A stretch of DNA of 52,431 nucleotides from a virus. The position numbers and the translations under genes were made by a program. The notes beneath the pieces were generated by a model. It was not told the DNA's origin. It did no database searches and was given only the letters and a program-made list of their open reading frames with translations. The stretch lies in the IMG/VR virus record IMGVR_UViG_3300007513_000056, positions 1-52,431 of that record; one strand, written 5' to 3'. This document shows positions 1 to 52,431 of this stretch, piece by piece (the stretch's first letter is position 1; each line of letters opens with the position of its first letter).

Positions 1-768
1 TTTAATATACAAACAGAAGCGTTTAATTTAAATACTGCTAATATAATAATCAGTAGTAGTAATAATGGTGTTATATCATTAGGTAGTACGCCTCCTACAG
101 ATTGGGAGGGCGTGGGTGCTTCTAATAGACAAAAGGGATTTTATGTAAGTGGACTTGGTAGTTTATTACTTGGTAACTCAGACGGGGGTAGAATACAATA
201 TAATCATAGTACTGAAACTCTTATAATGAGTTCATCTGGTTTTATGTTAGGAAAAGGAAAGACTGGTACTGGTGGCCAGTTTATTAGTGGTTCACCAGAT
301 AGTGGTGGTACAATTGAGATAAGTTCAAGTAACTTTCATTTATCTAAAACTGGTGATGTTACAATGGCAGGAACAGTTTCATCGAGTGCCGGGGATATTG
401 GTGGGTGGAACATTGAAACGGGGGGTATTACACAAACATCGGCTTCACAAGAAATAGGATTAGCTACAACATCTGGTTCATTTTATATACAAGATAGTTC
501 TACCAAACAATATGTTGCAAGATTTGGTTATTTTATGATAGATGAGCCAGGAGTAGTGTCTGCAAGTTTTTTTGATAGATTAAGTAATGGTGATTTTGAA
601 ACTGGAACTGGAACTGACCCAAGAACAGCAACTGGGTGGACTTTAGATTGGTCTGGAGTGGGCGTGTTTGCCAAAGTAACGGGCTCTACAGAATCAACAT
701 ATGAAGGTTCATATGGAGTTACATTTAGACTTGACATTGATGCAGGAGGTGGTGGTATTGGCGCGTAA
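1..768 (+). CDS. Tail fibre protein, 3' portion of gene (5' end outside window); possibly N-terminal half of an interrupted fibre
   Basis: The frame is open from base 1, so the gene starts upstream. The product is rich in G, S, T and N with short beta-strand repeats typical of phage fibre shafts (for example GDIGGWNIETGG). Near the end it has the opening of a carbohydrate-binding jelly roll of the CBM_4_9 type: NGDFETG, then a GW and a Y-E-G-S-Y-G-V segment. The reading stops abruptly at GIGA, in the middle of that fold. The rest of the fold, ending in the typical YLDNFKL strand, is at the start of the gene at 1160. A SET-domain gene lies between the two. I infer one fibre gene split by an insertion. 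An alternative is a naturally two-part fibre. Confidence 0.75.
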   Translation, partial: FNIQTEAFNLNTANIIISSSNNGVISLGSTPPTDWEGVGASNRQKGFYVSGLGSLLLGNSDGGRIQYNHSTETLIMSSSGFMLGKGKTGTGGQFISGSPDSGGTIEISSSNFHLSKTGDVTMAGTVSSSAGDIGGWNIETGGITQTSASQEIGLATTSGSFYIQDSSTKQYVARFGYFMIDEPGVVSASFFDRLSNGDFETGTGTDPRTATGWTLDWSGVGVFAKVTGSTESTYEGSYGVTFRLDIDAGGGGIGA

Positions 769-770
769 TT

Positions 771-1055
771 ATGAAAAATATTTTGTATAGAAATGAAATA
801 GAAATTAGAAAATCTAAAGTACATGGATATGGAGTTTTTGCTAAAAAGGATATAATGACTGGAGAAATATTAGAAGAGTGTTATTACACCAAACTTTCAT
901 CGAAAGATATTGATAACGTAGATAGTAAATACACTTACTATTGGCCAAAAAGTAAAGGTGATGATAGACCTAAACCACCACATAGTTTTAGAGCCTTTTT
1001 ATTTGGTTACGCGTCATTGTACAATAGTGCAGAAAAGTTGAAGATAGAATGGTAA
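771..1055 (+). CDS. SET-domain protein (lysine methyltransferase-like), N-terminal part
   Basis: The 94-residue product opens with the SET signature K-V-H-G-Y-G-V-F-A-K-K-D-I followed by G-E-I-L-E (about residues 16-36). It reaches the FGYASLYN segment that normally leads into the conserved N-H motif of the S-adenosylmethionine site. Here N is followed by S-A-E, so the histidine is missing, and the frame stops soon after. The expected C-terminal strand continues in the -1 frame (entry at 1049). The gene is therefore either frameshifted and decaying or made by recoding. The start lies 2 bases after the fibre stop codon. The only purine-rich RBS-like stretch is about 22 bases upstream. SET proteins transfer methyl groups to lysines, but the target here is unknown and activity is doubtful. 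Confidence 0.7.
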   Translation: MKNILYRNEIEIRKSKVHGYGVFAKKDIMTGEILEECYYTKLSSKDIDNVDSKYTYYWPKSKGDDRPKPPHSFRAFLFGYASLYNSAEKLKIEW

Positions 1056-1153
1056 ATTACTACACGAGTGAAGAAGATAATATTTTTATTTTTGAAAGTG
1101 TAAAAAATATAAAAAAAGACCAAGAAATTTTATCTTGGTATAATAAGGAGTAA
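1049..1153 (+). CDS. C-terminal remnant of the SET domain in the -1 frame
   Basis: The ATG overlaps the stop of the upstream SET fragment (ATGGTAA). The 34-residue product reads NIFIFESVKNIKKDQEILSW near its middle. This matches the end of SET domains, where a hydrophobic strand is followed by a D/N-I-K-K-G/D-E/Q-E-I motif. Together with the upstream ORF the total is about 128 residues, close to a complete small SET protein. Either a single-base deletion has split the gene, or the two parts are translationally coupled or recoded. Confidence 0.55.
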   Translation: MVNYYTSEEDNIFIFESVKNIKKDQEILSWYNKE

Positions 1154-1159
1154 AAATAA

Positions 1160-2353
1160 ATGGCTACAACAAATACTGTATATCATTATTTAAGAAATGA
1201 TACAATACTTGATGGTACGAGTAATAAAACACCAATGGAACCAGGAGAATCGGCAAATTTATCTTTTTTTGGTAAGAGAAATGCACCTGGTTTTTCTCCA
1301 AAAGTAAATCTTTATCTTAGTCATGATAGTACAAATGAGTGGACTTGTATTATTGGGAAGAGAGCTACAGGCGTACATCAAACTTTTTCTTTAGGTGGAG
1401 ATTGGAAGAAGTTTAGTTATACGGCACAAGTTCCATCCGAAGATGGTGACACAGATTTTACTGGTGGAACTTCTGTGTCAACGTGGACAACGGCTAGTAT
1501 ACAAGTAACATCGTCAATGTCTGTAGTTGGGGCCCCAGCGTATAGCATTCATAAGCGTATGTATCTTGATAATTTTAAATTAACAGCAAATAAACCACAA
1601 GTACATGCGTCACAAGATGGTATTTTAATATATAATACTGGTGATAACTATATTAATATGGACGCGAGTGGGTTAGAAGTACGAGGTGGTAACATAAATA
1701 CAAATGATATTGTTGCAAATTCAGTTGAATCAAATGTTATTTCGACTAACGATTTAGTAACAATAGATGAAACTCAAGATTTGGTAATTGGTAGAGAATC
1801 TGCAATAGATGACCCAGGAAATGTTATTATCCAAGCGGCACCAACCGTAACCGAGGGGGGAGGCGAACAAGGGGGTTCTATTTTATTAATACCAGCGTCT
1901 GGTTCAGAAGGTGGTACTCAAGGTATCACATATGGTGTTGTTTCTGTTTCTGGGTCATTAAATATTAGTACTGCACTTAGTAAAGGTTCTGGTACATTTA
2001 AAATTAAACATCCAAATCCAGTAAGTGCATCTGAATATTATTTACAACATTCGTTTGTTGAATCGCCTACTTGTGGTGATAATTTATATCGCTGGTCGGA
2101 AAATTTATTTAGTGGTTCTAATAGTTTAGATTTACCAGATTATTATAGATTTTTAAATGAAAATAGTATGGTATGGGTTAATCCGATAAAACATTTTGGT
2201 AGAGGATATGGTAAAGTTAATGAAAATCAAACACAAATTGATATAGAAGTTGAAAATGATGGTGAGTATAATATACTTTGTATTGGTACAAGAAAAGATA
2301 AAGTAGCTGTAGATAATTTTAAAGGTGTTATAATAGATAGAGAGAATAATTAA
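1160..2353 (+). CDS. Tail fibre protein, C-terminal part (adhesin-like)
   Basis: The 397-residue product has a good RBS (AAGGAG, 10 bases before ATG). Residues 1-140 look like the second half of a CBM_4_9-type jelly roll: PGESANLSFFGKR, then W-K-K-F-S-Y, then YLDNFKL. The missing first half ends the gene at 1-768. The middle is fibre-like (GLEVRGGNINTNDI). About residues 273-390 contain a domain recognisable from other phage fibres: FKIKHPNP, YYLQHSFVESP, then LPDYYRFLN. It probably acts in adsorption at the tail tip. The in-frame ATG with its own RBS means this part can be made as a separate chain even if the fibre was originally one gene. Confidence 0.7.
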   Translation: MATTNTVYHYLRNDTILDGTSNKTPMEPGESANLSFFGKRNAPGFSPKVNLYLSHDSTNEWTCIIGKRATGVHQTFSLGGDWKKFSYTAQVPSEDGDTDFTGGTSVSTWTTASIQVTSSMSVVGAPAYSIHKRMYLDNFKLTANKPQVHASQDGILIYNTGDNYINMDASGLEVRGGNINTNDIVANSVESNVISTNDLVTIDETQDLVIGRESAIDDPGNVIIQAAPTVTEGGGEQGGSILLIPASGSEGGTQGITYGVVSVSGSLNISTALSKGSGTFKIKHPNPVSASEYYLQHSFVESPTCGDNLYRWSENLFSGSNSLDLPDYYRFLNENSMVWVNPIKHFGRGYGKVNENQTQIDIEVENDGEYNILCIGTRKDKVAVDNFKGVIIDRENN

Positions 2354-3369
2354 TGGCCAATTTAAGTAAAACTGGAATAACGAGTGGTTATTCAATAACA
2401 CCAACACATATAACTAATTTATATGATTGTCTAACTGGTACAACAGCGTTTGATAATATTCAAATAGCTAAATTTGAATATTTGAACGCAGGTGGTACTG
2501 CTGGGTCTGGTGGATATGGTCTTAGAAATAATAGTGGTACTATAGAATTTAAAAATAATGGTGGAGGTTGGGCAGGTATAGCAACAGGTGGTGGTGGTTC
2601 AACATTAACTGTAGCAGGTAGTAACAATCATATACAAATTAATGATGGTTCGAGTGGTCTTGATTCATCAACAAGTTTTACATATGACGATAGTGGTAAA
2701 GTATTCAGATGTGGGGATTTAGCAGGAAGTGGAAATAATACATATATTAGTATGTCGGATTCACAAGGTAATATAGCATGTCAATCTACAGGTCTATTCT
2801 GGGGTGGAGATTATCCTGGTTTTTCTCTTGGTACTTATATATCCGTTGATGATGTAAATGAAATTATACGTATACAATGCGAGGGTTCTACATTCATTGG
2901 TGATGATGACTGGGTAGGATATGGTAATGGTACACATATAGAAGTAAATGATACTAATCAACAAATTAGTATGAGTGCTAGTAATGGTACTATTATTAGT
3001 AATCTATCAACTGGTACTGCTATTGACGTGGGAACTGATGCTACTGGTAAATTACAACTACACGTATCTGATTTTAGATTAAAAGAAAATATAGAACCAA
3101 TTGAAAATCCACTTAATAAAGTTTTAAATTTAGATGGTGTAAAGTTTGAATGGAAAGATAAAGAAACACGAGGTGCTGGAAAAAGTATAGGTTTTATTGC
3201 ACAAGAAGTTGAAAAATATGTACCAGAAGTTGTGTTTCAAGATAAAGAAGGTGTGTATGGTATGAATTATAGCCCATTAGTAGCCGTATTGGTTGAAGCT
3301 ATAAAAGAACAACAACCACAAATAGATGAATTAATGAAAAGATTAGATAAGTTGGAAAATAATGGCTGA
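2353..3369 (+). CDS. Tail fibre/spike with C-terminal S74 intramolecular chaperone
   Basis: The 338-residue product has a short N-terminal motif, MANLSKTGITSG, shared with the next gene. Glycine-rich beta repeats follow, and from about S239 there is a peptidase S74 domain: SDFRLKENI, a G-F-I-A-Q-E-V motif and a final coiled coil. S74 domains trimerise the fibre and then cleave themselves off next to the first serine. The ATG overlaps the stop of the previous gene by one base, and the 3' end overlaps the next gene by 8 bases, so the fibres are translationally coupled. The stretch around 2911-2979 is identical in DNA to part of the collagen-like fibre gene (35904-35972). Confidence 0.85.
   Translation: MANLSKTGITSGYSITPTHITNLYDCLTGTTAFDNIQIAKFEYLNAGGTAGSGGYGLRNNSGTIEFKNNGGGWAGIATGGGGSTLTVAGSNNHIQINDGSSGLDSSTSFTYDDSGKVFRCGDLAGSGNNTYISMSDSQGNIACQSTGLFWGGDYPGFSLGTYISVDDVNEIIRIQCEGSTFIGDDDWVGYGNGTHIEVNDTNQQISMSASNGTIISNLSTGTAIDVGTDATGKLQLHVSDFRLKENIEPIENPLNKVLNLDGVKFEWKDKETRGAGKSIGFIAQEVEKYVPEVVFQDKEGVYGMNYSPLVAVLVEAIKEQQPQIDELMKRLDKLENNG
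2911..2979 (+). repeat. 69-base segment identical to 35904-35972 (copy 1)
   Basis: The DNA from TGGGTAGGATATGGT to ATGAGTGCT is identical base for base in the S74 fibre at 2353 and the giant fibre at 28815, although flanking sequence has diverged. This indicates recent recombination or gene conversion between fibre genes. Confidence 0.85.
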
Positions 3370-4354
3370 TTTAAGTAAAACTGGAATAACTTCTGGAGCA
3401 ACATTTACTAATACAATGTTGTCTGATTTATATGATTGTTTAACTGGTACAACGGCGTATGATAATATATCAGTATCCAAATATTCATATCTTAATGGTG
3501 GTGGTGTAACTGGTAGCGATGGATATGGTATTAGAAATAATAGTGGTACTATGCAAATGAAGAATAAAGATGGTTCGTGGGAACAATTTTTAGCTGCTGT
3601 ACAAAGTGTAAGTGGTAGTCAATATGCTGTTATATGGAATGATGGTGGTTCATTTGGAGCAGATGATGAGTTTTTCTTTAATACGGCAAGAAAAGATTTT
3701 GGAGTAGGTGATACGGGTGGAAATGGTAATAATACTTTTATTAGTATGTCTGATACAGGTGGTCAAGTTGCTTTAAATTCAATTGGATTTGTATCATTGG
3801 GAGATAATGTTGGCAACTCCAATGGTACTTATGTTACTTGTGATGATGTAAATGAGGTAATAAGAGTTCAACAAGAAGGTACTACGTTTATTGGTGATGA
3901 TGATTGGGTCGGATTTGGAACACAAACTCATATGGAAATAAATGATAATAACCAACAAATTAGTTGTAGTAATGCACTTGGTTTTATTGTTAGTGGACTT
4001 GCTGGTAGTAGTTTGGATTTAAATGCTGATGCAAATGGTAAACTAATAAACGCGGTTTCCGATTTTAGGCTAAAAGAAAATATAGAACCACTTACAAAAT
4101 CACTTGATAAAATTAATAAATTAAGAGGTGTAAATTTTGAGTGGAGAGAAGAGTTTAAAGATGAACAAGGACATGGAAAAAGAGTAGGTATGATTGCACA
4201 AGAGGTAAAGGATATAATACCAGAAGTGGTTGTCCAAAAGGATGGTGTTTATGGTATAAATTATACTAAAATAATACCTTGTTTAATTGAAGCTGTAAAA
4301 GAACGACAAAATCAAATCGAGAACCTTAAAGAAAGACTCGATAAGTTTTGTTGA
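3362..4354 (+). CDS. Tail fibre/spike with C-terminal S74 domain, paralogue of the previous gene
   Basis: The 330-residue product is a diverged copy of the gene before it. It has the same opening (MADLSKTGITSG), the same LYDCLTGTTA motif, the same GDDDWVGFG and ISCS strand repeats, and an S74 domain starting near S233 with SDFRLKENI and G-M-I-A-Q-E-V. It ends in a coiled coil rich in E, K and R. The start overlaps the upstream gene by 8 bases. Tandem duplication followed by divergence is the simplest origin. Two related S74 fibres could form alternative receptor-binding tips, but that is inference. Confidence 0.85.
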   Translation: MADLSKTGITSGATFTNTMLSDLYDCLTGTTAYDNISVSKYSYLNGGGVTGSDGYGIRNNSGTMQMKNKDGSWEQFLAAVQSVSGSQYAVIWNDGGSFGADDEFFFNTARKDFGVGDTGGNGNNTFISMSDTGGQVALNSIGFVSLGDNVGNSNGTYVTCDDVNEVIRVQQEGTTFIGDDDWVGFGTQTHMEINDNNQQISCSNALGFIVSGLAGSSLDLNADANGKLINAVSDFRLKENIEPLTKSLDKINKLRGVNFEWREEFKDEQGHGKRVGMIAQEVKDIIPEVVVQKDGVYGINYTKIIPCLIEAVKERQNQIENLKERLDKFC

Positions 4355-4355
4355 T

Positions 4356-4370
4356 GATATTTATATATAG
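4356..4370 (+). promoter_or_regulatory. Candidate late promoter motif
   Basis: GATATTTATATATAG starts one base after the fibre stop codon and 39 bases before the endolysin ATG. It is one of eight exact GATATTTAT copies found upstream of + strand genes in this window. Confidence 0.55.
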
Positions 4371-4394
4371 GAAAATAACATCAGGAGTCACGAA

Positions 4395-4871
4395 ATGTTA
4401 ATAAAATTCGAAGAAATAATAGAGGTGGTTTTACACCACGAAGGCGGTTATGTAAATGACCCTAAAGACCCAGGTGGTGAAACTAATTTTGGTGTTGCTA
4501 AAAGAAGTCACCCAGATGTAGATATAAAGAACCTTACAAAAGAAGGTGCAATAGAAATCTACAAGGAACACTATTGGGATAGAAATAAAGTAGAATCTTT
4601 ATCAGAAGATTTACGTCACATTTATTTTGATATGTGTGTAAATCAAGGTAGAGGAAGAGCTGTAAAGATTATGCAACGAGCGGCTAACGCTAAAGGTGCT
4701 GGTTTAAAGGTAGATGGTGGAATGGGGCCAAAAACAATAGCGGCTATGAAAGGTGTTGAGTTGGATAGAGTTAGAGCGTATCGTGTTAAATACTATGCGG
4801 ATTTAGTAACAAGAAAACCAGATTTAGAAAAATTTTACTTTGGTTGGTTTAGAAGAGCATTGGAAGTATAA
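4395..4871 (+). CDS. Endolysin, GH108-family N-acetylmuramidase
   Basis: The 158-residue product begins with the GH108 signature: V-L-H-H-E-G-G-Y-V-N-D-P-x-D-P-G-G-E-T-N-F-G-V. Glu16 in HEGGY is the expected catalytic acid. The C-terminal half (G-L-K-V-D-G-G-M-G-P-K-T) matches the peptidoglycan-binding half of the family. Length is normal for GH108. It cleaves the glycan backbone of peptidoglycan. There is no signal peptide, so release would need a holin not seen here, or the enzyme could be virion-associated. The RBS CAGGAG precedes the ATG, and the stop overlaps the next start (TAATG). Confidence 0.9.
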   Translation: MLIKFEEIIEVVLHHEGGYVNDPKDPGGETNFGVAKRSHPDVDIKNLTKEGAIEIYKEHYWDRNKVESLSEDLRHIYFDMCVNQGRGRAVKIMQRAANAKGAGLKVDGGMGPKTIAAMKGVELDRVRAYRVKYYADLVTRKPDLEKFYFGWFRRALEV

Positions 4872-5749
4872 TGAACAAAAAAATCTTAAAGGAAATGATA
4901 AAATCAGAACTTCGTGAGTTTCTTGAAGATACAGGAAAACTTTGTGTTGTTCTGATGGGTTTACCTGCGGCTGGTAAGTCTACTTGGATTAATAATGAGG
5001 GTTCAAGTTACATACCAGGATTTACTGGATATAATGTAACTAATTCTGATTCACAAGTTATGGCTTTACAATATGATACTGCTATGTTACACTACCAACA
5101 CTTGTTGAAAGTAGCACCAGATGAAGAACGTAGTAGTGAACGGGGATTTGGTGAATTTGTTGGTAATTCGGCATATACATCAAATCGTGGTAAAATAGTT
5201 ACATTTCCTTTTGATTTTAATTGGTGGTTACAGAATAAAGATAAAGGTAGTAATAATTTTTATAAACTATTGTATAAACCATTTTATGCATCGTTCTTTG
5301 ATATCAGAGATATAGCTAAAGAATATGAAAAGGATTTGTTTAAAACTAAAGTACATAAGGCTGGTAAACTTCTTGTAATAGACACAGTAGCGTCTAAACC
5401 ACCAAAGATTTTACGTAGATTGAAACAAACTCGTGAAGAAGGTTATCATAATATTATTGTATATTTGGAAATAAATTCAGAATTAGCTGTTGCAAGAGAT
5501 AAGTGGAGAGAGAAAAACGTTGGTAGAGGTGTTGGTGCTAAGATTATTGAAAACTATGCTAAATTGATGAGTGGTGCATATAAAGTATATGCTAAAGAAG
5601 GTAAAAATGATAGTGGTTTAGTTGATAGATTAATGTATTTTAAATGGTTTCCAGCCGGAACATCACCAATTAAGGGTGTTTGGAAAAAATTAGAAGATAA
5701 ACGATATTCTATTAAAAGAAAACTTGATAAACTTAGGGATAGAAAATGA
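4871..5749 (+). CDS. P-loop kinase, zeta-toxin/polynucleotide-kinase-like
   Basis: In the 292-residue product a Walker A motif, GLPAAGKST, lies at about residues 30-38. It is followed by N-S-D-S-Q (a likely acidic acceptor-site motif), a central V-I-D-T strand and an Arg-rich segment (ARDKWREKN, GRG) like the lid of zeta-toxin/PNK kinases. Substrate is unknown. The first 20 residues form an amphipathic helix (ILKEMIKSELREFLED) resembling the capsid-targeting helices of other proteins in this window, but the cleavage motif after it is poor. The gene overlaps its neighbours on both sides (1 and 4 bases), coupling it to the endolysin and the adenylyltransferase/ligase fusion. A nucleic-acid-end or nucleotide kinase is the likely role. 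Confidence 0.65.
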   Translation: MNKKILKEMIKSELREFLEDTGKLCVVLMGLPAAGKSTWINNEGSSYIPGFTGYNVTNSDSQVMALQYDTAMLHYQHLLKVAPDEERSSERGFGEFVGNSAYTSNRGKIVTFPFDFNWWLQNKDKGSNNFYKLLYKPFYASFFDIRDIAKEYEKDLFKTKVHKAGKLLVIDTVASKPPKILRRLKQTREEGYHNIIVYLEINSELAVARDKWREKNVGRGVGAKIIENYAKLMSGAYKVYAKEGKNDSGLVDRLMYFKWFPAGTSPIKGVWKKLEDKRYSIKRKLDKLRDRK

Positions 5750-8403
5750 AGGGAATGAAAAAACTCGTAGAATCTATTGTTAGTGATACTCTTGGAGAAT
5801 CCAAGGTACATGGTGCTGACCCTAAAGGTATAAACAGAATTGTTGGTGTTTATGTTGGTAGATTTCAACCATTTCACGCAGGACATTTTAATACTTTTAA
5901 AGAAATGCAAAAAGAGTTTGGTGCTAAGGATACTTTTATAGCTACATCTAATGTAAGTGGTGGTGATAGACATCCTTTTAATTTTAAAGAGAAACAAAAA
6001 ATTATTAGTAAGATGTATAATATCAGAAAAAATCAAATAGTACAAGAAAAAAATGTTTATGCACCAATTAATATCTTGTCCAAATACGATAAAGAACACA
6101 CGGCCGTCGCAGTTGGTTTGGGTGAAAAGGATGGTCAAAGACTTGGTGGTAAATATTTTAAACCATATACTGGCGATGTAACAAAATTGAAGGGTTTTGA
6201 AGATAACGGGTATATTTATATAGTACCAACCTTTAAGTTAAAGGTGGGTGGTTCTAATATAAGTGGAACACAAGTTAGAAAACTTTTAAGTTCCCCAGAT
6301 ATAGATGACAAGAAAAAGAAAAAATTATTTAAGGTTATTTTCGGTAAGTTTGATAACTCAATGTATGAATTTATTACGAACAGATTGATGTTCGACCATA
6401 AGCGACCAAATGGTATACTTTTGACTAAGGAAATTGTAGCTAATTTTTGTGTTGACAATGATGTACCAAAAATGATACAAGAATCTTCTACTACTTTAAC
6501 TACCAATTCCAAACGTGGTGCTAATGCAGGTGGTGGAGCACCAGATGATGGGCCAGGAACATTTTATAGAAATTTTTCAGACTATTATAGAGTAGCTAAA
6601 GATGCAGTACCTTGGTTTATGCAAAAAACTGGTTGGTCTGTTGTTGAATTTATGATAAAAGATAAAGAACCAGAAGTTTTAGACCCTGACATGGATTTTA
6701 CTATGATTGATGACCCAATATCTAATGTTACGTTTGGAAGAGTTGGTTCTATACCAGGTAGTAAACACGCCTCGAAGGATTATTTAGAAAGATTAACAAG
6801 CATATCAGAAAGACTTGGTTGGGAAATACTTAAATGGATGCATAAAGATGGTAAAGGACTTGAGATATCCCAAAAACCAACAGAAGAATATGGTAAAGGT
6901 AAAGCCACATGGTCTTATAAAGGAACTAAAGGTAAGAAAGCTAAATTAAAAGAATCTGTAAAACTTAAAAAGAAAAAAGCGGGTGGTAGTAAATATAGAT
7001 ATACTGCTATAATTGATACACCAGTTTCTATAAATAATGTTGATGTAGGATTACATTCGGATGATAAAAGTGCTATAAAATCATTAAACGTATTGTTGAA
7101 AAGAAAGTTTCCAAAAGAAAAACCATTAAAAGAAAGAATTGATATTGTAGATGATGTAAAAAGGTTAATGACAGAAGGTGGAGCATATGGACATTTAGCA
7201 CATCCATTTGATGATAATAATTTAACATTCAGAGATTTCAGAACAATGATTACTAATACACTACAAGGTAATCTTAGTAAAGAAAAACCAGCTACAGAAA
7301 AGACAGATGGTCAGAATATAATGATAAGTTGGAGAAATGGTAAACTTATAGCGGCTAGAAACAAAGGTCATTTGATGAATAAGGGTGCTAGTGCGTTAAC
7401 TACGAATGGTATTAGTAAGATGTTTGCAGGTAGAGGTGATTTACACAAAGCTTTTGCAGGAGCTATGAGAGATTTAGAAGATGCTATAGGTGCTATTAGT
7501 GATAAACAAAGAGATAAAATTTTTAAAGAGGGTGAACAATTTATGTCTTTGGAAATTATCTATCCAAAAACAGCAAATGTGATTCCATATGAGAAATCAT
7601 TATTGATATTTCATGGTGTACTTCAATATGACGATAAAGGAAATGCAATAGGTGACTATTCTCAATTTGCAAGAATGTTAACTGGTATGATTAAACAAGT
7701 TAACAAGGATGTACAAACTCAATATAAAATAGAATATCCACCAGTTGTAGAATTACCAAAAGTAAAGGACTTTTCAAATCGTAAAAAATTCTATATTGGT
7801 AAATTAAACACTTTACAGAAAAAATATAAGTTAAAACCTAATAACACGTTGGGTGACTATCATCAAGCTTTTTGGACAGAGTATATTAACAAAGCTTTAA
7901 AGAGAACTAAGACTAAATTACCAGAAAGTATGTTTATTAGATTAGTTAAAAGGTGGGCATTCTTTGATAAGTCATATAAGATTCCACAAATTAAAAAGGA
8001 TATGAAAAAATTTCCAAAATTTTTAGATTGGGTTTTAACTACTGATAAAGAAGACCATAAAGCAAAATTTAAAGAAAATATTACACCTTGGGAAGACTTG
8101 TTCTTAGGACTTGGCACAGAGATAATGTTAAATATGACACAATTGTTGACCGCTAACCCAGACGAAGGAGCTCAAAAAATCAAAAAGGATTTAGAAGACA
8201 CTATAAAAGCAGTTCAAAGTAGTGGTGATTTAAATTTGATAAAAAAATTAGAAAAACAATTAAAGAGATTAGAATCAATAGGTGGATTTGGTACTATAAC
8301 ATCAACAGAAGGTATAACATTTACTTTTAATGGTAAGTTATACAAATATACTGGTACTTTTGCTCCAGTTAATCAAATTTTAGGTTTATTAAAGTACATA
8401 TAG
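5746..8403 (+). CDS. Fusion of NMN-adenylyltransferase-like domain and RNA-ligase-like nucleotidyltransferase
   Basis: In the 885-residue product, residues 31-215 carry the nucleotidyltransferase fold signature GRFQPFHAGH (38-47) and ISGTQVR (172-178), as in NadM-type NMN adenylyltransferases. A linker region of unknown fold follows. Residues 485-885 look like a covalent nucleotidyltransferase of the ligase superfamily: K519-T-D-G (motif I), F-M-S-L-E603 (motif III-like), E855-G-I-T-F (motif IV) and K-Y-T-G-T-F-A-P-V-N near the C-terminus. A long helical insertion separates motifs III and IV. The first 19 residues form an amphipathic helix ending LGE before S, which matches a T4 gp21-type cleavage site. 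The 4-base overlap with the kinase suggests a joint RNA-end or NAD-related pathway. The exact reaction is unknown. Confidence 0.75.
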   Translation: MKGMKKLVESIVSDTLGESKVHGADPKGINRIVGVYVGRFQPFHAGHFNTFKEMQKEFGAKDTFIATSNVSGGDRHPFNFKEKQKIISKMYNIRKNQIVQEKNVYAPINILSKYDKEHTAVAVGLGEKDGQRLGGKYFKPYTGDVTKLKGFEDNGYIYIVPTFKLKVGGSNISGTQVRKLLSSPDIDDKKKKKLFKVIFGKFDNSMYEFITNRLMFDHKRPNGILLTKEIVANFCVDNDVPKMIQESSTTLTTNSKRGANAGGGAPDDGPGTFYRNFSDYYRVAKDAVPWFMQKTGWSVVEFMIKDKEPEVLDPDMDFTMIDDPISNVTFGRVGSIPGSKHASKDYLERLTSISERLGWEILKWMHKDGKGLEISQKPTEEYGKGKATWSYKGTKGKKAKLKESVKLKKKKAGGSKYRYTAIIDTPVSINNVDVGLHSDDKSAIKSLNVLLKRKFPKEKPLKERIDIVDDVKRLMTEGGAYGHLAHPFDDNNLTFRDFRTMITNTLQGNLSKEKPATEKTDGQNIMISWRNGKLIAARNKGHLMNKGASALTTNGISKMFAGRGDLHKAFAGAMRDLEDAIGAISDKQRDKIFKEGEQFMSLEIIYPKTANVIPYEKSLLIFHGVLQYDDKGNAIGDYSQFARMLTGMIKQVNKDVQTQYKIEYPPVVELPKVKDFSNRKKFYIGKLNTLQKKYKLKPNNTLGDYHQAFWTEYINKALKRTKTKLPESMFIRLVKRWAFFDKSYKIPQIKKDMKKFPKFLDWVLTTDKEDHKAKFKENITPWEDLFLGLGTEIMLNMTQLLTANPDEGAQKIKKDLEDTIKAVQSSGDLNLIKKLEKQLKRLESIGGFGTITSTEGITFTFNGKLYKYTGTFAPVNQILGLLKYI

Positions 8404-8410
8404 GATAATT

Positions 8411-8971
8411 ATGGCAGGATATAGTAAAGAGTCAGAAAGACAAAACAGAGCGTTACAAAGTATTTTAGATGGTGGTACACCAGAAAAAAGAATATTTGTA
8501 AGTATGTCAGATATCAAGAAAAAGAAAAAGGGTGACCAGAAGAGTCATTTAACTGATATTATGGCAGAAGCACGAGTACCTTGGTTTTGTCCAGAATGTG
8601 ATAAGGTAATGAAGAAAAAATTAGACGATAAAATGTGGAGATTATTTGGACATTGTTTTGATTGTCAAGTTGTAATTGAAAATAAACTTCGTATTGAAGG
8701 AACATATCACGAATGGGCTAAAAAGAAAGTTTTATTAAATCAACGTTCTTTTGTAGAAGAACAATTACAAAATGTTACTGAATGGAAGAATCAAGGAGAT
8801 GTTACATTTTATAATCAAATTAATCCTGATGGACATTCCGTTGAAAAAGAAAAATGGGATGTTAATAAAGAAAAAATTATAGAACAAGCCGATGAAGCTA
8901 TAGGACATTATAAAGAATTATTAGAAAAGATAGATTTAGAACTATCTAAAATAGAAACTAAGGAGAACTAA
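8411..8971 (+). CDS. Zinc-ribbon protein of unknown function
   Basis: The 186-residue product has two CxxC pairs (C60/C63 and C82/C85), which would bind one zinc ion. They are flanked by a Lys-rich segment before and a long C-terminal helix after (about residues 150-182). It lies 7 bases after the ligase gene and is followed by the small ORF and large terminase. The position suggests a DNA-packaging or virion role, but I do not recognise the family. MAEA at residues 51-54 resembles a prohead-protease site, but the preceding residue is I, so this is weak. Confidence 0.75.
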   Translation: MAGYSKESERQNRALQSILDGGTPEKRIFVSMSDIKKKKKGDQKSHLTDIMAEARVPWFCPECDKVMKKKLDDKMWRLFGHCFDCQVVIENKLRIEGTYHEWAKKKVLLNQRSFVEEQLQNVTEWKNQGDVTFYNQINPDGHSVEKEKWDVNKEKIIEQADEAIGHYKELLEKIDLELSKIETKEN

Positions 8972-8972
8972 C

Positions 8973-9194
8973 ATGGCTGTAAGTTCAATTACAGAGTTAA
9001 AGACAAAGATACAAACTCTTAGTGATAATAAGAGAGGAAATCTTAGAAATCCTACGTACCTATCAACTATTGCAGATTCATTACAAACAGAAATTGTTAA
9101 TTTGAATGCAAGTGGTAGTGACGCATCTTTAATTTCACAAACAGAAACTTATTTACGTAAAGTACAGACAATGTATTCAAGTTCAGTAGCATAA
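8973..9194 (+). CDS. Small protein directly upstream of large terminase; small-terminase candidate
   Basis: The 73-residue, mainly helical protein has AAGGAG 7 bases before its ATG, and its stop overlaps the terminase ATG (TAATG). No other gene in the window looks like a small terminase. T4 gene 16 sits in the same place, directly before gene 17. No helix-turn-helix is evident and the protein is half the usual length, so the assignment rests on position alone. Confidence 0.55.
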   Translation: MAVSSITELKTKIQTLSDNKRGNLRNPTYLSTIADSLQTEIVNLNASGSDASLISQTETYLRKVQTMYSSSVA

Positions 9195-10771
9195 TGAGTG
9201 ATAAACAAGACTTAAAACAATTAGTTAGGTCTGAATACGTCAAGTGTGCCAAAGACCCAGTATACTTTTTAAAGAAGTATTGTATGATACAGCATCCAAT
9301 TAAAGGCAAAATACCATTTCAATTATGGGATTTTCAAGAAAAAACATTGGAGGACTTTAAAGATAATAGACTTAGTGTTATTTTAAAAGCACGTCAGTTG
9401 GGTATATCAACATTAACAGCTGGATATTCACTTTGGTTAATGACATTTCATCAAGATAAAAATATTCTTGTTATTGCTACAAAACAAGATACTGCTAAAA
9501 ATCTTGTAACAAAAGTTCGTGTTATGCATGCTAATTTACCATCTTGGTTAAAACAAAGTTGTGTTGAAGATAACAAATTATCTTTGAGATATAAAAATGG
9601 TTCACAAATTAAAGCTGTAGCAAGTTCGGAAGAAGCTGGTCGTTCAGAAGCACTATCTCTATTAGTTCTTGATGAAGCTGCATTTATAGACAAGATTGAT
9701 ACAATATGGGCTGCCGCATCACAAACACTATCTACGGGTGGTCAATGTATTGCACTATCTACACCAAATGGTGTTGGTAATTGGTTTCATAGAACTTGGA
9801 TGGATGCCGAAGATGGGATAAATGGATGGAACTTTATAAAATTACATTGGACAATACACCCAGAAAGAGGAGAAGAGTGGAGAAGTAAACAAGATTTATT
9901 ATTAGGGCCATCGTTAGCCGCTCAAGAGTGTGATTGTAGTTTTATAACTTCTGGTCAAACTGTAATTGATGGTCTTATAATAGAAGATTATAGAGAAAAT
10001 TTTGTAAAAGAACCAATTGAAAGAAGAGGATTTGATTCTAATATGTGGATATGGGAATATCCAGATTATTCTAAAGATTATGTGTTAAGTGCTGATGTTA
10101 GTAGAGGAGATGGTACAGACTTTTCAGCGTTTCATGTGATTGATGTAGAGTCAATGAAACAAGTAGCAGAATATAAAGGTAAAATTGGAACTAAAGATTT
10201 TGGTAATATGTGTGTAAGTGTTGCTACAGAGTATAATAAAGCATTATTAATTGTGGAAAACAATAATATTGGTTGGTCTGCTATACAAACCATAATAGAT
10301 TCAGAATATCCGAATTTATTTTATACATCAAAAGATTTAATGTATGTAGATACAGCAAAACAATTGACAAATAGATATAGAAGTCAAGATAGGAACATGG
10401 TTCCAGGATTTAGTATGACAGCAAAGACAAGACCACTTGTTATTGCTAAATTAGAGGAATATTTCAGAGAAAAGTCAGTAAGCGTTAATTCACAACGATT
10501 AATTGATGAGTTGTTTGTATTTATATATAAGAATAGTAGAGCTGAAGCTATGGTAGGGTACAATGATGACCTTGTTATGAGTTTAGCTATAGGTTTGTGG
10601 GTTAGAGATACGGCTCTAAGATTGAGAGCAGAAGGTATAGAACTTACAAAACGTTCATTCGATTATTTTCAATCCCATCAAGGTGTTTATGATACCGAAG
10701 ATGTCAATAAAAACGATAGTTGGCAAATGGATGTTGGTGATGGTAAAGAATCATTAGAATGGTTAATATAA
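9194..10771 (+). CDS. gp17: Terminase large subunit, gp17-like
   Basis: The 525-residue product is the DNA-packaging motor ATPase and headful nuclease, docking on the portal. Residues 65-73, KARQLGIST, are a variant Walker A in which the lysine sits at the front of the loop, as in many terminases. LSLLVLDEAA (155-163) is Walker B with the catalytic Glu161. The RNase H-like nuclease follows: ADVSRGDGTDFS with Asp301, I-V-E-N-N-N with Glu355, and Y-N-D-D with Asp458/459, giving a complete acidic metal site. Length is slightly shorter than T4 gp17 (610). The start overlaps the upstream small ORF by one base. No intein or interruption is seen. Confidence 0.95.
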   Translation: MSDKQDLKQLVRSEYVKCAKDPVYFLKKYCMIQHPIKGKIPFQLWDFQEKTLEDFKDNRLSVILKARQLGISTLTAGYSLWLMTFHQDKNILVIATKQDTAKNLVTKVRVMHANLPSWLKQSCVEDNKLSLRYKNGSQIKAVASSEEAGRSEALSLLVLDEAAFIDKIDTIWAAASQTLSTGGQCIALSTPNGVGNWFHRTWMDAEDGINGWNFIKLHWTIHPERGEEWRSKQDLLLGPSLAAQECDCSFITSGQTVIDGLIIEDYRENFVKEPIERRGFDSNMWIWEYPDYSKDYVLSADVSRGDGTDFSAFHVIDVESMKQVAEYKGKIGTKDFGNMCVSVATEYNKALLIVENNNIGWSAIQTIIDSEYPNLFYTSKDLMYVDTAKQLTNRYRSQDRNMVPGFSMTAKTRPLVIAKLEEYFREKSVSVNSQRLIDELFVFIYKNSRAEAMVGYNDDLVMSLAIGLWVRDTALRLRAEGIELTKRSFDYFQSHQGVYDTEDVNKNDSWQMDVGDGKESLEWLI

Positions 10772-10784
10772 GGAAGAGGATAAA

Positions 10785-12608
10785 ATGGCCGATAAAAGTT
10801 TAAGAGCTAGATTAAAAAGATTATTTTCCACAAATGTCATTGTTAGGCATGCAGGGGGGAGAACTTTAAAAGTAGCTGACACCAATAGGGTACAAGCTAT
10901 AAACCAAGATATGACAGATAGGTTTACTAAGTTGTATAACAATATGTCACCAATGGGTTGGGGTACAAAAAATAACACATTAGCATCTTCACAACGAGTT
11001 GGTTTATTTCAAGACTATGAATCAATGGATAATGATTCCATTTTATCATCTGCACTTGATATATACGCAGACGAATCAACGATGAGGTCTGAATATGGTG
11101 AGATATTAAATATACGTTCAGATTCGGATAATATACATGATATTTTACACAATCTTTATTATGATGTTTTGAATATAGAATTTAATTTATGGCCATGGAT
11201 TCGTAATATGTGTAAATATGGTGATTTCTTTTTGAAGTTGGATATTCATGAGAAATATGGAGTTACAAATGTAGTTCCACTATCTGCATATGATGTTACA
11301 CGTTCAGAGGGTGATGACCCAGAGAATCCTTATTATGTAAAATTCATTATTGAAAATGGACAAGATAGACATACAGTTAGAATGAATCCAAACAATAATG
11401 AATTAGAAAATTATGAAGTAGCTCACTTTAGATTATTATCCGATAGTAATATGATACCATATGGAAAGTCTATGATTGAAGGAGCTCGTAAATCTTGGAA
11501 ACAATTAATTCTTATGGAAGACGCTATGTTAATACATCGTATCATGAGAGCACCAGAAAAGAGAATATTCAAGATTGATATTGGAAACATACCACCAAAT
11601 GAAGTTGATAACTATATGCAACGAATCATTAATAAAATGAAGAAAGCTCCAGTTATTGATAAAGATACTGGTGATTACAATTTAAAGTATAATGTCCAAA
11701 ATATAACAGAAGATTTTTTCTTACCAGTTCGTGGTGGTGATAGTGGTACGGAGATTGATACGGCCGCTGGATTGACATTTGAAGCTGTGGAAGATATCGA
11801 ATATTTAAGAAACAAAATGTTGGCCGCACTAAAGATACCGAAAGCTTTCTTGGGATATGAAGAAGAGGTTAATGCGAAAGCAACTTTGGCCGCTGAAGAC
11901 GTTAGGTTTGCTCGTACTATTGAAAGAGTACAAAGAATTGTTGTTAGTGAGTTAACTAAAATTGGTATAATTCATTTATATGCACAAGGTTACCAAGATG
12001 CAGACCTTGTAAATTTTGAGTTGGGTCTAACTAATCCATCAATGATATATGAACAAGAAAAACTTGAATTGTGGTCTACAAAAATAGATTTAGCGGCTAA
12101 TATGAAAGATAATAAGTTGTTACCAACTGAATTTATGTATGATGAAATTTTTGGATTTACAGCTCAAGAAAAGAAAAAGGTAAGAGAACAATTAGTTGAT
12201 GACCAAAAAAGAATGTTCAGATACGAGTCAATTGAACAAGAAGGTGCAGACCCAGCAGCGGAAGGTAGTTCAGGTGAGGATGATTTTGGTGAAGATGATT
12301 TTGGTGATAGTATGGCTAGAACAGGAACAGAACTTGGGCCAGAAGGTGGAAGTCCAGAAGGTGGATGGGAAGGTGCTGGTAGGCCAAAGAGACCACCAAA
12401 ATTTGGCAAAGATGGTTCGGCTAGAGGAAGAGACCCACTTGGTGCACACGATATGAAGAAGGGAGCTAGTACTTTAGCTTTAGCACATTTAGATAAACTA
12501 AAAAAGTCACTGGGAAATAGTGGTTTACAATTATTGAAAGAAACCACTGCTTTAGATGAAGAGTATAAACGTGAAGTAAAAGATACTTTAGATAATAACG
12601 ATAAATAA
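10785..12608 (+). CDS. gp20: Portal vertex protein, gp20-like
   Basis: The 607-residue protein begins 13 bases after the terminase with GGAAGAGG as RBS. It shows gp20 family features: a long stretch ending A-R-K-S-W-K-Q-L, I-M-R-A-P-E-K-R-I-F near the middle, then a clip/stem helix with P-K-A-F-L-G-Y-E-E and E-D-V-R-F-A-R-T-I-E-R-V-Q. It forms the dodecameric ring through which DNA enters and initiates prohead assembly. The C-terminal 100 residues are low complexity (E, D and G, with PEGG repeats), then a basic helix, an extension that probably faces the capsid interior. Gene order 17-20 without 18/19 between them differs from T4. Confidence 0.93.
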   Translation: MADKSLRARLKRLFSTNVIVRHAGGRTLKVADTNRVQAINQDMTDRFTKLYNNMSPMGWGTKNNTLASSQRVGLFQDYESMDNDSILSSALDIYADESTMRSEYGEILNIRSDSDNIHDILHNLYYDVLNIEFNLWPWIRNMCKYGDFFLKLDIHEKYGVTNVVPLSAYDVTRSEGDDPENPYYVKFIIENGQDRHTVRMNPNNNELENYEVAHFRLLSDSNMIPYGKSMIEGARKSWKQLILMEDAMLIHRIMRAPEKRIFKIDIGNIPPNEVDNYMQRIINKMKKAPVIDKDTGDYNLKYNVQNITEDFFLPVRGGDSGTEIDTAAGLTFEAVEDIEYLRNKMLAALKIPKAFLGYEEEVNAKATLAAEDVRFARTIERVQRIVVSELTKIGIIHLYAQGYQDADLVNFELGLTNPSMIYEQEKLELWSTKIDLAANMKDNKLLPTEFMYDEIFGFTAQEKKKVREQLVDDQKRMFRYESIEQEGADPAAEGSSGEDDFGEDDFGDSMARTGTELGPEGGSPEGGWEGAGRPKRPPKFGKDGSARGRDPLGAHDMKKGASTLALAHLDKLKKSLGNSGLQLLKETTALDEEYKREVKDTLDNNDK

Positions 12609-12616
12609 AATACTTT

Positions 12617-12627
12617 AATATTTATAA
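12617..12627 (+). promoter_or_regulatory. Candidate promoter motif variant
   Basis: AATATTTATAA lies in the 57-base gap after the portal gene, 49 bases upstream of the next ATG. It matches the recurrent motif except for the first base. Confidence 0.4.
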
Positions 12628-12665
12628 TTGTATCATAGTATAAAAAATTTAATGGAGTAATTAAC

Positions 12666-13541
12666 ATGAGTTCATTCATAAAACATTTAAAAATTAAAAA
12701 TACTGGAATATTATTTGAGTTACTTTCCAGACAAGTAACTGCAGACATTATTAATAATAGTAAAAAGTCACATGCAGTAGCGATGTTAAAAAAGTATTTC
12801 AAAGAAAATACAGAATTGGGGAAAGAGTTGCAACTTTATAATGTTATTATTACTCAAAAATTTCCAACTGAATATAAAGCTGAAAAAATGGTCGAAGCTG
12901 TAATAAAGTCCAGACAAAAATTATCTAATAAGAAATTACGAGAAGAAAAGTACAATCTTATTAAAGATATAAAAGATACATACGACATTTCAGAATTTTT
13001 TAGTTCTCGTATACCAAATTATAAACTTTTGGCTTCTATATATAAAGTTTTTGGATACACAACAGAGATACATAAGAATGACCCAACCGATGAGGTTAAA
13101 AGTAGGTTTGAAATAATAGAACATATTATTAATAAAAAGATTGAAACGAATGTAAAGACCAATAAAATTATTGAAACTTATAAACAACAAGAAAAAGATA
13201 TGAGATTGTTATCTTATAGTATATTAGTTGATAAGTTTAATTCAAAATATTCATCTTTAAATGAACAACAAAAAGCTTTATTGAAAAAATATATAGAAAA
13301 TGTTTCTAATACTAATTCTTTAAGAGAATTTATTAATAGTGAAGTTGATAAATTGACAAAAGAACTAAAATCAATGTTGAAAAATGTTGATGATAAAGTT
13401 ACAACCATTAAATTAAAAGAAGCTACCAAATTAACTAAGAATATGACAAATCATAAAATTGTTAGAGATGACGATGTTGTTAATTTGATGAGATACTATG
13501 AATTAGTTAAAGAAGTAAAGAATGTCATCACAAAAAACTAA
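12666..13541 (+). CDS. Conserved-looking helical protein beside the portal, unknown function
   Basis: The 291-residue, lysine-rich and mainly alpha-helical product has no membrane segments or enzyme motifs. It opens with FIKHLKIKNTGILFELLSRQ and contains a long coiled-coil-like stretch near the C-terminus (about residues 225-265). The RBS TGGAG precedes the ATG and a promoter-like motif lies upstream. The 3' end overlaps the next gene by 20 bases. Position after the portal suggests a prohead core or portal-assembly factor. I cannot name the family. Confidence 0.75.
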   Translation: MSSFIKHLKIKNTGILFELLSRQVTADIINNSKKSHAVAMLKKYFKENTELGKELQLYNVIITQKFPTEYKAEKMVEAVIKSRQKLSNKKLREEKYNLIKDIKDTYDISEFFSSRIPNYKLLASIYKVFGYTTEIHKNDPTDEVKSRFEIIEHIINKKIETNVKTNKIIETYKQQEKDMRLLSYSILVDKFNSKYSSLNEQQKALLKKYIENVSNTNSLREFINSEVDKLTKELKSMLKNVDDKVTTIKLKEATKLTKNMTNHKIVRDDDVVNLMRYYELVKEVKNVITKN

Positions 13542-13764
13542 GGAACAACAACTTAAAGAGTTGTTGAAGCAGATGATACTTGATGTTTTAGATGAAGCAT
13601 CAGTTTCTGCTAACATAGATGGTGGGGAAGGGCCACCAACAACACCATATTGGGTAAGTAAGAAGAAGAAAAAGAAGAAAGCTGGATATGGTGGTGGTCA
13701 TAAACAACCAACAGTCTTAGGATATATGTTGGCTATTGACCCAAATTTGAGAAGAGTTTCTTGA
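13522..13764 (+). CDS. Small candidate internal head protein with capsid-targeting-like helix
   Basis: The 80-residue product opens with the amphipathic helix LKELLKQMILDVLDE followed by A. L-D-E before A fits the T4 gp21 cleavage rule. The remaining 55 residues hold a run of seven lysines within VSKKKKKKKAGYGGGH, a plausible DNA-binding tail. The start lies inside the previous gene (20-base overlap), so translation is probably coupled. I infer a packaged internal protein. The sequence alone does not prove it. Confidence 0.65.
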   Translation: MSSQKTKEQQLKELLKQMILDVLDEASVSANIDGGEGPPTTPYWVSKKKKKKKAGYGGGHKQPTVLGYMLAIDPNLRRVS

Positions 13765-13771
13765 ATCTATT

Positions 13772-13972
13772 ATGCCGATACAGTGGGATAGTAATGGCCC
13801 CACTTTTTTGAATAGATTAAGAAGTTTATTTAAATTAAAAAGAAGATGGGTCATTGAAAAAACTAAAGTTAGAGGTCAAGAACCAAGTAAAGTGGAAACT
13901 TTAAAATTTCTTGATGGGTTGATAAAATCATTGAATGAAATGAGAGAAGAAATTCTTAAAAGTAGGAGTTAA
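13772..13972 (+). CDS. Small basic protein, unknown
   Basis: The 66-residue product is basic in its first half (L-F-K-L-K-R-R-W) and helical in its second half (FLDGLIKSLNEMREEIL). It starts 7 bases after the upstream stop without a strong RBS and ends 2 bases before the next start, so it fits the operon. No family recognised. Confidence 0.55.
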   Translation: MPIQWDSNGPTFLNRLRSLFKLKRRWVIEKTKVRGQEPSKVETLKFLDGLIKSLNEMREEILKSRS

Positions 13973-13974
13973 CT

Positions 13975-14589
13975 TTGAAACGATTTAAAATAAAAGAAGT
14001 ACATCGTTGGTTAAACAATCTTCCAGAAAATAAGTGGAGAAAAATTTATAAAGTTGATGCAAAAAGAGTTGCTCATTTTATCAATCATGGTGGTAATGTA
14101 GAATTACCCGTTACTCTAAGAAGAAAATACGGAGATACCGAATTTGTAAGAGAGAAAAAACTTGCAAAAGGATTCTTACTTCAGAAAATTGATGAAAAGA
14201 AGAAAAATGAGTCTATAATTACTTTAAAACAAATGGTTTATGAAGAATTAAAGAAGTTAGACAGAAGTGGTATATTAAAGGAGAGACTATCAGACGAAGC
14301 TAGAGAATTAAGATTGTTTATTGATAATGATGCTAAAATTTATAAGTCAAGATATATACCTATTCTTAAAAATTTATCTAAATTTAAGAAAAGGAATAAA
14401 TTTAATCCTAAATTAGCTGTTAAAGCTTTTAAATACTTAGTTGACGATGGTGCTAAATCATATGCTAAAAATTACGGAGGTAGTGCTCGTGATATGTTTA
14501 CTAAGAAGGATAGGTTAGTGTTGGCAAAAGATTATGCCGAAGAGTTTGAAACTCAATTTAATAATAAAGAATTTGATTTTATGAAATAA
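13975..14589 (+). CDS. Lysine-rich head-region protein, unknown
   Basis: The 204-residue product starts at TTG, chosen because AGGAG lies 5 bases before it and the frame has no other start in a good position. Residues 1-60 look like a compact basic domain (W-L-N-N-L-P-E-N-K-W-R-K). From residue 80 the helix IITLKQMVYEELKKL resembles the shared targeting helix, and ILKE follows it. The C-terminal half is helical. Lying directly before the prohead protease, it is probably a prohead core component. Confidence 0.65.
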   Translation: MKRFKIKEVHRWLNNLPENKWRKIYKVDAKRVAHFINHGGNVELPVTLRRKYGDTEFVREKKLAKGFLLQKIDEKKKNESIITLKQMVYEELKKLDRSGILKERLSDEARELRLFIDNDAKIYKSRYIPILKNLSKFKKRNKFNPKLAVKAFKYLVDDGAKSYAKNYGGSARDMFTKKDRLVLAKDYAEEFETQFNNKEFDFMK

Positions 14590-14600
14590 GGAGTTAGAAA

Positions 14601-15221
14601 ATGACGAAATCACTTTTAATAGATACTTTACTTTTTGAAGTATCATCACAACATATAAACGAATCAATTACAGATAATTCTGGTAAATTGATTGTTAGTG
14701 GTGTACTACAAAGAGCTAACTCAAAGAATCAAAATGGAAGAGTATATCCAAAAGAGATTTTAATGAGAGAATCTACAAAATATACAAAAGAATTTGTAAA
14801 GGAAGCTCGAGCGATGGGAGAACTTGACCATCCAGAGTCTTCGGTTGTTAATTTAAAGAATGTTTCTCACAATGTAAGAGATATGTGGTGGGAAGGAGAC
14901 AATCTACTTGGTAAGATTGAAGTTTTAACAACACCTGCTGGAAATATATTAAAAGAACTATTTAAAGCTGGTATTAAACTTGGTATTTCTTCCCGCGGTA
15001 TGGGTTCAGTATCAGAAAGTAAAGATGATGATACAGTAGAAGTACAAAAAGACTTTGAATTGATAGCTTTTGATTTCGTATCCAATCCATCTACACATGG
15101 TGCGTTTATGCATCCAATGAACGAAAGTGTTAATAGAGAAGATGTAAGGGAAGATGGAACTATTTGTGATAAGTGGTGTAAAACCGAATCTATAATTTCT
15201 GATATATTAAGTGGTATTTAA
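14601..15221 (+). CDS. gp21: Prohead maturation protease, gp21-like
   Basis: The 206-residue serine protease has the herpesvirus-assemblin-like fold used in T4 head maturation. His77 in GELDHPES and the serines of GISSRGMGS (about 130-131) are the expected catalytic residues, and F-V-S-N-P-S-T-H-G-A closes the fold. NGRVYP near residue 45 is also typical. The N-terminus carries LLFE and INE sites that could be self-cleavage points. It cuts scaffold, capsid and internal proteins after L/I-x-E. RBS AAGGAG. The many L-x-E sites in neighbouring genes are its probable substrates. Confidence 0.93.
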   Translation: MTKSLLIDTLLFEVSSQHINESITDNSGKLIVSGVLQRANSKNQNGRVYPKEILMRESTKYTKEFVKEARAMGELDHPESSVVNLKNVSHNVRDMWWEGDNLLGKIEVLTTPAGNILKELFKAGIKLGISSRGMGSVSESKDDDTVEVQKDFELIAFDFVSNPSTHGAFMHPMNESVNREDVREDGTICDKWCKTESIISDILSGI

Positions 15222-15223
15222 AT

Positions 15224-15811
15224 ATGAATCATAATATGTGGAAAAAATGGAAGAATTTCCGAATTGAACAATTAAATGAGGGTGATGGAGATGAAACTCT
15301 TGAAGGTTTGATTGCTGGAATGACTGGTGCGGCACAAAATCTTATTCCTACCTTAACTAATATGCCAAAGTATATGGATTTCATCATGAAACCTGATGAC
15401 CCTAAAAAAACACCAGAAGAAAATGAATTAAACCAAGAAGTTGTTCGTAATGCGTTTGAAGATTTAGATGAGAATGCTAGATTACTTATAAAAAATTACA
15501 AATTTATAAAGAAGTACGTCAAAGAAGAATATCAATTTGACGTTGATGTAGTTTCAAAGGATGAAAGTTTAACAGAAGTTGGACAATGGGTTATAAAAAT
15601 TAAAAAGGGTAAAAGAGTTAAAAAATTACAATGTCCACCAGGATTTAAAGTAGATAGTAGTGGAAGAAAATGTAAAAAACAGACTGCTAAAGATGTAAAA
15701 ATTGGAAAAAAAGCCGCTAGAAAACGTGCAAAGGCTATGAAAGCTAAAATGGGTAAGATTTTAAAGAAACGAGCGAAGTCTATGAAAAAACGACAAAGTA
15801 TGAATCTATAA
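15224..15811 (+). CDS. Candidate internal head protein with histone-like basic tail
   Basis: The 195-residue product opens with a short helix ending E-Q-L-N-E before G-D-G, a gp21-type cleavage motif at about residue 19. The middle is acidic and helical. From about residue 125 it becomes extremely basic, with a small C-P-P-G-F-K-V-D-S-S-G-R-K-C loop, then a tail rich in K, R and A (KKAARKRAKAMKAKM and similar) to the end. This layout suits a DNA-condensing protein packaged in the capsid. The start is 2 bases after the protease stop. Confidence 0.65.
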   Translation: MNHNMWKKWKNFRIEQLNEGDGDETLEGLIAGMTGAAQNLIPTLTNMPKYMDFIMKPDDPKKTPEENELNQEVVRNAFEDLDENARLLIKNYKFIKKYVKEEYQFDVDVVSKDESLTEVGQWVIKIKKGKRVKKLQCPPGFKVDSSGRKCKKQTAKDVKIGKKAARKRAKAMKAKMGKILKKRAKSMKKRQSMNL

Positions 15812-15812
15812 A

Positions 15813-15986
15813 ATGAAAAATTTTACAAATAAAGAAAATAATGCTATAAAAAAAATTGATAGAGGTCTCGGTGATACAATTGCACGAGCTATCAATACAG
15901 TATCTCGTGGTACAATTAAAGAATGTGGTGGATGTACTAAAAGAAAAGAATTTTTAAATAAAGTAGTTCCTTACAAGAGAGATTAA
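15813..15986 (+). CDS. 57-residue protein with C-G-G-C motif, recurrent small phage protein type
   Basis: The ORF fills the gap between two genes with a 1-base overlap at its end (TAATG). The product reads I-D-R-G-L-G-D-T-I-A-R-A-I-N-T-V, then E-C-G-G-C-T-K-R-K-E-F-L-N-K-V-V-P-Y. I recall similar small proteins (GLGDT..., CxCxxRK..LNK) in other phage genomes, but their function is unknown. The two cysteines could bind metal as a dimer. Confidence 0.7.
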   Translation: MKNFTNKENNAIKKIDRGLGDTIARAINTVSRGTIKECGGCTKRKEFLNKVVPYKRD

Positions 15987-16774
15987 TGAAATTAAAAGAT
16001 ATAGTTCAAGGTAAAGTTTATACTGATAAAGATAGACCACCATTTCAAGTAAAGGAAGATTTGAGTAAACAAGGATTTGCTGAATTAAAAGGTCAAGCAA
16101 GATATCTTGCAGGTTCAGTAAAAGATTTAGTAAAAGGTATCCAACAAAAAAATGATGATGTTATAGAAACAGAATTGGATTACATAATTGCCAAATCAAA
16201 GTTAATGAAGGATATGTTAAGTGATAAAAGATATAACGAATCCGTAAATGAAGGTAAATTCAAAACAACACTTCTTCCACAAAAGAAAGATATTAACAGA
16301 CTTAAAATAAGATTTCAAAATGACCCTCGTAGATTATACACATTAAAAGATATATCAGTAGGACATAAAGTAAAAGGTGACCCATCAGGAACAAGTTATT
16401 TGTTTGTAGCACCAGGTAATAGAAAAGAACGATTTACAAAAGAAACTTGGCATTTAGCTAATGAAAAAGGTTGGTTATCACTTGAATCCATAAATGAAGC
16501 GGCTTTTAGTTCACCAGAAGCACAACAAATTTTAAATCAAGATATTACGAAAATGTCAAAAATTTTAGGTAAAGCATCTCAACAAATAATTAAAATAATG
16601 ATGGATGGTGTAAAGGGTGGTAGATATGATGCTATGGATATTGTAAGAGGAATTGATACTGGTCCATTAAATAGAACACATGAGGGTGAAAGACCTTTTA
16701 TGAAAATGTTATGGAGAAAAGTTAGAGATGGTTTTCGTAGATATTCACCAAATAAAAAATTGAAAAGAAAATGA
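15986..16774 (+). CDS. Head-region protein with two internal gp21-type sites, unknown
   Basis: The 262-residue product has an N-terminal helical domain (about 30-90: ARYLAGSVKDLVKGIQQKND), then ESVNE before G. A central mixed domain ends LESINE before A-A-F, and a helical domain and basic C-terminus (RYSPNKKLKRK) follow. The second site fits I-x-E before A. Two sites would divide the protein into three products, which I infer but cannot prove. It overlaps both neighbours by 1 and 4 bases. Confidence 0.6.
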   Translation: MKLKDIVQGKVYTDKDRPPFQVKEDLSKQGFAELKGQARYLAGSVKDLVKGIQQKNDDVIETELDYIIAKSKLMKDMLSDKRYNESVNEGKFKTTLLPQKKDINRLKIRFQNDPRRLYTLKDISVGHKVKGDPSGTSYLFVAPGNRKERFTKETWHLANEKGWLSLESINEAAFSSPEAQQILNQDITKMSKILGKASQQIIKIMMDGVKGGRYDAMDIVRGIDTGPLNRTHEGERPFMKMLWRKVRDGFRRYSPNKKLKRK

Positions 16775-17550
16775 TTAAAAAGATTGGTAGTAAGTGGGCA
16801 GTCTATCCTAAAAAAGGCGGGAAACGACTTGGAACACATGATTCAAAGGAAAAAGCGTTGAAACAATTAAAAGCTATAGAGATATCCAAAAGGATGCGTT
16901 CAGAAGTAGAAAAGATAGTAAAAGAAATACTATTAGAAGCTGATACTGGGGCTGTAGTTGGTGGTGACTTTGTTGGTAGTGTTGCCGGAGATGTATCTAA
17001 CACTATTCAACAATCTGGTTATGATAAATCATATGTTGTCATTGGTAGAACATTTTTTAAAAGAGATGATGGTGGTGGTCACACATATAATTCTTTATAT
17101 ACAGTTTTATTACATAAAGATAAGGATGAGATTGTTATAAATGCTTTAAATTTGGGTACTGGTGATTCTGCAACTGTATTTAGAAGTAATATTGAATCTT
17201 TTGGACAAGATACACGATTTCCAAGTGATGTTCGTAATATTGTTTATGAGTTTTTGGAGATACCAGACCCATTATTTCTTGAAGCTTGGGGTAGAGGTAC
17301 ATCAAGTTGGTTCGGAGGTGGAGGCCCGTCTAAACCAATGGATAAGAATATGCCAAAGAAATTTATAATCAATATACCATCTTTAAAAGATGCTAAAAAG
17401 ATGTTAAAACAATTAAAAGTCAAGTGGAAATCAGTTGTTGACGATTTAACCAAACCTGGTATTTGGTATTTTAGAAATAGAAAAGGTGATACAGTTGGTG
17501 GTTGGAAACAAACACAAAAGACTTTATACTATGAACGAAGACTTTTTTAA
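16771..17550 (+). CDS. Head-region protein: small K-W-V domain, targeting-like helix, globular domain
   Basis: In the 259-residue product, residues 1-38 form a small beta-rich module (G-S-K-W-A-V-Y-P, T-H-D-S-K-E-K-A, Q-L-K-A-I-E) often found at the ends of phage proteins. Residues 44-57, VEKIVKEILLE, are a targeting-like helix ending L-L-E before A-D-T, a good gp21 site. The rest is a globular domain of unknown fold with Gly-rich SSWFGGGGPS. Cleavage would remove the first module and release the globular part inside the head. 4-base overlap with the upstream gene. Confidence 0.6.
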   Translation: MIKKIGSKWAVYPKKGGKRLGTHDSKEKALKQLKAIEISKRMRSEVEKIVKEILLEADTGAVVGGDFVGSVAGDVSNTIQQSGYDKSYVVIGRTFFKRDDGGGHTYNSLYTVLLHKDKDEIVINALNLGTGDSATVFRSNIESFGQDTRFPSDVRNIVYEFLEIPDPLFLEAWGRGTSSWFGGGGPSKPMDKNMPKKFIINIPSLKDAKKMLKQLKVKWKSVVDDLTKPGIWYFRNRKGDTVGGWKQTQKTLYYERRLF

Positions 17551-17557
17551 GTAATCT

Positions 17558-17570
17558 AATATTTATATAT
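17558..17570 (+). promoter_or_regulatory. Candidate promoter motif directly before an ATG
   Basis: AATATTTATATAT ends one base before the ATG at 17572. If it is a promoter, transcripts would be leaderless for that start, or the true start is the one at 17938. Confidence 0.4.
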
Positions 17571-17571
17571 A

Positions 17572-18954
17572 ATGGAAAAGTCTAAAAAATGGAAGACGTT
17601 GGTTCAAGTTTCTAAAGAAGCCAATAGTTTTTCTGGTAAAAAGGGTGATAAGTTTGATGGAAGAGGATACTTCCCAAACAAAAATGCTAAATTGGCTAAT
17701 GAAGTAGAAGAAAAAGCTAAAGCAAAAGTACAAGGTAGTGCAATAAAACCTAAAAGAATTAAGAGTGTATATGAAGACTATGAAGAAGAAGTTCTTGAAA
17801 AACAAATTGGAAATGGAATGACAAGTGTTCCATCAAAGATGAAAAAACATAAAGTTGATAGTACACAACAAAGTGGAGCTGGAATTAAATATATAAATCC
17901 AGATAATAATTATAAACAAATTTTTGGAGAAAGTAAAATGAAAAAATCTCAATTTAAATATATGATAAAACAAATGATAGGTGAAATTTTAGAAGGAAAA
18001 GGTAAAGCTCCTGGTTCCAAATCTGCTGGTGGGGCTTCACCAGCTCTACCTGGTGGAATATCTAAAGGTGGATATACATTACGGTCTTATACTTCATTAG
18101 GTGGTGATGCTGGTGAAAGAGCAGGTTCAGAAAGAGGTTGGAAAGGTGGAAATGTTGGGTCAAGAAAATCGTTTAGAACTACTAAAGCTTCTGCACTAGC
18201 GTCTATAATAAAAGGTCAGAACTTAGGTAAAATTGATGCTTGGAGAACGGATGCATTAACTGATAAGAGAGCAATTATCGGAAAATCTAAATACCAAGGT
18301 ACAAGAACTCCAGGTGGTAGAGGAACTAAACAAAAAGCTGTTAGTGGTACACTTGACAATCTAGCTTCAATACGTGCGTCTGATGATGTTAAAAGAAAAT
18401 CCCAAGGTGGAAGGTCAACCGCATTAGGTGGTGCTAAAATGAAGGTGAGTGCTTCTTACATCAACCAAAAGTCTGCTGCTAAAAGTGCTTATAACTCGGC
18501 AATAAATGCTGAGATTACGGCTCTACAAACTCTTCAAGCTGCTTATATAAAAGGTGGTGGTCAGACAATTGAAAAAACTTATGTAGCTATACAAAATTTA
18601 ATTGATGATTTAGGATATAAAAAAGAAGAATATGCATTAAGATGGGATTTCGCGACAGCGGCTTATAATGGTAATACAACTGCTATGAATAACGCTCGTA
18701 CAAATATAGAATCTAAAAGAGATACAATAAAGAAGAGAGCTAAGTCTGTCGGAGAAGACCCGGCCGGGTCTATCGGTGGAAGAACTCAAGAATGGGAAAG
18801 AGGTATCAAAGTGAGAGAAGGTGATAAAGTTACCGATGGAAAACAAACTTATCAAGCTACCATACCTAAAGGAGCAAGAGACCATGAATGGATGTGGTCT
18901 AATATACCACCTGCCGAATCAATGCGAGACGGCTTCTGGCAACCATCAAAATAA
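17572..18954 (+). CDS. Head-region protein; likely internal start at 17938; paralogue of next gene
   Basis: The full frame encodes 460 residues. The start at 17572 has no RBS. An internal ATG at 17938 (residue 123) has GGAG 8 bases before it and begins FKYMIKQMIGEILE before G, a clear targeting helix with a gp21 site. From there on the product is paralogous to the next gene: shared features include A-W-R-T-D-A-L, I-I-G-K-S-K-Y-Q, S-A-S-Y-I-N, Y-V-A-I-Q-N-L-I-D-D-L and KRAKSVGEDP. The first 122 residues are a charged extension unmatched in the paralogue, ending I-F-G-E before S. Two products or a cleaved polyprotein are both possible. Probably an internal head protein. Confidence 0.65.
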   Translation: MEKSKKWKTLVQVSKEANSFSGKKGDKFDGRGYFPNKNAKLANEVEEKAKAKVQGSAIKPKRIKSVYEDYEEEVLEKQIGNGMTSVPSKMKKHKVDSTQQSGAGIKYINPDNNYKQIFGESKMKKSQFKYMIKQMIGEILEGKGKAPGSKSAGGASPALPGGISKGGYTLRSYTSLGGDAGERAGSERGWKGGNVGSRKSFRTTKASALASIIKGQNLGKIDAWRTDALTDKRAIIGKSKYQGTRTPGGRGTKQKAVSGTLDNLASIRASDDVKRKSQGGRSTALGGAKMKVSASYINQKSAAKSAYNSAINAEITALQTLQAAYIKGGGQTIEKTYVAIQNLIDDLGYKKEEYALRWDFATAAYNGNTTAMNNARTNIESKRDTIKKRAKSVGEDPAGSIGGRTQEWERGIKVREGDKVTDGKQTYQATIPKGARDHEWMWSNIPPAESMRDGFWQPSK

Positions 18955-18967
18955 AGGTAAAAAAATA

Positions 18968-19681
18968 ATGAACCAAACTGATATTAGAAAAATAATTAAA
19001 GAATGTATTCGTGAACTTATGGAAGCACCAGTTTCCAAAGGTGGTCATCCCGTTCAAGATTACTCTAAAGTAGCTGGTGGTGAAACAGGTCAAAGAAAAC
19101 AAGATAAAGGTTTATTTGACTTAGCAACCAAGGTTTCGAAAGGAATAACAAGTTCTGATATAGATGGATGGAGACATCAAGCTTTGTTGAGTGGTGATAA
19201 ATTTATTGTACCTAAATCCAAATATCAGAAACAACAAACTAAAACAAAATCTGTTAGTGCTAATATAGATAGTTTAGCGGCTATTAGGGGTAAAGAAGAC
19301 CAAGAAAGACGTGCAACTGGTGGTAGAGTTGGATACACTAAAGTTTCTGCAACATATATCAATAACCAATCTAATGCTAAAGCTACATATAATAAAGCAA
19401 TAGATGATGAGATAAAAAGATTGGGTGCATTACAATCACAAACAAAAGCTGGTGATAAAAATTATGTTGCATTACAAAATTTAATAGAAGATTTAGAAAT
19501 AAGAAAAGAAGAATACTCATTAAAGTGGGAATTTGTTACGGCGGCGTTCAATAATGATGAAAATAAGATGAATAATGTTCGGTCTGATATACAAGCCAAA
19601 AGAGATGAGAGATTAAAACGAGCCAAGTCAGTTGGTACTGACCCAAAGGGTGAAGAAGGAAAAGAACAACCCAAAAAATAG
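18968..19681 (+). CDS. Candidate internal head protein, paralogue of previous gene
   Basis: The 237-residue product opens with IRKIIKECIRELME before A-P-V, the clearest targeting helix plus L-x-E cleavage site in the window. The rest matches the C-terminal part of the previous gene: G-W-R-H-Q-A-L, V-P-K-S-K-Y-Q-K, S-A-T-Y-I-N, Y-V-A-L-Q-N-L-I-E-D-L, W-E-F-V-T-A-A-F and KRAKSVGTDP, mainly helical. I chose the ATG at 18968 over an upstream in-frame ATG at 18821, which lies inside the previous gene. The 13 bases after the previous stop include AAAGGTAAAA. Confidence 0.7.
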   Translation: MNQTDIRKIIKECIRELMEAPVSKGGHPVQDYSKVAGGETGQRKQDKGLFDLATKVSKGITSSDIDGWRHQALLSGDKFIVPKSKYQKQQTKTKSVSANIDSLAAIRGKEDQERRATGGRVGYTKVSATYINNQSNAKATYNKAIDDEIKRLGALQSQTKAGDKNYVALQNLIEDLEIRKEEYSLKWEFVTAAFNNDENKMNNVRSDIQAKRDERLKRAKSVGTDPKGEEGKEQPKK

Positions 19682-19691
19682 GGGATTTACA

Positions 19692-20345
19692 ATGAAAAAG
19701 AAAGTATTAAAAGAATTTTTTATGGCAGGTGGTGTAGTCACTGGAAAGCCATTTAAGGTGAATGACGAAGTTCGTGGTTCTGGTATTAAATTATCGTCCT
19801 TGGTCAAGGAAGGAAACCCAGAGTCTTGGTCTGAATCAGAAGCAACTATTAATGTTAATCGTTTTCTTGAAGACGTTAAGAATTATGGTCATATAGGTAA
19901 AGATATTTATAGAGAAACAAATTTAAAAGACATAGCTCTTAAACTATCAGAAATTGTTGAGTCTGCAAAGATTCATACTATGAATGAAACTGATGATTGG
20001 TTTGATAGAGTGTCGGTAAAACGAAATATGAAAGAACTTGGTGGTTTAGCTACTCAATTTGTTAAAGCTGCGAAAGAATCAAATTTAATGCAACGTAGAA
20101 TGGAAACTCTTTATGAAGATATGGGTAACATTTTAAGTAGATATTACGAAATAGAGGATTCTAATACTTTAAGTGAAGCTGATGTAAAAGACTTAGATAA
20201 ACCAGAGAGTGGTGACAAAGAAGCATATCAGAAATTCTTTCAAGCGGCTATGAAGAAGTTTGGTGTTGATTCACCAGATGAACTTAGTGATGAAGATAAG
20301 AAAGATTTCTTTAATTGGGTAGATAAAAACTGGAAAAATTCATAA
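19692..20345 (+). CDS. Head-region helical protein with conserved-looking C-terminal motif
   Basis: The 217-residue product starts at ATG 19692 (GGGGATTTAC before it). An in-frame start at 19632 lies inside the previous gene and is rejected. The middle is helical (DMGNILSRYYEIED). NTLSE before A at about residue 165 is a gp21-type site. The last 45 residues read Y-Q-K-F-F-Q-A-A-M-K-K-F-G-V, D-E-L-S-D-E-D-K-K-D-F-F-N-W-V-D-K-N-W-K, a short module that I recall at the end of other phage proteins. The stop overlaps the next ATG by 1 base. Confidence 0.65.
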   Translation: MKKKVLKEFFMAGGVVTGKPFKVNDEVRGSGIKLSSLVKEGNPESWSESEATINVNRFLEDVKNYGHIGKDIYRETNLKDIALKLSEIVESAKIHTMNETDDWFDRVSVKRNMKELGGLATQFVKAAKESNLMQRRMETLYEDMGNILSRYYEIEDSNTLSEADVKDLDKPESGDKEAYQKFFQAAMKKFGVDSPDELSDEDKKDFFNWVDKNWKNS

Positions 20346-20665
20346 TGACAAAACATTTTTTAAAAGAAAATTACGAAAGATTATTCAAAACACAATTATC
20401 AGAATCAACTGATATATTTTTAGGAAAAGAAATACCAATTAGTAAACTTAAAAAGTTTGGTAAGATGAAAGGTAAGGTATTTTACTTAGATGGTACGAAA
20501 CAAGGTATGTTAGCAGACATTGAGGGTAAAAACGTTGTTGGTTTTAAAATAACAGCTGGAATGAGAACAGATGATGATGAGAATTTTCATACGTCACTCG
20601 AAGATTTAGCTGATGCACTAAAAATGAAACTATCAGATGACTATGGAGATTACGAACTTAGTTAA
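20345..20665 (+). CDS. Small head-region protein, candidate internal protein
   Basis: The 106-residue product opens with a basic/amphipathic helix ending K-T-Q-L-S-E before S-T-D (residues 17-21), a possible gp21 site. A small acidic beta-rich domain follows (V-F-Y-L-D-G-T-K-Q, V-G-F-K-I-T-A-G-M-R-T-D-D-D-E). No family recognised. It is coupled to the upstream gene by a TAATG overlap. Confidence 0.6.
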   Translation: MTKHFLKENYERLFKTQLSESTDIFLGKEIPISKLKKFGKMKGKVFYLDGTKQGMLADIEGKNVVGFKITAGMRTDDDENFHTSLEDLADALKMKLSDDYGDYELS

Positions 20666-20686
20666 AAAAAGAAAAGTAGGTTTTAT

Positions 20687-20893
20687 ATGGCAATAAAGGT
20701 AGATGTAAGAGATAATAAGATAGAGTTCGCTCTACGAAAGTTTAAGAAAAAAGTAAAAGAGTCTGGGTTATTACTCGAATTGAGAGAAAGGGAGTTCTAT
20801 AAGAAGCCTTCTCATATAAAAAGACTCAAAAAATCTAAGGCAAAACTTAGAATTAAATATGATAAGTTAAGAATGGAACGGGAAAAAACCTGA
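20687..20893 (+). CDS. rpsU: Phage-encoded ribosomal protein bS21
   Basis: The 68-residue product matches bacterial S21 along its length: I-K-V-D-V-R-D-N at the start, A-L-R-K-F-K-K-K-V-K-E-S-G, then L-L-E-L-R-E-R-E-F-Y-K-K-P-S and a basic Lys/Arg tail. S21 is a small, exchangeable 30S protein near the anti-Shine-Dalgarno helix that aids mRNA initiation. Viral bS21 genes are known from marine phages. Here it ends the unknown head-gene run and sits just before the scaffold/capsid leader, so it would be made late. AGTAGG precedes the ATG. It could replace host S21 and favour late mRNAs, which is inference. Confidence 0.9.
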   Translation: MAIKVDVRDNKIEFALRKFKKKVKESGLLLELREREFYKKPSHIKRLKKSKAKLRIKYDKLRMEREKT

Positions 20894-20919
20894 AGGGGGT
20901 TTGAACGTTTTACTTTTTT
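20886..20919 (+). terminator. Weak possible terminator after bS21
   Basis: AAACC (20886-20890) can pair with GGTTT (20898-20902), followed by a T-rich stretch ending CTTTTTT. The stem is only 5 bp and begins inside the bS21 stop region, so function is uncertain. Confidence 0.25.
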
Positions 20920-20923
20920 AGCT

Positions 20924-20936
20924 GATATTTATATAA
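20924..20936 (+). promoter_or_regulatory. Candidate late promoter of the scaffold/capsid operon
   Basis: GATATTTATATAA, an exact match to the recurrent core, lies 126 bases before the scaffold ATG and immediately upstream of the structured leader, which would therefore be transcribed. Confidence 0.55.
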
Positions 20937-20944
20937 AAATCAAA

Positions 20945-21024
20945 TACACCATTTTACCATGCCTGGTAAGTCCTGATATGGTGTACTGAAGATAGTTCAG
21001 TATTATTGTTCCTAAATAACAATA
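20945..21024 (+). ncRNA. Structured 5' leader of the scaffold/major capsid mRNA
   Basis: Three consecutive helical units fill this 80-base stretch. First is an 8-bp outer stem (TACACCAT 20945-20952 with ATGGTGTA 20978-20985) enclosing a perfect 6-bp hairpin with a TGCC loop (TTACCA/TGGTAA, 20954-20969). Second is a 5-bp hairpin (CTGAA/TTCAG, 20986-21000). Third is a 7-bp hairpin (TATTGTT/AACAATA, 21004-21024). The RBS TTGGAG follows at about 21037. It does not fit a tRNA. It may stabilise the message or control translation of the most abundant proteins. The fold is my reading, not a computed structure. Confidence 0.55.
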
Positions 21025-21049
21025 GAATCCTTTAATTTGGAGAATTAAA

Positions 21050-22099
21050 ATGGACGACCTTTTGAAAAATGCAATCGCAGATGCAAAAGCAGTTCGTGAG
21101 ACCGCGTTGGAAAACGCCAAAGTAGCTTTACAAGAAGCCTTTACTCCAAGACTAAATCAAATGCTTTCACAAAAGATTCAGAATGAAGTCGAAGACGAAT
21201 TAGAAGATGATGAATTTTATGATGAAGAAGACGAAGAAGCTGAAGAAGAAGAAGCAGAAGCTGAAGACGCTGTAGAAGATGAAGCTGAAATAGATGCTGA
21301 AGAAGGTGCAGAAGAAGAAGCTGAAGAAGCTGGTGAAGAAGAAGCTGAAGAAGCCGAAGAAGAACCAGAAGCTGAAGAAGGTGATGAAGAAGAAGCAGGT
21401 GATGAAGAAGATGACGACCTTGACCTTGAAGCAGTTCTGAGAGAATTAGAATCAGACCTGACTGAAGAGGAAGAGGAAGATGAATTCGCTTCACCTGAAG
21501 AAGAAGACGAAGTTGACCTTGGTGATGCACCAGTTGACATCGCTGCTGATGATTCTGAGTTCATGCCTGAACCTGCTAATGATGAAGGTGATTTAGATTT
21601 AGATGCCGAAGCACCAGCTGATGAAGAGGGTGAAGAGGATATGGAAGAGGAACTTGACCTTGAAGAAGTGTTGAAAGCTCTACAAGAAGAAGAGGAAGAA
21701 GAGGAAGAAGAAGTGGATGAAATTACTCAACTTAAATCTGAACTTGGAGAACATCGCGAAGTAGTTAAGTATCTACGGTCTAAATTAAATGAGGTCAATC
21801 TACTCAATGCTAAACTCTTGTTTACTAACAAGTTGTTCAGGAATCATTCTATGACTAATGAACAGAAAATTAAAGTCATTGAGCAGTTTGATAGAGCAAA
21901 GAATCTACGTGAAGTTAAGTTGGTATTTTCAACTATAGCTGAATCGTTTGGTTCTTCTGCTAAAAAATCTGTAAATGAGAACAAAGGTTCAGCTTCTAAA
22001 GCTGTTGCTTCTACAAAACCTAAAACCGAAACTAAAGAAGTTTTGGCTGAAGGTTCTGAGTTGAAGAACAGATTTCAGAAACTAGCTAAAATTCTTTAA
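21050..22099 (+). CDS. gp22: Prohead scaffold (core) protein, gp22-like
   Basis: The 349-residue product has a basic amphipathic N-terminal helix with A-L-Q-E before A (about residue 30). A very acidic central region of about 180 residues follows (runs of E and D with A), and then a coiled coil (about 225-290). It ends VLAEG then SELKNRFQKLAKIL, where L-A-E before G is a gp21-type site. It sits directly before the capsid gene, as gene 22 does in T4. Scaffold forms the prohead core and is degraded by gp21 before packaging. Longer than T4 gp22 (269) mainly because of the acidic region. Confidence 0.88.
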   Translation: MDDLLKNAIADAKAVRETALENAKVALQEAFTPRLNQMLSQKIQNEVEDELEDDEFYDEEDEEAEEEEAEAEDAVEDEAEIDAEEGAEEEAEEAGEEEAEEAEEEPEAEEGDEEEAGDEEDDDLDLEAVLRELESDLTEEEEEDEFASPEEEDEVDLGDAPVDIAADDSEFMPEPANDEGDLDLDAEAPADEEGEEDMEEELDLEEVLKALQEEEEEEEEEVDEITQLKSELGEHREVVKYLRSKLNEVNLLNAKLLFTNKLFRNHSMTNEQKIKVIEQFDRAKNLREVKLVFSTIAESFGSSAKKSVNENKGSASKAVASTKPKTETKEVLAEGSELKNRFQKLAKIL

Positions 22100-22123
22100 T
22101 AACAACCGTTTAGGAGAAATTAA

Positions 22124-23734
22124 ATGTCTAAAAATAGTAATTTAAAATCTATTGAAGGCCTTATGGATGGCTATAATCCATATCAGGAACGGTTAGAGGA
22201 AACTCGTAAGTTAGTAGGAAAGTGGGAGCCCACTGGATTACTCGAAGGAATAGATTCCGAAACTAAAGTCATGAGTATGGCTACTCTTTTGGAAAACCAA
22301 GCTCGTCAGTTAATTGATGAGTCTTCTAAAACAAGCACAACTGCTAACTCTGAAGAGTGGAGTGGTGTTGCTCTTCCTTTGGTACGTAGGATTTTTGGTG
22401 AATTAGCTGCACAAGATTTCGTATCTGTTCAGCCAATGAACCTTCCTTCAGGACTTATTTTTTACCTTGATTTCAAATATGGTACCGCACAACCAGGTCA
22501 CACTCAAAACTCAGATGTTCATGGTAACACTTCTGGTTCTGATGCTGACGCTTCTGGTGGTCTATATGGGGCAGGTAAATTTGGATATTCAATCAACGAA
22601 TCTGTTGCAACAATAACAAGCTATAGTTCAGCTTCTGTTGTATGGGGTGATGTTGATTTCGAACCATCTTTGAGTTCTTCTCTTGATAACCTGAGAAAAG
22701 TTACTGTCGCTCTTGCGGACGATGGTATGACAAATCCAGATTTCGATGGCGTTAGAGCTTTTGAAATTTCTGGTTCATCAACCGCGGCTATCGCTGACTA
22801 CTATCCTGCTTACTCAAGTTGGGATGGTTCAAACTGGAACTTTGTTGTAAAGACTTCTGGTGCGTACGAAGTTGATGGAAATATCTATGTGAAGTATCAC
22901 AAAGCACCAACCGATGTTACTCGTGGTGATTTTGAAGATTCTTCACCAACCGAACCAGCAACGGATATTGGTATTCCAGAAATAGATATCCAAATGAAAT
23001 CTATTCCGATTGTTGCAAAAACTCGTAAATTGAAAGCTGTATGGACTCCTGAGTTAGCTCAAGACCTTAACGCTTATCATTCTGTTGACGCAGAAGCTGA
23101 GTTAACTGCAATGTTATCTGAGTACATTTCAATGGAAATTGATTTGGAAATCCTTGATATGTTGATGGGTAATGCTAATGCTAAAACAGAACGTTGGTCT
23201 GCTAGAGTAGGATATGAGTATAATTCTTCTACCGCTCTTTTCGCAGAATCATCTGCTAATGCATCAGCTTATGTAAAAGGAACTTGGTTCCAGACTCTCG
23301 GTAATAAGATACAAGCTGTATCTAATGCTATTCATCAGAAGACTCTACGTGGTGGAGCTAACTTTATGGTCGTAAGTCCTGAAGTTGCTACTATCATTGA
23401 GTCTATCCCTGGATATGCATCTGATTCAGATGGTAATGCTGCTAATAGTTCATTCGCAATGGGTGTTCAAAAAGTTGGACTATTGAACAACCGTTTTACG
23501 GTCTACAAGAATCCATACATGCACGAGAACGTAATACTTGTTGGTTTCAGAGGAAGTAATTTCTTAGAAACTGGTGCTGTATACGCTCCGTATGTACCAC
23601 TTATCATGACTCCGTTGGTCTATGACCCAACAAACTTTACGCCAAGAAAAGGTGTTATGACTCGTTATGCGAAGAAAATCGTAAGACCTGAGTTCTATGG
23701 TAAAGTTATCGTTGCTGATGTTAATTACGTTTAA
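22124..23734 (+). CDS. gp23: Major capsid protein, gp23-like
   Basis: The 536-residue HK97-fold capsid protein of the T4 type has an N-terminal targeting region ending in W-E-P-T-G-L-L-E41 before G42, a classic gp21 cleavage site. Downstream are P-L-V-R-R-I-F-G-E-L-A-A-Q-D-F-V-S-V-Q-P-M, Y-L-D-F-K-Y-G and the conserved C-terminal part (F-M-V-V-S-P-E-V-A, V-Y-A-P-Y-V-P-L). RBS AGGAG precedes the ATG. Codon use appears more C-rich at third positions than in its neighbours, fitting high expression. An intrinsic terminator follows. Confidence 0.95.
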   Translation: MSKNSNLKSIEGLMDGYNPYQERLEETRKLVGKWEPTGLLEGIDSETKVMSMATLLENQARQLIDESSKTSTTANSEEWSGVALPLVRRIFGELAAQDFVSVQPMNLPSGLIFYLDFKYGTAQPGHTQNSDVHGNTSGSDADASGGLYGAGKFGYSINESVATITSYSSASVVWGDVDFEPSLSSSLDNLRKVTVALADDGMTNPDFDGVRAFEISGSSTAAIADYYPAYSSWDGSNWNFVVKTSGAYEVDGNIYVKYHKAPTDVTRGDFEDSSPTEPATDIGIPEIDIQMKSIPIVAKTRKLKAVWTPELAQDLNAYHSVDAEAELTAMLSEYISMEIDLEILDMLMGNANAKTERWSARVGYEYNSSTALFAESSANASAYVKGTWFQTLGNKIQAVSNAIHQKTLRGGANFMVVSPEVATIIESIPGYASDSDGNAANSSFAMGVQKVGLLNNRFTVYKNPYMHENVILVGFRGSNFLETGAVYAPYVPLIMTPLVYDPTNFTPRKGVMTRYAKKIVRPEFYGKVIVADVNYV

Positions 23735-23764
23735 TCGTAGTTAGTATTTAGAACTGATGAAATA

Positions 23765-23800
23765 AAAAGGGGTAATCATTTATTTGGTTACCCTTTTTTT
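23765..23800 (+). terminator. Intrinsic terminator after the major capsid gene
   Basis: GGGTAA (23770-23775) pairs with TTACCC (23788-23793), extended by A-T pairs and followed by a run of seven T. It separates the capsid operon from the homing endonuclease gene. Confidence 0.85.
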
Positions 23801-23809
23801 GTACTATGT

Positions 23810-23820
23810 TATATTTATAT
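23810..23820 (+). promoter_or_regulatory. Promoter-like motif directly before the endonuclease ATG
   Basis: TATATTTATAT ends two bases before the ATG at 23823, a variant of the recurrent motif. No RBS lies between them. Confidence 0.35.
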
Positions 23821-23822
23821 GT

Positions 23823-24248
23823 ATGGAAACATACAAACAACATCCAAAATTTAAACGATATGAAATTTCTGATAGAGGAAATGTGCGTAATATTAAAACT
23901 AAACGAGTTATGAGAACTCGATTAGATAGATGTGGATATCCAAGATTAAATCTAAGATTAGAAAAAGGTGTACAACTAACAGAATCAGTTCATAGATTAG
24001 TTGCAGAAACCTTTTATGGTGAGATACCTAATGGAATGGTAGTAGACCATATTGATAGAAATAGAGAAAATGCTAATTTATCTAATTTAAGAGTGGTTAC
24101 ACCACAAAAAAATATGGATAATAGAATAATGATTGGTAAAGAGATACCACATATTCTATATAATTCAGGACGCAAAAGTTTTCAAGTTAATGGAATTGAA
24201 GTAAGAGATAAAAGAGAAGCTTTAAATCTTTTTCAAAATTCTTTATAG
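23823..24248 (+). CDS. HNH homing endonuclease (NUMOD4 + HNH)
   Basis: In the 141-residue product, residues 5-30 are a NUMOD4 DNA-binding module (F-K-R-Y-E-I-S-D-R-G-N-V-R-N). An HNH nuclease follows: VHRLVAETF with His57, then V-V-D-H-I-D-R-N-R-E-N-A-N-L-S-N-L-R. Free-standing HNH genes spread between phages by cutting alleles that lack them. It lies between the capsid terminator and the neck gene, so no gene is disrupted. I chose ATG 23823 because an upstream in-frame start lies inside the terminator. It has no RBS, so expression may be low. Confidence 0.9.
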   Translation: METYKQHPKFKRYEISDRGNVRNIKTKRVMRTRLDRCGYPRLNLRLEKGVQLTESVHRLVAETFYGEIPNGMVVDHIDRNRENANLSNLRVVTPQKNMDNRIMIGKEIPHILYNSGRKSFQVNGIEVRDKREALNLFQNSL

Positions 24249-24274
24249 ACATATTATCCCTTTTTTTATAGCAA

Positions 24275-24290
24275 GATATTTATTATTGAT
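24275..24290 (+). promoter_or_regulatory. Candidate late promoter of the neck operon
   Basis: GATATTTATTATTGAT lies 50 bases before the neck gene ATG. The identical 16 bases occur at 39263-39278 upstream of the tail tube gene. Confidence 0.6.
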
Positions 24291-24324
24291 ATAAAATGTA
24301 CATTTATTAAATTAGGAGAACAAT

Positions 24325-25494
24325 ATGGCAACTCAACCAATATGGCCAGGAAGTGGTTCATATACAGACGCGACAGATGTTCCATTTGGTTTTTATACCA
24401 GTGATGTGACTTATGTAACTCATTCTGTGCAAACTGCAGAGTGGTGTGCTAAAAGACTTGGATATCCCATTATGGACGTGGAATTACAAGGTACACAAAT
24501 GTATGCTTGTTTTGAGGAAGCGGTAACAGAATATTCTTCTATTGTAAATCAATTTAATATAAGAGAAAATATTCTTAAATTACAAGGAGCCCCAACATCT
24601 TCTAATTTTACACATACGGTGGTATCCGATTTAGGAAGAGCTATAACTATATCAGAAGCATATGGAGCAGAAGTTGGAGTTGGTGGTTCAGTTGATTGGA
24701 AAACTGGGTATATAGAAACATCAGCTAGTCAACAAACTTACGATTTAGATAGTTGGGCAATTGTTTCTGAAAGTAGTTCACCAATAGAGATTAAAAGAGT
24801 ATTTCATGAAGCTACACCAGCTGTTTCGAGATACTTTGACCCTTATGCTGGAACTGGACAAGGTACTGATAATGTTATTGATTCATTTGGTTGGGGTGAA
24901 TATTCACCTGGTGTTCAATTTACATTAATGCCTGTTTATGCTGATATATTAAAGATGCAAGCAATAGAATTTAATGACCAAATAAGAAAATCGGCATATT
25001 CATTTGAATTAATTAATAATAAATTGAGAGTTTTTCCAATACCTACATCTACATTTAAGATGTATTTTCAATATATCAGAAAAGATGATAGGTGGAAAAC
25101 ATTATCAAATGAAGTCACAGATGAATATACATCTGGTGGTCAGACTGCAGTACAATCTGATTTCTCAAATATTCGATATGATAATATGTCTTATAAAGAT
25201 ATTAACGACCCAGGTAAACAATGGATTAGAAAATACACATTAGCTCTATGTAAAGAGTTATTGGGAATTATAAGAAGTAAATATGGTACTATACCAATTC
25301 CAGGTGCGGAAACAACATTGGATGGTGATACTTTACGTTCAGAAGCTACGGATGAAAAGAATACTCTTGTTGAACAATTAAGAGAAATGTTAGATTCTTC
25401 TGGTGGTGATGAGATAATGCAGGAAGAAGCGGCTGAAGCTGAAGCGACACAAGAGATTTTGAAAAAAGTTCCATTAAGTATTTATATAGGATAG
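24325..25494 (+). CDS. gp13: Neck protein, gp13-like
   Basis: The 389-residue product begins with an RBS of AGGAG. The C-terminal third, K-Q-W-I-R-K-Y-T-L-A-L-C-K-E-L-L-G-I-I-R-S-K-Y-G, then I-P-G-A-E-T-T-L-D-G and ending V-P-L-S-I-Y-I-G, is the characteristic gp13 stretch. Neck proteins seal the filled head and make the platform for the tail. It is longer than T4 gp13 (309) through an N-terminal and central insertion. Position before the gp14-like and gp15-like genes supports the call. Confidence 0.75.
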   Translation: MATQPIWPGSGSYTDATDVPFGFYTSDVTYVTHSVQTAEWCAKRLGYPIMDVELQGTQMYACFEEAVTEYSSIVNQFNIRENILKLQGAPTSSNFTHTVVSDLGRAITISEAYGAEVGVGGSVDWKTGYIETSASQQTYDLDSWAIVSESSSPIEIKRVFHEATPAVSRYFDPYAGTGQGTDNVIDSFGWGEYSPGVQFTLMPVYADILKMQAIEFNDQIRKSAYSFELINNKLRVFPIPTSTFKMYFQYIRKDDRWKTLSNEVTDEYTSGGQTAVQSDFSNIRYDNMSYKDINDPGKQWIRKYTLALCKELLGIIRSKYGTIPIPGAETTLDGDTLRSEATDEKNTLVEQLREMLDSSGGDEIMQEEAAEAEATQEILKKVPLSIYIG

Positions 25495-25498
25495 AGTT

Positions 25499-25984
25499 AT
25501 GGCAGGAAGATTTAATTCGGCAAATGATTTAAGGACTTTTGAAACTTTTAATAAAGAGTTAGTTGGTGATTTACGTCTAAGTAAAGATGGTATAATAAAT
25601 CAAACAATAAAACTCTTTAAAGTTTCTGCAGAACATACGTCTACTAATTTGTATGGTGAATCTACTGGTGGTAAAATTTACAAACCTGGTGTTGAATTTG
25701 CTTGTATGATTGAAAGTGGGGATATAGATTTTAATTTAGATGAATTTGGTGCTGATGCATTACAAGATGCTACATTTTTTATGTTAAGAGAGACATTGAC
25801 AGATTTGAAATTAGTTCCAGAATTGGGTGATATAGTAGAGTGGAATTATGCACACTTTGAAATTAATGGTATTAATGAAAACCAATTAATAGGTGGACAA
25901 TATGACCAAAATTGGTCGGTTAATTGTACTGCACATATAATTAGGTCATCTACATTACAAATTGAAAGGGTTAGGAGAATATAA
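25499..25984 (+). CDS. Probable neck/head-completion protein, gp14-like
   Basis: The 161-residue product shows LYGEST, K-I-Y-K-P-G-V-E-F, a D-E-F-G-A-D-A-L-Q-D stretch, P-E-L-G-D-I-V-E-W-N and H-F-E-I-N-G-I-N-E-N-Q, a pattern I associate with neck proteins of T4-like phages. It is shorter than T4 gp14 (256). Placement between gp13-like and gp15-like genes matches T4 order. The stop overlaps the next ATG (TAATG). Confidence 0.6.
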   Translation: MAGRFNSANDLRTFETFNKELVGDLRLSKDGIINQTIKLFKVSAEHTSTNLYGESTGGKIYKPGVEFACMIESGDIDFNLDEFGADALQDATFFMLRETLTDLKLVPELGDIVEWNYAHFEINGINENQLIGGQYDQNWSVNCTAHIIRSSTLQIERVRRI

Positions 25985-26772
25985 TGGCTGGAAGATTTAG
26001 ACCGATACCAAAGGTACAAGAAAAACAAAGAGGTATGGGCCCAACTGCGAATAGAGGTACACAATTATCGAGAAAAAAGGATGTAGCTAATGATTTAAGT
26101 GTTAGTTTGATGGATGTTGATGCGGCTATTATGTATTATTTTTCCGATGTTATAAAACCTACTATTGATGAGAATGGAGAACGAGCTAGAGTTCCTGTTC
26201 TTTATTCAAATGCAGAAAGGTGGAAGTCAGCTCAAGTTGATGGTGTTATAAGAGACAATAGAAAACAAGTTATTCTTCCAGTAATAACATTTAAAAGAAC
26301 AAGTGTAACTAAAGATGATAGTTTAGCAGTAGATAAAATGGATGCTAACAATCCACAATTATTTTATCACTTCGAAAGACAATATAGTAAAGAAAATAGG
26401 TATGATAAATTTTCAGTAGTACATGGACTTAAACCAGCAAGACAATACCATTCAGTTGCGATGCCTGATTATATGATATTGACATATGATGTTATTGTAT
26501 GGACAAGTTATACTGAACATATGAATGAAATAATAGAAAAGGTTAACTGGTCTGAAGGTTCATATTGGGGAGAACCAGGAAAGTTTAAATTTAGGGTCAA
26601 TATAGACTCATACGAGGATGCTACAGAATTAGCAGATAGAGAAAGAATTGTTAGAAGTACCTTTAGTTTAACTGTTAAAGGATATTTAGTACCAGATAGT
26701 ATTAATAAAGCTATACTAACAAGAAAATATTTTACACCAAAAGCAGTGACAATGACAGAAGTCATCGAGTAG
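25984..26772 (+). CDS. gp15: Tail sheath terminator/stabiliser, gp15-like
   Basis: The 262-residue product contains M-D-V-D-A-A-I-M-Y-Y-F, V-P-V-L-Y-S-N-A-E-R-W-K-S, then M-P-D-Y-M-I-L-T-Y-D-V-I-V-W-T-S-Y-T-E-H-M-N-E-I-I-E and Y-W-G-E-P-G-K-F-K-F-R, ending with G-Y-L-V-P-D. These fit the gp15 family, which caps the tail and joins it to the neck. Length is close to T4 gp15 (272). Confidence 0.75.
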   Translation: MAGRFRPIPKVQEKQRGMGPTANRGTQLSRKKDVANDLSVSLMDVDAAIMYYFSDVIKPTIDENGERARVPVLYSNAERWKSAQVDGVIRDNRKQVILPVITFKRTSVTKDDSLAVDKMDANNPQLFYHFERQYSKENRYDKFSVVHGLKPARQYHSVAMPDYMILTYDVIVWTSYTEHMNEIIEKVNWSEGSYWGEPGKFKFRVNIDSYEDATELADRERIVRSTFSLTVKGYLVPDSINKAILTRKYFTPKAVTMTEVIE

Positions 26773-26781
26773 GAGAATTTA

Positions 26782-27276
26782 ATGTCAATTAATAAACAAC
26801 TCGGCGGAGTATCTGATTTTATACGAATAGCTGAAACACAAACTGGAAACCAAGCTACAGATTTGGAATTTACTAATACTTTTGGTGGAACTACGATATT
26901 TATTATGAGAGGTGATGGCTCGCAAGTAAGTGGTAGTGATTTGGTAAATTTGAATTATGTTGGTACAAACTACTATAGAGTACAAAATCATTTCAATGGT
27001 AATGGTTCATCATCAATAGATGCATCTACTAATTCTCAAGTTTTTAATGTAACTATAGATAGTGGATATAAAATTAAAAATGGTACGATAGAGTGTAATG
27101 TCAATGGAGTTAATATGATATCAAATACAGACCAAATAAATAGTGGTGGTATTGATTTTTATATGAGTGCTTCAGCAACACAAGTATGTGTTAGAAAATT
27201 ATATACTAATGGAAATGGAATGAATCTTGATAGTGGCGATTTGGTAAATATATCTTATCAACAGGAGAAGATTTAA
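26782..27276 (+). CDS. Small virion protein, shares a domain with the next gene
   Basis: The 164-residue, beta-rich product has an RBS of AGGAG. The last 75 residues (I-K-N-G-T-I-E-C-N-V-N-G, C-V-R-K-L-Y, N-I-S-Y-Q-Q-E) align with the C-terminal half of the next gene. Probably a neck or tail decoration protein. Function unknown. Confidence 0.65.
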   Translation: MSINKQLGGVSDFIRIAETQTGNQATDLEFTNTFGGTTIFIMRGDGSQVSGSDLVNLNYVGTNYYRVQNHFNGNGSSSIDASTNSQVFNVTIDSGYKIKNGTIECNVNGVNMISNTDQINSGGIDFYMSASATQVCVRKLYTNGNGMNLDSGDLVNISYQQEKI

Positions 27277-27831
27277 ATGGCTGGAATACGTAATGGAGCT
27301 ATTAGACAAGTAGAAGGATATATAGGAACAACGCGTGATTTTTTAACACCAATTTCCGAATCTACGTTTGGTTCTGATGTTTTAAAATTTCATGATAACG
27401 CTGGTAGAGAGAATGGATTTAGTATGAATCTTGTTAAGGGAAGTCCAGAGTATTCTACCGATATTTGTAGTCGTGAGTTTGTAGATAGTATGTGGACAAT
27501 TCAAGAAAATTTTGGATTACAACATATGACATCATCTACTTCTGAATATCAAGAATTTCATCCAACTCAATTAGGTGATAAAAGAAAAATTAAAAGTGGA
27601 ACTTTGAAGGTCAGAGTTAATGGATATGATTTGAGAACTATGTCTGGTTCTACAGACCAAAGTAACACAAATAAAGTAGAAGCTTATTTAGATTCTACTT
27701 ATAAGAAAATAAGAATTAAAAAGCTATACGTTGAAGATACCAATAAAATAGCTGGAGATAGAGTATTGTTAGGAATAGATTTAAATGACGAAGATACAAT
27801 TTCTCTAAAATATCAACAGGAGACAAGTTAG
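27277..27831 (+). CDS. Virion protein with the same C-terminal beta domain
   Basis: The 184-residue product starts directly after the previous stop with CAGGAG before it. The N-terminal half is unique. The C-terminal half has I-K-S-G-T-L-K-V-R-V-N-G, I-R-I-K-K-L-Y and I-S-L-K-Y-Q-Q-E, matching the previous gene. Tandem paralogy of a beta domain. Role unknown, but context indicates a structural protein. Confidence 0.65.
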   Translation: MAGIRNGAIRQVEGYIGTTRDFLTPISESTFGSDVLKFHDNAGRENGFSMNLVKGSPEYSTDICSREFVDSMWTIQENFGLQHMTSSTSEYQEFHPTQLGDKRKIKSGTLKVRVNGYDLRTMSGSTDQSNTNKVEAYLDSTYKKIRIKKLYVEDTNKIAGDRVLLGIDLNDEDTISLKYQQETS

Positions 27832-28785
27832 ATGCCACTCATAGACCCGTTACGACAATTAAAACCACCTACTTCACAAAGTAGGATTTTACAATCATCA
27901 GAATTAACAAGTTCTGATACTGGATTACCAACATTACAATGGGGCCAGGTTGGTCTGAACCTACTTGGAACTGGTAGTTTAGATGTTGGTACTGGAAATA
28001 CATTATCAGCAGGATATGTTAAATTATATAATAATATAATTAAAAATTCATTAGAAGACCCAGCTATACAGTTACTCGTAGATGGTTATGATAGTGGTAG
28101 TGTTAAAATTTATGGTGATTTGATTGTTGAGGGAAGTCAATCAATACAAAACACAGAAACTTTTAGAGTAGAAGACCCAATACTTGATTTAAATTATAGT
28201 GGTTCTACAGCGTTAGCCGGAGCTGATGCTGGATTGAAAGTTGGTCGTAATGGTGCAACTGATGCTAGAATATTATGGAATGAATCAGAAGTGAAGTGGA
28301 TGGTTGATAATGGAACTGGTACGTTACAAACAATAGGTGGAGCTACAGGTTCTGAGTTTCTTGGAGCTACACAAACTAATATGTCTTCTTCTACTATGTT
28401 AACAGATGCTAATTTAACTTTTGAAGGTGGTGAACCACTTGGTTTACCAGGTACACCTACAACTGGAAGTGCGGCAGTATCAATGACATATGTATCCGAG
28501 TCTTTATTTCATTATATTAGAACAAAGGGTACATATCAAGCTAATTTGGTTACTGCTCCATCAACCGCGTCATTTACAGCGGTTACGGCGTCTGCACCAA
28601 GTGGAATGGAACAGACAAATTTACAAGATTTTATATTTTTTATCAATGGTCAATATATTGAACATTATGCTTGTACAATAAGACAAGAAGATTCAAATTT
28701 TAAGTTATACATAGATAGTAGTAGTTTAGAGATGGAATTTGATGCAGATGATGAGATAGTTGCACATGGTAAATTTAATGTTTAG
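27832..28785 (+). CDS. Virion/fibre-like structural protein
   Basis: The 317-residue product has a short N-terminal region, then fibre-like strands V-K-I-Y-G-D-L-I-V-E-G-S-Q, T-E-T-F-R-V-E-D-P-I-L-D-L-N, a pattern common in fibres of T4-like marine phages. The C-terminal 120 residues form a different beta domain (Y-I-R-T-K-G-T-Y-Q, F-F-I-N-G-Q-Y-I-E-H-Y). It precedes the giant fibre and may link fibre to virion. This last point is inference. Confidence 0.65.
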   Translation: MPLIDPLRQLKPPTSQSRILQSSELTSSDTGLPTLQWGQVGLNLLGTGSLDVGTGNTLSAGYVKLYNNIIKNSLEDPAIQLLVDGYDSGSVKIYGDLIVEGSQSIQNTETFRVEDPILDLNYSGSTALAGADAGLKVGRNGATDARILWNESEVKWMVDNGTGTLQTIGGATGSEFLGATQTNMSSSTMLTDANLTFEGGEPLGLPGTPTTGSAAVSMTYVSESLFHYIRTKGTYQANLVTAPSTASFTAVTASAPSGMEQTNLQDFIFFINGQYIEHYACTIRQEDSNFKLYIDSSSLEMEFDADDEIVAHGKFNV

Positions 28786-28795
28786 ATATTTATAG
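28785..28795 (+). promoter_or_regulatory. Candidate late promoter of the collagen-like fibre gene
   Basis: GATATTTATAG overlaps the stop codon of the previous gene and lies 30 bases before the fibre ATG, with TTGGA between as RBS. Confidence 0.5.
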
Positions 28796-28814
28796 TTAAG
28801 ATTTGGAATAAAAT

Positions 28815-31800
28815 ATGGCATTATTAGAAAAAAAGCAAATAGACGAAGATGCGATAGCCGCGTTATCTGGAACAAGTGGAAGTTCTGGTTCAAGTGGTTC
28901 GTCAGGTTCATCTGGCTCAAGTGGTTCTTCTGGTTCAAGTGGTACAGATGGTACATCTGGAACTGATGGTACGTCTGGAACAGACGGAACAAGTGGAAGT
29001 TCTGGCTCGTCAGGCTCAAGTGGAATTGATGGAACTTCTGGCAGTTCTGGGTCAAGTGGAACTGATGGAACAAGTGGTTCAAGTGGTACAGATGGAACAA
29101 GTGGTGTAGATGGAACAAGTGGTTCTTCTGGGTCTTCTGGAAGTTCTGGTACAGACGGAACAAGTGGAACAAGTGGTTCGAGTGGAACTGATGGAACAAG
29201 TGGTTCAAGTGGTTCGAGTGGAACTGATGGAACTTCTGGTACAGATGGAACGTCAGGTTCAAGTGGTTCAAGTGGTTCAAGTGGAAGTAGTGGTTCTTCT
29301 GGAACAAGTGGTTCTTCTGGTTCCAGTGGTTCAAGTGGAACGGATGGTACATCTGGAACTGATGGAACAAGTGGTTCTTCTGGGTCAAGTGGAACTTCTG
29401 GTTCATCAGGTTCAAGTGGTTCAAGTGGAAGTAGTGGTTCTTCTGGAACAAGTGGAACAGATGGAACTGATGGTACCAGTGGTATTTCTGATACTTTTGT
29501 AACAACATCGAGTACAAGTATAGCAATACCAACATCACATCCAACTACAGTAACAATAACGGTTGGTACAGGTTTAGCTTGGAGTACTGGTCAAAATGCT
29601 CTTGTAGCTAAAACGGGTGATGCAACAAAACAATTTTTAATGGATGTTACCAGTTACAATTCTGGTACTGGAGTAATGGTTGGTGAAAGTATATCTAATA
29701 CTGGTACTGGTACTATTGCGTCATGGTCTGTAAATTTAGAAGGTGTAGCTGGTGACGATGGTACATCTGGAACTGATGGAACAAGTGGAAGTAGTGGTTC
29801 TTCTGGTTCTTCAGGTTCAAGTGGAACAAGTGGTTCAAGTGGTACAGACGGAACAAGTGGTTCAAGTGGTTCAAGTGGAAGTTCTGGAACAGACGGAACA
29901 AGTGGTACAGATGGAACAAGTGGTTCTTCTGGTTCTTCTGGTTCTTCAGGTTCAAGTGGAACTGATGGAACAAGTGGTTCTTCTGGTTCAAGTGGAACAG
30001 ATGGAACAAGTGGAAGTAGTGGTTCTTCAGGTTCAAGTGGTTCAAGTGGTTCAAGTGGAACAGACGGAACAAGTGGTTCTTCTGGGTCAAGTGGTTCAAG
30101 TGGTTCGTCAGGTTCAAGTGGAAGTAGTGGAACTGATGGAACAAGTGGAACTGATGGAACAAGTGGTTCTTCTGGTTCAAGTGGACAAGATGGAAACTTT
30201 GGTGGTGCTTCATTTGAATATGATTTTGCTACAGCTACTACGATGCAAGACCCTGGAACTGGTGCGTTAAGACTTAATCATTCTACACAATCTTCTGCTA
30301 CCATAATCGCGATAGATGATAGTGACAAAGATTCTACAGATATTCAAAGTTATCTACGTACAATAGATGATAGTACATCTACTATAAAAGGTCATGTAAA
30401 AATATCGAAAAAATTTAATACTGATGTATTTTTATTATTTACTATATCAGCTTTATCAGAAGAAACTGGTTATTTTCAAGTTACTGTTGCTCATGTATCT
30501 GGTAATACTGCTTCACCATTCGCAAATGATGATGATTTAATTGTAACCTTTGCTAGAACTGGTGATAAAGGTGATACAGGTGCCGCTGGAACAAGTGGAA
30601 CTGATGGAACTGATGGTACAAGTGGTTCTTCTGGAAGTTCTGGTTCAAGTGGAACAGATGGAACAAGTGGTTCTTCTGGTTCAAGTGGTTCAAGTGGTTC
30701 AAGTGGAACAGATGGAACAAGTGGTTCTTCTGGGTCAAGTGGTTCGAGTGGAACTGATGGAACAAGTGGAACTGATGGAACAAGTGGAACTGATGGTACA
30801 TCTGGTTCTTCTGGTTCAAGTGGCACAAGTGGTTCAAGTGGCTCAAGTGGAAGTTCTGGAACAGATGGAACAAGTGGAACAGACGGAACAAGTGGAACAG
30901 ATGGTACAAGTGGAAGCAGTGGTTCGTCAGGTTCAAGTGGAAGCAGTGGTTCAAGTGGTTCAAGTGGATTAACTGGTGATGCGTACGAAACTACATCTTC
31001 AACAAGTACGGCTATACCAACATCACACCCAACTACAGTCACATTAACTATAGGAACTGGTCTACAATGGACGATTGGTCAAACAGCTCTTGTAGCAAAA
31101 GATAATAGTAACAAATTTCAAGGTACAGTAAATTCATATAATAGTGGTACAGGTGTAATAGAATTAGCTTCTACATCTAATACTGGTAGTGGTACATATG
31201 CATCGTGGGAATTTAATCTTGGTGGTGTTGAGGGGCCTGCAGGAACAAGTGGAAGTTCTGGTTCTTCTGGTTCAAGTGGTACAGACGGAACAAGTGGTTC
31301 AAGTGGAAGTTCTGGAACTGATGGAACGAGTGGTTCAAGTGGTTCAAGTGGAAGTAGTGGAACATCTGGAACTGATGGAACAAGTGGAAGTAGTGGTTCT
31401 TCAGGTTCAAGTGGTACAGATGGTACATCTGGAACTGATGGAACAAGTGGTTCAAGTGGAAGTTCTGGAACTGATGGAACGAGTGGTTCAAGTGGTTCAA
31501 GTGGAAGTAGTGGTTCTTCTGGTACAGATGGTACATCTGGAACTGATGGAACAAGTGGAAGTAGTGGTTCGTCAGGTTCAAGTGGAAGTAGTGGAACAGA
31601 CGGAACAAGTGGAACAAGTGGTTCTTCTGGTTCCAGTGGTACAAGTGGTTCTTCTGGTTCAAGTGGTTCAAGTGGAACAAGTGGTTCGAGTGGAACGGAT
31701 GGAACATCTGGTTCGTCAGGTTCAAGTGGTTCGAGCGGAACATCTGGTTCGAGTGGTACAGACGGAACAAGTGGTTCTTCTGGTTCAAGTGGTTCAAGTG

Positions 31801-34800
31801 GAACAAGTGGTACTGATGGAACAAGTGGTACAGACGGAACAAGTGGCTCTTCTGGTTCATCTGGGTCAAGTGGTTCTTCTGGTTCAAGTGGAACTGATGG
31901 AACAAGTGGAAGTAGTGGTTCGTCAGGTTCAAGTGGTTCTTCTGGTTCAAGTGGACAAGATGGAAACTTTGGTGGAGCAAGTTTTCTATATGACTTTAGT
32001 ACTACTACAACTAATTCCGACCCTGGTAGCGGTAAGTTAAGATTAGATAATGCTACACAAAATAGTGCTACAGGAATCTATATAGATGATAATGATATAG
32101 ATGGTACGGATATTCAAAGTTATCTACGTACAATAGATGATTCCACAAGTACTATAAAAGGTCATGTAAAAATATCGAAAAAATTTGATACAAGTAAATT
32201 TATATTAGCTACAATATCATCTTTATCAGAAGAAACTGGTTATTTTGATATTACAATATCTGTTGTGGATTCGAATGAAGCTACACCTTTTGCAGATGGA
32301 GATGATATACTCGTAACTTTCGCTAGAACTGGTGATAAAGGAGAAGATGGAACAAGTGGTTCGTCAGGTTCTTCTGGTAGTTCTGGTTCAAGTGGAACTG
32401 ATGGTACAAGTGGAAGCAGTGGTTCTTCTGGTTCAAGTGGAACAAGTGGTACTGATGGAACAAGTGGTTCTTCTGGGTCAAGTGGTTCGAGTGGAACAAG
32501 TGGTACTGATGGAACAAGTGGTTCTTCTGGGTCAAGTGGTACTGATGGAACTTCTGGTACAGATGGTACATCTGGAACTGATGGAACAAGTGGTTCAAGT
32601 GGAAGTAGTGGAACTTCTGGTTCATCTGGTTCAAGTGGTTCAAGTGGAAGTAGTGGTTCTTCTGGAACAAGTGGTTCAAGTGGAACGGATGGAACAAGTG
32701 GTTCATCTGGTTCATCTGGTTCAAGTGGTTCTTCTGGAAGTTCTGGTACAGACGGAACAAGTGGTGTATCTGATAAATTCTCTACAACGTCTTCTACGAG
32801 TACTACAATACCAACATCACATCCAACTTCGGTAACAATAACAATTGGTACTGGATTATCATGGACTACTGGTCAATCTGCACTGATAGCGTATGATAAT
32901 AGTAATAAATTTGTTGGTGAAGTAACGGCGTATAATAGTGGTAATGGAAGTTTTAGTGTTGATTCTACATCTCATACTGGTAGTGGTACATATACTTCGT
33001 GGGAAATAAATTTAGAAGGAGCTCCAGGTGTTGCTGGAACAAGTGGTTCGAGTGGTACATCTGGTTCAAGTGGAAGTAGTGGTTCTTCTGGAACAAGTGG
33101 TTCGAGTGGTACTGATGGAACAAGTGGAAGTTCTGGTTCAAGTGGTTCAAGTGGAACAAGTGGTACAGACGGAACAAGTGGTTCAAGTGGTTCTTCTGGA
33201 AGTTCTGGTACAGACGGAACAAGTGGTGTAGATGGAACAAGTGGTTCTTCTGGTTCTTCTGGAACAAGTGGTTCAAGTGGTTCTTCTGGAACAAGTGGTT
33301 CAAGTGGAACTGATGGAACTTCTGGTGTAGACGGAACAAGTGGTTCTTCTGGTAGTTCTGGTTCAAGTGGAACAAGTGGTACAGACGGAACAAGTGGAAG
33401 TAGTGGTTCTTCTGGAAGTTCTGGTTCTTCTGGTACAAGTGGAACAAGTGGAAGTTCTGGTTCCAGTGGTTCAAGTGGAACGGATGGTACATCTGGAACT
33501 GATGGAACAAGTGGTTCAAGTGGTTCTTCTGGAAGTTCTGGTTCATCTGGTGTAAGTGGCACAAGTGGAAGTTCTGGTTCCAGTGGTTCAAGTGGTTCTT
33601 CTGGTTCAAGTGGTACAGACGGAACAAGTGGTTCTTCTGGTTCAAGTGGTTCAAGTGGAAGTAGTGGTTCGAGTGGTACTGATGGAACAAGTGGAAGTTC
33701 TGGTTCAAGTGGTTCAAGTGGTACATCTGGTTCAAGTGGAACTTCTGGTTCATCAGGTTCAAGTGGAAGTAGTGGTTCAAGTGGTTCTTCTGGTTCAAGT
33801 GGTTCAAGTGGTACATCTGGTTCAAGTGGAACAAGTGGTTCAAGTGGAACATCTGGTTCAAGTGGTGTAGACGGAAATTTCGGTGGAGCTTCATTCTACT
33901 ATACCTTTGAATCAAATACTACAAACGCAAATCCAGGTGCTGGTGATTTAAGATTAGATAATGCTACACAAAATGCGTCTACGGGTATATACATTTGTGA
34001 TACTGATGAGAATGCTAATGACATATCATCTTACTTACAAACTATTGATGATTCAACATCTACTATAAAAGGTCATGTAAAGATTTCAAATAAAACTGAT
34101 ACTTCTCAATTTATATTGTGGACAATTTCAAGTTTATCAGACCTTACTGGTTACTTTGATGTTACAGTAAGTCCTGTAGATTCATCAGCTTCTAATCCAT
34201 TTAGCGGAGGAGAGGACGTTGTAATTACTTTTGCTAGAACTGGTGATAAAGGTGATTCTGGAACGTCAGGTACTGATGGAACAAGTGGAAGTAGTGGAAG
34301 CAGTGGTTCTTCTGGTTCTTCTGGTTCAAGTGGAACAAGTGGTTCTTCTGGTACAGATGGAACAAGTGGAAGCAGTGGTTCTTCTGGTTCTTCTGGTACA
34401 AGTGGAAGCTCAGGTACGAGTGGTTCAAGTGGAACTGATGGAACAAGTGGTTCTTCAGGTTCATCTGGTTCAAGTGGAAGTAGTGGAACGAGTGGTTCAA
34501 GTGGAACAAGTGGAAGTAGTGGTTCAAGTGGTGTAGACGGAGATACTGGTGCTACTGGTGCTCAAGGAGACCAAGGCGATGTTGGTGCTACTGGTGCTCA
34601 AGGAGACCAAGGACATCAAGGAGACCAAGGCTATCAAGGTGACCAAGGTAACACAGGTTCTACTGGTTCAACTGGTGCCAAAGGAGACCAAGGAGACACA
34701 GGTGCTACTGGTGCAAGTGGAACAAGTGGAAGTAGTGGTTCTTCAGGTTCTTCTGGTAGTTCTGGTTCATCTGGTTCAAGTGGAAATAGTGGAACAAGTG

Positions 34801-36362
34801 GAAGTTCTGGTTCTTCTGGTAGTTCTGGTTCAAGTGGTTCAAGTGGTGTAACCGTAAGTGGAACAAGTGGAAGTAGTGGTTCTTCAGGTTCAAGTGGTTC
34901 AAGTGGTTCAAGTGGTACAACTGTAAGTGGAACAAGTGGAAGTTCTGGTTCAAGTGGAAATAGTGGAACAAGTGGTTCTTCAGGTTCATCTGGTGCTCAA
35001 GGAGACCAAGGATACCAAGGACATCAAGGAGACCAAGGCTATCAAGGTGACCAAGGTGACCAAGGAGACCAAGGATACCAAGGTAACCAAGGTAACCAAG
35101 GTGATGTTGGTGCCAAAGGAGACCAAGGAGACATAGGTGCTACTGGTGCAGGTGGAACAAGTGGAAGTAGTGGTTCAAGTGGTTCGAGTGGAAGTTCAGG
35201 TTCAAGTGGTTCAAGTGGAAGTAGTGGTTCTTCTGGAACAAGTGGTTCAAGTGGAAGTAGTGGTTCTTCTGGAACAAGTGGTTCTTCAGGTTCATCTGGT
35301 TCAAGTGGAAGTAGTGGAACTTCTGGAACAAGTGGTTCAAGTGGAAGTAGTGGTTCAAGTGGTACAACTGTAAGTGGAACAAGTGGTTCTTCAGGTTCAA
35401 CTGGTGCCAAAGGAGACCAAGGAGACCAAGGACATCAAGGAGACCAAGGACATCAAGGAGACCAAGGTGACCAAGGAGACCAAGGATACCAAGGTAACCA
35501 AGGTAACCAAGGTGATGTTGGTGCTCAAGGAGACCAAGGTAACACAGGTTCAACTGGTGCAGGTGGAACAAGTGGAAGTAGTGGTTCAAGTGGTGTAATA
35601 TCATTAGCTACAGATGCTAATAATAGAGTTATAACTTCGGATGGAGATGGAACTGGTACAGCTGAAGCTACATTTACTTATGACACTTCGGCTGGACTTA
35701 GAATTGGTGATTTTGCAAGAAGTGGTAATAGTACATACATTAGTATGTCTGATACAGTTGGTAATATAGAATTATCTACAGTTGGTGTTGGTAGTATCGG
35801 TGATGCAAAGGGATTCTCACTTGGTACTTATTTATCTGTTGATGATGTTAACGAGGTCGCAAGATTACAATCTGAGGGAACTATATTCATTGGTGATGAC
35901 GATTGGGTAGGATATGGTAATGGTACACATATAGAAGTAAATGATACTAATCAACAAATTAGTATGAGTGCTACACTTGGTGTATATGTTAGTACATTAT
36001 CTACTGGTGCTGCTATTGATGTTGGTGCGGATAAAAATGGTAAATTACAATTACATTCTTCTGATGAAAGACTAAAGAAAGATATTTTCGAAATATCACA
36101 ATCACTTGATACTATTAAAGGATTACGTGGTGTTACATATAAATGGAAAACACCAGATGAAGGTAATGCAAGAAATAATGCACTTGATACTAAAACATAC
36201 TATGGATTTATCGCTCAAGAAGTTACTTCTTCAGATGCTCATGGTATAACTTTTACTGATAGAGAAGGTTTCTTAGGTCTTAATTTATCACAAGTTATAC
36301 CGATATTAGTTAACGCTGTTAAAGAATTAGAAGAAAGAGTAACAGAATTAGAAAATAAATAA
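28815..36362 (+). CDS. Giant collagen-like tail fibre with S74 C-terminus
   Basis: The 2515-residue product consists mainly of G-x-y triplets, such as GSSGSSGTDGTSG, with almost no proline. Two globular modules alternate within them. Module A (I/T-P-T-S-H-P-T-x-V-T, about residues 224-309, 718-806, 1317-1405) and module B (N-F-G-G-A-S-F to F-A-R-T-G-D-K-G, about 457-585, 1045-1175, 1684-1812) appear three times each in order A-B-A-B-A-B. From about residue 1908 true collagen-like G-D-Q, G-Y-Q and G-N-Q triplets appear in several blocks. Residues 2259-2515 match the S74 fibres at 2353 and 3362, with auto-cleavage at about S2416 (SDERLKKDI). The likely role is a long host-binding fibre. Long reverse-strand frames here are shadows. 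Confidence 0.9.
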   Translation: MALLEKKQIDEDAIAALSGTSGSSGSSGSSGSSGSSGSSGSSGTDGTSGTDGTSGTDGTSGSSGSSGSSGIDGTSGSSGSSGTDGTSGSSGTDGTSGVDGTSGSSGSSGSSGTDGTSGTSGSSGTDGTSGSSGSSGTDGTSGTDGTSGSSGSSGSSGSSGSSGTSGSSGSSGSSGTDGTSGTDGTSGSSGSSGTSGSSGSSGSSGSSGSSGTSGTDGTDGTSGISDTFVTTSSTSIAIPTSHPTTVTITVGTGLAWSTGQNALVAKTGDATKQFLMDVTSYNSGTGVMVGESISNTGTGTIASWSVNLEGVAGDDGTSGTDGTSGSSGSSGSSGSSGTSGSSGTDGTSGSSGSSGSSGTDGTSGTDGTSGSSGSSGSSGSSGTDGTSGSSGSSGTDGTSGSSGSSGSSGSSGSSGTDGTSGSSGSSGSSGSSGSSGSSGTDGTSGTDGTSGSSGSSGQDGNFGGASFEYDFATATTMQDPGTGALRLNHSTQSSATIIAIDDSDKDSTDIQSYLRTIDDSTSTIKGHVKISKKFNTDVFLLFTISALSEETGYFQVTVAHVSGNTASPFANDDDLIVTFARTGDKGDTGAAGTSGTDGTDGTSGSSGSSGSSGTDGTSGSSGSSGSSGSSGTDGTSGSSGSSGSSGTDGTSGTDGTSGTDGTSGSSGSSGTSGSSGSSGSSGTDGTSGTDGTSGTDGTSGSSGSSGSSGSSGSSGSSGLTGDAYETTSSTSTAIPTSHPTTVTLTIGTGLQWTIGQTALVAKDNSNKFQGTVNSYNSGTGVIELASTSNTGSGTYASWEFNLGGVEGPAGTSGSSGSSGSSGTDGTSGSSGSSGTDGTSGSSGSSGSSGTSGTDGTSGSSGSSGSSGTDGTSGTDGTSGSSGSSGTDGTSGSSGSSGSSGSSGTDGTSGTDGTSGSSGSSGSSGSSGTDGTSGTSGSSGSSGTSGSSGSSGSSGTSGSSGTDGTSGSSGSSGSSGTSGSSGTDGTSGSSGSSGSSGTSGTDGTSGTDGTSGSSGSSGSSGSSGSSGTDGTSGSSGSSGSSGSSGSSGQDGNFGGASFLYDFSTTTTNSDPGSGKLRLDNATQNSATGIYIDDNDIDGTDIQSYLRTIDDSTSTIKGHVKISKKFDTSKFILATISSLSEETGYFDITISVVDSNEATPFADGDDILVTFARTGDKGEDGTSGSSGSSGSSGSSGTDGTSGSSGSSGSSGTSGTDGTSGSSGSSGSSGTSGTDGTSGSSGSSGTDGTSGTDGTSGTDGTSGSSGSSGTSGSSGSSGSSGSSGSSGTSGSSGTDGTSGSSGSSGSSGSSGSSGTDGTSGVSDKFSTTSSTSTTIPTSHPTSVTITIGTGLSWTTGQSALIAYDNSNKFVGEVTAYNSGNGSFSVDSTSHTGSGTYTSWEINLEGAPGVAGTSGSSGTSGSSGSSGSSGTSGSSGTDGTSGSSGSSGSSGTSGTDGTSGSSGSSGSSGTDGTSGVDGTSGSSGSSGTSGSSGSSGTSGSSGTDGTSGVDGTSGSSGSSGSSGTSGTDGTSGSSGSSGSSGSSGTSGTSGSSGSSGSSGTDGTSGTDGTSGSSGSSGSSGSSGVSGTSGSSGSSGSSGSSGSSGTDGTSGSSGSSGSSGSSGSSGTDGTSGSSGSSGSSGTSGSSGTSGSSGSSGSSGSSGSSGSSGSSGTSGSSGTSGSSGTSGSSGVDGNFGGASFYYTFESNTTNANPGAGDLRLDNATQNASTGIYICDTDENANDISSYLQTIDDSTSTIKGHVKISNKTDTSQFILWTISSLSDLTGYFDVTVSPVDSSASNPFSGGEDVVITFARTGDKGDSGTSGTDGTSGSSGSSGSSGSSGSSGTSGSSGTDGTSGSSGSSGSSGTSGSSGTSGSSGTDGTSGSSGSSGSSGSSGTSGSSGTSGSSGSSGVDGDTGATGAQGDQGDVGATGAQGDQGHQGDQGYQGDQGNTGSTGSTGAKGDQGDTGATGASGTSGSSGSSGSSGSSGSSGSSGNSGTSGSSGSSGSSGSSGSSGVTVSGTSGSSGSSGSSGSSGSSGTTVSGTSGSSGSSGNSGTSGSSGSSGAQGDQGYQGHQGDQGYQGDQGDQGDQGYQGNQGNQGDVGAKGDQGDIGATGAGGTSGSSGSSGSSGSSGSSGSSGSSGSSGTSGSSGSSGSSGTSGSSGSSGSSGSSGTSGTSGSSGSSGSSGTTVSGTSGSSGSTGAKGDQGDQGHQGDQGHQGDQGDQGDQGYQGNQGNQGDVGAQGDQGNTGSTGAGGTSGSSGSSGVISLATDANNRVITSDGDGTGTAEATFTYDTSAGLRIGDFARSGNSTYISMSDTVGNIELSTVGVGSIGDAKGFSLGTYLSVDDVNEVARLQSEGTIFIGDDDWVGYGNGTHIEVNDTNQQISMSATLGVYVSTLSTGAAIDVGADKNGKLQLHSSDERLKKDIFEISQSLDTIKGLRGVTYKWKTPDEGNARNNALDTKTYYGFIAQEVTSSDAHGITFTDREGFLGLNLSQVIPILVNAVKELEERVTELENK
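28866..35595 (+). repeat. Low-complexity GGN-NNN-NNN repeat tract encoding G-x-y triplets
   Basis: DNA made of 9-base units such as GGTTCAAGT, GGAAGTAGT, GGTTCTTCT and GGAACAAGT, interrupted by six globular modules. Synonymous codons vary from unit to unit. Such DNA is prone to length changes and to assembly errors, so the exact copy number should be treated with caution. Confidence 0.85.
35904..35972 (+). repeat. 69-base segment identical to 2911-2979 (copy 2)
   Basis: Second copy of the shared fibre segment, just before the S74 domain of the collagen-like fibre. Confidence 0.85.
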
Positions 36363-36382
36363 CTCGTTTAGGAGTTATATAA

Positions 36383-36393
36383 GATATTTATAT
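36383..36393 (+). promoter_or_regulatory. Candidate late promoter
   Basis: GATATTTATAT lies 43 bases before the coiled-coil gene. A small hairpin (AACTC/GAGTT, 36361-36376) precedes it. Confidence 0.5.
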
Positions 36394-36425
36394 TTAGTTA
36401 TCTAAATGTTATAAGGAGAATATAA

Positions 36426-36728
36426 ATGGCAGACACGATACAATTTTCTGCAGAGGAAATGAAACAATTACAAGAGTTACAACAAGCATATCAAAATAAG
36501 ACTATTGAGTTTGGACAATTAAAAGTTCAAAAGATTCTATTAGAACAACAATTGAAAACTTTAGATGATAGACAAACTCAAATGGAAGTTGATTATGTTA
36601 ATATTCAAGCAACTGAAAAAAATCTTGTTGACCAACTTAATAAAAAGTATGGGCCTGGTTCATTAGACCCAACTACTGGTAAATTTACACCCGTAGAACA
36701 AGATAAACCAACCGAACCAATTAAGTAA
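36426..36728 (+). CDS. Prefoldin-like coiled-coil protein
   Basis: The 100-residue product has two long helices (about 10-40 and 42-75) of heptad-like character joined by K-T-L-D-D, followed by K-Y-G-P-G-S-L-D-P-T-T-G-K-F-T-P. This hairpin arrangement resembles prefoldin subunits and small phage proteins I recall in similar positions. RBS AAGGAG. It may be a chaperone for the giant fibre or the sheath, its neighbours. Otherwise unknown. Confidence 0.65.
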   Translation: MADTIQFSAEEMKQLQELQQAYQNKTIEFGQLKVQKILLEQQLKTLDDRQTQMEVDYVNIQATEKNLVDQLNKKYGPGSLDPTTGKFTPVEQDKPTEPIK

Positions 36729-36754
36729 CTAACAATCGTTTCAGATTTAAGCAG

Positions 36755-36766
36755 ACTATTTATATA
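36755..36766 (+). promoter_or_regulatory. Candidate promoter of the sheath gene (variant)
   Basis: ACTATTTATATA lies 70 bases before the sheath ATG and shares the TATTTATA core with the other copies. Confidence 0.4.
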
Positions 36767-36824
36767 GGAATATGTTATATATTCGCATGCGTAAAATTAA
36801 AACTAATTAATTAGGAGAAATATA

Positions 36825-39206
36825 ATGGCAGAGAGAATCGTCAGTCCTGGTGTATTTACTCGTGAAAAAGACCTTTCATTTCTTCCACAAGCTATTGGTG
36901 AAATAGGAGCGGCAATTATTGGGCCAACCGTTAAGGGGCCTGCTTTTGTTCCGACTATTGTTCGAAATTTCAATGAGTTTGTGGATATTTTTGGTGATGT
37001 CACGAAAGATTTTTATACACCTTATACCGTAGAACAATATCTACGGAGTGCTGGTACGGTTACTATCGTTAGAGTTCTCGGAGAAGACGGATATTCAAAT
37101 GATGTAATACATTTATATGCCGTATCTGGTGCTGACGCCGCTACTGGTGTCTCACATTCACTTGCTTATCTCGCACCATCCGCTGGTGGTGTTAGTGGTA
37201 CAGGTGATTTATCAGGTACAACAATAACTGGTGGAGATATAAATACAACTGATTCAGCACTATCAATTTCTGGTAGTGATGTTTCTGCGTATTCTGTAAA
37301 TGTATCGTTTAATACAAGTAGTGCTAATTACATAGAGAATTTATTTAGCTATGATGCACAAACTTCTACGGGTGCTGGTGGTACTTCCGTTCCAGTTTAC
37401 TTATATAAAAACTTTAAAAATGCACAATCAACTGTTGCATGGGCAGGTACAGAACACATTTCTGCGTCTGTAGCTACTTTAGATTTTTCAAGTACAAACT
37501 ATAGTAATGCTTCGACACCTACTGTTCAATCACAGATGATTAATAGTGCTAGATTTAATCTATTTAAAGTTAATACTCGTTCACATGGTTCTAATGTAAA
37601 TGATGACAATTATGTTGTTATTTCTAATGTGAAAGCGGCTGGTAGTATTGCTGGTTCAGATTATGGTTCATTTTCACTTGCAGTACATAAAGTAGATGAT
37701 GGTTCATTACTTGAATCATGGCATAACTTGAATTTTGATAAGTCAAGTACTAACTACCTACCAAGAGTAATTGGTGATAGATATGTAACAATAGACACAA
37801 ATGGTAAACTTACCTACAATGGTGATTGGCCAAATATGTCTAACCATATCTACATTAGTGATTATTCAGACCTTGAGTTTGCACCTAAGACTGTTGTTCC
37901 AATGGGCCACTCAGCGTTATCAAATACAGTACCTGGTACTACTATTGTTGACGCGGCTAAATTGGTAACATCACAAACAAGTGAAACTGAAGAATTTGAT
38001 ACAACTATTCCTTATGGATTTGACTTTAACTATTATTACACATATAACAATAATGTTAAAGCTCACGATAACGTTTCTTACTTAGCACCAGTACCAACAG
38101 GTGCTGGAACTGGTAATAACGCTACGATGTCCTTGGAGAATATGAGTGGTCATAATTCTGCTTCACTTGCTAATGGATATGCTACTGGTTCTGCTAAAAT
38201 TACATTGACTGGTTCACATATTAGTCAACGTAAATTTGCACTACCTTTTCAAGGCGGATTTGATGGAATGAATCCAGCTACATTGAAAAAGACTGGAGCT
38301 AATATTACTTCAGCTAATGTTATGGGATTCGATTGTTCTTCAGCTACATCAATGGGAACTACAGTTTACAAGAAAGCTGTTAATGCTGTAAGTAACCCAG
38401 ATGAGTTCGATATTAACTTACTTGTAACACCAGGTCTTGTACATGGTCTACATAGTAAAGTTACTTCAAGAGCTATGAATATGTGTGAAGAACGTGGTGA
38501 TGCTTTTTATGTAATGGATGCTTCCATACATGGTGAGAGTATCTCTACTATAACAAATCGTATATCTGCATTAGATACTAACTATGCAGCTGTATATTAT
38601 CCTTGGGTTAAGATTGTAGATTCTGGTACTTCGTTACCAGTATGGGTTCCGCCTTCGGTTGTTCTACCTGGTGTTATTGCATATACCGACCAAGTAGCTC
38701 ACGAATGGTTCGCACCTGCTGGTTTGAATAGAGGTGGATTAACTTCCGTTCTCGAAGCTGAAACCAGACTAACTCATGCAGAACGTGACGACCTTTATGA
38801 AGATAGGGTTAATCCTATTGCTTCATTCCCAGGTCAAGGTGTTTGTGTATGGGGTCAGAAAACACTACAAGCTAAACCATCCGCATTGGATAGAGTCAAT
38901 GTACGTAGATTGTTAATTAGATTGAAGAAATTTATTGCTTCATCTTCAAGATACCTATTGTTCGAACAGAATACTGCTGGAACAAGGAATCGTTTCTTGA
39001 ATATTGTCAATCCGTTCTTAGATTCAGTACAAGCTAATAGTGGTTTGAGTGCATTTAGAGTTGTCATGGACGAAACTAACAACACATCAGATGTCGTTGA
39101 TAGAAATCGTCTTGTTGGACAAATCTATATTCAACCTACGAGGACTGCAGAATTTATTGTTCTGGATTTCGTTGTACTCCCAACAGGAGCTACATTTCCA
39201 GAGTAA
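36825..39206 (+). CDS. gp18: Tail sheath protein, gp18-like
   Basis: The 793-residue product begins RIVSPGVFTREKD, the typical sheath start, with I-G-A-A-I-I-G-P-T-V-K-G-P-A-F near residue 30. The C-terminal half is conserved: Y-Y-P-W-V-K-I, W-V-P-P-S-V-V-L-P-G-V-I-A, A-P-A-G-L-N-R-G, W-G-Q-K-T-L-Q and F-I-V-L-D-F-V-V at the end. It polymerises around the tube and contracts. The centre contains variable surface domains, making it longer than T4 gp18 (659). A strong terminator follows. Confidence 0.95.
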   Translation: MAERIVSPGVFTREKDLSFLPQAIGEIGAAIIGPTVKGPAFVPTIVRNFNEFVDIFGDVTKDFYTPYTVEQYLRSAGTVTIVRVLGEDGYSNDVIHLYAVSGADAATGVSHSLAYLAPSAGGVSGTGDLSGTTITGGDINTTDSALSISGSDVSAYSVNVSFNTSSANYIENLFSYDAQTSTGAGGTSVPVYLYKNFKNAQSTVAWAGTEHISASVATLDFSSTNYSNASTPTVQSQMINSARFNLFKVNTRSHGSNVNDDNYVVISNVKAAGSIAGSDYGSFSLAVHKVDDGSLLESWHNLNFDKSSTNYLPRVIGDRYVTIDTNGKLTYNGDWPNMSNHIYISDYSDLEFAPKTVVPMGHSALSNTVPGTTIVDAAKLVTSQTSETEEFDTTIPYGFDFNYYYTYNNNVKAHDNVSYLAPVPTGAGTGNNATMSLENMSGHNSASLANGYATGSAKITLTGSHISQRKFALPFQGGFDGMNPATLKKTGANITSANVMGFDCSSATSMGTTVYKKAVNAVSNPDEFDINLLVTPGLVHGLHSKVTSRAMNMCEERGDAFYVMDASIHGESISTITNRISALDTNYAAVYYPWVKIVDSGTSLPVWVPPSVVLPGVIAYTDQVAHEWFAPAGLNRGGLTSVLEAETRLTHAERDDLYEDRVNPIASFPGQGVCVWGQKTLQAKPSALDRVNVRRLLIRLKKFIASSSRYLLFEQNTAGTRNRFLNIVNPFLDSVQANSGLSAFRVVMDETNNTSDVVDRNRLVGQIYIQPTRTAEFIVLDFVVLPTGATFPE

Positions 39207-39228
39207 TTAAACGTGTCAGTTTAAACTT

Positions 39229-39254
39229 AAAACCCACCTATCGGTGGGTTTTTT
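39229..39254 (+). terminator. Intrinsic terminator after the sheath gene
   Basis: An 8-bp perfect stem AACCCACC/GGTGGGTT (39231-39250) with a TATC loop is followed by TTTT. It separates the sheath and tube transcripts. Confidence 0.9.
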
Positions 39255-39262
39255 GTTTGTGT

Positions 39263-39330
39263 GATATTTATTATTGATATTATAGAGATATAGGTTAATC
39301 ACTTTTATGAATTAGTGATATTTATATATA
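39263..39330 (+). promoter_or_regulatory. Two tandem candidate late promoters of the tube gene
   Basis: GATATTTATTATTGAT at 39263-39278 and GATATTTATATATA at 39317-39330, both upstream of the tube ATG at 39366. Two copies in tandem fit the need for much tube protein. The first copy is identical over 16 bases to the one at 24275. Confidence 0.6.
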
Positions 39331-39365
39331 AGTAAAAAATTAATTAATAATTTGGAGATAAGAAA

Positions 39366-39854
39366 ATGGCTGAATTACTCGACCCTTCAGAAATAATGTT
39401 CACTCCGTTTGAACCGAAAACGAAGAACCGTTATATATTATATGTTGAAGGTATACCATCTTATTTGATTAAAACTGCAAACAGACCAAGTATAACGTTT
39501 GAAGAAGTTGAACTTAATCATATAAATGTAAAAAGATATGTTAAAGGTAAAGGTTCGTGGGAGCCAATTGAAATTACCTTATATGACCCTGTAGTACCAA
39601 GTGGTGCTCAAGCTGTAATGGAATGGGTAAGACTACACAAAGAGTCTGTAACTGGACGTGATGGATATTCTGATTTCTATAAAAAGGATATCACAATCAA
39701 TATGTTAGGGCCAGTTGGTGATAAAATAGAAGAATGGACTCTTAAAGGTGCATTCATTGTTTCAGCGGCTTTCAATGATTTGGATTGGTCTGCGAGTGAC
39801 CCAGCCGAAATTACATTGAGTCTACGTTACGATTACGCTATACTACAATTCTAA
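39366..39854 (+). CDS. gp19: Tail tube protein, gp19-like
   Basis: The 162-residue product contains N-R-Y-I-L-Y-V-E-G-I-P-S-Y-L-I-K-T, R-P-S, N-V-K-R-Y-V-K-G-K-G-S-W-E-P-I-E-I-T-L-Y-D-P and ends L-S-L-R-Y-D-Y-A-I-L-Q-F, all hallmarks of T4-type tube proteins, and its length equals T4 gp19 (163). It forms the inner tube for DNA passage. Own promoter motifs, RBS TTGGAG and a terminator make it a single-gene transcription unit. Confidence 0.93.
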   Translation: MAELLDPSEIMFTPFEPKTKNRYILYVEGIPSYLIKTANRPSITFEEVELNHINVKRYVKGKGSWEPIEITLYDPVVPSGAQAVMEWVRLHKESVTGRDGYSDFYKKDITINMLGPVGDKIEEWTLKGAFIVSAAFNDLDWSASDPAEITLSLRYDYAILQF

Positions 39855-39872
39855 AATAGTTTATTGGTGGAT

Positions 39873-39905
39873 AGGGGGAAGTTTGTGGTGGACTTCCCCT
39901 TTTTA
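39873..39905 (+). terminator. Intrinsic terminator after the tube gene
   Basis: GGGGAAGT (39875-39882) pairs with ACTTCCCC (39892-39899), extended by G-T and A-T pairs and followed by TTTTT. Confidence 0.88.
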
Positions 39906-39932
39906 TTTATTGATGGTTTTTACTTGTAAGTA

Positions 39933-39943
39933 GATACTTATTA
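39933..39943 (+). promoter_or_regulatory. Candidate promoter variant before the gp26-like gene
   Basis: GATACTTATTA differs by one base from the consensus and lies 68 bases before the ATG at 40001. Confidence 0.3.
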
Positions 39944-40000
39944 AAAAGAAGTTTTATAATAGTTTTATATGAATCAAAATATATAGATTAAGGAGAAATT

Positions 40001-40771
40001 ATGGCAAAGAAAGAAAAGCCTAAATTTCCAAGTGAAATTGTACCTTTGCCTTCAAAAGGACATTTTTATCCAGAAGGACATCCCTTGACAAAAGGTGAAG
40101 TTGAAGTTAAGTATATGACAGCAAGAGAAGAAGACATCTTAACTTCACAGAATCTTATTAAACAAGGTAAAGTTATTGATGTTTTATTAGAATCATTAGT
40201 AGTTGGTGACTTTGATATGGATGATATGTTCATTGGAGATAAAAATGCAGTTATGATAGCCGCTCGTATTCTTGGATATGGTAAAGAGTATCAATTTGAA
40301 TTGGATGACCCTGCTACTGGTGAAAAAGAAAAACACATACTTGATTTGACTACACTTGAACATAAAGAAATTGATTTATCAGAAATAGAGAAAGGTACTA
40401 ATGAATTTGATTATGAATTACCATTCTCTAAAAAGAAACTCACTTTCAAAATGTTGACACAAGGTGATGAAAAACAAATCGCCGAGGAATTAAAAGCCTT
40501 GAGAAAGGTAACTAAAAAAAGTGGTATCGAATCAGAAGTTACTACACGATTAAAAAAAGTAATTACATCAATAGATGGAGATAGTACTGTCGGAACTATC
40601 AACAACTTTGTTAACAATGAATTTTTATCAAGAGACTCACGAGCATTTCGTGAACATCTCATGTCTGTAACACCTGATGTAGACTTGGATATCATTGTTG
40701 ATTTTACTTCAGGTGAGGAGGTCGAAATCACCGTTCCGATGACGGTGGAGTTTTTTTGGCCTAAGTCCTGA
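40001..40771 (+). CDS. gp26: Baseplate hub/assembly protein, gp26-like (T4_baseplate family)
   Basis: The 256-residue product opens P-L-P-S-K-G-H-F-Y-P-E-G-H-P-L-T-K-G-E-V-E-V-K-Y-M-T-A-R-E-E-D-I-L, the signature of the T4_baseplate family. The zero-frame protein ends V-E-F-F-W-P-K-S. The frame +1 relative to it continues without a start codon for 72 codons from the run of seven T at 40751-40757, suggesting that a fraction is made as a longer fusion (see next entries). The protein would act in hub assembly just before the tape measure, like frameshifted tail chaperones of lambda-type phages. RBS AAGGAG. Confidence 0.85.
   Translation: MAKKEKPKFPSEIVPLPSKGHFYPEGHPLTKGEVEVKYMTAREEDILTSQNLIKQGKVIDVLLESLVVGDFDMDDMFIGDKNAVMIAARILGYGKEYQFELDDPATGEKEKHILDLTTLEHKEIDLSEIEKGTNEFDYELPFSKKKLTFKMLTQGDEKQIAEELKALRKVTKKSGIESEVTTRLKKVITSIDGDSTVGTINNFVNNEFLSRDSRAFREHLMSVTPDVDLDIIVDFTSGEEVEITVPMTVEFFWPKS
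40751..40757 (+). promoter_or_regulatory. Candidate programmed frameshift site (TTTTTTT)
   Basis: The zero frame reads GAG TTT TTT TGG. Slipping +1, or -2 on the T run, leads to GGC CTA AGT and on into the downstream open frame. A -1 slip reaches a stop after two codons, so only +1 or -2 fits. Confidence 0.6.
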
Positions 40772-40976
40772 ACATAAACCACATATACACGAACAAATAT
40801 TCCAAATAGTATTTCATGGGAAAGGTGGCTTCACTCACGATTCCGTCTATTCCATGCCCACCTATCTTCGTAAATTTTATTTCTTAAAAATGCAAGATTT
40901 TTATAAGAAAGAAAAAGAACAATACGATAAAGCCAATAAGAAGAGTACAGCTCGACCACCATCATATAAAAAATAA
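40758..40976 (+). CDS. Frameshift extension of the gp26-like protein
   Basis: A 72-codon frame runs from GLSPEH to a stop at 40974-40976. It reads F-H-G-K-G-G-F-T, Y-S-M-P-T-Y-L-R-K-F-Y-F, then a lysine-rich helix. The SPEH, H/Y-G-x-G-G-F and M-P-x-x-L-R-x-F-Y pattern resembles second-domain sequences that I recall following such baseplate genes. No usable start codon lies in the first 30 codons, and the upstream stop is at 40740-40742, so independent initiation is unlikely. It would make a fusion of about 325 residues. Confidence 0.7.
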   Translation, partial: GLSPEHKPHIHEQIFQIVFHGKGGFTHDSVYSMPTYLRKFYFLKMQDFYKKEKEQYDKANKKSTARPPSYKK

Positions 40977-40983
40977 GTTTTCT

Positions 40984-40999
40984 GATATTTATTATAGAT
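40984..40999 (+). promoter_or_regulatory. Candidate late promoter of the tape measure/baseplate operon
   Basis: GATATTTATTATAGAT lies 57 bases before the ATG at 41041. Confidence 0.55.
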
Positions 41000-41040
41000 A
41001 ATTCCCACTAAACTGTAATGTTATACATAAGGAGTAAAAC

Positions 41041-41529
41041 ATGGAAAAGCTGAATGATATTAAGAAGATAGCTAGAAAATTTATTAACAATGCAAAAGTC
41101 TATCAGCTTAAAAAGAAGATTCAAATAGTTGCATCAAGTGGTGCATTTATGGAACTATACCACGAAGATTCTGGTAAAAATTATGAAATATTTGACCCTA
41201 ATGATAACCTTGTTGCTGGTGGTGATTATGATTCTGTATTAGAACCTTTTGCAGAATTTAAAGATATGTTACGTTCTCTTAAATTAGAAAATATTAAACA
41301 ATTAAAACCAAGTAGAGTATCAGAACAAAGAGTATTCTATGAAGGTATTATTGATACATTATTTCAAAGAGTTATAGCTGGTGCCAAACCAAAACAAGTA
41401 GTTAAACAAGCTGTTAAAAATCATCCAGAGTTAAGTAAAATGGAAAAAGAAATTGAAAAAGATTTAGAACGATTGAGAAAAGACAGAGATGATTTTAGAA
41501 AAAAACTTAAAAAAACAGCAATGTGGTAA
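41041..41529 (+). CDS. Small helical protein before the tape measure, unknown
   Basis: The 162-residue product has helical ends and a central beta hairpin region (A-F-M-E-L-Y-H-E-D-S-G-K-N-Y-E-I-F-D). The last 35 residues are a charged coiled coil rich in K, E, R and D. RBS AAGGAG. A tail-assembly chaperone or tape-measure partner would suit its place. No family recognised. Confidence 0.7.
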   Translation: MEKLNDIKKIARKFINNAKVYQLKKKIQIVASSGAFMELYHEDSGKNYEIFDPNDNLVAGGDYDSVLEPFAEFKDMLRSLKLENIKQLKPSRVSEQRVFYEGIIDTLFQRVIAGAKPKQVVKQAVKNHPELSKMEKEIEKDLERLRKDRDDFRKKLKKTAMW

Positions 41530-41554
41530 ACCACAAAATTATAAGGACTAAATA

Positions 41555-44176
41555 GTGGCCAGACCAAAATCAGCAACAGCGGAATTAAAAGGACTTCAAC
41601 AAAAGAAGAAATTGTTAGCGGATATTAATAAATCTGAAAAGCTGACTACTGCCCAAAAAAGAGAACAAAAAAAATTAACAAAAGAAATAGGTGATATAGA
41701 AAAGAAGTATGGTAAAGAAGTTGTTACGGCATTTGAAAGACGCGAAAAGATTGTTAAAAACTTAGTTAAAGATAAAAAAGAATCAGTAAATCTTGAAAAA
41801 CAATTAGTAGAATTTGGTAAAACTGCTGTTATTGGTGCTAAAGATTTAGCCTCAATAAGGGGAGTGATAGCGGATACTGCTAAACAAGAGTTCGACCAGG
41901 TTACAGACATTTCTGGTATAATGTTAGAGAATTTAGATACCGCTCGAGATTTAAATACCGCACAATTAGCCATTGGTACTAATATGTATGACCAATTGGA
42001 TATTGGGAGTCAACTGGGTGCTACCGAGAAAAAAATAGCCGAAGAAAGATTAAAATTGATGTCTGGTCAACATGATTTATCAGAAGACCAAGTTGATTTG
42101 GCTCTTGAAGCACTTGATATAGCCGAACAAGACTTAGAAACTCAGAAAAAAATACATAAATGGCAAACCGCACAAAATGACGCTCAAAAGAACCTTGGGA
42201 AAGGTATGAACGATATAAAAGACCAAGCTCAAGCGTTTGGTGCTCAAATAATGGCTATAGCGACAAACCCAATGGTTGCTATTGGAGCGGCCGCTGTAAT
42301 GGTTGGAAAAGCATTATACGACACATTCCAAGGAGCAATGGCCCTTAAAACCGAGTTAGGTATTAGTGACGAAGCGGCTATGGGTCTTCAAATGAATATC
42401 GCAGAAACTGCTAGAGCGTTTAAGATGGCTGGAGTCGAGTCTGCGGATGTAAAAGATGCGGCCATGGGATTAATGAATAATTTCGGTGGAATTAATGCAG
42501 TAACACCAGAATTGTTAGGTGGTATGGCTCAAATGAAAGCGGAATTAGGAGTTAGTGGTACTGCTGCCGCGAACTTAATGGTAGCGATGAAAGCAACAGG
42601 GGCCGCGTCACAAGAAGCCGCATTTGAAATGGCTAAGAGTGTCGGTCACTTAGCTCAAGCGGAAGGTGTTGCACCAGGTCAAGTAATGCAAGATTTAGCT
42701 AACAATACTGAAGCTTTCGCTTCATTCGCTAAAGATGGTGGTATGAATGTTGCTAAAGCGGCTATTCAAGCAAAGAAACTTGGTATTAATTTTGATACAT
42801 CGGTTAAGATAGCAGATAATCTATTAAATTTCGAATCAAGTATACAACAACAAATGGAAGCAGAGATTCTACTTGGTAAACAATTGAATCTCGATAAAGC
42901 TCGTCAATTAGCTCTTGCTGGTGATATAGAAGGTTTACAAAAAGAAGTATTAAAAAATGTAGGTTCTGAAGCAGAGTTTAATAATATGAACGTTCTTCAA
43001 AGAAGGGCGTTAGCTCAATCTATTGGGGTTAGTGTTACTGAATTATCTAAGATGGTTGCTAATCAAGCTAATATTAATTCACAGACAAAGACACAAGAGA
43101 AGTTTACTAATCTTATGGCTGCCGCAATGAAAGAAATAAGAAATCTCGGTGAAGATTTGTTAAAGATATGGCAATTAATAAAACCAATTATTATGGTTGC
43201 ATTAATACCAATTGGTGCGGCTGTTTGGGCGGTAATTAAACTTGTTGCTTTATTAGCCGAAGGTCTTAGTATACTCAATGAATGGACAGATGGTGGAGTT
43301 ACAGCGTTTTTAGGTGGTTTAGGTGCTATATTTCTGTTGACTAAGTTGATTGGTAAGACGAGTATTAAGAATGCTATAACGGAACGAATTGAGAAAATGA
43401 AAACTTGGGCCATGGAGAAGAAAAATTTAATATTTAAACAAGCTATGGACAAGGGTGGTTCTTCACCAACCACCGATACAGGTACAAAAGGTGACCCACT
43501 CGGATTTGTAAAGAAAATTAAACCAAAGAAGATATTAGCGGGGGCGGCCGCGATGTTGATTGTATCCGCCGCACTATTTGTTACAGCTAAAGCTCTACAA
43601 GAGTTTGGAAGTGTAGAGTGGAGTTCATTAGCTAAGGCTGGTGTTGCTTTACTCGGATTAGTAATAGTATTAGCCGCGATTGGAGCTATAATGATGAGTG
43701 GTGTTGGTGCTGTCGCTATTCTTGCAGGAGCCGCGGCCATGTTGGTTATTGCGGCATCATTACTTGTATTAGGACATGCTATACAAGCCATAGGAACTGG
43801 TTTCGGAATGTTAGCAGAAGGTATAAGTTCATTTACACCATTACTAACTACATTAGTTCCGTTAGCAGGTGGTATATTTATTTTAGCTGGAGCGTTTGGA
43901 GCGTTAGGAATTGGAATGGGTGCGTTAGCCATTGGAGCTCTTGCATTACTACCAGCTTTACCTGTATTGATGGCATTATCGGGAATTGGAATGTTAGGTA
44001 TGGCGTTAGCAGGTGGGGGAGAAGAAACAGGTCCAGAACCACCACCAATTACTGATATGGGAGTTACAAATGATAAGTTGGATGGTGTTATATCCGCTAT
44101 AGGACAATTACAAGCAGATAATAGAGTATTAATGGAACAATTAAATAATAAAGTTAAGAATTTAGGTACTGAATAA
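41555..44176 (+). CDS. Tape measure protein
   Basis: The 873-residue product starts at GTG, with AAGGA about 8 bases before it. Residues 1-230 are charged coiled coil. Then come alanine- and glycine-rich helices, including A-T-N-P-M-V-A-I-G-A-A-A-V-M-V-G-K-A-L-Y and many A-x-x-M-K-A-T-G-A repeats. From about residue 545 there are several hydrophobic, membrane-like segments (M-V-A-L-I-P-I-G-A-A-V-W-A-V, A-A-M-L-V-I-A-A-S-L-L-V-L-G, G-A-L-A-I-G-A-L-A-L-L-P). This is the usual build of tape measures, which set tail length and may form the channel in the host inner membrane. The 392-residue reverse ORF opposite the C-terminal part is a shadow. Confidence 0.85.
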   Translation: MARPKSATAELKGLQQKKKLLADINKSEKLTTAQKREQKKLTKEIGDIEKKYGKEVVTAFERREKIVKNLVKDKKESVNLEKQLVEFGKTAVIGAKDLASIRGVIADTAKQEFDQVTDISGIMLENLDTARDLNTAQLAIGTNMYDQLDIGSQLGATEKKIAEERLKLMSGQHDLSEDQVDLALEALDIAEQDLETQKKIHKWQTAQNDAQKNLGKGMNDIKDQAQAFGAQIMAIATNPMVAIGAAAVMVGKALYDTFQGAMALKTELGISDEAAMGLQMNIAETARAFKMAGVESADVKDAAMGLMNNFGGINAVTPELLGGMAQMKAELGVSGTAAANLMVAMKATGAASQEAAFEMAKSVGHLAQAEGVAPGQVMQDLANNTEAFASFAKDGGMNVAKAAIQAKKLGINFDTSVKIADNLLNFESSIQQQMEAEILLGKQLNLDKARQLALAGDIEGLQKEVLKNVGSEAEFNNMNVLQRRALAQSIGVSVTELSKMVANQANINSQTKTQEKFTNLMAAAMKEIRNLGEDLLKIWQLIKPIIMVALIPIGAAVWAVIKLVALLAEGLSILNEWTDGGVTAFLGGLGAIFLLTKLIGKTSIKNAITERIEKMKTWAMEKKNLIFKQAMDKGGSSPTTDTGTKGDPLGFVKKIKPKKILAGAAAMLIVSAALFVTAKALQEFGSVEWSSLAKAGVALLGLVIVLAAIGAIMMSGVGAVAILAGAAAMLVIAASLLVLGHAIQAIGTGFGMLAEGISSFTPLLTTLVPLAGGIFILAGAFGALGIGMGALAIGALALLPALPVLMALSGIGMLGMALAGGGEETGPEPPPITDMGVTNDKLDGVISAIGQLQADNRVLMEQLNNKVKNLGTE

Positions 44177-44177
44177 T

Positions 44178-46997
44178 ATGGCATTAGTAGATTTAGTAAG
44201 TGATTTATCACAAGGAGCAGGACAACCAATTGGTTCACCATCTGGTAATAATATGGGGTCTGCTACTGCACCACAACCAGTAGATTTCTTTCCAAATATA
44301 CATGCAACTGGATTCACAATGAATTTTGGAGGCCCACCAACATTATTTACTTTAAATGGTATACCAGAAGTGGTTGATACTAATCCAATAGGAAGACATA
44401 CCGCTGGACAAGACGTTGGTTTATATGAACCAGTTACAATGTCTAATATATCAAGACCAGACATCATTCCTTTTAACTTATCAGATATAAGTACACACGA
44501 AAGACCAGAATTGATTGATTGGTTTAATATTACCACAGAAAATAGCCCAAATGCAGAAAGAAGTCCGAGACAACCATTTAACTTTCCAAGTTTAGAAACA
44601 CCAAGTGCTTTTAATTCATATAATAGTAGTGGAACAATAGATACAGAATTATCAACCGAAGGACAATATGATAAGTTACCTTATAGAGATAATAATGTAA
44701 TAGGATTTGACCAACCTTTTATTATAAAGGATATTGGTAGTAAAGCAGGACTTGATGCTGTTAGTGGTATACCAGGAATTGGTATGGCTAGTGTTATGGT
44801 TGGTAGAACAATTGATGATGTTAAAAGGATAGGAAAATTTATATTTACACCACAAGGTATTACATTTGGAGTTAAACAATTTATATTTTATAAATTAAAT
44901 CCATTCCAACATACAAGAACTTGGAATCCATTGGGATTAGTATCAATTGTACCAATGGTACACGCAAGAAGTCATGGAACATTCAGTACTACGTTGATAG
45001 AAGCTATGGATGGTGCTAAAGATTTAATTGGTGATTTGAAAAAGGTAGGTTCGGACGCTGGAAAGGGTGTTGGACAGGCCGCAGGAGCCGCTTTAGATTT
45101 TTTACAAGGAGCGGCTAAGAGTACTATTCATTTTGCAGGTGATGCTGCCCAATTTGGAAAAGAAGCGTTTACTGCTGGGTCGAAAACAATTGCACCAATA
45201 CTTGAAAGATTTCGTACATACTTTCCACACAATGAACAAAGAGCTAAACTTGAAGCACCAAAAGAAACTTTACAAAATGAATCTAATGGATTTAAAATTG
45301 ATTGGACTAAGATTAAAACTACTACTAAGAATATATGGAGTAAAGGTAAAGATATAACAGTTACAATTGGTAAGGGTGCAATGAGTGTTGGTAAAAAAGC
45401 TTACGCTGGAGTTGGATGGGTAGGTGGTCATTTAAATGAGATGGATTGGGCTAGAGATGCACATCGTGGGCCACATACAAGATATCAAGATTCATTATCT
45501 ATTATTATGAGTGGTAAAGCTCAAGGGCCAGGTCTTGTATGGAAAAGTGTTGGTGATTTGGGTGAAGAACTAAATCAATCTGCACTTGGAAATGAAGATT
45601 CTCAATTATTATTTTGGAGTAACCTATGGGGAACTGATATACAAACAGATGATTGGGAAAGTGGTGTTGGTACTAATATTGGTAAGTATCATCATATGTC
45701 AATGTGGCCAGATAATAGAGAAGATGGTAATGGTATGTCTGTATTAATTGCTCGTGGTATGATATGGAAACACCATCCAAGTAGTGTTAGTGGTCAATCA
45801 AATCCCGTAGAAAGATTTCCTTCATTAGAAGTTAATCAAGCAAGGTATTTAAGTGTAGTTGATTCTAAACCTAATAGTATATCAGAATTTAATATACCAA
45901 GTAGTGTTATAAAACCAGTAATTGATGAGGATGACCCACAAAGATTATTAATACCACAACCACCAAGTATTGTAAATGATAGAGACCCAATTAGAAATTA
46001 TGCTATGTCTTCGTATGGACAATTACCAGGCGAAACTAATCCAAGGGATGAGGTTATTTATGAAAAGACATTAAAGACACCAAGAGAAAAGAATGATGAG
46101 TCTTTTACAACACCAGATGGTGATACAGTTAAAATGGAAAATGAGTTACAAAAGAGAACAGATGCTAAAGCTATAATGTATACTCTTGGTGAACCTGGTA
46201 AACCAGGTATGAAACCAGTATGGGATGATACTCTTGGATTGATAAAGAAAGGTCATACAAATAAATATGCAAATGAGTTGACCGATAATGTTAATATGAC
46301 ACCATACGGACAAGATTCAGAGTCAGATTTTATTCCATTTAAATTTAAAGATTTAGTTAATAATAAATGGATTGTATTTAGAGCAACTCTTGAAGGTATA
46401 AGTGATGCTGTTACACCAAATTGGAATGAAACTCAATATATAGGTAGACCAGATAAAGTTTATACATATGGTGGTGCTGATAGAGCAATAGGATTCTCTT
46501 TTAAAGTATTTCCAAACACAAAACAAGAGATGATTCCATTGTGGGAAAAATTAAATTATTTAATGGGTCTTGGTTATCCGGCGTGGAAGACTGTAGGAGA
46601 CCAAGGTGGTAGATTAATGACACCACCATTTGTTGAATTGACAATAGGTAATCTTTATAAGAATACACCAGGTTTAATAGATAATATTAGTTTTACTATA
46701 GAAGATAGTGGTGGTTGGGATATAGATTTACTTGCAAGTCAAATAGAAAAAGTACAATTACCAAAATTTGTAACAGTACAAATCGGATTTAAGTTTATTG
46801 GTAATTATGCGTTATCAATGACAGGTAAACATTTTGATTTAGATTGGTTGGATGGTACTAAACCATATGAAACATTTTTAAACGACCCATCTACTAATGA
46901 AGAAGGCAACGAAGTTGTTAGAATAGGTGGTGTTGAGACCGTAGTTAATGATTTAGTAGCTGTACAAGGCCCAACAGATATTAGAAGGTCATCATAA
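44178..46997 (+). CDS. Large baseplate/tail-tube-junction protein candidate
   Basis: The 939-residue product starts one base after the tape measure. The N-terminal third is Pro/Asn-rich, and a central helical Ala/Gly part follows (about 280-330). The C-terminal 250 residues form a tube-initiator-like domain: F-R-A-T-L-E-G-I-S-D, Y-I-G-R-P-D-K-V-Y-T-Y-G-G, L-W-E-K-L-N-Y-L, P-P-F-V-E-L-T-I-G-N and S-F-T-I-E-D. Position between the tape measure and the gp53-like gene suggests the role of T4 gp48/gp54 at the baseplate-tube junction. Length is far above those proteins, so extra domains have been added. Confidence 0.65.
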   Translation: MALVDLVSDLSQGAGQPIGSPSGNNMGSATAPQPVDFFPNIHATGFTMNFGGPPTLFTLNGIPEVVDTNPIGRHTAGQDVGLYEPVTMSNISRPDIIPFNLSDISTHERPELIDWFNITTENSPNAERSPRQPFNFPSLETPSAFNSYNSSGTIDTELSTEGQYDKLPYRDNNVIGFDQPFIIKDIGSKAGLDAVSGIPGIGMASVMVGRTIDDVKRIGKFIFTPQGITFGVKQFIFYKLNPFQHTRTWNPLGLVSIVPMVHARSHGTFSTTLIEAMDGAKDLIGDLKKVGSDAGKGVGQAAGAALDFLQGAAKSTIHFAGDAAQFGKEAFTAGSKTIAPILERFRTYFPHNEQRAKLEAPKETLQNESNGFKIDWTKIKTTTKNIWSKGKDITVTIGKGAMSVGKKAYAGVGWVGGHLNEMDWARDAHRGPHTRYQDSLSIIMSGKAQGPGLVWKSVGDLGEELNQSALGNEDSQLLFWSNLWGTDIQTDDWESGVGTNIGKYHHMSMWPDNREDGNGMSVLIARGMIWKHHPSSVSGQSNPVERFPSLEVNQARYLSVVDSKPNSISEFNIPSSVIKPVIDEDDPQRLLIPQPPSIVNDRDPIRNYAMSSYGQLPGETNPRDEVIYEKTLKTPREKNDESFTTPDGDTVKMENELQKRTDAKAIMYTLGEPGKPGMKPVWDDTLGLIKKGHTNKYANELTDNVNMTPYGQDSESDFIPFKFKDLVNNKWIVFRATLEGISDAVTPNWNETQYIGRPDKVYTYGGADRAIGFSFKVFPNTKQEMIPLWEKLNYLMGLGYPAWKTVGDQGGRLMTPPFVELTIGNLYKNTPGLIDNISFTIEDSGGWDIDLLASQIEKVQLPKFVTVQIGFKFIGNYALSMTGKHFDLDWLDGTKPYETFLNDPSTNEEGNEVVRIGGVETVVNDLVAVQGPTDIRRSS

Positions 46998-47290
46998 TGA
47001 ATAGATACGAATTTACAAAAATTAAAAAAGATAAAAATGGTAGACGTAGTTACAAAATAACAAGGTATCCAGAAATTAGAATACAAGATACTGATACTTT
47101 TCATTTCGCTAGAGACTTCGAGAGATTTGATTGGTTAGCTTATAAATACTATAAAGATTCATCTTTATGGTGGGTAATTGCTAAAGCTAATGGTTATTCC
47201 CACGAATCAAGGCCAAAGATTGGTGAAAAGATTCGTATACCAAGAAATATAGCTAGTATATTAGACGATTTTAGAAAAATCAATAAATAA
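46997..47290 (+). CDS. gp53: Baseplate wedge protein, gp53-like (LysM-type)
   Basis: The 97-residue product contains F-D-W-L-A-Y-K-Y-Y-K-D-S-S-L-W-W-V-I-A-K-A-N-G-Y, then G-E-K-I-R-I-P, the LysM-like fold of gp53. It is half as long as T4 gp53 (196) but has the core. The start overlaps the previous stop by one base (TAATG). Confidence 0.85.
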   Translation: MNRYEFTKIKKDKNGRRSYKITRYPEIRIQDTDTFHFARDFERFDWLAYKYYKDSSLWWVIAKANGYSHESRPKIGEKIRIPRNIASILDDFRKINK

Positions 47291-47298
47291 GGGTAAGT

Positions 47299-50200
47299 AT
47301 GTTAAACCTTTCGGAAATACATCCAGACGTTAGGAAAACACTACATAAAACAGAAAACGCTCTTGTAAGAGATGTTTCTGCGAATGTAGCACAAGGTAGT
47401 GTTGGTACTGCTATAAAGGATACTTATGCTAAAGCACCTTGGGTGAGGATGTTTTCACCTATAAACTCTACACAACAATATGCTTATTATACTAAAAAAG
47501 ACGCACCACCAGAAAATGCAGAACGACATGGAAAATTATTACAAGTAGGTGATATTAAACTTGGTACAGATGGTAAAGGATATATGTTGGAAGACAATCC
47601 GCGTGGTGGTATGGATGGTGTTTGTATAGTAGGTGGTGAGTTGGTAAAAGACACTATTGATTCACCAGAAGATGCTTTAAAACTTAGAACATTAAATGGG
47701 TTTTCAGAAATGTACGATAGAGTATTGTGGGATAAACAAGCATCTAACGAGTTAACATATGATACTGGTGGTAAAGTTAGAATAAATGAAGATAGATTTA
47801 GACCATTACCAGGCATAACATCTGTTAGTGTTGAATTTGCTGGTGGTACAAAAGCTATACGAAATGCAACAATAAATTGGGTTTGTCATTCTTATTCTGA
47901 TGTAGCAAGATTACAACCACATTTCTTAGGTCATGGTAAACCAATTATGTTGGAGTGGGGTTGGAGTTCTATAGAAGATTTTAATGCTATACAATTTTTT
48001 AGTAAAGATGAAATTCAAAGTGGTGAAGCTTATAATACAATTCAATCAAGAATATGGGCTAATAAAGGTAAATATGATGCCATGGCAGGTCTTGTCAAAA
48101 ACTTTGAATGGAAAACTCGTGATGATGGTGGTTTTGATTGTACAACAGAAGTAACTTCCTTGGGTGTAAATACTTTAGGACAACAAACAAAAAGTGAAGT
48201 AGCTCCATCCACAGACCCAGAAGAAAAAACTACTGAAGAAAAAGAAAAAGAGGGTGGAAGTACAATTGGTGGATATACACCAACATTAGAAGAATTTGTA
48301 GAACAATTAGATGATGAGATTGTTGGGTTATGTATGGAACCTGGTGTAATTTTTGGTAATGCTTGGAAAAGTGTAAGACCAATTACAGACCAACCACCTG
48401 GAATAATGAAAACCATATTAACCGATGGAATCAATAGAACAGTGGGGCCTTATGTATCTTGGGGTTGGATGGAAGATAATATTATAAGTAAATTTTTAGG
48501 TAAGGTAAATACTGATGGTAGGTTATTTTCTACATTTAGAAGTGTTATACCAGTAATGGAAAATGGTAAACCAAAAGAAATTGGTGATGAAGGTGGAGAA
48601 GAGTCTTGGAGATGGGAATCGGTGAGAATTTGTAATCATGAAGGTTTACTTACTTCTAATCCAGATAGATTTATATTTAAAGGACAATGGGTTACAGCAA
48701 ATAATATTGATATAAGTAAAGATTATGATACAGAAAAAATAACTCAAATGGTTAAGGATTTTGAAGATGCAGGTGATGGTAAAAGTTTTGATAATTTTGC
48801 TTGTCCAGATAATCCAGAAGAAGGATTTTTAAGAAATGTTATAATACACTGGGAAGAAATAAAAGAATCCTTTATAGGTGTAACTTCTATAGAAAGTGGT
48901 ATGCAAAATTTATTTAATAGAATGAATGAAGATTATGGTATTTGGAAACTAAAAGTTACTGATGCAACATTACCATCAACAAAACATGGTGCTGGTAGAG
49001 TTATGGTGATTGATGAAAACCATAGTGAAAATACGGTAGAAAATTTATTAGAGACTACAACGGGCGTGAGTAAATTAGTTGATGGAAAAGTAGAAGGTAA
49101 GTTGTTTGTATTCAATGTAATGAATGAAAAGAGTATTGTAAAGGGCCATTCATTAACAGCTAAACTACCAAGTTCAATGCAAACTGCGGCTATGTTTGGA
49201 GCGAATAATAAAGGAAATGCTCCAGCTGTTGCTGGTAATCCATCGTCTATTAGGTATGGTAAAGCTGTAGGTAAACATCCAGACCAATCTATTGGTGATA
49301 TGAAGATGGCGTGGCAATATGGTTCATTTGGTTATAATGGAGACCGAGATAGTATTGACAATATCATATCTGATGCAAATTCACCACTAAGTGTTGATGA
49401 TGGGCCACCATTATTAATAACAGCTAAAGCTAATGCAGAAAGTACGGATGTTACTACTGATGATAATGCTAATAAAGCTAGAGATGAGGCATTAGAAGAA
49501 GAAAAAAACAAACTTGCACAAGAGAAAGAATTTCAAACCAATATTGATAAAATTAAAAATAATGAAACAATATCAACCTCCAAACATGATGATAAAAAAA
49601 TGTATAATGATAAAGGATACTTAAAAGACGAAGGCGAATATAAGTGGAAAAGTATAATGAGAAAGATGATAACAACTGGTCCAACTGGTGTTTATAATGT
49701 TAGACCATTACTTATTCCATTGGAGATAGAAATACAAGTTACTGGAATAGGTGGTATAGTTCCTGGTAATGCGTTTACTACAAGTTATTTACCACCAGAA
49801 TATGATGGTTGGGTTGCATTTCAAGCTACAGATATATCACATTCCATAGGAACTGATGGTTGGACTACAACTATTAGAGGACTTATGAGAATGGCAGAAC
49901 ATGGGCCTACGGTGATAAAAGGTGATGAGATTACTATTGTAAAAAAAGAAGGACATGCTAAAATTGCACAAAATGTTAATCTTGATGAAACTGGTACAGT
50001 TGACCCACCAACAACTGATGAAGTTACTGAAGCGGAACATAGAGAACTTGAAACAGAAGAAGCTGCAGAATCTTTTGATAACAATAATCAAGTACCACGA
50101 CCTAAGATTCCAATACCATCAGAAGAAGAAGATATATTAGATGATTTACCAATAGATGAAGATTGGATGGATGAAGAATTAAAAGTTGATGAAAGATTAG

Positions 50201-50625
50201 CACGTGGTGATATAAAACCAACAGAACCACCACCAGTAAGACCTAAAATTGAAATACCAAGTGCAGATGAAGATATAGAGGGGGATGTTGATGAGGGTGA
50301 TACCAGCTTTGATGAGTTTGAAGATTTTTCAGATTTACCAGAACCACCACCACCAGCTGTTGAAGACCCATCTATACCACCAACTTATGATAGTTGGAGA
50401 ATCGATGCGGTAAAAGAGGGTGAATATACTACGGAGATGTGGACAGTAACATATGAAGCCGTTCAATATAAAACATTTACGGATGGGAGTGTTAGAGAAA
50501 CAAATAGAGGTCAAGCGTCAATCAAAAAGAAAGACCGAGAATCTGCTGACCGAACTGCAGACCAAGCCGCTCTTGGAACTGTAGGACATTGGCGTTGGAC
50601 TACAACAGGTAAATCTAAGATATAA
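47299..50625 (+). CDS. Baseplate hub protein candidate, very large
   Basis: In the 1108-residue product, residues about 165-215 read R-P-L-P-G-I-T-S-V-S-V-E-F, I-N-W-V-C-H-S-Y-S-D and H-G-K-P-I-M-L-E-W-G-W-S, and about 800-870 read P-L-E-I-E-I-Q-V-T-G-I-G-G-I, Y-L-P-P-E-Y-D, I-S-H-S-I-G-T-D-G-W-T-T-T-I-R-G. These suit a hub ring protein such as gp27/gp44 types. After about residue 890 an acidic, Pro-rich linker contains two copies of R-P-K-I-x-I-P-S-x-x-E-D-I, followed by a small C-terminal beta domain. Probably central baseplate, but the family is not certain. Confidence 0.65.
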   Translation: MLNLSEIHPDVRKTLHKTENALVRDVSANVAQGSVGTAIKDTYAKAPWVRMFSPINSTQQYAYYTKKDAPPENAERHGKLLQVGDIKLGTDGKGYMLEDNPRGGMDGVCIVGGELVKDTIDSPEDALKLRTLNGFSEMYDRVLWDKQASNELTYDTGGKVRINEDRFRPLPGITSVSVEFAGGTKAIRNATINWVCHSYSDVARLQPHFLGHGKPIMLEWGWSSIEDFNAIQFFSKDEIQSGEAYNTIQSRIWANKGKYDAMAGLVKNFEWKTRDDGGFDCTTEVTSLGVNTLGQQTKSEVAPSTDPEEKTTEEKEKEGGSTIGGYTPTLEEFVEQLDDEIVGLCMEPGVIFGNAWKSVRPITDQPPGIMKTILTDGINRTVGPYVSWGWMEDNIISKFLGKVNTDGRLFSTFRSVIPVMENGKPKEIGDEGGEESWRWESVRICNHEGLLTSNPDRFIFKGQWVTANNIDISKDYDTEKITQMVKDFEDAGDGKSFDNFACPDNPEEGFLRNVIIHWEEIKESFIGVTSIESGMQNLFNRMNEDYGIWKLKVTDATLPSTKHGAGRVMVIDENHSENTVENLLETTTGVSKLVDGKVEGKLFVFNVMNEKSIVKGHSLTAKLPSSMQTAAMFGANNKGNAPAVAGNPSSIRYGKAVGKHPDQSIGDMKMAWQYGSFGYNGDRDSIDNIISDANSPLSVDDGPPLLITAKANAESTDVTTDDNANKARDEALEEEKNKLAQEKEFQTNIDKIKNNETISTSKHDDKKMYNDKGYLKDEGEYKWKSIMRKMITTGPTGVYNVRPLLIPLEIEIQVTGIGGIVPGNAFTTSYLPPEYDGWVAFQATDISHSIGTDGWTTTIRGLMRMAEHGPTVIKGDEITIVKKEGHAKIAQNVNLDETGTVDPPTTDEVTEAEHRELETEEAAESFDNNNQVPRPKIPIPSEEEDILDDLPIDEDWMDEELKVDERLARGDIKPTEPPPVRPKIEIPSADEDIEGDVDEGDTSFDEFEDFSDLPEPPPPAVEDPSIPPTYDSWRIDAVKEGEYTTEMWTVTYEAVQYKTFTDGSVRETNRGQASIKKKDRESADRTADQAALGTVGHWRWTTTGKSKI

Positions 50626-50630
50626 TAATT

Positions 50631-51257
50631 ATGCCTAAATCAACTGGATTATTAAAAAAATTAAATAGAACTGCTAATAGAATAGAAACTATGGCAGGTA
50701 AGACTGGTGTAAATGCATTTAAATATATTGATAAAGCGTGGGTTAGTCCAAATATACCATATCACATATATTATATGCCTGATGGAAGAGAGATTTATGC
50801 AACTGAAATGGAATTTAATGAATTTAAATCTGAAGTGATTGTGAGACACAAAGGTGAAACAGACTACAAAAGATATCAGAAAACTTTACAAAAGAGTGAT
50901 AGATATGTTCCAGTTAGTCATAAACCAAGTGCTAAAAAATCTGATATTAAGAAAGGTTTTATGGAACGTTGTTTTGTAAAACCAGCTTCTACTGAAAATG
51001 CGTTAGTTACTGAAGTTGACCCTGTAGGATTTAAGGGTATACCAGACACATATAAGAAAATTAAAATTAGATGGCAAATAAAAGGTAAACGTGATGATGT
51101 TTCTTCTAAAAATATAAATCAAATACAAAAAGCTGATAGAATAGTACCAGGTGTTTCTGAGTTACCTATATCAGCGTTGGATGAATATAGAATTTCAACA
51201 AAAGAAGAAAAAAAGTATCTTTTAGAAAAAAAGCTTGAACGTATGAACAAATACTAA
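50631..51257 (+). CDS. Basic protein at the end of the baseplate operon, unknown
   Basis: The 208-residue product is lysine-rich, with W-V-S-P-N-I-P-Y-H-I-Y-Y-M-P-D-G-R-E-I near residue 38 and E-V-I-V-R-H-K-G-E-T-D-Y. It is 5 bases after the hub gene and probably structural. No family recognised. Confidence 0.65.
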   Translation: MPKSTGLLKKLNRTANRIETMAGKTGVNAFKYIDKAWVSPNIPYHIYYMPDGREIYATEMEFNEFKSEVIVRHKGETDYKRYQKTLQKSDRYVPVSHKPSAKKSDIKKGFMERCFVKPASTENALVTEVDPVGFKGIPDTYKKIKIRWQIKGKRDDVSSKNINQIQKADRIVPGVSELPISALDEYRISTKEEKKYLLEKKLERMNKY

Positions 51258-51268
51258 ACTATTTATTT
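51258..51268 (+). promoter_or_regulatory. Candidate promoter of thyX (variant)
   Basis: ACTATTTATTT lies one base after the upstream stop and 29 bases before the thyX ATG. Confidence 0.35.
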
Positions 51269-51286
51269 CTAAATAAAGGTTATATT

Positions 51287-51988
51287 ATGTTAAAGTCAAA
51301 AGTCTTAGATAAAGGTTTTATTGAGGTTGTAGATTCACTTGGCACAGACTTAACAGTAGTTAATTCTGCTCGTGTATCATTCGGTAAGAGAAAAGAGAAA
51401 TTCGATAAGTCAGATGAACGATTGGTTCGTTATCTTGCTAAACACAAACACTACTCACCATTTAGACATTTACAAGTTCAGTTCCATATAAAGGCACCTG
51501 AGTTTGTAATGAGACAAGCATATAAGCATGTAGTTGGTATTGAAACTACATCTAATAGTTCAACAAAAGACCACGCTTGGAATGAGATTAGTGGTAGATA
51601 TGTTCCAGTTGAAGATTTTTATATGCCTGAAGTATGGAGAAAACAATCTCAAGATAACAAACAAGCATCAGAAGGGGAATTGGACTATGACGGACAAGAA
51701 ACTGCAAGTTCATTATATAGAACAGGTATAAATGAAACAAAAAGAATTTACGAAGAACTTGTTAATCTTGGAGTTGCTAAAGAACAAGCAAGAATCATAT
51801 TACCATTGAACCAATACACAGAAGTTTATTGGACAGCGTCATTTCAAGCTGTTATGAATTTTATTGAACTAAGAAATGAAAAAACTGCACAGATAGAAAT
51901 ACAAGAGTACGCTAAGGTATTGTTAAATCAGATGAAAGAAGTATTTCCAAAAACAACTAAATTGTGGTGTGAGGCACATAATTGGTAA
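51287..51988 (+). CDS. thyX: Flavin-dependent thymidylate synthase ThyX
   Basis: The 233-residue enzyme makes dTMP from dUMP using FAD, NADPH and methylene-tetrahydrofolate. Features seen: N-S-A-R-V-S-F-G near residue 26, H-Y-S-P-F-R-H, F-V-M-R-Q-A-Y-K-H and H-A-W-N-E-I-S-G-R-Y-V. The usual ThyX motif RHRxxSxNExSxRY appears with an insertion of about 13 residues between the K-H and N-E-I-S parts, a form I recall from phage ThyX. It marks the border from virion genes to nucleotide metabolism/replication. Weak RBS AAAGG. Confidence 0.92.
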   Translation: MLKSKVLDKGFIEVVDSLGTDLTVVNSARVSFGKRKEKFDKSDERLVRYLAKHKHYSPFRHLQVQFHIKAPEFVMRQAYKHVVGIETTSNSSTKDHAWNEISGRYVPVEDFYMPEVWRKQSQDNKQASEGELDYDGQETASSLYRTGINETKRIYEELVNLGVAKEQARIILPLNQYTEVYWTASFQAVMNFIELRNEKTAQIEIQEYAKVLLNQMKEVFPKTTKLWCEAHNW

Positions 51989-52431
51989 TAGTAGAATCCA
52001 CAAGGGAGTGGGAAAAATTTATAACAAAGTTTAAGATGGAAGATTCGGTTGTATTACCGATACAATGTGATGATAAACTACACCCATCTGAATCAAAATT
52101 ATGTTTGTTATATATTAGGTTATTAAATGATAATACAGATGAATATGTATTACCATTTAGACATTCTGATGCTCTAAATTTAAATTTGAAGTATATAAAG
52201 AAGACTAATACTTCAAAAAATATTTATACCTACGATAAGAAAAAATTATTACATCTTGTTGAGTGGGAAAATGTATTTGATTTACAAATGATGCATTATT
52301 TACGTAAAAATGAACCACTTTTAATTGAGGATGTAACCACCAATTCACACAATCATTTCAATACATACTATCGTAACTTTGATAATGTTAATTCTATTAT
52401 ACCAATACTAAAACACGTTGAGTGGTGTAGA
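51982..52431 (+). CDS. Start of a gene running out of the window, unidentified
   Basis: The frame is open to the window end (150 codons seen). A TTG at 51982 with GAGG upstream is the likely start, overlapping the thyX stop, and an alternative is ATG 52036. The product reads S-V-V-L-P-I-Q-C-D-D-K-L-H-P, C-L-L-Y-I-R-L-L and Y-V-L-P-F-R-H-S-D-A. It reminds me of the N-terminal exonuclease-type region of some phage DNA polymerases, but there is not enough sequence to claim this. Confidence 0.6.
   Translation, partial: MVIVESTREWEKFITKFKMEDSVVLPIQCDDKLHPSESKLCLLYIRLLNDNTDEYVLPFRHSDALNLNLKYIKKTNTSKNIYTYDKKKLLHLVEWENVFDLQMMHYLRKNEPLLIEDVTTNSHNHFNTYYRNFDNVNSIIPILKHVEWCR

Follow-up and report, generated by a model that had tools for sequence, protein, structure and literature searches.

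Candidate T4-type targeting tags and polyprotein-like genes in the head region of uncultured T4-like phages

In a little-known group of uncultured T4-like phages, many small proteins seem to be brought into the head by removable tags resembling those of T4. The window (the whole stretch of 52,431 nucleotides that was analysed) contains a head-to-tail block of such a phage, and several of its unrelated head-region proteins exhibit segments which fit a T4-type, protease-removed targeting tag; this reading is based on the enrichment of the site between portal and scaffold genes, the conservation of the cut residue, a T4 control and a tagged virion enzyme in a cultured cyanophage. The preliminary description had attributed the same T4-like modular tag to a single shared helix; the T4-type tag on unrelated proteins was borne out, whereas the single helix was not, as at least three tag forms were observed (a long helix, a short M-x-KLK-x-hh-x-E form and a W-K-x-F/Y-R form), with the strict long form being rare by family. 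The tags, their sites, the conservation of these sites and their coincidence with module boundaries are all read directly from the sequences.

Head module and N-terminal tags in the window

Genes resembling those of gp20, gp21, gp22 and gp23 follow one another in that order in the window and constitute a T4-type head module, and all the features given here lie on the plus strand. The portal matches phrog_213, the gp21-like prohead (head maturation) protease, which is presumed to be the cutter of the tags, is located at 14601..15221 (phrog_207, E 4.5e-56), and the gp23-like major capsid protein at 22124..23734 (phrog_138, E 1.4e-73). The gp22-like scaffold (21050..22099) gave no strong PHROG hit and is identified by its position and family conservation, and a megablast search with 16 kb of the window returned no match among annotated phages. 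The cut motif LAE-G earlier pointed out in the scaffold agrees with its relatives, as a comparable site lies 14–26 residues before the C-terminus in 63/64 scaffolds, with three sites within the last 75 amino acids in 50/64. The capsid motif LLE-G is also kept (72/73 capsid proteins), but it was rejected as the mature cut, since T4 gp23 has LLEG at residue 18 yet sheds 65 residues (PMC9026906), in agreement with LTE-A at its residue 65; by this correspondence the mature capsid cut is predicted at the equivalent LIDE-S, after E66 (22310–22324), which is present in 73/73 capsid proteins and followed by A or S in 71 and by T in 2.

Short N-terminal segments that close with [LI]-x-E ahead of a small residue occur in the proteins at 13522, 15224, 18968 and 5746, and in that at 17938 if an internal start is used. 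The 80-aa protein 13522-13764 carries the tag helix LKELLKQMILDVLDE-A (13522..13596), with a predicted cut after E25 (DVLDE-ASVSA); 72 of the 79 distinct family genes downstream of 12666 match, with 56 different helices, and in 68 the residue that follows the Glu is A, V or S (A 50, V 17, S 1). A similar sequence, about [AS]SxTG, follows the capsid cut (60/73 capsids) and the cut of this family (65/72 matching members). The 195-aa protein 15224-15811 bears a W-type tag, MNHNMWKKWKNFRIEQLNE-G (15224..15280; LNE-G, residue 19), whose aligned site occurs in 10/10 family members, the window protein counted, the tag being about 11 residues longer in 5/10. The protein 18968-19681 has the N-terminal tag MNQTDIRKIIKECIRELME-A (18968..19024), with E19 invariant in 9 aligned rows, and the motif IRKIIKECIRELME-A given for it in the preliminary description is present; its AlphaFold model, used for the tag helix only, places a helix at residues 3–17 at low confidence (mean pLDDT 52). 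The tags proposed earlier at 13522 and 18968, and the weaker form at 15224, thus hold. A possible tag of 20345-20665, MTKHFLKENYERLFKTQLSE-S (20345..20404; LSE-S, residue 20), is put forward from its motif, the protein having no homologue within the comparison set, whereas the weaker form suggested at 13975 has no hydrophobic-x-E-[AGS] site and was rejected.

A further tag, MKGMKKLVESIVSDTLGE-S (5746..5799), overlooked earlier and located outside the region then described, opens the 885-aa protein of ORF 5746-8403, which is cytidylyltransferase/NMN-adenylyltransferase-like (Pfam PF01467, 28.2 bits against a cut-off of 21; phrog_395, E 1.8e-14). Its relatives display the sites LDE-A, LGE-A, LTE-A and IDE-G, and several NMNAT-like ones have D after the Glu (LTE-D, IEE-D). 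Mass spectrometry reportedly detected the NMNAT of cyanophage S-SCSM1, a member of the same PHROG family, in virions (PMC9602691), and the N-terminus of this enzyme, MKSFLQFLKE-A, represents a T4-type tag of the L-x-E-A kind; this protein (ORF91) has 409 aa and lies beside other virion proteins, whereas the window protein is longer and has extra regions. A possible tag, ILKEMIKSELREFLE-D (4871..4930), occurs on the P-loop kinase-like protein of ORF 4871-5749 (AAA_33 and Zeta_toxin matches, both under cut-off), but is not a standard site because its P1' residue is D.

Enrichment and conservation of the cleavage site

The rule hydrophobic-x-E-[AGS] was applied to N-termini, and the interval was defined as portal to scaffold. 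An N-terminal site was detected in 42/134 interval families against 95/1124 elsewhere (Fisher P 3.7e-12; shuffle expectation 12 ± 3 interval families), indicating that unrelated proteins share it, with the reservation that the interval families are not fully independent in these counts because modules are shared among them. Lesser enrichments were found for two controls, namely hydrophobic-x-E followed by K/R/N/D/T/Q (39/134 versus 194/1124, P 0.001) and the reversed motif (22/134 versus 73/1124, P 2e-4). The conservation of the P1 Glu was 0.76 at interval sites, compared with 0.46–0.63 in other interval Glu contexts; in other genes the motif gave 0.61. The short tag form was observed in 24/134 interval families against 19/1119, while the strict long helix, which was not significantly enriched by family (3/134 versus 6/1119, P 0.06), was rejected as the general tag; it occurs in few families, yet is kept inside each. 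Relatives were also compared for the helix together with L-x-E, the loss of both having been named earlier as grounds against the tag, and in them the cut residue stays and the helix diverges.

In T4 the rule marks 9/10 substrates, its match differing from the documented cut in two of the nine (gp21 and gp23), and it also matches 22/270 other ORFs with P1 at 6–30, or 28/270 at 6–33, so a single motif match is weak evidence. This T4 background, together with the missing family enrichment of the strict long helix, is what speaks for chance, that is, for short amphipathic helices followed by L-x-E-A being common and the pattern a reading artefact; such an account is very improbable, since the family enrichment, the conservation, the T4 control and the boundary tests given below strongly disfavour it.

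Internal sites and polyprotein-like genes

Two of the tags proposed earlier as N-terminal lie inside their ORFs. The motif at 16771, VEKIVKEILLE-A (16897..16938), is present, but the predicted cut in 16771-17550 falls after E56 (LLE-A), so that its placement at the N-terminus was not upheld and the protein differs from the T4-type arrangement. The site is kept in 6/7 family hits, the window counted (LLE-A, LTE-A, VSE-A in three, and LLE-S), with the helix diverged; three of these six are near-identical, and the seventh hit (L052) is alike over the first 40 residues only. The same protein has a module junction, FLE-A, at residue 171 (17275..17286), where four homologues of 172–178 aa (three nearly identical) end (IPDPLMSSF), and the counterpart in L205 is YDE-A.

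ORF 17572-18954 (460 aa) contains the tag MKKSQFKYMIKQMIGEILE-G (17938..17994; IKQMIGEILE-G), whose site is residue 141 of the ORF, or residue 19 from an internal ATG at 17938, with FGE-S upstream of the tag. The motif stands, the cut Glu being invariant in 9/9 aligned rows of the 17938/18968 paralogues (some near-identical), and the position is N-terminal only if the internal ATG is used. This tag and similar ones could mark internal translation starts yielding nested proteins with no polyprotein cleavage: GGAG lies 8 nt upstream of the ATG, shorter paralogues in L205 and L210 begin exactly at the 17938 Met, and an annotated internal start also exists in T4 gene 21. We consider this improbable, as the long copies in L205 and L210 have GGGGA as the Shine-Dalgarno-like stretch and keep FGE-S, and a Met occurs at most 10 residues downstream in only 5/72 junction motifs.

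Many interval genes are polyprotein-like, reaching 1133 aa, and their modules recur as stand-alone genes elsewhere with boundaries that coincide with cut sites. Module starts fall on protease sites in 32/76 cases (11.9 expected), the other 44/76 having no site within the tested span, and module ends in 17/35 (6.8 expected), each excess being reached in 0 of 2000 permutations; three control motifs (D, K and E[KRQ]) remained at chance level at the boundaries, and S[VIL]xE alone at boundary ends was not significant (6/35, P 0.13). The junction motif ES[VIL][NTKD]E[AGS] has 43 occurrences across the interval families (27,091 aa) and 15 elsewhere (219,526 aa), a density about 20-fold higher in the interval, and 5/7 of the elsewhere families containing it represent the same interval on truncated contigs. 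At some junctions and stand-alone tags the Glu is followed by N, V or D. The ES[VIL]xE junction was absent from 15/39 complete intervals, and the protease-scaffold interval of the phages Mel-JY01 (Microcystis) and immuto (Flavobacterium) contains no ES[VI]NE junction; in immuto, one candidate of 841 aa is encoded between the NMNAT-like gene and the terminase gene. Among five long ORFs scanned with Pfam, DUF3008 scored above cut-off in L121 and L157 and below it in L075; L115 and L173 gave no hit, and none of the hits above cut-off named a catalytic domain.

One window feature of this kind is the 262-aa, three-module ORF at 15986..16774, whose modules 1 and 3 occur alone in relatives and whose three modules all occur with other partners; its two internal cut sites were overlooked in the preliminary description. 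Junction 1, YNE-SVNE-G (16232..16255), has predicted cuts after E85 and E89, and copies of module 1 in L159, L114 and L218 terminate just ahead of it, while four other fused copies retain NES[VI]NE, the next residue being G, N, V or G. Junction 2, LESINE-A (16481..16501), has a predicted cut after E171, and stand-alone module 3 (L010, L012, L205) begins MIKLK[DN]IVEESVNED. In the AlphaFold model both junctions (87–100; 164–170) display low pLDDT between modules, as do parts of module 2 (125–133, 135–150), which was modelled from one sequence because the alignment lacked two module-2 rows; module 1 takes the shape of a well-ordered helical hairpin, with pLDDT near 90, and Foldseek matched the model to no PDB structure at E <= 0.001.

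There is roughly an even chance, judged from sequence, that such ORFs are true polyproteins, in which one tag would escort several folded modules and the capsid-maturation protease would cut at tag remnants. The multi-site ORFs might instead encode scaffold or core components of the T4 gp22, gp67 and gp68 kind, diced into fragments that exit to make room for DNA, with no cargo. T4 core proteins are indeed cut into several fragments, most of which leave (PMC9026906), gp22 and gp67 have several sites each, and the body of 15224-15811 matches the head scaffolding family phrog_3503 (E 2.1e-9); this account is nevertheless rather unlikely, because the modules are conserved, also exist as stand-alone genes and in several cases have their own tag, the model of 15986 has an ordered module 1, an NMNAT-like enzyme is reported from S-SCSM1 virions, and the DUF3008 module opening L121 and L157 matches S-SCSM1 ORF93, which is labelled 'virion protein' in GenBank. 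It is more doubtful still that the N-terminal tags are real T4-type tags while the long ORFs are multidomain proteins whose Glu-rich linkers always stay intact: polyprotein cleavage here is predicted from sequence and many boundary starts have no site, but the boundary coincidence is specific to hydrophobic-x-E-[AGS], as opposed to the control motifs, and the junction motif is concentrated in the interval.

A proposed cargo cassette and its relation to known systems

Taken as a whole, the explanation which combines tags, protease release and polyprotein-like fusions is probably correct. The portal-to-scaffold interval would serve as a cargo cassette for a T4-type prohead core, where short helical tags, N-terminal or sometimes internal, may attach to the scaffold core and bring unrelated proteins inside the prohead, and where the gp21-like protease would cut behind hydrophobic-x-E, most often with A, G or S as the next residue, and free the mature cargo while it also processes scaffold and capsid. 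Neighbouring cargo genes would be fused into polyprotein-like ORFs in many genomes, with the cleavage half of the tag (typically ES[VI]NE) staying at the junctions, so that one tag could import several modules which the protease then separates; under the polyprotein reading, cargo repertoires would evolve by fusing and shuffling tag-module units. Binding to the core, cleavage, retention in the virion and injection are the steps that we infer. If the scheme is correct, candidate phage-carried proteins, most of them without known function, could be listed from the tag sequence, virion-borne NAD-metabolism enzymes would gain a testable role, and the polyprotein layout would make the capsid protease a cargo-processing enzyme as well, as in many RNA viruses, and would suggest a way of loading several proteins into a phage head at set ratios.

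The loading of diverse proteins by such tags in T4-like phages is an idea already published (PMC9026906). The tags of T4 IPI, IPII and IPIII are comparable, being N-terminal propeptides of 10–19 residues that end in L/I-x-E and are removed by gp21 (PMC9026906), and the likeness extends to unrelated bodies, a gp21-family protease and T4-type portal, scaffold and capsid; unlike in T4, several tag forms occur here, the portal-scaffold interval houses the genes close beside that of the protease, some tags are internal, and there are multi-module ORFs that keep sites at their junctions. The giant phages phiKZ and SPN3US, with their head proteolysis (gp175, gp245), similarly have many internal proteins, some with N-terminal propeptides that the prohead protease removes by cutting after Glu, and propeptides with several sites (PMC9026906, PMC10052503), but SPN3US differs in its 14 sites in 9 proteins, its A-x-E motif and the removal of N-terminal propeptides at 13/14 (PMC10052503), and the word 'polyprotein' is absent from the main text of that paper. 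The polyvalent proteins of phages (Iyer et al. 2017, PMC5512222) are alike in containing 2–15 domains and being predicted to be packaged and injected, while metallopeptidase domains of their own are credited with the processing, in contrast with the separate prohead protease and retained tag halves proposed here. No description of the polyprotein layout turned up in the literature searched, most subscription papers and bioRxiv lying outside its coverage.

The preliminary description, which had a shared tag on a set of head-region proteins much larger than that of T4, is upheld at 13522, 15224, 16771, 17938 and 18968 within the limits given above. As for the size of the set, it is moderately supported, with some six to eight tagged proteins in the window when protease, scaffold and capsid are left aside, compared with IPI, IPII, IPIII and Alt in T4; the larger number of cargo proteins would come from the internal junctions of the polyprotein-like ORFs, which that description had not seen.

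T4-type head block and predicted tags

The window, 52,431 bases from an uncultured virus, holds a head-to-tail block of T4 type with terminase, portal, protease, scaffold and capsid protein genes, in which the protease is gp21-like (phrog_207, E 4.5e-56), the capsid protein is gp23-like (phrog_138, E 1.4e-73) and the scaffold, by position and family conservation, is gp22-like. The protease comparison places Microcystis phage Mel-JY01 (62%) and Flavobacterium phage immuto (53%) nearest among named relatives, and related contigs are common in IMG/VR, where a protease relative is encoded on at least 588 stretches; the best 80 of these by protease and 80 further stretches by capsid protein were sampled. 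The predicted tag-and-cut system, as read from sequence, is a T4-type one in an under-studied clade, and tags for loading diverse proteins were already suggested for T4-like phages in PMC9026906. The main new element is a proposed polyprotein layout with retained tag halves, for which cleavage is predicted and of which no report was found in the literature searched.

A tag is here a short helix ending in hydrophobic-x-E, with a cut predicted after Glu (marked by a slash), and ORFs are named by their start coordinates. The preliminary description proposed a modular tag on proteins at 13522-22099, and its four main tags (13522, 16771, 17938 and 18968) were all recovered. The 13522 tag is the strongest: 72 of the 79 distinct genes directly downstream of the 12666 family match the site before a conserved TP motif, with A (50), V (17), S (1) or another residue (4) after Glu and 56 different helix sequences in the family, while the seven misses comprise L067 (same site, exact TP spelling absent), L163 (immuto, M after Glu) and five genes without a matching site. 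At 16771 the site is present in six of seven family hits though the helix varies, the seventh being similar to the first 40 residues only; 17938 and 18968 are paralogues, and all nine rows of their alignment, some of them near-identical, keep the cut Glu. Among the weaker forms proposed, 15224 has an aligned site in 10/10 family members, five of which carry about 11 more residues before it; 20345 had no relative in the locus set, and the motif is absent from 13975. The capsid LLE-G, also proposed as a cut, is conserved (72/73) but was ruled out as the mature cut, as T4 has LLEG at residue 18 and a propeptide of 65 residues (PMC9026906); LIDE/S at residue 66, present in 73/73 capsid proteins, matches the T4 cut. 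The sequence after the predicted cut is about [AS][SNA]x[TS][GA] in 60/73 capsid proteins and [AVSG][SNT]x[TS][GAS] in 65 of the 72 matching 13522 members; this likeness between two unrelated proteins, noticed after the fact, tentatively supports a common protease.

Several other features were observed in the window. The 291-aa protein at 12666-13541, between the portal and the 13522 gene, is conserved clade-wide (86 members in the first clustering), with no convincing match in PHROG or Pfam. A ribosomal protein S21-like gene (20687-20893, phrog_21469) adjoins the scaffold gene, with a homologue at the same place in most relatives compared, including Mel-JY01, and none there in immuto. An ORF at 23823-24248, between the capsid and neck genes, resembles an HNH-type homing endonuclease by eye; the 2515-aa ORF at 28815-36362, with long N-terminal S-G-T-D-G-T-S-G repeats, is probably a tail or fibre protein; and the short ORF at 771-1055 (HGYGVFAKKDIMTGEILEE) is one that we take to resemble a SET-domain protein.

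Enrichment and forms of N-terminal sites

ORFs called in the window and loci L001-L222 of its relatives gave 2962 distinct proteins, 532 in the interval (portal to scaffold) and 2234 in the rest, with scaffold, capsid and NMNAT-like proteins (196) excluded from both groups, and sites following [LIVMF]-x-E-[AGS] with Glu at residues 6-30 were counted per family. Such sites occur in 42/134 interval families against 95/1124 others (P 3.7e-12), shuffled N-termini giving 12 ± 3 and 80 ± 8, respectively. The D, K and Q versions were not enriched in the interval (7/134 v 86/1124; 20/134 v 115/1124; 4/134 v 50/1124); for N there was depletion (3/134 v 88/1124). Weaker enrichment was seen for Glu with K/R/N/D/T/Q after it (39/134 v 194/1124) and for the motif in reverse (22/134 v 73/1124), so that part of the enrichment is composition. 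In T4 the rule marks 9/10 known gp21 substrates (Alt missed) against 22/270 other ORFs, the marked site differing from the documented cut in gp21 and gp23. Conservation of the P1 Glu is 0.76 at interval sites; the values are 0.61 for the same motif in other genes and 0.46-0.63 for Glu in other contexts within these interval proteins.

For tag forms the others number 1119, five misplaced families having been removed. The long helix proposed as the shared tag did not hold by family, its strict form, in which Glu may be followed by A, G, S or V, occurring in 3/134 interval families against 6/1119 (P 0.06). A short form, M-x-KLK-x-h-h-x-E, which resembles the T4 internal-protein tag MKTYQEFIAE/A, occurs in 24/134 against 19/1119 (P 1e-13), six of 14 inspected "other" families sitting on truncated contigs of the same interval; a W-K-x-F/Y-R form occurs in 9/134 against 2/1119. 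In several interval proteins of relatives (L115, L142, L152, L153), otherwise unrelated to one another, the short tag is followed by a recurring FGxPLPTL, which may be a second core-binding element.

Polyprotein-like ORFs

Long interval ORFs, up to 1133 aa (L121), carry repeated ES-[VIL]-x-E-[AGS]. The interval families hold 43 copies over 27,091 aa, and the families elsewhere 15 over 219,526 aa. Five of the seven "elsewhere" families with this junction motif are interval genes on truncated contigs; the others lie in immuto, between the NMNAT-like and terminase genes, and in contig G001, upstream of the NMNAT-like gene. The immuto ORF (L163:4278-6803, 841 aa) has an ES[VIL]xE junction, and therefore polyprotein-like cargo may also occur outside the interval. 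One or more ES[VIL]xE junctions are present in 24, and an ORF longer than 300 aa in 29, of the 39 complete protease-scaffold intervals compared; each of these has a distinct protease, though six pairs remain more than 97% alike. In the boundary test, which considered modules fused in one protein and starting or ending another, 32/76 module starts (expected 11.9 ± 3.1) and 17/35 ends (expected 6.8 ± 2.2) coincide with a site, values reached by 0 of 2000 permutations each, and the D, K and E[KRQ] control motifs were at chance. Separate small PHROG families (10538, 6437, 9437) match modules of L121, L157 and L115.

In the window, the protease-scaffold interval has three ES[VIL]xE matches, of which the one within 15224 is probably not a junction. 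ORF 15986 consists of three modules. Module 1 is found in a short protein of its own in L159 and as the C-terminal module in L114 and L218, in all of which it stops just before the NES[VI]NE position of four other fused copies (where G, N, V or G comes next). Module 3 stands alone in L010, L012 and L205, starting MIKLK[DN]IVEESVNED; in its fused copy in 15986 ESINE is retained and the MIKLK part is gone. In the AlphaFold model of 15986 (mean pLDDT 67) two helical modules are confident, with both junctions in low-confidence stretches (87-100 and 164-170); module 2, without aligned relatives, is also low-confidence at 125-133 and 135-150. ORF 16771 has a comparable junction, FLE/A at residue 171, where four homologues end, three of them nearly identical.

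Virion evidence from cyanophage S-SCSM1

In the isolated cyanophage S-SCSM1, 45 virion proteins were detected by mass spectrometry, including the NMN adenylyltransferase ORF91, according to PMC9602691. The ORF91 N-terminus, MKSFLQFLKE/AAESG, is a T4-type tag. ORF91 shares phrog_395 with window protein 5746, which begins MKGMKKLVESIVSDTLGE/S; S-SCSM1 was not among the matches listed in a direct tblastn with 5746, and other NMNAT-like tags in the clade are less certain because D follows Glu there. The neighbouring ORF93, whose inspected N-terminus has no T4-type tag, is the DUF3008 module that starts the polyprotein-like ORFs L121 and L157; GenBank labels it 'virion protein', and from this record and PMC9602691 we infer that the label rests on mass spectrometry.
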